IMG/VR virus record: IMGVR_UViG_3300025151_000307
Coordinates: 1 to 23,565 of that record
Direction: 5' to 3' (one strand)
DNA: 23,565 nt
DNA from: a virus
In this document: in pieces, positions 1-23,565 of the stretch
How the letters are laid out: every line of letters starts with the position of its first letter
Numbering within the stretch: the stretch's first letter is position 1
The notes under the pieces: generated by a model
What the model was told of the DNA's origin: nothing
The model's input: the letters and a program-made list of their open reading frames with translations, nothing else
Database searches by the model: none
Made by a program: the position numbers and the translations under genes

Positions 1-121
1 TGGCTTGGCCAATAAACCAGTCAACGAATCTGTCTGCGTCTTGATTAAACTGCTTGGAATTACTTTTATTACCGAAGTGAATATCAGTAAAACAAGCCGC
101 CTTTTTAAATAATTGTGTCAA
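1..121 (-). CDS. 47: Recombination endonuclease subunit gp47 (SbcD/Mre11-like), 5' part only
   Basis: The gene runs off the left edge; only the first 40 codons are visible. Reading leftward from a TTG at 121-119, the protein begins TQLFKKAACFTDIHFGNKSN and continues with QFNQDADRFVDWFIGQA. The DIHFG segment (residues about 13-17) is the first metal-binding motif (DxH) of the SbcD/Mre11 metallophosphoesterase family, and the following NSKQFNQD..FVDWFI matches the start of T4-type gp47. In T4, gp47 pairs with gp46 as a Mre11/Rad50-like complex for recombination-dependent replication. I chose TTG because no in-frame ATG lies between it and an upstream in-frame stop, and AAGGA (plus 132-136) sits 10 nt before it. 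A second in-frame TTG 11 codons further upstream is possible but would start inside the palindrome. It lies downstream of gp55 on the same strand. Confidence 0.85.
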   Translation of the reverse strand, partial: MTQLFKKAACFTDIHFGNKSNSKQFNQDADRFVDWFIGQA

Positions 122-138
122 TGTGTCGCTTTCCTTGT

Positions 139-159
139 TATAATTGTAATACAATTATA
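139..159. promoter_or_regulatory. Perfect 21-bp AT-rich palindrome in the gp55-gp47 gap
   Basis: The arms are TATAATTGTA and its exact reverse complement, with one central base at 149. There is no loop and no GC-rich stem, so it does not look like an intrinsic terminator. It overlaps the -10 box of the proposed gp47 promoter, which fits an operator for a dimeric DNA-binding protein. Both arms contain TATAAT, so it also offers a -10 box on each strand. The 9-base half-site ATAATTGTA recurs at 1020-1028 upstream of gp55. Confidence 0.5.
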
Positions 160-172
160 GATGAAAAGTCAA
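143..172 (-). promoter_or_regulatory. Putative sigma70-type promoter for gp47
   Basis: On the minus strand TTGACT (172-167) is followed after 18 nt by TACAAT (148-143), close to host-type -35/-10 boxes. The -35 box starts directly after the gp55 stop codon, so gp47 could be transcribed independently of gp55. The -10 box overlaps one arm of a perfect palindrome. This is inferred from sequence only. Confidence 0.45.
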
Positions 173-173
173 T

Positions 174-995
174 CTACTTTTTTGGTGTGTACGGTGTATT
201 GGTTAGGTCTTGGTTTTGTCGCGTGGATGAAGGTTTCATCTGTGCCAGTTCTAACAAGTCATCTCTTATGTTTTGATTTTTCTTTTCAATGTTTAGAATT
301 CTCGTGAATGAGTTTGTGATTGCCGCAGTATAGTAGGCAAATGGATTGTCTGATTTTGACTCATCAAACTGCAAACCAATCTGTGACAATTGCAACAGAG
401 CCTGTGATTGCATTTCGTCATTGGCTGTGTAACCACGCCAGTTTGCTCTGGTGGCATAACGTTTGCACAGTTTCAAAAACATTCTTGCCAATTCGTTGGT
501 CATTTTGCCTGTGGGATGATCCAACACCTGCACAAATTTACCATTGCTCATTGAACCAACCCAATGCGATTTGCCTATACATCTTAGTTTGCCTTCTTTG
601 TCGAACTTGTAGTGTTGGAATGGAGGAAAATTTACTTTCACCCTGTGGTCAGCTTCAGTTTTTGGTTTGCGTTTGCGTCCAGGTTCAAGTGGTATGTGAT
701 CATATGTCATCACACGGAATATCAAATCTTGTTTGTCAAGTTTTTGCCATTTGACTTCAAATTCTGATTGTTTGACTTTTTTGTTTTCTAGTTTTGCAGA
801 TTCGTATGCTTCTTTTTGCATCTTTGCGGCTTTGTTGCGTTTGGCCTGTGCTGTGGTTCTGATGTTGATTTTGTCCAATGAAGGCACAATTATATCATAC
901 TTGTCATAGCCATCTTTTGAAAACGAACAATACGAATTTTTTGACTTGTGTATCTGTTTGAGTATGTCTTTGTTGTTAAGGTAGTTTACTGCCAT
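174..995 (-). CDS. 55: Late-transcription sigma factor gp55
   Basis: The 273-aa product is a T4-type gp55, the small sigma factor that directs host RNA polymerase to late promoters. The N-terminus (NYLNNKDILKQI, residues 4-15) resembles the YVNNKELLQAI start of T4 gp55. Residues about 165-245 form the sigma region-2-like core: ELARMFLKLCKRYATRANWRGYT, DEM, then FDESKSDNPFAYYTAAITNSF and IEKKNQN. The frame stays open upstream to 1220, but that would overlap gp48 by about 120 nt and adds unrelated residues, so I start at the ATG at 995. T4 gp55 is 185 aa; the extra length is mainly a Lys/Glu-rich segment and a PPFQHYKF...GKSHW segment between residues 40 and 160. The short tail PYTPKK shows no acidic-hydrophobic clamp-binding motif of the T4 type. 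Transcription is divergent from gp48. Confidence 0.85.
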   Translation of the reverse strand: MAVNYLNNKDILKQIHKSKNSYCSFSKDGYDKYDIIVPSLDKINIRTTAQAKRNKAAKMQKEAYESAKLENKKVKQSEFEVKWQKLDKQDLIFRVMTYDHIPLEPGRKRKPKTEADHRVKVNFPPFQHYKFDKEGKLRCIGKSHWVGSMSNGKFVQVLDHPTGKMTNELARMFLKLCKRYATRANWRGYTANDEMQSQALLQLSQIGLQFDESKSDNPFAYYTAAITNSFTRILNIEKKNQNIRDDLLELAQMKPSSTRQNQDLTNTPYTPKK

Positions 996-1008
996 GTCTA
1001 TCTTTCTA

Positions 1009-1016
1009 TATTTATA
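1009..1016 (-). promoter_or_regulatory. T4-late-type promoter TATAAATA upstream of gp55
   Basis: The minus strand carries the exact T4 late promoter octamer TATAAATA, ending 13 nt before the gp55 ATG. By the T4 rule (start about 6 nt after the box) the leader would be only about 8 nt. If active, gp55 would help transcribe its own gene. Confidence 0.5.
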
Positions 1017-1022
1017 GTAATA

Positions 1023-1051
1023 ATTGTATGGTATTTGTTGATGTGATGCAA
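1023..1051 (-). promoter_or_regulatory. Putative sigma70-type promoter for gp55
   Basis: On the minus strand TTGCAT (1051-1046) precedes TACAAT (1028-1023) by 17 nt. The -10 context TACAATTATTAC nearly repeats TACAATTATAAC upstream of gp47, which supports a shared promoter element. The -35 box matches the consensus poorly. It would give gp55 an early or middle transcript before late promoters fire. Confidence 0.35.
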
Positions 1052-1087
1052 CCAAAAAATCAATTATATACGCACTTTTTAAACACG

Positions 1088-1094
1088 CTAAATA
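1088..1094 (+). promoter_or_regulatory. Late-type promoter CTAAATA upstream of gp48-like gene
   Basis: CTAAATA ends 6 nt before the ATG at 1101. No purine-rich ribosome site lies between the box and the start. The expected transcription start falls at or next to the ATG. It belongs to a set with boxes at 7981, 8898 and 9418. Confidence 0.55.
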
Positions 1095-1100
1095 TTGCAT

Positions 1101-2084
1101 ATGAGCAGTTTTAGAGGTGCAGATGATTATAGTGCCAATTGGTACAAAAAATACACTGGTGGCGGATACAATAGACCAACAGGCACAGCAGGAAAAACTT
1201 ATGATTTTTCTCCAGCACACCCATCAAATAGAAACTACACAAACAAAGGTGGATACAAATCCCCAGGACACCCATCCAATCGAAACTACACAGCCGCAGG
1301 CAAATCACAAAGTAGAGTAGCTAAAGCAGGATTACCCAAAGGTGGAGATCCTAAAAACACACCAGAAGAACAGCCACAAATCATAGGTGGAGCGGCAAAT
1401 TCAGAAAAAGATTGGCGTGTGAGATTAAGTTTACCACCTGCCGCAACTGGCTTTTATAGAGATGGAGGTTTGATGGCGCCATTACAACAAACAGATGGGT
1501 TGATATGGCCAGTGACACCAACCATCATACTTCAACACTCTGCGGCATACACACCACAAGAACCAGTGCATAACAATTACCCATACTACGCATACAACAA
1601 CAGCAGAGTTGATGCAATGAGTATTATTGGTAATTTTCCTGTGCAAAATTCTAAAGACGGTGAATATTGGTTGGCGGCACTACACTTTTTAAGATCAGTG
1701 TCAAAAATGTTTTATGGACCAGGAGAAGCACAAGGCAATCCACCTCAGATATTGAGGCTCAATGGATATGGACAACACATATTCAAAGATGTGCCTGTGA
1801 TTGTTGAACAGGTGACTGTTGAATTGAGGGAATCAGTTGATTACGTTGCAGTATCTGGATCATCTGGTGCAATCAATGAAGCCAAAGCCAAAGATGAAGG
1901 CCGAGGTGGCAAAGGCAATTATGCCGCTCCATCCAGTGGTGGGCCAATTGAAATGACCAGAGTGCCCACAGACTCTGTGTTCACAGTTCTTGTACAACCA
2001 GTTTACAGCAGAAAAAGTATCAAAGACAATTTTTCTCTCAAAGATTTTGCCTCTGGTGCATTGGCTAACAAAGGATACATCTAA
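1101..2084 (+). CDS. 48: Baseplate tail-tube cap protein, gp48-like
   Basis: The 327-aa product sits directly before gp53 at the start of the baseplate run, where T4-like marine phages carry gp48. In T4, gp48 caps the hub side of the tail tube and, with gp54, starts tube polymerisation. The assignment rests on position and general character more than on a decisive motif; gp54-like is the main alternative. Residues 1-80 are Gly/Asn/Tyr-rich and hold two copies of HPSNRNYT (40-47 and 57-64). A folded-looking region follows from about residue 100 (WRVRLSLPP, GLIWPVTPTIILQHSAAY, GEYWLAALHFLRSVSKMFYG), ending in FTVLVQPVYSRKSIKDNFSL. A TTG at 1095 in the same frame would add two residues, but the ATG is preferred. 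The stop overlaps the gp53 ATG by 1 nt (TAATG). Confidence 0.6.
   Translation: MSSFRGADDYSANWYKKYTGGGYNRPTGTAGKTYDFSPAHPSNRNYTNKGGYKSPGHPSNRNYTAAGKSQSRVAKAGLPKGGDPKNTPEEQPQIIGGAANSEKDWRVRLSLPPAATGFYRDGGLMAPLQQTDGLIWPVTPTIILQHSAAYTPQEPVHNNYPYYAYNNSRVDAMSIIGNFPVQNSKDGEYWLAALHFLRSVSKMFYGPGEAQGNPPQILRLNGYGQHIFKDVPVIVEQVTVELRESVDYVAVSGSSGAINEAKAKDEGRGGKGNYAAPSSGGPIEMTRVPTDSVFTVLVQPVYSRKSIKDNFSLKDFASGALANKGYI
1218..1292 (+). repeat. Tandem HPSNRNYT repeat in the gp48-like N-terminus
   Basis: Two copies of an 8-codon unit (1218-1241 and 1269-1292), period 51 nt, encode identical HPSNRNYT. They differ at synonymous positions (tca/tcc, aga/cga), so the peptide rather than the DNA looks conserved. Residues NKGGYKSPG separate the copies. 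Confidence 0.7.
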
Positions 2085-2383
2085 TGGCCAAGTATGCTTC
2101 AACATCGCCTTATGCTGACACACCTCAATTTAGAGATAGACTAAGCATTTATGAGCCACGCACATTTGATTTTGATCAAGATGACATTGAATATCAAATT
2201 GATTCCTTTTATGAAAACAGACCAGATCTGTTATCGTTTGACTTGTATGGCACGCCAAAACTTTGGTGGGTGTTTGCTGTACGCAATCCAGACGTGATCA
2301 AAGATCCAGTGTATGATTTTGTTGCTGGTACTGTGATACGCATACCAAAACAAGACAATCTTACCACTGGCCTAGGAGTTTAG
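2084..2383 (+). CDS. 53: Baseplate wedge protein gp53
   Basis: The 99-aa product carries the gp53 wedge signature: RPDLLSFDLYGTPKLWWVFAVRNPDVIKDPVYDF (about residues 46-79), followed by VAGTVIRIPKQD. The pattern of a short domain ending in an IRIP-type strand resembles the LysM-like fold of phage wedge proteins. T4 gp53 is longer (about 196 aa), so this is a compact form holding essentially the conserved domain. In T4 it bridges the wedges and the hub. The ATG shares one base with the gp48-like stop, and AAGGA (2071-2075) lies 8 nt before it. The stop TAG directly abuts the next ATG, so expression is probably coupled. Confidence 0.8.
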   Translation: MAKYASTSPYADTPQFRDRLSIYEPRTFDFDQDDIEYQIDSFYENRPDLLSFDLYGTPKLWWVFAVRNPDVIKDPVYDFVAGTVIRIPKQDNLTTGLGV

Positions 2384-5300
2384 ATGGTAGGTTATGCAAC
2401 TGTTGGTAAATGGGCGGCCGCCCCGCTAATTAGATGGGCATTAACTACATTTGTTGGAGCCGCCGCGGCGGAGGCATGGCTACGTGAAAATGGTTATGAT
2501 TGGGCGGCTAATTGGATTGCAAATAACAGTGATGAAATAGACAAGTATTACACACAAGACGAACTGTCTGATGTGTTAGCATTGCCCAAAGATGGCGACG
2601 TGAGAGTGACTGATGATGGCATCACACAAGTTTATAATGCAGACCTCAACAAATGGCAAACAGATTACACAGGTTCCTACAACTCAGGGGTAGCATCTGC
2701 AATTGAATCACAACCAACCTACAGCAATGCGGCCAAAAGAATAAGGAAAAAATTAACACCAAAACCAGTAGAGCCTATAACCAATGCTAATAATATTGAT
2801 ATTGCAAACAGTTTACCTTCTCAGTCACATGTGCAGGCTCATGACATTGTGAATAACAGTCCAGTATTTGACCAAATTGAACGACCTCAGCAAAAAGCCA
2901 TAATTGAAAAATTGAATCGCGACAATGTGGCCTTTCAAAACAAATTAGGATTGTTGAACGAAAACGCACCAACCTACAGTGGTGGCGCATCATTGAAAAG
3001 CCAACCATTAGTTAGAAAAAATTTTCCAACCAACACAGTTTATCCTGGGGGAGCAACAAAAACAAGAACAAAACTTTTGAATCAACCAAACACCTACAGT
3101 GGAGCGGCATCGCAAACAAGGACCAAACTGGCACCAAGGTCTTCGGTGTACGATCGTGGCACTAGATATGAAAATTACAATAATGTTGTAAGAGTACCAC
3201 CAGTAGCCACAACCCAATATGATGGATCGCAAAACGCTCAATATAGAGATTCCCGTGTAGTAAACCGAATTACACCAGCTTCAAATACCAAAGTAGTTGA
3301 TGCCAACGCTTTAAGAACAGATGAAGCGTACAGGACGCCTGTGGCTGTACAAACAAACGCCGCACAGATTGATGCAAGAAACAGAATAGTTGGTGCAGAG
3401 TCAACCACTGCTCAACCAAACTATCCAAACAATCCTCCTCCAGGCATGATGGAGGCACGGGAGTATGAGGCCAACACCAAAAACAGTGACGTTCAAGTGC
3501 AAACACCAGATGAACAGGTAGAAAACAAAAAAACTGAATCTGCAACGTCTAAGAACAAAAAATTCAAAGTAAATCATCCACCACCAGGAGAAAATGTGTT
3601 GCATGAGTACGTCACATACACCTACGATGCTCGATTATCTGCATTGCCACAAGAATTTTACATCAACGACGAACTTAAATTAGCGAGCAATACCAACATA
3701 ATAATAAGGTCATCAGGACTAGGACAGCAAAAAGCTGAAGCTCCTAAAAGATCAGGCAAAGGCAAAGGACCAAGTCGAAGTCAACAGCGTGTGAAAAAAG
3801 CAGGTGGCGGTGCAGATGCAGTATACAGTTTAGCACCTGGCTCTCAGCTTAATTCACACTTTGGACAAATCACTCTAAACAGCATCATAGGATTGAACAG
3901 CCATACAAATGTGAGTAACGTTCATGGATTAACATTTGAAGTGTTTGAACCATATGCAACATCACTGTTGGATGATCTACATGATGCCCAAGTGGCCATT
4001 GGCAATGACAACTATTTGCATTCACCCTATTTGTTGACCATTGACTTTCATGGCATGGATGATAATGGAGTACCGACTAAAGCAATCACCACTAGATACT
4101 TTCCTATCTTAATTGTAAACTGTGATTTTGATGTGACTGGTGCTGGCACCACTTACAACTTTGAAGCAGTTCCGTTTAACGCAAGTACTATGAATGACAA
4201 CATCAAGTATACTCAAGACCCAGTCACACTCCGAGGAGAAACTGTGAGAGAATTGTTTAATGACTTAGAAACACAGCTGAACGAACAGTTTGCCGCTAAA
4301 GATGAAAATCGAAAGTATTTCATCAGAGGTGGTACAAGTTTTGACGACATGGGAGGCCCATCATCTTGGGATATCTTGTCTGCTACAATTGGTCACGATA
4401 GTACCACAGCATTATCAACAGCATATGCTCCTGAACTCACAGAAGAAGGCAGGAAATATGTGAAAGATTTAGAAAGTCAAGTCGACTATCAGCAAGGGTT
4501 CAAGGATATTCCTCCATTATCAGATTTGGCAGGTGTAGATGGCAATCTAACAAGAAGAACTTACACATTCAACAAAGGTGTAGCAATTACTTCTATCATC
4601 GAAGCAATTGTTGAAAGCAGTGATTACATCACCAAACAAGTTAATAATCCAGAACAGTTTGTGCAAAACATCAATGGAGATGGTCAAGTGCCTTGGTACA
4701 ATGTTGATTACAAGTTTGCTGTGTCAGAAGATGGCGAAAGCGAATTTAGTTTTTTCACCTATTCATATATGGTAGATGCCTCTAATGTGGTCAACACCAG
4801 CACACTTAAAAGTTCTTTCAACAAACCAATTGCAAGAGCATATGAATACATCTATACTGGTGCAAACAGAGACATATTAAGTTTTGATATTCAATATAAC
4901 TTTGCGTTCTTCCAAGCATTACAGGATTTGCCACAGCAGAGAAAAAACAAAACAGAAAATAGTAAAGGCAAAGGACCAAGCAGAGCACAGCAACGACTAG
5001 GTAAAGTTGCTGAAGTTAAAGGAAAAACTCCTGTCAAATTAGAAAGATCAATTTCAGACAAATCTAATCCATCAGCAGGAACTGAAAGTTCAGGTGAAGA
5101 TAGAGATCAACTTTCTATAATCAAAGAAGTTTTGCAAAATCCAGGCGCAGATTTATTGAACTTAGATCTTGAAATACTAGGAGACCCGTTTTACCTACAA
5201 CAAACTGATTTTAGATATGGAGATTATGCCATGGACACAACAGTTCCATTCACACTTAATGATGGATCAATATATGACAAAATGGGCGAAGTCTATGTCA

Positions 5301-6094
5301 ATTTATCCTTCAAAACACCAGTTGACCTTGATGATGAAACTGGTCTAATGACAGGATTACAAGGTGTGGGCAAATATCAAACTGCTTTTTTCAGTGGCAT
5401 ATATAGGATAATTGGTGTTGAAAGTGTGATGGTGCAAGGACAGTTTACTCAACGATTGCAACTGGTAAGGCTGAAAAATCAAGAAATACCTCAGGTTGAA
5501 ATTGAACCGCAAGCATCTATTGAAGGCACAGATGGTGAAGTACAAGAAGTTGAAGTTGGAGAATTTGGAGAAGCAGTGGATGTAGAACAAGGATTCACTG
5601 ATGATGGATCGAATAAACAGATGAACAAAAACAAAGACAATCAAAGCACAGATTCAGACGTTGAAAGAATATTAGGCGAGGATAGCAACACAACCACAGA
5701 AACAGTGGTGGTAAGTGAAGGTTATACTGTAAACAAAGGAAATTCAAAGTATGAGGGTTATAATCCTAATTCTCAAGCAGGAGGCGGGCAAGGCACTAGA
5801 GCGGCACAACGAGCTGGAGTCAGTAACTTTACCACCACTGAAACGTTGACTGTGCAACCTACTGTGACAACAAGAACAACAACTATTCAAGAAAGAGGTG
5901 GTGGCAGTACCATTGTGGAAACAGAACCAGAGACAAAAGGCAAAAACAAATATGGTGGACTGACTAGAAGGCAATACTATGAACGCAATGCAAGTTTAAG
6001 TAGAAGTAGAGCAGAGTCAGGCACTGGATACAGCACAAGTTCAAGTGCAACTACAACTGAAAATAGTGGCACAGGTGTAGGAGTTGGGAGATAA
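2384..6094 (+). CDS. Large baseplate hub protein, probably gp27-like
   Basis: This 1236-aa protein lies between gp53 and gp5, where a hub protein is expected. An Ala-rich hydrophobic stretch (residues about 8-34) opens the protein. A long low-complexity part to about 470 holds four Y-[SP]-x-[GA]-A units and Pro/Asn/Gln-rich sequence. Hub-like beta domains follow: about 480-640 (LTFEVFEPYATSLLDDL, YFPILIVNCDFDVTGAGTTY), about 727-850, and 927-1035 (LEILGDPFYLQQTDFRYG, FFSGIYRIIGVESV, GQFTQRLQLVRL). The GDP...Q...FSGIYRI...GQFTQRL...R pattern is typical of hub/VgrG-type barrels. T4 gp27 is only 391 aa. The last 200 residues are Thr/Ser/Gly-rich and look disordered. Three related G-x-G-x-R-x-Q-R patches separate the domains. 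AGGAG (2374-2378) lies 5 nt before the ATG. The gp27 equivalence is inference. Confidence 0.6.
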   Translation: MVGYATVGKWAAAPLIRWALTTFVGAAAAEAWLRENGYDWAANWIANNSDEIDKYYTQDELSDVLALPKDGDVRVTDDGITQVYNADLNKWQTDYTGSYNSGVASAIESQPTYSNAAKRIRKKLTPKPVEPITNANNIDIANSLPSQSHVQAHDIVNNSPVFDQIERPQQKAIIEKLNRDNVAFQNKLGLLNENAPTYSGGASLKSQPLVRKNFPTNTVYPGGATKTRTKLLNQPNTYSGAASQTRTKLAPRSSVYDRGTRYENYNNVVRVPPVATTQYDGSQNAQYRDSRVVNRITPASNTKVVDANALRTDEAYRTPVAVQTNAAQIDARNRIVGAESTTAQPNYPNNPPPGMMEAREYEANTKNSDVQVQTPDEQVENKKTESATSKNKKFKVNHPPPGENVLHEYVTYTYDARLSALPQEFYINDELKLASNTNIIIRSSGLGQQKAEAPKRSGKGKGPSRSQQRVKKAGGGADAVYSLAPGSQLNSHFGQITLNSIIGLNSHTNVSNVHGLTFEVFEPYATSLLDDLHDAQVAIGNDNYLHSPYLLTIDFHGMDDNGVPTKAITTRYFPILIVNCDFDVTGAGTTYNFEAVPFNASTMNDNIKYTQDPVTLRGETVRELFNDLETQLNEQFAAKDENRKYFIRGGTSFDDMGGPSSWDILSATIGHDSTTALSTAYAPELTEEGRKYVKDLESQVDYQQGFKDIPPLSDLAGVDGNLTRRTYTFNKGVAITSIIEAIVESSDYITKQVNNPEQFVQNINGDGQVPWYNVDYKFAVSEDGESEFSFFTYSYMVDASNVVNTSTLKSSFNKPIARAYEYIYTGANRDILSFDIQYNFAFFQALQDLPQQRKNKTENSKGKGPSRAQQRLGKVAEVKGKTPVKLERSISDKSNPSAGTESSGEDRDQLSIIKEVLQNPGADLLNLDLEILGDPFYLQQTDFRYGDYAMDTTVPFTLNDGSIYDKMGEVYVNLSFKTPVDLDDETGLMTGLQGVGKYQTAFFSGIYRIIGVESVMVQGQFTQRLQLVRLKNQEIPQVEIEPQASIEGTDGEVQEVEVGEFGEAVDVEQGFTDDGSNKQMNKNKDNQSTDSDVERILGEDSNTTTETVVVSEGYTVNKGNSKYEGYNPNSQAGGGQGTRAAQRAGVSNFTTTETLTVQPTVTTRTTTIQERGGGSTIVETEPETKGKNKYGGLTRRQYYERNASLSRSRAESGTGYSTSSSATTTENSGTGVGVGR
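2708..3127 (+). repeat. Four imperfect TYSGGA-type repeats in the hub N-terminal region
   Basis: Units are centred on Tyr113 (PTYSNAAKRIRKKLTP), Tyr198 (PTYSGGASLKSQP), Tyr220 (TVYPGGATKTRTKLLNQP) and Tyr238 (NTYSGAASQTRTKLAP). The last three are spaced 22 and 18 residues apart; the first is separated by a Gln/Asn-rich stretch. The shared features are Y, a small-residue GGA turn, then a basic TKL-P tail. Confidence 0.55.
3755..3790 (+). repeat. Basic linker motif, copy 1, in the hub protein
   Basis: Encodes GKGKGPSRSQQR (residues 458-469) just before the first hub-like beta domain. Copies 2 and 3 are at 4961 and 5780. Confidence 0.65.
4961..4996 (+). repeat. Basic linker motif, copy 2, in the hub protein
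   Basis: Encodes SKGKGPSRAQQR (residues 860-871), nearly identical to copy 1 although 391 residues further along. It lies between the central domain and the final barrel. Confidence 0.65.
5780..5818 (+). repeat. Basic linker motif, copy 3 (diverged), in the hub protein
   Basis: Encodes GGGQGTRAAQRAG (residues 1133-1145) in the disordered-looking tail, after the final barrel. It keeps the G-x-G-x-x-R-x-x-Q-R pattern but not the lysines. Confidence 0.45.
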
Positions 6095-7983
6095 TGGCTA
6101 GACAAACACACACCACAAAGTCACCATCAGATTTCACAGGTGCTCAGAAATTCAGACCCACAGCCAACTCATTATACATTGGCAGAGTCAAAAGAACTGC
6201 TGATCCACAACGCATGGGGCGTGTGCAAGTGCATGTGAATGCATTTGGAGGCATAGAAAATGATCCAAACACATGGATATGGTGCAGATACCTCACACCT
6301 TTTTATGGTGTCACACCAGGCACATTGACCACCGCAGGGTCCAATGACTGGAGCGAAAGCCAAAAATCATATGGTATGTGGATGCCTCCGCCAGATCTAA
6401 ACACACAGGTAGCTGTGATGTTTGATAGTGGAGATCTTGCTAAAGGTTACATCATGGGCTATCCAATGGATCAGTACATGAACACTATGATACCAGGCAA
6501 TCCATCTTCTAGAAGAAAATCTATTGATGAAGACTCAGAAGATTACGATGCTGAGCTGATTCAACAAAAAATTGCGTCAACACCAGTCACTGAATACAAC
6601 AAAGCACTTGATGTTGATACTGCAATTGCGGACGCTAGAAAACCAGTGCATCCATTTGTAGAAACACTGATAGAACAAGGATTGGCTACTGATAATGTGA
6701 GAGGCAATACCTCATCATCAGCAAGACGCGAATCTCCATCGCAGGTTTTTGGAATAAGCACACCAGGTCCTGTTGATTTCTTTGGACAAAAATCTGGACC
6801 AAAAGTTGGAAATTTTCACGGCACTATTTTAGACAAGGATGGCACAGTCAAAGCAAGAGCAAATTCAAGACAAGGTGGACATACATTTGTTATGGATGAT
6901 GGCACACCGCAAGATTTTGTTGCAGGAGAAATACAAAATCCATCTGTGAACGAGCTGGTTAGATTACGCACACGCTCAGGACATCAAATTTTGATGCATG
7001 ACACAGAAGGATTGATTTACATAGGCACCTCAAATGGCAATGCATGGATAGAACTAACGTTGGATGGCAAGATTGATATATTTGCAAATGATTCTGTAAG
7101 TGTGCATACTAAAGCAGATTTTAATTTCAAAGCAGATAGAGATGTAAACATTGAAGCTGGCAGAAACATCAACATGAAAGCTGTGGGCGAGTGGGCCAAA
7201 GACACAAATCCTTTCCATGATGGCAAAATTGACGAAGTGTCAACTGGCGCAATACGATTTGAATCAAGTGCAGAAACACAATTGAAAGTAGGTGGCGAAG
7301 GTAGAATTGAAGTTGGCGGTGATTTCAAATTAGAGTCATTGCAAGGTCACATTGACATCAGAGCATCGCAAGTAGCAGAAACTGTGGATGCCAACCTTAC
7401 AGTCACAAGAAAAGATGTACGCATTCATGCCACAGGTGATGTTGATATACTGGCAGGCAATTCAGAAAACAAAGACGACAGCCTAACATCAAACATCAAC
7501 TTACAAGCTGTGACTGATGCAGATAGTGTGGTGGGCAACTTTAATTTAAAAACATCAGGCAAAGTGAATGTAGATAGTGTTTTAGATACCACACTCAAAA
7601 GTGATGCAAAATTACAAGTTTCTAACGCTGGCACAGACATAGATGGTGGCAATATCAACTTTAACAGCGGCACAGTTTCTGCAACCACTGCCGGCGAAAG
7701 TCGTTTGGCTGACAAAGCCACAATTAAACCTTTGCTCACACATTTGTTGGCACAAACAGACACCCAATATGTGTTTCCATACCAGACAGACAGTCGTTCT
7801 GTACAGGCAGATGGTGAAGTGTTGGTGGTACAGAGTATAATGAAAAGAGTACCGGTGCACGAAGAATGGGTTGACCACGAAGACAAAAATAGAGTGCTTG
7901 CCAGTGTAGACAGAACAGACAGGGAATACAAAGAACCAGATGGTGATAAAAAAGCCGCAAATGACCTGAGCACAAGGTTGTAA
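6094..7983 (+). CDS. 5: Baseplate central spike protein gp5 without a lysozyme domain
   Basis: The 629-aa product has the two outer parts of T4 gp5. Residues about 24-125 form the OB-fold (SLYIGRVKRTADPQRMGRVQ, then WIWCRYLTPFYG and GDLAKGYIMGYPMD). From about 235 there is the spike: HGTILDKDGTVKARANSRQGG, SGHQILMHDTEG, then strands repeating at about eight residues (FNFKADRDVNIEAGRNINMKA, GDVDILAGN) that fit the triple-stranded beta-helix. T4 gp5 carries a lysozyme between these parts; here residues about 130-230 are short, Ser/Asp-rich and show no such catalytic domain. Gp5 therefore probably acts as a mechanical spike only. Its ATG overlaps the hub stop by one base; AGGAG at 6079-6083 and GGGAG at 6086-6090 precede it. 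The PAAR tip gene follows 7 nt later. Confidence 0.85.
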   Translation: MARQTHTTKSPSDFTGAQKFRPTANSLYIGRVKRTADPQRMGRVQVHVNAFGGIENDPNTWIWCRYLTPFYGVTPGTLTTAGSNDWSESQKSYGMWMPPPDLNTQVAVMFDSGDLAKGYIMGYPMDQYMNTMIPGNPSSRRKSIDEDSEDYDAELIQQKIASTPVTEYNKALDVDTAIADARKPVHPFVETLIEQGLATDNVRGNTSSSARRESPSQVFGISTPGPVDFFGQKSGPKVGNFHGTILDKDGTVKARANSRQGGHTFVMDDGTPQDFVAGEIQNPSVNELVRLRTRSGHQILMHDTEGLIYIGTSNGNAWIELTLDGKIDIFANDSVSVHTKADFNFKADRDVNIEAGRNINMKAVGEWAKDTNPFHDGKIDEVSTGAIRFESSAETQLKVGGEGRIEVGGDFKLESLQGHIDIRASQVAETVDANLTVTRKDVRIHATGDVDILAGNSENKDDSLTSNINLQAVTDADSVVGNFNLKTSGKVNVDSVLDTTLKSDAKLQVSNAGTDIDGGNINFNSGTVSATTAGESRLADKATIKPLLTHLLAQTDTQYVFPYQTDSRSVQADGEVLVVQSIMKRVPVHEEWVDHEDKNRVLASVDRTDREYKEPDGDKKAANDLSTRL

Positions 7984-7986
7984 ATA
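7981..7986 (+). promoter_or_regulatory. Late-type promoter TAAATA overlapping the gp5 stop codon
   Basis: The first three bases of TAAATA are the gp5 stop codon. The box ends 4 nt before the PAAR ATG at 7991, so a T4-type start point would fall on the start codon itself. It would head a transcript for PAAR and the two small genes after it. Confidence 0.5.
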
Positions 7987-7990
7987 CAGT

Positions 7991-8287
7991 ATGCCCGGAA
8001 TAGTTAGAGTAGGAACAGATAAACATGTTGGACACGCTTCACCAACTCCCAACCCATTTCATAAGACTCCTTATGCAACAGGTGCCGCAAACGTCTTTGC
8101 TAATGGTGCCAAAGTTGTCAGAGTTGATGATACCACAGCCTGTACAGATCCTGCTACAGCAGGTTCTCCCAATGTGTTTGCAGAAGGCAAAGCTGTTCAT
8201 CGTCAAGGCGATGCCACAGGAGGCCACGGTTCGTGGGTAGCAAATAGAGCCGAAACCGGATCAGGAGATGTAATAGCAAATGGCTAA
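7991..8287 (+). CDS. PAAR-domain spike tip protein (gp5.4-like)
   Basis: The 98-aa product is a whole PAAR domain: VGTDKHVGH at the start, then the repeated pattern NVFANGAKVVRVDD and NVFAEGKAVHRQGD, with GSGDVIANG closing the chain. PAAR proteins form a small metal-bound cone that caps the gp5/VgrG spike. Possible metal ligands are His12, His15, His24, Cys51, His70 and His79; which ones bind cannot be told from sequence. T4 gp5.4 is also about 97 aa. Position directly after gp5 supports the role. The last codons overlap the next ATG by 8 nt. Confidence 0.85.
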   Translation: MPGIVRVGTDKHVGHASPTPNPFHKTPYATGAANVFANGAKVVRVDDTTACTDPATAGSPNVFAEGKAVHRQGDATGGHGSWVANRAETGSGDVIANG

Positions 8288-8519
8288 TCCAGACTACGCA
8301 TCATTGTTGGCACAGATAGCCGCTGAAAGTGATTCAACTGCCAAACAGGCATTGATTGATCAGTGCTATGTGTTTGAAACCACACCTAGTGAATCAGAAC
8401 AAAATTTATTCAACTATGTGGCAACAAACTATGTTGAAATAAATCCTGGAATAGCGGCTGACTCATCATTTTCTGGATATGTAGGAGTTTATTATAACGA
8501 CGCAGGAGCAACAACATGA
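8280..8519 (+). CDS. Small protein of unknown function, 79 aa
   Basis: I do not recognise this protein. It is acidic, with an N-terminal half that looks helical (YASLLAQIAAESDSTAKQAL, then ESEQNLFNYVATNYVEI) and a Gly/Ser-containing end (SGYVGVYYNDAGATT). No signal peptide or membrane segment is visible. The ATG lies inside the last codons of the PAAR gene with AGGAG (8263-8267) 12 nt before it. Its stop overlaps the next ATG as ATGA. Translational coupling on both sides suggests a role in the spike tip or in attaching the next protein, but this is context only. Confidence 0.7.
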   Translation: MANPDYASLLAQIAAESDSTAKQALIDQCYVFETTPSESEQNLFNYVATNYVEINPGIAADSSFSGYVGVYYNDAGATT

Positions 8520-8887
8520 CAATAACTTTACGTGAAACCAAAGGATCGGCACTAACCTATGCAGAACTGGATGCCAATTTTACACATCTTCAACAAAATT
8601 TTAGAACTGTTGAAAATATTACTGGTGGAGGCGCAATCAGTTTAACCACAGGAGTTACATTTATTTCAACAACTGGAACTGAAGCGTATTCATTAGCAAA
8701 TGGCACAGAAGGACAAGTTAAAATAATCATAATGAAGGCAGACGGTGGCAATGCAACCATCACCCCAGACAACCTTGTGGGGTGGACATCAATAAGATTT
8801 GACGCTGTTATTGACAATGTCCAATTGATGTATGGATCCACTGGCTGGAATATAATAGCACTTCAACAGGCAACAAGAATTTCCTGA
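8516..8887 (+). CDS. Small fibre-like structural protein, 123 aa
   Basis: The start, TITLRETKGSALTYAELDANF (residues 2-22), resembles an N-terminal motif often seen in tail-fibre-type proteins of marine phages, with LDANF as its core. The rest is a short beta-rich domain: EGQVKIIIMKADGGNATITP, GWTSIRFDAVIDNVQLMYG, then GWNII. The role is probably a small baseplate decoration or receptor-facing protein; the exact partner is unknown. AGGAG (8504-8508) lies 7 nt before the ATG, and the ATGA overlap with the previous gene suggests coupled translation. Confidence 0.7.
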   Translation: MTITLRETKGSALTYAELDANFTHLQQNFRTVENITGGGAISLTTGVTFISTTGTEAYSLANGTEGQVKIIIMKADGGNATITPDNLVGWTSIRFDAVIDNVQLMYGSTGWNIIALQQATRIS

Positions 8888-8897
8888 TAGTAGAGAG

Positions 8898-8903
8898 TAA
8901 ATA
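8898..8903 (+). promoter_or_regulatory. Late-type promoter TAAATA upstream of gp25
   Basis: TAAATA ends 6 nt before the gp25 ATG at 8910, in a 22-nt gap. There is no ribosome site between box and ATG. The spacing equals that at gp48. Confidence 0.55.
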
Positions 8904-8909
8904 TAAAAA

Positions 8910-9392
8910 ATGGCAAAAGTAAAATTAGTAAAAACTACAACCAGTGATAGAATTGGCTCACCAATATCTATCAAAAATTATGTTGGATTTTCAACTGTAA
9001 ACAGGGATTTTGACAATAATGTGCTGTATGATTATGAACTAGCAAGAACAGATTTGCTCAACCATTTTCACATCAAAAAAGGTGAAAAATTAGAAAATCC
9101 TAACTTTGGCACAATCATATACGATTTGTTGTTTGAAAATTTTAGCCCTGACATCAGCAAAGCAGTAGAAGATGATGTGGTTGAAATAGTTGGTTATGAC
9201 CCACGTTGGCGACTAGACACACTTCAGATCGAAGGAGAAGAGCACGGGCTCAACATCAATCTTGAAATAACCTACACACCATTTAACATATCTGAAAATT
9301 TAAACTTGTTGTTCAATCAAGACTCACAAGCTCCAATTGTGTCATCTAACACAGAATCAGGCGCATCAAGCACTGGGTCATCAAGTTATTAA
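8910..9392 (+). CDS. 25: Baseplate wedge protein gp25
   Basis: The 160-aa product matches the GPW/gp25 family: DYELARTDLLNHFHIKKGEK (residues 41-60), NPNFGTIIYDLLFENFSPD (63-81) and the conserved GYDPRWRLDTLQI strand (95-107), where the family motif EPR appears as DPR. Gp25 joins gp6 and the sheath at the core of each wedge. T4 gp25 is 132 aa; the extra length here is the last 20 or so residues, a Ser/Gly-rich tail ending in GSSSY. The gene stands alone between two short gaps, each with a late-type box. It is directly upstream of gp6, the standard order 25-6-7. Confidence 0.9.
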   Translation: MAKVKLVKTTTSDRIGSPISIKNYVGFSTVNRDFDNNVLYDYELARTDLLNHFHIKKGEKLENPNFGTIIYDLLFENFSPDISKAVEDDVVEIVGYDPRWRLDTLQIEGEEHGLNINLEITYTPFNISENLNLLFNQDSQAPIVSSNTESGASSTGSSSY

Positions 9393-9405
9393 TAAACTGC
9401 GTACT

Positions 9406-9423
9406 TAATAAATCAAATAAATA
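9406..9423 (+). promoter_or_regulatory. Late-type promoter upstream of gp6, two overlapping-style boxes
   Basis: AATAAATC (9406-9413) and AATAAATA (9416-9423) lie in the 41-nt gap between gp25 and gp6. The second is one base from the T4 late consensus and ends 10 nt before the gp6 ATG, leaving a leader of about 5 nt. No Shine-Dalgarno sequence is seen. Confidence 0.55.
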
Positions 9424-9433
9424 CCTACAGAAC

Positions 9434-12400
9434 ATGGCAACTACTGATAGACAGAATTCGCTACTAATATCTCAAGATTGGCAAAAGATCTATAGATCAT
9501 TCCAACAAGCAGACTTTAGATCCTACGACTTTGACACAATTCGTAGAACAATGATTCAGTATTTGCGAAACAATTATCCAGAAGATTTCAACGACTACAT
9601 TGAATCATCAGAGTATCTTGCACTGATTGATCTTATTGCTTATCTAGGACAAAATCTCAGCTTTAGAATTGATCTAAATTCAAGAGAAAACTTTATTGAC
9701 ACAGCAGAACGTAGAGACAGTATTTTACGTTTGGCAAGACTGTTAAGTTATGTGCCTAAACGCAACAATGCGGCTAGTGGCCTTTTAAAAATTACAAGCA
9801 TAAGCACAACTGAATCTGTGACTGACTCAAACGGTGTTGATTTGTCAAATCAACTTATTTCATGGAACGACCCTACCAACTCAAATTGGTTCGAACAATT
9901 TATTGCTGTGTTAAATTCTTCATTGAGTGGCACACAAAAATTTGGAGCTCCTGCTATAAGAGATGTAATTGGTGGTGTAAACACGCATCAATACAAATTT
10001 GCAACAACTAACTCTGGTGTTCCAGTGTTTCAATTCACAAGAACAGTCAACTCACAACCAATGCCTTTTGAACTTGTAAGTGCAACATTTAGAAATCAAG
10101 ATTACATTTACGAAGAATCACCTATACCTGGCAACAGATTTGGCTTTTTGTATCGAGCAGATGGCAATGGCAATCAAAGTGCTAACACAGGGTTTTTTAT
10201 GTTGTTCAAACAAGGAGAACTTGGTTTTACTGAATTTAATGTTTCAGATCCATCACCTAACACCATTGTATCTATCAACAAAAATAATGTAAACAACAAT
10301 GATGTTTGGTTGTATGACCTTACAGATACTGGTACCTTAGACAACTTGTGGACCAAAGTGCCTGCAGTCACAGGCAACAATGTAATTTACAATTCAGTTA
10401 GCGAAACAGTAAGAAAATTATACAGCGTAAGCACCAGAGCAAATGATCAAATTGATTTAGTGTTTGCAGATGGTGTGTTTGCTGACAATCCAAAAGGCTT
10501 GTTTAGAAGTTATTACAGATCAAGTGTGAATGGTACTTTCACTGTTAGGCCACGTGATATGAAGAACATTTCAACATCATTTGAGTATATCAACAGCAAT
10601 GGGCAACTGAACACAATGACTGTGACAATGAGTTTAGAAGTCACAATTGATAATGCAACTGCAACAGAAAGCAACACTGATATCAAAACCAAAGCACCAC
10701 AAGCCTACTACACAAACAATAGAATGGTCACAGCTGAAGATTATCAAATTGTGCCGTTGACAGCATTTCAAGGTATTGCTAAAACAAAAGCAGTCAACAG
10801 AACTGCAAGTGGAATATCACGTTACTATGATTTGATAGATCCAACTGGAGCATACTCTTCTACTAATATTTTTGCAGATGATGGAATAATCTATAAAGAA
10901 ACAAATGAACCAACACTACAATTTTCATATACCAATTTGAATGATATTCAAAATTTTATTACAAACACCATAGAACCTTTGCTTGCCTCTGCGTCAGTGA
11001 GAGATTACTACTATGACAATTACACAAGGCAAAGCACAGGTACTGCATTTACTTGGAACCTAAGTACATCTGCAACCAACACATACACTGGCTACATCAA
11101 AGAAGATGGACCATTGGCTGTGGGAAATTTTTCGACTAGCAATTTAAAATATGTCAAACCAGGAGCACTTTTAAAATTCGAAGCTCCTAGTGGTTTCCAT
11201 TTTATGGACAACGGTACACTCATGGCAGGAGAAGCAGGGCACACTGGGTCAACCAACGTTTTATGGACGAAAGTACAAAAAGTTGTGCTGGATGGGTCAA
11301 ACTATGGCGAAGGCAATCTATCAGATGGCACTGGTCCAATCACACTTGTAGACAAAGTGCCAAGCACAGCAATTTTGACTGAGGTTATTCCTACCTATGC
11401 TACAGATATTGATGTATCAGTAGAAAACCTAATCATAGACGCTATGGATAACTTCAATAATTTTGGGCTAACTTACAATGTTGATACAAGTCAGTGGCAG
11501 TTTATTTCATCAAGTAACCTAAACGTTGACGGCAGTTTTGATTTAAGTGATCAAGGCAGTACAGCAACAACCAACAAAGATTCAAGTTGGTTATTCCAAT
11601 TCACGGCAACCAATGATGTGTACACAGTGAAATATAGACAAACGCTGTATGTGTTTAGATCTGCAACTAAAAATAGATTTTTTTACGACGAAGATCAAAA
11701 AATTTATGATCAGGCAAAAGGACAAGTTATAAATGATCAAATCAAAGTATTGAAATTCAATTCTATGCCTGACAGTAGTATACAATTAAAGCAAGATTAT
11801 TCGTTTGCTATAATAGGTAATAGGACTTTAAGTACAGGATTGAACGACAGCAGAGAAGTGTTGGTGTCTTTCAGAGATTCAGATGATGATGCGGCAGTTG
11901 ATAATCCAGACTTGTTTGATTCTGTTGTAGCACCAGGCAAAAATGTCACAGGCAAATATGTGTATTTTAAGAAAGACACAGCAAAAGCAACTGATTGGTA
12001 TGATTATGTCACGTCAAGTGATTTTGAATTAGCCGCTAGTGAAGGAGCAATTGTGGTTGCTGATTTCAACGATGGCCAATTGTTTCATTTGTATAATGAT
12101 GAACTAATCAAACAATACAACCAGACAACTGGCCAATTAGATGATGTCACATCAGACTATAAAGTGGTAGTAGGCAGAGAAGAAGTAAACTACAATTATG
12201 AACATGCGGCAAGATATGATCGCAGAATTGATCCTTCAGTGAGCAATCTAATTGATATCTACATGTTGACATCTGCTTATGATACAGAAATTCGCAATTG
12301 GATTAGAAATGGACAAATTGGTTTACAACCAAGCGTGCCAACATCAGCATCTTTGAGAACATCATACAATCCACTTTTAAGCACATATAAAAATGTGTCA

Positions 12401-12946
12401 GATGAAATTGTGTACAGACCTGTGAAATATAAATTGTTGTTTGGAAAAAATGCTGACGCAAGTTTACAAGCAACATTCAAAGTTATCAAAAATGATGGCA
12501 TTGTTATTACTGACAGTGATATTAAACTTTCAATTATAGAAGCAATTAATGAATACTTCTCAATTGATAATTGGACATTTGGGGATACATTTTTTTATAC
12601 AGAACTAGCAACATATATTCACAATTCACTAGCGCCTAAAGTTAGTTCGGTTGTAATAGTACCAAACAAACAAGAAAACGCATTTGGGTCACTGTTTCAA
12701 GTTGAATCAAACAGTGATGAAATTTTTATCAGTGGAGCAACTGTTGAAGATGTAGAAATTATTCCTTCTATATCACAAGGCAATCTCAAAGCAACAGGCA
12801 CAGTAGTCACAAGTGCTGTTGAGTCAGCAACCACAGTCACAGCAACGTCTGGTGGTAGTGCTGGCACAGAAACAACCACGGCAAGCACAACAACTACAAC
12901 CACAACACCTACAACTACAACAACATCTACAAGCTCAGGGTACTAA
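9434..12946 (+). CDS. 6: Baseplate wedge protein gp6
   Basis: The 1170-aa product starts with the gp6 N-terminal signature: SLLISQDWQKIYRSFQQADF, then RNNYPEDFNDYIESSEYLAL, DLIAYLGQNLSFRIDLNSRE and RDSILRLARLLSYVPKRNNA (residues about 8-118). T4 gp6 is 660 aa, so this version is much longer, with large beta-rich insertions such as the region near 550-700. Conserved-looking wedge sequence returns near the C-terminus (VKYKLLFGKNADASLQATFK, LSIIEAINEYFSIDNWTFGD, FYTELATYIHNSLAPKVSSV; about 994-1075). Gp6 forms the ring that joins wedges and meets gp25, gp53 and gp7. The chain ends in a Thr-rich tail. The next gene begins 3 nt after the stop. Confidence 0.88.
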   Translation: MATTDRQNSLLISQDWQKIYRSFQQADFRSYDFDTIRRTMIQYLRNNYPEDFNDYIESSEYLALIDLIAYLGQNLSFRIDLNSRENFIDTAERRDSILRLARLLSYVPKRNNAASGLLKITSISTTESVTDSNGVDLSNQLISWNDPTNSNWFEQFIAVLNSSLSGTQKFGAPAIRDVIGGVNTHQYKFATTNSGVPVFQFTRTVNSQPMPFELVSATFRNQDYIYEESPIPGNRFGFLYRADGNGNQSANTGFFMLFKQGELGFTEFNVSDPSPNTIVSINKNNVNNNDVWLYDLTDTGTLDNLWTKVPAVTGNNVIYNSVSETVRKLYSVSTRANDQIDLVFADGVFADNPKGLFRSYYRSSVNGTFTVRPRDMKNISTSFEYINSNGQLNTMTVTMSLEVTIDNATATESNTDIKTKAPQAYYTNNRMVTAEDYQIVPLTAFQGIAKTKAVNRTASGISRYYDLIDPTGAYSSTNIFADDGIIYKETNEPTLQFSYTNLNDIQNFITNTIEPLLASASVRDYYYDNYTRQSTGTAFTWNLSTSATNTYTGYIKEDGPLAVGNFSTSNLKYVKPGALLKFEAPSGFHFMDNGTLMAGEAGHTGSTNVLWTKVQKVVLDGSNYGEGNLSDGTGPITLVDKVPSTAILTEVIPTYATDIDVSVENLIIDAMDNFNNFGLTYNVDTSQWQFISSSNLNVDGSFDLSDQGSTATTNKDSSWLFQFTATNDVYTVKYRQTLYVFRSATKNRFFYDEDQKIYDQAKGQVINDQIKVLKFNSMPDSSIQLKQDYSFAIIGNRTLSTGLNDSREVLVSFRDSDDDAAVDNPDLFDSVVAPGKNVTGKYVYFKKDTAKATDWYDYVTSSDFELAASEGAIVVADFNDGQLFHLYNDELIKQYNQTTGQLDDVTSDYKVVVGREEVNYNYEHAARYDRRIDPSVSNLIDIYMLTSAYDTEIRNWIRNGQIGLQPSVPTSASLRTSYNPLLSTYKNVSDEIVYRPVKYKLLFGKNADASLQATFKVIKNDGIVITDSDIKLSIIEAINEYFSIDNWTFGDTFFYTELATYIHNSLAPKVSSVVIVPNKQENAFGSLFQVESNSDEIFISGATVEDVEIIPSISQGNLKATGTVVTSAVESATTVTATSGGSAGTETTTASTTTTTTTPTTTTTSTSSGY
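12866..12931 (+). repeat. Thr-rich simple-sequence tail of gp6
   Basis: Residues about 1145-1166 are almost all Thr, encoded by runs of aca, act and acc codons with one Pro. The DNA is an imperfect aca/acaact microsatellite, so length variation by slippage is plausible. The chain then closes with SSGY. Confidence 0.7.
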
Positions 12947-12949
12947 CGC

Positions 12950-15900
12950 ATGGCAACGGTTTCAAGAACAACCACTAAACTGTTACCAGAAGTATTCCAA
13001 ACTGAGCGTAATAAAAAGTTTATAAATGCAACACTTGATCAATTCACACAAAAAGGTGAACTTGAAAAGATCAGCGGTTTTGTTGGCTCAACCAAAGGTC
13101 CAAGTTTTAAAACCACAGACACTTATTTTACAGAGCTGAACAATGATAGACAAAATTATCAATTGGAACCAACTGTAAATTACAAAAAAGAAGATGGGAC
13201 ATATGCGTATCATTCTTCTTATATTGACTTGGTCAATCAAATTGATTTTTTAGGTGGCAACAAAAACAATCACCATAGACTATTCGAACAACAATCACAT
13301 TCATGGGCACCGCCTATAGATATTGACCCGTTAGTAAATTATAGAAACTATTATTGGATACCTGAAGGACCATCTCCTGTACAAGTAGACATCACTACAC
13401 CTGGTAGTGTTAGCACAATTAAAGTGACAAACAATGCCGCTGGTGCTTATAATTTTAGTGGATATACTGGAGATAATCCAACACTAACACTATACAGAGG
13501 CAACACATATAAGTTTGAGGTTGATGCTAAAGGACATCCATTTTATATCAAAACAGCAAAAACAGATGGATCAACATCACAGTATGAAAGTGATTCAAGT
13601 GGGTATGTGAGCGATAACGGTGCAGACAATGGCACAGTGACATTCACAGTACCTGCCACTGATGCAAGTAGTGCCTTGCCTGACATATTATTTTATGCGT
13701 GTGCAAATCACACATCAATGCAAGGATCGATTATCATTGAAGATTTAGATGATGGATATACCACAGTTGACATCACAACAGAAATACTAGGCAAAAAAAC
13801 TTACACCACTCCAGCTGGCGTAATTTTTGAAAATGGATTGAAAGTAAAATTTGCTGGCACTATACCTGCCACATACAAAAACAAAGAATACTATGTAGAA
13901 GGTGTAGGCAATGAGATTGTGTTGGTGTCAACAGATAGAATGATAGTGCCAGAGGGCTTTAGTAATGCAACACAGACTGTGGTATGGGATGCTGATGGCA
14001 CACAAAATTTTGATGATCAGGCATGGGATGCAGGGTTTGATGTACCTACCAACAAAGATTATTTTACAATAAACAGAAACAGCAAGGACTTTAATGCTTG
14101 GTCAAGATCAAACAGATGGTTTCATGAAAGTGTGCTAACCAACACAGCAACATACAATGGACACACAGTAAGTTTAGATCAAACCAAAAGAGCAAAGAGG
14201 CCTATCATACAATTTGAAGGCAACATTCAATTATATGATTATGGTAATGTTGGCCTTGAACCAATCACTGCATTAGAAACAGATTCTACAGATGCTTTAT
14301 CAAACATCAACGGTAAGGCTGGGCATTTTGTAGACGGTGTGAATCTCAAACAAGGTGATAGAGTAATTTTTGCAAATGATACTGATGCCACAGTTGCTGG
14401 TAACATTTACACAGTTGATTTTGTAAGCATTGACAGTTCAAGCATTCTTTATATCAATCTAGAACTAGCAGAACAACCTGTCGAAGGCAACACCGTTGTA
14501 ATTAAAGCAGGCACTGACAACAAAGGTAAACAGTATAGATTTAATGGCACTGGCTGGCAAGAATGTCAACAAAAAACAAAAGTGCAACAACAACCACTTT
14601 TTGCTTTGTACAACAGTTCAAAAGTTTCTTTGGATGATACCACAACCTATCCTGCATCTTCTTTCATGGGCAGTACAATATTTGAAGTAGAACAATCATC
14701 AACTGGAACCAAAGACACAGAATATGGCATACAAATTAAATATGAAAATTTTGGTACTGTGGCAGATATTGTGTTTAAAAATACACTTGCTGACACTAGT
14801 GTTTTGTATCTAGATGAGTCCAACGGACAAAAAGTTAAAATCAACACAGCGTCAGCTTACTATTTGAAAAACTTAATTGATGTAGAAGTAGGAGTAGACA
14901 GCACAGTAAACAACACAGTGACTACAGAACTGGGCAACCTTTGGTCAAAACAAATTAATTTAACCAAACAAAGAATTATTGATGTGGCTATTGTAAAAGA
15001 TGAATTGAAAATATTCAAACTGAAAAATTTTAACAAGGCAAGTGCAGTGATTGACTTAGAATTAAATGTGTTTGTAAACAATAAGAAGAAAACACTTACA
15101 ACAGATTATACTTTGGTCACACAAGGCAATGACATATTTGTGAAATTTGTGAACAGCAGGACAGTTGGTGATAAAATTGTATTTGAAAGTTATGCTCCAT
15201 TTGCCAGTAAAAATACTAATGGGCACTATGAGGTACCTGATAACCTTGAACGTAATGGATTGAACCAATCGATTGTGTCATTGACTTTAGGTGAAATAAA
15301 CAACCACGTGGCAAGCATTGCTGAAGAAGTGCCAGACTTTACAGGCACCCAACCGGGCAGTAATAACTTTAAAGATCTACCAAACACAAAAAAATATGGT
15401 AGACGTATTTTACAACATGCTGGATCAATACCTTTAGCAACCTACTGTTTAACAAACATCAATTCAAATTACATTGCATCAGTAAAATATGTTGCTAAAG
15501 AGTATCAACATTTTAAAAATTCATTTGTAAAAGCAATTGACAATGTCAAAGATGGCACAATTAGAGATCAAGTTGATGATATCATAAGAACAATATCACG
15601 TAACAAATCAGAAGAATTTGCTTTTTTCCACAGCGACATGATAGGATACAGTGAAAACTTTACAAAAATATCATACACAGTCACAGACAACAATAACAAA
15701 ACATATGGATTGAGTGCAGTATTTGACAAAGGCAAGCTAAGCCATCAAGCAGTTTATGTGTGGGTCAATGATGTGCAGGCAGTACATGGCACTGATTATA
15801 CTTTCGATTCTGATAGTGCTACGTTGACCTTTACAACTGCATACACTCTTGCAATTGGTGACAAGATTGAAATTAGAGAATATCCAAACACAGATGGATG

Positions 15901-18900
15901 TCATGTGCCACCAACACCAACTAAACTTGGTTTATATCCTGCATATGAACCAAAAACTTATGTAGACAACACCTATCGCAGTCAATTAAACGACTCAACC
16001 ACAACCACAGTTCTTCAAGGACATGATGGATCGTTGATCAAAGCATATGGTGATATCAGAGATGATTTGATTTTAGAACTGGAAAAAAGAATTTACAATA
16101 ACATCAAAGTCACATATGATGAAAAAAACTTGCATGATCTTAATCAACGTCCAGGCAAGTTTAGAAATAGTGCATGGACTGAATCTGAATGGGATGAAAT
16201 TGAAAAAAGACAGTTCATGGAATGGGCTGGCAACAATCAAATTGATTATACCACCCATGCATACTTTGATGCACAAGATCCGTTTACCTGGAACTACTCA
16301 CAAGTCGGTTCACGTGTAGATGGAAACAAACTTAAAGGTTACTGGCGTGGCATTTATAAAGACATGTACGACACAGATCGTCCACACACGCATCCGTGGG
16401 AAATGCTTGGCTTTGCAGAAAAACCATCTTACTGGGAATCAAGATATGGAGCGGCGCCTTACACATCAGGCAACGAAATTTTATGGAATGATTTAGAAAA
16501 CGGCTTTATTTCTTCAGGAGATAGAAAAGGAAACTATGACAAATACACACGTCCAGGTTTGAATGCATTCATTCCAGTTGATGACGCAGGCAATTTAAAG
16601 GCACCAAATGACTTTTTGGTGGATAGAATCATTGCAAATCAAAGTGAAATGAAAGCACAGTTCAAAGAAGGTGACCATGCGCCGGCTGAAACTGCTTGGA
16701 GACGATCTTCTGATTATCCTTTTGCTACACAAATTATAAATGCACTGACATCTCCTGCAAGGTACTTTGGCGTTTTATGGGATACAGCAAGGATATTTCA
16801 AAATCCAGCTGGACAATATGTTTACAGCACCACAGGAACAGCAGTACAACCAAAAGATTTTGTGTTTTATGCACAAGATTACACAGATGCCGATGGCGAA
16901 TCACAAGATTATGCAGGTGCAGGGTACCATGTGTTCATACTTGAATATCTCAAAGGCAAAAATTTAGACCAAGACACCAACTTTATCACGCCAATAAAAA
17001 ATTTACGTTTGAATTTGGCTTACAAACTAGGTGGATTTACAGACAAAACAAACCTAAAAGTAATTGCAGATTCAGTCAGTCCAGGTTCTACTAGCAGTAG
17101 CGTGTTTATACCACCTGAAGATTACACATTATTATTGCACAAATCAACACCTGTGGTGACTGCAAAATATTCTGGTGTGATCATACAAAAAACTGACACT
17201 GGATTCAAAGTAATTGGGTATGATCCTTACAATAGGTCGTTCCAAATCTTCAAACCAAGACAGACACAGGTCAGTGGCAATCTTGCTGTGGGTCAAACCA
17301 CTGAAGAATTTTACAATTGGCAACAAGATGGCTTTTACGTGGCTGGGTCTTTATTGAGAAATGATGATGTATTTTATAGAGTAAACACAACATTCACTGC
17401 TGGCACATCTTTTGATGAAACAAATCTAACTCAGTTAGGTTCTGCACTACCATTACAAGGAGGAGTATCAGTACCTAAGTATAATTTATTCGATACAGTT
17501 GCAACCACAGTTCCATATGGCACTGAATACCGCACAAAAACAGAAGTATCAAACTTCATACAAGGTTATGAACAACATTTGAAGTCAGTAGGGTTTAGTT
17601 TTGACGGATTTTCTTCAGATCTATCAACTAATACTGATTGGAGTTTGAGTATCAAAGAATTTTTATTCTGGTCAACACAAAATTGGGCAAGTGGCACAGT
17701 CATTGCTTTATCACCAGCATCAGAATCACTGAAATTAAACAACACTTCAGGTGTGGTAGATACATTGCTTGACCCAATCGAAGGATATCAAGTGCTTCAA
17801 CAAGAAGACCTAGGCATTCCACTTAATGATCTAAACGTGATGAGAGAAGGCAACGAAACTGTACTCACTACAAGACAGGAAACAGATGGAATATATTATG
17901 CTAAATTTAACGTGGTACAAAAAGAGCATGTGTTGATACTTGAAAACAGTACTGTGTTCTCAGATGTAATGTATGATCCTGCACTAGGTTTTAGACAAGA
18001 AAGAATAAAATTGACAGGTTTCAAAACTGCTGATTGGAATGGTGATTTGTATGCTCCAGGGTTCATGTTTGATGCGGCTGAAATTGAAGATTGGATATCA
18101 AATAAAGATTATAATCTAGGTGACGTTGTAATATATCAAACCAGGTATTACATTGCTAACAAAAGGCACACTGGCACACAAAAATTTGAAAATGCAAACT
18201 GGACATTGCGAGGTGAAAAACCAGTTTCGTCTTTGATTCCAAACTTAGATTATCGCACAGCACAATTTGAAGATTTTTACAATCTAGACACAGATAATTT
18301 TGATGAAGGACAGCAAACGTTAGCTAGGCATCTAATAGGCTATCAACCAAGACAATACTTAGATAATCTAGGCATAGACGAATCTTCACAATACAAGTTT
18401 TATCAAGGATTTATTAAAGAAAAAGGCACAATTAACAGCATTACAAAAATGCTTAATGCACAATTTAGAGCAGGTGAAACAAACAAATACAATGTATTTG
18501 AAGAATGGGCGTTTAGAATAGGTGGATATGGTGGCACAAGGACACAGCAAGACATAGAATTCGCTCTTGATAGCAAATCATTTGGTGCAAACCCTCAGAT
18601 TGCAAAATTTGTGTCAGGTTCTGCAATAAATTCGCAAGATCCTGCATATCAAATATTAAAAAAGAATTTAAGAATTGTGCCTGAAGATTACGACAGCAAA
18701 CCTTTTATTGAATATGACGGTGCCAAACACAATGGACGACATAGTGCAATGAGTGTGTTTAAATTTAAAAATGCTGGTCCAATAAACTTAGATTATGTTG
18801 ATGAAACATATTTGACATTAAATGATTTACTGTCATCAACATCATACAATCTTTTACAAGTTGGAAGTTATGTTTGGGTAGCAGAAAACAAAAATAAAAC

Positions 18901-21900
18901 ATGGGATTTATTTAGGATTACAGAATCTGGTTTGAGAATCAAAAGATTTGACAAGTATGAGGATGATGGATCTAGTCTGTTGGGTGCAAATCAAATTAGA
19001 ATCACAACAGATAAACCGCATGGATTAGCCAAAGACGATATAATTGTTATGCAGGATGTTGATGCACAAATTGACGGCATATACCAAATACCAGCACGAG
19101 ATCAAATGGATTCAACTGTTAATGATCCAAAAGAATTTAGTTTATTCCTTAATTTTTTACCAGAAGAAGATGGGTCGTCTATGACAAAAGATGGCAAACT
19201 GCTTAAATTAGTGTCAGTGAAACTAAGCTCAACTGAAAAAATTAACGATTCAGCTCCACCACGTGGTTGGCGTAAAAACGATATTGTGTGTGTGACAAAC
19301 AATTATGAAACTAACACATCGGGCAAATGGGTAAATTATCAAAACACATACCCATACTTAGAAAACACCAGTCTATTCGATTTTAATGTTTCAGCTCATT
19401 CGGAATATGGACATGCTATTGCTACTACCAAAGATGGAGCAAGTGTGTTTGTGTCAGCGCCAGGTGATCAAGGAGGAAAACTGTATCTTAACTCAAGAAG
19501 TCAATACAATGATTTTCCAGACATATTTGGAATTTTTCCTTCGCATACATCAACAGGTGCAACTTTATCAGGAACAGTCACAGTGACATCTGGCAGTACA
19601 TCAGTCACAGGCAACAACACTCTTTTCCTAACTGAACTTGCACCAGGAGACAGAATTAAATCACCATTGGACAACTATTACACAGTAATTTCGATTGAGA
19701 GTGACATTGCAATGACTGTTGAAGAAGAAGGACTAGCAACTGAATCATCAGGTTCATTTAAACTAGCACAATTTGATAGATATGGCAGTGAACTTGCTCT
19801 ATCATGTGATGCTGAAGATACATTGTTGGTATCAGCACCATTTGCCTCAGGATTTGTTAAAGTAGTCACATTAGATGGAGGTGACTTTAGTACTGCACCT
19901 TCGTTTGTGATTGGCAATGCTGTGGACATTTACAGCACAGATGAAAGCACTAAACTGGGTGATGGCACAATTAAATCTTGGAACAGTGACACATATGAGA
20001 TGGGCATCAACACAACGGTACAATTGAATGCCAATTATAAAATAGCATCAACAAGTTCAGATGGTAGCACCACAGTGATAGCATTTGTTCAAGGAGCAGA
20101 ATCAACACTCACTGGTGAAGGATATGCTGAAATACTAACAAAAGACACTGGAGGACTTTGGGGATTCAAACAATCAGTCACAGGCAGAACACCTGCAAGT
20201 AATGACAATTTTGGCTCAGCTCTAGCAATCAGTGGCGATAGCAATTATGCTTTCTTTGGTGTGCCAGGCATAAACGAAGTTGAAGTTTACAAAAAGAACA
20301 CAGGTGGATCATATGATTATTTGACCACAATATCTGCACCAGATATTTTGACTGGAGAAAAATTTGGGTCAAGCATAGCAACTGACAACACAGGGTCAAT
20401 AGTGGCAATTGGCGCTCCATTGCATGGCATAGTAGGTGATGATTCTACAAGCGGTAATGGTGCTGTGTTTGTTTACGCTAACAATGATGATCAATTCTTA
20501 AGAATCAGCAAACTAATACCAAACACAAGACAAGTAGCTATGGAATTTGGTCACAGTATTACAATGAATGGCGCAGGCACTAAAATTGTAGTAGGCGCTC
20601 CAAAATACAATCAAGGCACATCAGACAGCACACTCACAAGTATACCTGATCAAGGCAAAGTATTTGTGTATGCAAGTGCAAATGAAAATGTTATTGGAGA
20701 TGGATCAACAACTGCTTTCACATTATCTTTTGCTCCTACTGATGAAAATGACATTGGTATATTCCAAACGTTGCCTGACAGCACAACTAGTTGGTTAATT
20801 CCAGCAACTGTTTTTGCTGACACTACCACAGCAACAGCTGACGACACAGAATTCACAGCAGACACAGTTAACTCAGGCACTCCATGGTATGTGGATGGTT
20901 CTACAACAACACTAAACTTTACTACTGCACCTGCAAAAAATTCAGTGCTTACAATTTATAGATGGCCAGAGCAACAAGGCATAGTTTCAAATGCTGTAGG
21001 TGAATACAACAGATTTGGTGAAAAAGTTGTGTTGCATCCAACAAAAGATACTCTTGCTGTGTCAAGCAAAAATGCAACGTTTAACAAAACAATAACATTT
21101 GATAAATTTGCTGACGATGGATCAACGCTTACAGGCGAAACAACATTTGATTATGACACCACAAGATTTGTTGATGCAGAATCTGAGGCAGGCAATGTAA
21201 GAGTGTATGGATTATATGGTGATTACTATGTGTTAGATCAGCAAATGAATTCAAGCAAGATTGACAGTGGTGATAAATTTGGTCAAGGACTTGCAATATC
21301 TGATAGATCAGTATTTGTTGGTGCACCAAAAGATGATACCAAAGCCACAGACAGTGGATTGTTTATTGACTTTGCAAAAAAGAAAGCTACAACAGTTGGT
21401 TGGGAAACTATTTCAGAACAAGGTGAGCTGATAGATCCTTCGAGGATAAAACAAAACTATTTGTTTGATACAGTTAGCAATCAAACTATCGGCTTTATAG
21501 ATTGGATTGATCCTATCAAAGGCAAATTGCCTGGACCTGCAAATGCTGAACTTGAATATATCATGGATGAAGATCCTGCATATTATAATGAAGTTGATCT
21601 ATCTGATATCAACAATATAAATGCAGTAACTCTTGATTTTGCTAAAGCATGGAAGGCTACTAATGTTGGTAAATTATGGTTGGACACTAGCAGAATGTAT
21701 TATCTTTGGTATGAACAAGGATCAGCAGAATACAGAAATGCCAATTGGGGAAGATTGTTTCCTGGTGCTAGTGTTGGGGTTTATGAATGGACAGAATCTG
21801 ACTACACACCACAAAGGTATGCTGAATTAGTTGGCACACAAGAAGGTGATACCCTTGGGTTGAGTGGGTCTCCTAGAGCAAAAACTTATTACAGTCAAAA

Positions 21901-23565
21901 CACAGTATGGGACGTTGAGACACAAACATTTAAAACAAAATATTATTTCTGGGTAGGCAACAAACAAAGCGTACCAAATCTTCCGACAAGGACAATAAGT
22001 GCGGCAAACATTGCTAATTTAATTGTAGATCCAATTAACGAAGGCTATTCTTACACAGCATTTATAAAAAATGATGCTATTTCGTATGCTAATATAGGTA
22101 CATCATTATCAAGATCAGACATAGTACATCACGTAGAATGGAGTACAATTGAAAATCCATTACCAAAACACGGCGAATGGATGTTGGTCAAAGAAGGTGA
22201 TGAAAAAAGTAAACCTAACACATTATTAAAAAGAAAACTGATTGACTCATTGGTAGGCACTAGGACAACTGGAGCAAGTGTACCAGACATAACATTGCCA
22301 CAAACACAAAGGTATGGTATAGAAGATGGCCAGTCATTGATACAAAACAGAGTCACTGTCCTTACTGCGGTATTACAAAATATAAATGCTGTATTGAAAC
22401 AACACAAGATTGTCTCAAGCAAAAAATTAGGCAAGTTCGATCTTGAAGAAGAACAACCAACATCAGCAAGTGGTGAATATGATTTCAAAGTTGCGTCATA
22501 CACTGAATTAAATTTTTTAAACACTTTCAACACACCAACACTTGCTACAGGTTCAGTTGCGTTGGTTGAATCAGATTCAGAATCCAATGGCTATTGGGCA
22601 CTATATCAATACCAAGCAGACAAAACATGGAACAGAACAAGAGTTCAGTCATACGACACCAAACAGTATTGGCAATACAAAGACTGGTATGCAAGTGGAT
22701 ACTCAAAAGATACTATCGTCAATCACAACGTTGCAACTGAAGATTTATTGCTACCACATGATTCAGATGTTGATATTGGCGAAACTGTAAAAATTACAAC
22801 ATCATTTGATGGTAATTTTAGATTGGTGCTTAAAACAAAAACAGCAACTTATGAAGAAATAGGTTTAGGCAATGCAACAATAGAAATAAAATCTTTGGCT
22901 TATGCTTATGAGGACAATGCTTTAGGATATGGTAGTGATACATATGACCAAAACAACTTTGATCAACAACCTACCACAGAATTAAGAAACATACTTGAAG
23001 GCGTGATAGATGACATTTACATCGATGACCTTGAATTAGAATACAACAATTTATGGTTCTTTGCAGTACAACAAATTTTAGCAGAACAACTGTATGTAGA
23101 CTGGGCAATCAAAACATCATTCCTTACTGTTGAAAATGATCTAAAAACTTTGTCAACTGAGCCTACGTACAAACCAGATCAACAAGAAGCATTGCTTGAT
23201 TACATTGATGAAGTAAAACCTTTCCACACAAAAGTGAGACAGTACAGGGTCAACTATGCAAAGACCGATACATTTGGATCAGACATGACAGACTTTGACA
23301 ATGCGGCTTATTGGGACACTGGCACAGAATCCTACAAAGCACCAGATGTTGATGAAAGTGCATTTGATGTACGTTATGAATCAGCACCAAGCAAAATTTA
23401 CAAAGACAACTACAAACTAAGTGTACTCAAAGTTATTGTTGCAGATGGTGGGTCTGGCTACACTGAAGCTCCTGTTGTGACAATATCAGGTGGCGGTGGC
23501 ACAGGTGCTAAAGCAACTGCTTTTGTGTCCGATGGTTCAGTGTCAAAAGTGACTGTGACTGATGG
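12950..23565 (+). CDS. 7: Giant baseplate wedge protein gp7-like, runs off the right edge
   Basis: One frame from the ATG at 12950 is open to the window end: at least 3538 codons, no stop seen. I read the codons through to about 16560 and checked many later segments in the same frame. The start (TTTKLLPEVFQTERNKKFIN, ATLDQFTQKGELEKISGFVG) and the DPLVNYRNYYWIPEGP segment fit the large gp7-type wedge proteins of marine T4-like phages; T4 gp7 is 1032 aa. Visible parts: cupredoxin-like domain (about 150-265), a core with QYKFYQGFIKEKGT, a carbohydrate-binding-like module (about 1715-1758), seven FG-GAP units (2145-2810), a segment with YIDEVKPFHTKVRQY (3418-3432) and a Gly-rich repeat from 3495. 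In T4, gp7 starts wedge assembly and links to gp10 and gp8. AGGG (12937-12940) is a weak ribosome site; with a 3-nt gap, coupling to gp6 is likely. Calling it gp7 depends on order and family resemblance. Confidence 0.8.
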   Translation, partial: MATVSRTTTKLLPEVFQTERNKKFINATLDQFTQKGELEKISGFVGSTKGPSFKTTDTYFTELNNDRQNYQLEPTVNYKKEDGTYAYHSSYIDLVNQIDFLGGNKNNHHRLFEQQSHSWAPPIDIDPLVNYRNYYWIPEGPSPVQVDITTPGSVSTIKVTNNAAGAYNFSGYTGDNPTLTLYRGNTYKFEVDAKGHPFYIKTAKTDGSTSQYESDSSGYVSDNGADNGTVTFTVPATDASSALPDILFYACANHTSMQGSIIIEDLDDGYTTVDITTEILGKKTYTTPAGVIFENGLKVKFAGTIPATYKNKEYYVEGVGNEIVLVSTDRMIVPEGFSNATQTVVWDADGTQNFDDQAWDAGFDVPTNKDYFTINRNSKDFNAWSRSNRWFHESVLTNTATYNGHTVSLDQTKRAKRPIIQFEGNIQLYDYGNVGLEPITALETDSTDALSNINGKAGHFVDGVNLKQGDRVIFANDTDATVAGNIYTVDFVSIDSSSILYINLELAEQPVEGNTVVIKAGTDNKGKQYRFNGTGWQECQQKTKVQQQPLFALYNSSKVSLDDTTTYPASSFMGSTIFEVEQSSTGTKDTEYGIQIKYENFGTVADIVFKNTLADTSVLYLDESNGQKVKINTASAYYLKNLIDVEVGVDSTVNNTVTTELGNLWSKQINLTKQRIIDVAIVKDELKIFKLKNFNKASAVIDLELNVFVNNKKKTLTTDYTLVTQGNDIFVKFVNSRTVGDKIVFESYAPFASKNTNGHYEVPDNLERNGLNQSIVSLTLGEINNHVASIAEEVPDFTGTQPGSNNFKDLPNTKKYGRRILQHAGSIPLATYCLTNINSNYIASVKYVAKEYQHFKNSFVKAIDNVKDGTIRDQVDDIIRTISRNKSEEFAFFHSDMIGYSENFTKISYTVTDNNNKTYGLSAVFDKGKLSHQAVYVWVNDVQAVHGTDYTFDSDSATLTFTTAYTLAIGDKIEIREYPNTDGCHVPPTPTKLGLYPAYEPKTYVDNTYRSQLNDSTTTTVLQGHDGSLIKAYGDIRDDLILELEKRIYNNIKVTYDEKNLHDLNQRPGKFRNSAWTESEWDEIEKRQFMEWAGNNQIDYTTHAYFDAQDPFTWNYSQVGSRVDGNKLKGYWRGIYKDMYDTDRPHTHPWEMLGFAEKPSYWESRYGAAPYTSGNEILWNDLENGFISSGDRKGNYDKYTRPGLNAFIPVDDAGNLKAPNDFLVDRIIANQSEMKAQFKEGDHAPAETAWRRSSDYPFATQIINALTSPARYFGVLWDTARIFQNPAGQYVYSTTGTAVQPKDFVFYAQDYTDADGESQDYAGAGYHVFILEYLKGKNLDQDTNFITPIKNLRLNLAYKLGGFTDKTNLKVIADSVSPGSTSSSVFIPPEDYTLLLHKSTPVVTAKYSGVIIQKTDTGFKVIGYDPYNRSFQIFKPRQTQVSGNLAVGQTTEEFYNWQQDGFYVAGSLLRNDDVFYRVNTTFTAGTSFDETNLTQLGSALPLQGGVSVPKYNLFDTVATTVPYGTEYRTKTEVSNFIQGYEQHLKSVGFSFDGFSSDLSTNTDWSLSIKEFLFWSTQNWASGTVIALSPASESLKLNNTSGVVDTLLDPIEGYQVLQQEDLGIPLNDLNVMREGNETVLTTRQETDGIYYAKFNVVQKEHVLILENSTVFSDVMYDPALGFRQERIKLTGFKTADWNGDLYAPGFMFDAAEIEDWISNKDYNLGDVVIYQTRYYIANKRHTGTQKFENANWTLRGEKPVSSLIPNLDYRTAQFEDFYNLDTDNFDEGQQTLARHLIGYQPRQYLDNLGIDESSQYKFYQGFIKEKGTINSITKMLNAQFRAGETNKYNVFEEWAFRIGGYGGTRTQQDIEFALDSKSFGANPQIAKFVSGSAINSQDPAYQILKKNLRIVPEDYDSKPFIEYDGAKHNGRHSAMSVFKFKNAGPINLDYVDETYLTLNDLLSSTSYNLLQVGSYVWVAENKNKTWDLFRITESGLRIKRFDKYEDDGSSLLGANQIRITTDKPHGLAKDDIIVMQDVDAQIDGIYQIPARDQMDSTVNDPKEFSLFLNFLPEEDGSSMTKDGKLLKLVSVKLSSTEKINDSAPPRGWRKNDIVCVTNNYETNTSGKWVNYQNTYPYLENTSLFDFNVSAHSEYGHAIATTKDGASVFVSAPGDQGGKLYLNSRSQYNDFPDIFGIFPSHTSTGATLSGTVTVTSGSTSVTGNNTLFLTELAPGDRIKSPLDNYYTVISIESDIAMTVEEEGLATESSGSFKLAQFDRYGSELALSCDAEDTLLVSAPFASGFVKVVTLDGGDFSTAPSFVIGNAVDIYSTDESTKLGDGTIKSWNSDTYEMGINTTVQLNANYKIASTSSDGSTTVIAFVQGAESTLTGEGYAEILTKDTGGLWGFKQSVTGRTPASNDNFGSALAISGDSNYAFFGVPGINEVEVYKKNTGGSYDYLTTISAPDILTGEKFGSSIATDNTGSIVAIGAPLHGIVGDDSTSGNGAVFVYANNDDQFLRISKLIPNTRQVAMEFGHSITMNGAGTKIVVGAPKYNQGTSDSTLTSIPDQGKVFVYASANENVIGDGSTTAFTLSFAPTDENDIGIFQTLPDSTTSWLIPATVFADTTTATADDTEFTADTVNSGTPWYVDGSTTTLNFTTAPAKNSVLTIYRWPEQQGIVSNAVGEYNRFGEKVVLHPTKDTLAVSSKNATFNKTITFDKFADDGSTLTGETTFDYDTTRFVDAESEAGNVRVYGLYGDYYVLDQQMNSSKIDSGDKFGQGLAISDRSVFVGAPKDDTKATDSGLFIDFAKKKATTVGWETISEQGELIDPSRIKQNYLFDTVSNQTIGFIDWIDPIKGKLPGPANAELEYIMDEDPAYYNEVDLSDINNINAVTLDFAKAWKATNVGKLWLDTSRMYYLWYEQGSAEYRNANWGRLFPGASVGVYEWTESDYTPQRYAELVGTQEGDTLGLSGSPRAKTYYSQNTVWDVETQTFKTKYYFWVGNKQSVPNLPTRTISAANIANLIVDPINEGYSYTAFIKNDAISYANIGTSLSRSDIVHHVEWSTIENPLPKHGEWMLVKEGDEKSKPNTLLKRKLIDSLVGTRTTGASVPDITLPQTQRYGIEDGQSLIQNRVTVLTAVLQNINAVLKQHKIVSSKKLGKFDLEEEQPTSASGEYDFKVASYTELNFLNTFNTPTLATGSVALVESDSESNGYWALYQYQADKTWNRTRVQSYDTKQYWQYKDWYASGYSKDTIVNHNVATEDLLLPHDSDVDIGETVKITTSFDGNFRLVLKTKTATYEEIGLGNATIEIKSLAYAYEDNALGYGSDTYDQNNFDQQPTTELRNILEGVIDDIYIDDLELEYNNLWFFAVQQILAEQLYVDWAIKTSFLTVENDLKTLSTEPTYKPDQQEALLDYIDEVKPFHTKVRQYRVNYAKTDTFGSDMTDFDNAAYWDTGTESYKAPDVDESAFDVRYESAPSKIYKDNYKLSVLKVIVADGGSGYTEAPVVTISGGGGTGAKATAFVSDGSVSKVTVTD
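13397..13744 (+). other. Cupredoxin-like domain inside gp7
   Basis: Residues about 150-265 show the cupredoxin pattern: NPTLTLYRGNTYKFEV, GHPFYI, then GTVTFTVPATDA, FYACANHTSMQG and SIIIED. His196, Cys251, His254 and Met257 match the His-Cys-His-Met set of type-1 copper sites. A similar domain occurs in other marine phage and bacterial surface proteins. Copper binding is inferred from the ligands only. Confidence 0.7.
18092..18220 (+). other. Carbohydrate-binding-like (CBM5/12-type) module inside gp7
   Basis: Residues about 1715-1758 read W-x4-DYNLGDVVIYQTRYYIANKR, then HTG...KFENANW and LRG. The W...Y..GD.V.Y...YY.A...H......F....W pattern resembles small chitin-binding-type modules. It could equally be a structural beta hairpin. 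Confidence 0.45.
19382..21375 (+). other. Seven FG-GAP repeats (integrin-type beta-propeller) inside gp7
   Basis: Seven units of the form [FY]G-x-x-[IVL]-x-[IVLMT]...VxxAP start at residues 2153 (YGHAIATTKDG), 2278 (YGSELALS), 2421 (FGSALAISGD), 2472 (FGSSIATD), 2533 (FGHSITMNGAG), 2689 (FGEKVVLHP) and 2777 (FGQGLAIS). Most are followed by an AP or VP turn (VSAPGD, VSAPFA, GVPG, IGAPLH, VGAPKY, VGAPKD); the sixth has SSKN instead. Seven is the blade number of the integrin alpha propeller. Inserts lie mainly in units 1, 2 and 5. I see no clear DxDxDG calcium loop. Confidence 0.75.
23432..23565 (+). repeat. Start of a Gly-rich GGSGYT repeat region in gp7
   Basis: From residue 3495 the sequence reads VIVADGGSGYTEAPVVTISG, then GGGTGAKATAFV and VSKVTVTDG. 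This unit (GG.GY..AP.V.I.GGGGTGA.A.A.V....V..V.V) often occurs in tandem in marine phage structural proteins. The window ends inside the first unit, so further copies are only expected. Confidence 0.55.

Follow-up and report, generated by a model that had tools for sequence, protein, structure and literature searches.

An integrin-type FG-GAP propeller inserted into a giant baseplate protein of jumbo myophages

In contractile-tailed phages, contact with the host is usually credited to fibres and spikes, and carbohydrate-binding inserts are well known in phage virion proteins. FG-GAP propellers are already known in viruses from sequence: cyanophage S-TIM5 (H6WG31), Atu_ph07 (A0A2L0UZX4) and giant viruses have proteins of the fold described below (Foldseek E values to 5.6e-22). 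Judged by their listed names, these are separate proteins, unlike the propeller of the present locus, which is inserted in the protein that follows gp6.

The DNA analyzed here, called the window, is a stretch of 23,565 nucleotides from the IMG/VR virus record IMGVR_UViG_3300025151_000307. It contains the baseplate operon of a jumbo myophage and ends in a giant open reading frame (ORF), which contains the propeller (Table 1). In the open-access literature, where coverage is partial, we found neither work connecting FG-GAP with phage baseplates, tail fibres or jumbo phages nor an earlier description of a clade-wide integrin-type propeller grafted next to gp6.

Table 1. Features of the window and of the giant baseplate protein; residues are those of the giant protein
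Feature	Nucleotides	Residues	Strand	Evidence or remark
gp53-like	2084-2383
Large virion protein	2384-6094
gp5-like hub/lysozyme	6094-7983
PAAR	7991-8287
gp25	8910-9392
gp6	9434-12946
Giant baseplate protein, gp7 position	12950-23563		+	phrog_10938 match, gene order
CBM_5_12-like module	18077-18217	1710-1756	+	Pfam match below cut-off, structural match
Small beta-barrel, endosialidase/E1 FCCH-like	18917-19216	1990-2089	+	structural match
Seven-bladed FG-GAP/integrin-alpha-type beta-propeller	19355-21379	2136-2810	+	Pfam, PDB profile, AlphaFold2 (AF2), fold search, blade HMM
N-terminal strand YLENTSLF, before blade 1	19355-19378	2136-2143	+	AF2 model strand
Blade 1	19406-19534	2153-2195	+	AF2 model, alignment of relatives, blade HMM
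Insert 1, D1-A2 loop	19535-19780	2196-2277	+	about 82 aa, low pLDDT
Blade 2, strands A-B	19781-19837	2278-2296	+	AF2 model, alignment of relatives, blade HMM
Insert 2, B2-C2 loop inside blade 2	19838-20119	2297-2390	+	about 94 aa
Blade 2, strands C-D	20120-20182	2391-2411	+	AF2 model, alignment of relatives
Blade 3	20210-20335	2421-2462	+	AF2 model, alignment of relatives, blade HMM
Blade 4	20363-20515	2472-2522	+	AF2 model, alignment of relatives, blade HMM
Blade 5, strands A-C	20546-20674	2533-2575	+	AF2 model, alignment of relatives, blade HMM
Insert 3, C5-D5 hairpin	20675-20968	2576-2673	+	98 aa, partly low pLDDT
Blade 5, strand D	20969-20986	2674-2679	+	AF2 model, alignment of relatives
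Blade 6	21014-21244	2689-2765	+	AF2 model, alignment of relatives, blade HMM
B-C loop of blade 6	21068-21193		+	holds TTFD
Blade 7	21278-21379	2777-2810	+	AF2 model, alignment of relatives, blade HMM
Blade HMM matches		YGHAI 2153, RYGSE 2277, NFGSA 2420, KFGSS 2471, EFGHS 2532, RFGEK 2688, KFGQG 2776

Fold, blades and inserts of the propeller

Residues 2136-2810 form one complete seven-bladed FG-GAP propeller of the integrin type. The Pfam family FG-GAP_2 (PF14312) matches the whole giant protein in four stretches with an E value of 6.4e-17 (61.9 bits against a cut-off of 23) and the propeller segment alone with 2.9e-21; a search of NCBIfam gave no match. When a profile built from 44 relatives is compared with the PDB sequences, the hits are almost only integrin alpha chains, the best of them integrin alpha-4 at 2.7e-17, which bears out the integrin likeness noticed in the first-pass annotation. 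The AlphaFold2 model of the region (711 aa; pLDDT 76, pTM 0.78) contains the strands of seven blades, four in each, with pLDDT below 50 only in inserts 1 and 3 and at the edges of insert 1. In a Foldseek search of the PDB, integrin heads score best (E 4e-11), and after structural realignment the top 50 PDB entries are without exception heads of integrin alpha chains. Their Z scores are 35-38.5, with an rmsd of mostly 2.7-3.2 A across about 350-380 residues and a sequence identity of 15-19%.

The blades can also be counted individually. For this purpose a blade HMM was made from blades 3, 4, 5 and 7 of distant relatives, leaving out the window and the five relatives closest to it; on the window it gives exactly seven matches, in order. 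Four of the seven reach 16.8-32.3 bits. Taken singly, blades 2, 3 and 6 score 2.5-4.9 bits and do not exceed the best shuffled score of 5.2, but the FG glycines on which they are placed recur in 42-44 of the 44 relatives; each of the seven FG glycines is kept in 40-44 of them. A count of eight, in which blade 2 would be followed by a degenerate extra blade, was weighed and rejected: the stretch 'YAEILTK...WGFKQSVT' belongs to blade 2 as its C-D half, because relatives with a bare propeller align to it and have an invariant glycine there. The seven FG units of a complete propeller that the first-pass annotation had seen are thus real, and the result is neither fewer than six blades, nor more than eight, nor a non-propeller fold. 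The segment had been put at 19382-21375 (residues 2145-2809), which is the right place; its two ends lie slightly farther out (Table 1). In the model, the strand before blade 1 occupies residues 19-26, and the integrin alignments begin at model residue 17, which is residue 1 of the integrin chain. This strand probably closes blade 7 in the integrin-like 'velcro' manner.

The inserts of the window were located by alignment to relatives whose propeller is bare. Of the three large inserts originally placed between blades 1-2, 2-3 and 5-6, the first does lie in the loop joining blades 1 and 2, the second is inside blade 2 and the third lies in the hairpin between strands C and D of blade 5. The upper, ligand-binding face of an integrin propeller is made up of the 4-1 and 2-3 loops, and its lower face of the 1-2 and 3-4 loops. 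Because of this topology, inserts 1 and 2 are assigned to the upper face and insert 3 to the lower, so that the projection of all three from one face, as first suggested, is not retained. Insert 1 matches the tail-fibre family phrog_1980; that match was also considered as FG-GAP, a reading given up since it falls within the insert instead. The upper B6-C6 loop contains a TTFD motif (21140-21151, residues 2731-2734) that is nearly invariant across the 44 relatives, and a second TFD precedes it in the same loop. The calcium-binding motif D-x-D/N-x-D/N-G, which integrin alpha subunits have in the A-B loops of several blades, is absent from the window's propeller.

Hypervariability of the blade inserts, also raised in the first-pass annotation, was looked for by identity among three close relatives and was not found: the inserts are 43-60% identical to the window and the propeller core 57-63%. 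Only insert 3 (43-45%) is clearly, if mildly, more variable than the core. In the same relatives the downstream neighbour is 55-57% identical and the N-terminal 1200 residues 72-83%. All three inserts are common to five close relatives (propeller 53-60% identical), and inserts of other lengths occur in the propeller loops of relatives. The upper- and lower-face loops are about equally variable by entropy, with no signature of either face. Identity to distant relatives is 20-30% in the propeller and 34-41% in the upstream flank; judged by these values, the propeller diverges faster than that flank.

The giant protein and its insertion site

The giant ORF encodes 3538 aa inside the window, its 3' part being cut off by the contig end; in four close relatives with longer ORFs, the protein is about 4780-4800 aa long. 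Its match to phrog_10938, a family of RaK2-type virion structural proteins, reaches 1203 bits in three stretches. The gene order is gp25, gp6, giant ORF, and T4 likewise has gp7 directly after gp6. The first-pass annotation named the product gp7, a wedge protein. Its place in a baseplate operon, immediately after gp6, agrees with that name; homology to T4 gp7 is unsupported, as hhalign comparison of 16 jumbo-phage sequences with six T4-like gp7s gives no significant match, whether the whole protein or segments of it are used, and gene order is the sole basis of the label. We therefore refer to it as the protein in the gp7 position. On the minus strand, opposite to the baseplate operon, positions 174-1220 encode a late-transcription sigma factor (phrog_12791, E 1e-75).

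Both flanks of the propeller are homologous to jumbo-phage virion proteins. The record of the PA5oct homologue of the giant protein bears an ESI-MS/MS note, and mass spectrometry of CBB virions identified the CBB homologue, CBB_236, from 21 unique peptides (PMC5259590 Table 4).

Two further modules lie just upstream of the propeller, in a segment whose predicted model is poor (pTM 0.37) and whose realigned structural matches are confined to CBM-like and FCCH-like parts. The CBM_5_12-like module structurally matches chitin-binding domains and the receptor-binding proteins of phages Milano and 7-7-1; farther upstream, a second CBM_5_12-like stretch matches chitinase A1 (E 0.0018) in a profile of seven isolates and the window. 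The small barrel resembles the phi92 and K1F endosialidase barrels, the phi92 match (Z 8.2, rmsd 2.5, 82 residues aligned) being borderline and from a low-confidence model. E1_FCCH is found in 2 of the 55 uncultured relatives of the best-match sample. Near the start of the protein, positions 13415-13759 (residues 156-270) hold a cupredoxin-like insert with an H...C-x2-H-x2-M pattern; it is about 32-44% identical to domains of cyanophage tail-fibre proteins, and the homologues in RaK2 and the Vibrio phage lack this stretch or have a shorter version of it.

Relatives were collected from viral_contigs by a pattern scan, for which the upstream flank was represented by an alignment of two sequences. 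This gave 556 confirmed relatives, of which the best 80 were kept, so that the sample is skewed toward the window's nearest lineages. The corresponding two-sequence alignment of the downstream flank found seven relatives in viral_contigs. As a single query, the propeller found no relative in viral_contigs and only a weak match in the phage collection, and alignments of seven sequences were too divergent for use in pattern scans. In all, 86 loci with both flanks were compared, seven isolates included.

The propeller is a whole-domain insertion between conserved flanks. In PA5oct the two flanks adjoin each other, and the empty site reads 'WAVAVVSGSTITNIRSRQNLVD'; in RaK2, CBB and the Vibrio phage they lie close together with no propeller. 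Between the flanks lie 189-304 aa in RaK2, CBB, PA5oct and the Vibrio phage; SCTP-2 has 492 aa there, the uncultured relatives about 600-1500 aa, and Atu_ph07 and Phosso about 1500 aa. The phages with and without the propeller therefore differ by gain or loss of the whole domain at one place. FG-GAP_2 is detected at the propeller site, at E 0.001 or better, in 46 of 55 distinct uncultured relatives of the best-match sample. A conserved yet removable domain of this kind would provide an insertion site tolerant of whole domains.

Other material can be seen at or near the same site. The stretches of about 1500 aa in Atu_ph07 and Phosso (L003:6780-11333 and L004:6774-11306 in our numbering of loci) contain GxGYxxxPxV repeats by eye and match no Pfam family above its cut-off. 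The Phosso protein in the gp7 position has no propeller; a separate giant protein of this Sinorhizobium phage, gp108 (L001:6372-16526), has 19 FG-GAP_2 stretches (E 7e-173). Near the site in Salicola phage SCTP-2, a stretch that looked LamG-like by eye (L005:6079-7557) was dropped as a candidate, having no Pfam support. Two loci (L085:11984-16450 and L058:11957-15832) have 1200-1500 aa at the site with CBM_5_12-like modules inside, and in L085 a very large insert apparently occupies the B2-C2 region of the propeller, again by eye.

Possible roles of the propeller

The first-pass annotation suggested a host- or fibre-binding role, with host contact perhaps not limited to tail fibres. At roughly even chances, the propeller serves as a host-surface adhesin borne by the baseplate beside the tail fibres. 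Copies of it would be displayed at the rim of each baseplate, where the upper-face loops with inserts 1 and 2 could bind a surface partner, most likely a glycan or protein of the host envelope or capsule; the chitin-binding-like module, the endosialidase-like barrel and the propeller might together make up a surface-binding platform. The adhesin reading fits the integrin-type fold with its seven blades, the insertion as a whole domain, the varied loop inserts and the glycan-binding-like neighbouring modules, the match of insert 1 to a tail-fibre family, the presence of homologues in virions (CBB, PA5oct) and the lower conservation of the propeller relative to the upstream flank. Weighing against it are the lack of hypervariability in close relatives, the equal variability of upper and lower loops, the absence of integrin calcium motifs from the window's propeller and the nearly invariant TTFD, for which a fixed partner fits as well as a host receptor. 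If the propeller is an adhesion domain, it would offer a defined place for testing a part played by the baseplate in sensing or gripping the host; the baseplate itself, beyond the tail fibres, may grip surfaces. More tentatively, the propeller of this uncultured jumbo-myophage clade could be a baseplate-borne receptor whose upper-face inserts set specificity, in parallel to the alpha-I domain of integrins.

The near-invariance of TTFD also fits docking or a shared chemistry, and a second possibility, distinctly less probable than adhesion, is that the propeller is a structural platform on which a virion protein (tail fibre, pin or whisker) docks, rather than the host. Its framework is kept across very divergent relatives, and insert 1 has a counterpart in a tail-fibre family. 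In T4, domains of gp7 touch the fibre connector gp9 and the pin protein gp10 (PMC3004832). A docking platform is harder to reconcile with RaK2, CBB, PA5oct and the Vibrio phage, which have no propeller at the site, and with an upstream flank more conserved than the propeller itself. It is improbable that the domain is a passive spacer or decoration with no specific ligand: the family does accept other inserts (cupredoxin-like, CBM-like and the roughly 1500 aa of the Atu_ph07 type), but retention of the seven-blade framework and of TTFD despite strong divergence argues for selection beyond bulk. A last reading takes the FG repeats for a product of chance or low complexity, or for a propeller with another number of blades. 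It can draw on the weakness of single units (blades 2, 3 and 6 being within shuffle noise) and has almost no chance of being right in view of the Pfam and integrin-profile E values (6e-17 and 2.7e-17), the Z of 35-38.5 to integrin heads and the retention of the seven FG glycines by 40-44 of 44 rows.

Comparison with known baseplate proteins and propellers

Like T4 gp7, the giant ORF directly follows gp6; it differs in being more than three times longer and in its PHROG family (10938, against 964 for T4 gp7). The giant virion proteins of RaK2, CBB and PA5oct (phrog_10938) are homologous to it over most of its length, but have no propeller at the site. As for Pfam FG-GAP_2 repeats, the four matching stretches are well over the curated cut-off; what sets this example apart is that there is exactly one seven-unit propeller, in a baseplate protein, with three domain-sized inserts.

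Compared with an integrin alpha subunit, the phage propeller is embedded in a virion protein, has no calcium-binding motifs and no integrin beta-subunit setting, and is only 15-19% identical in sequence. It nevertheless has the seven blades, the FG...GAP framework and the strand before blade 1 of the integrin alpha propeller, and its large inserts in loops assigned to the upper face are comparable to the insertion of the alpha-I domain. A fold known for ligand binding in integrins is thereby linked to phage virions.
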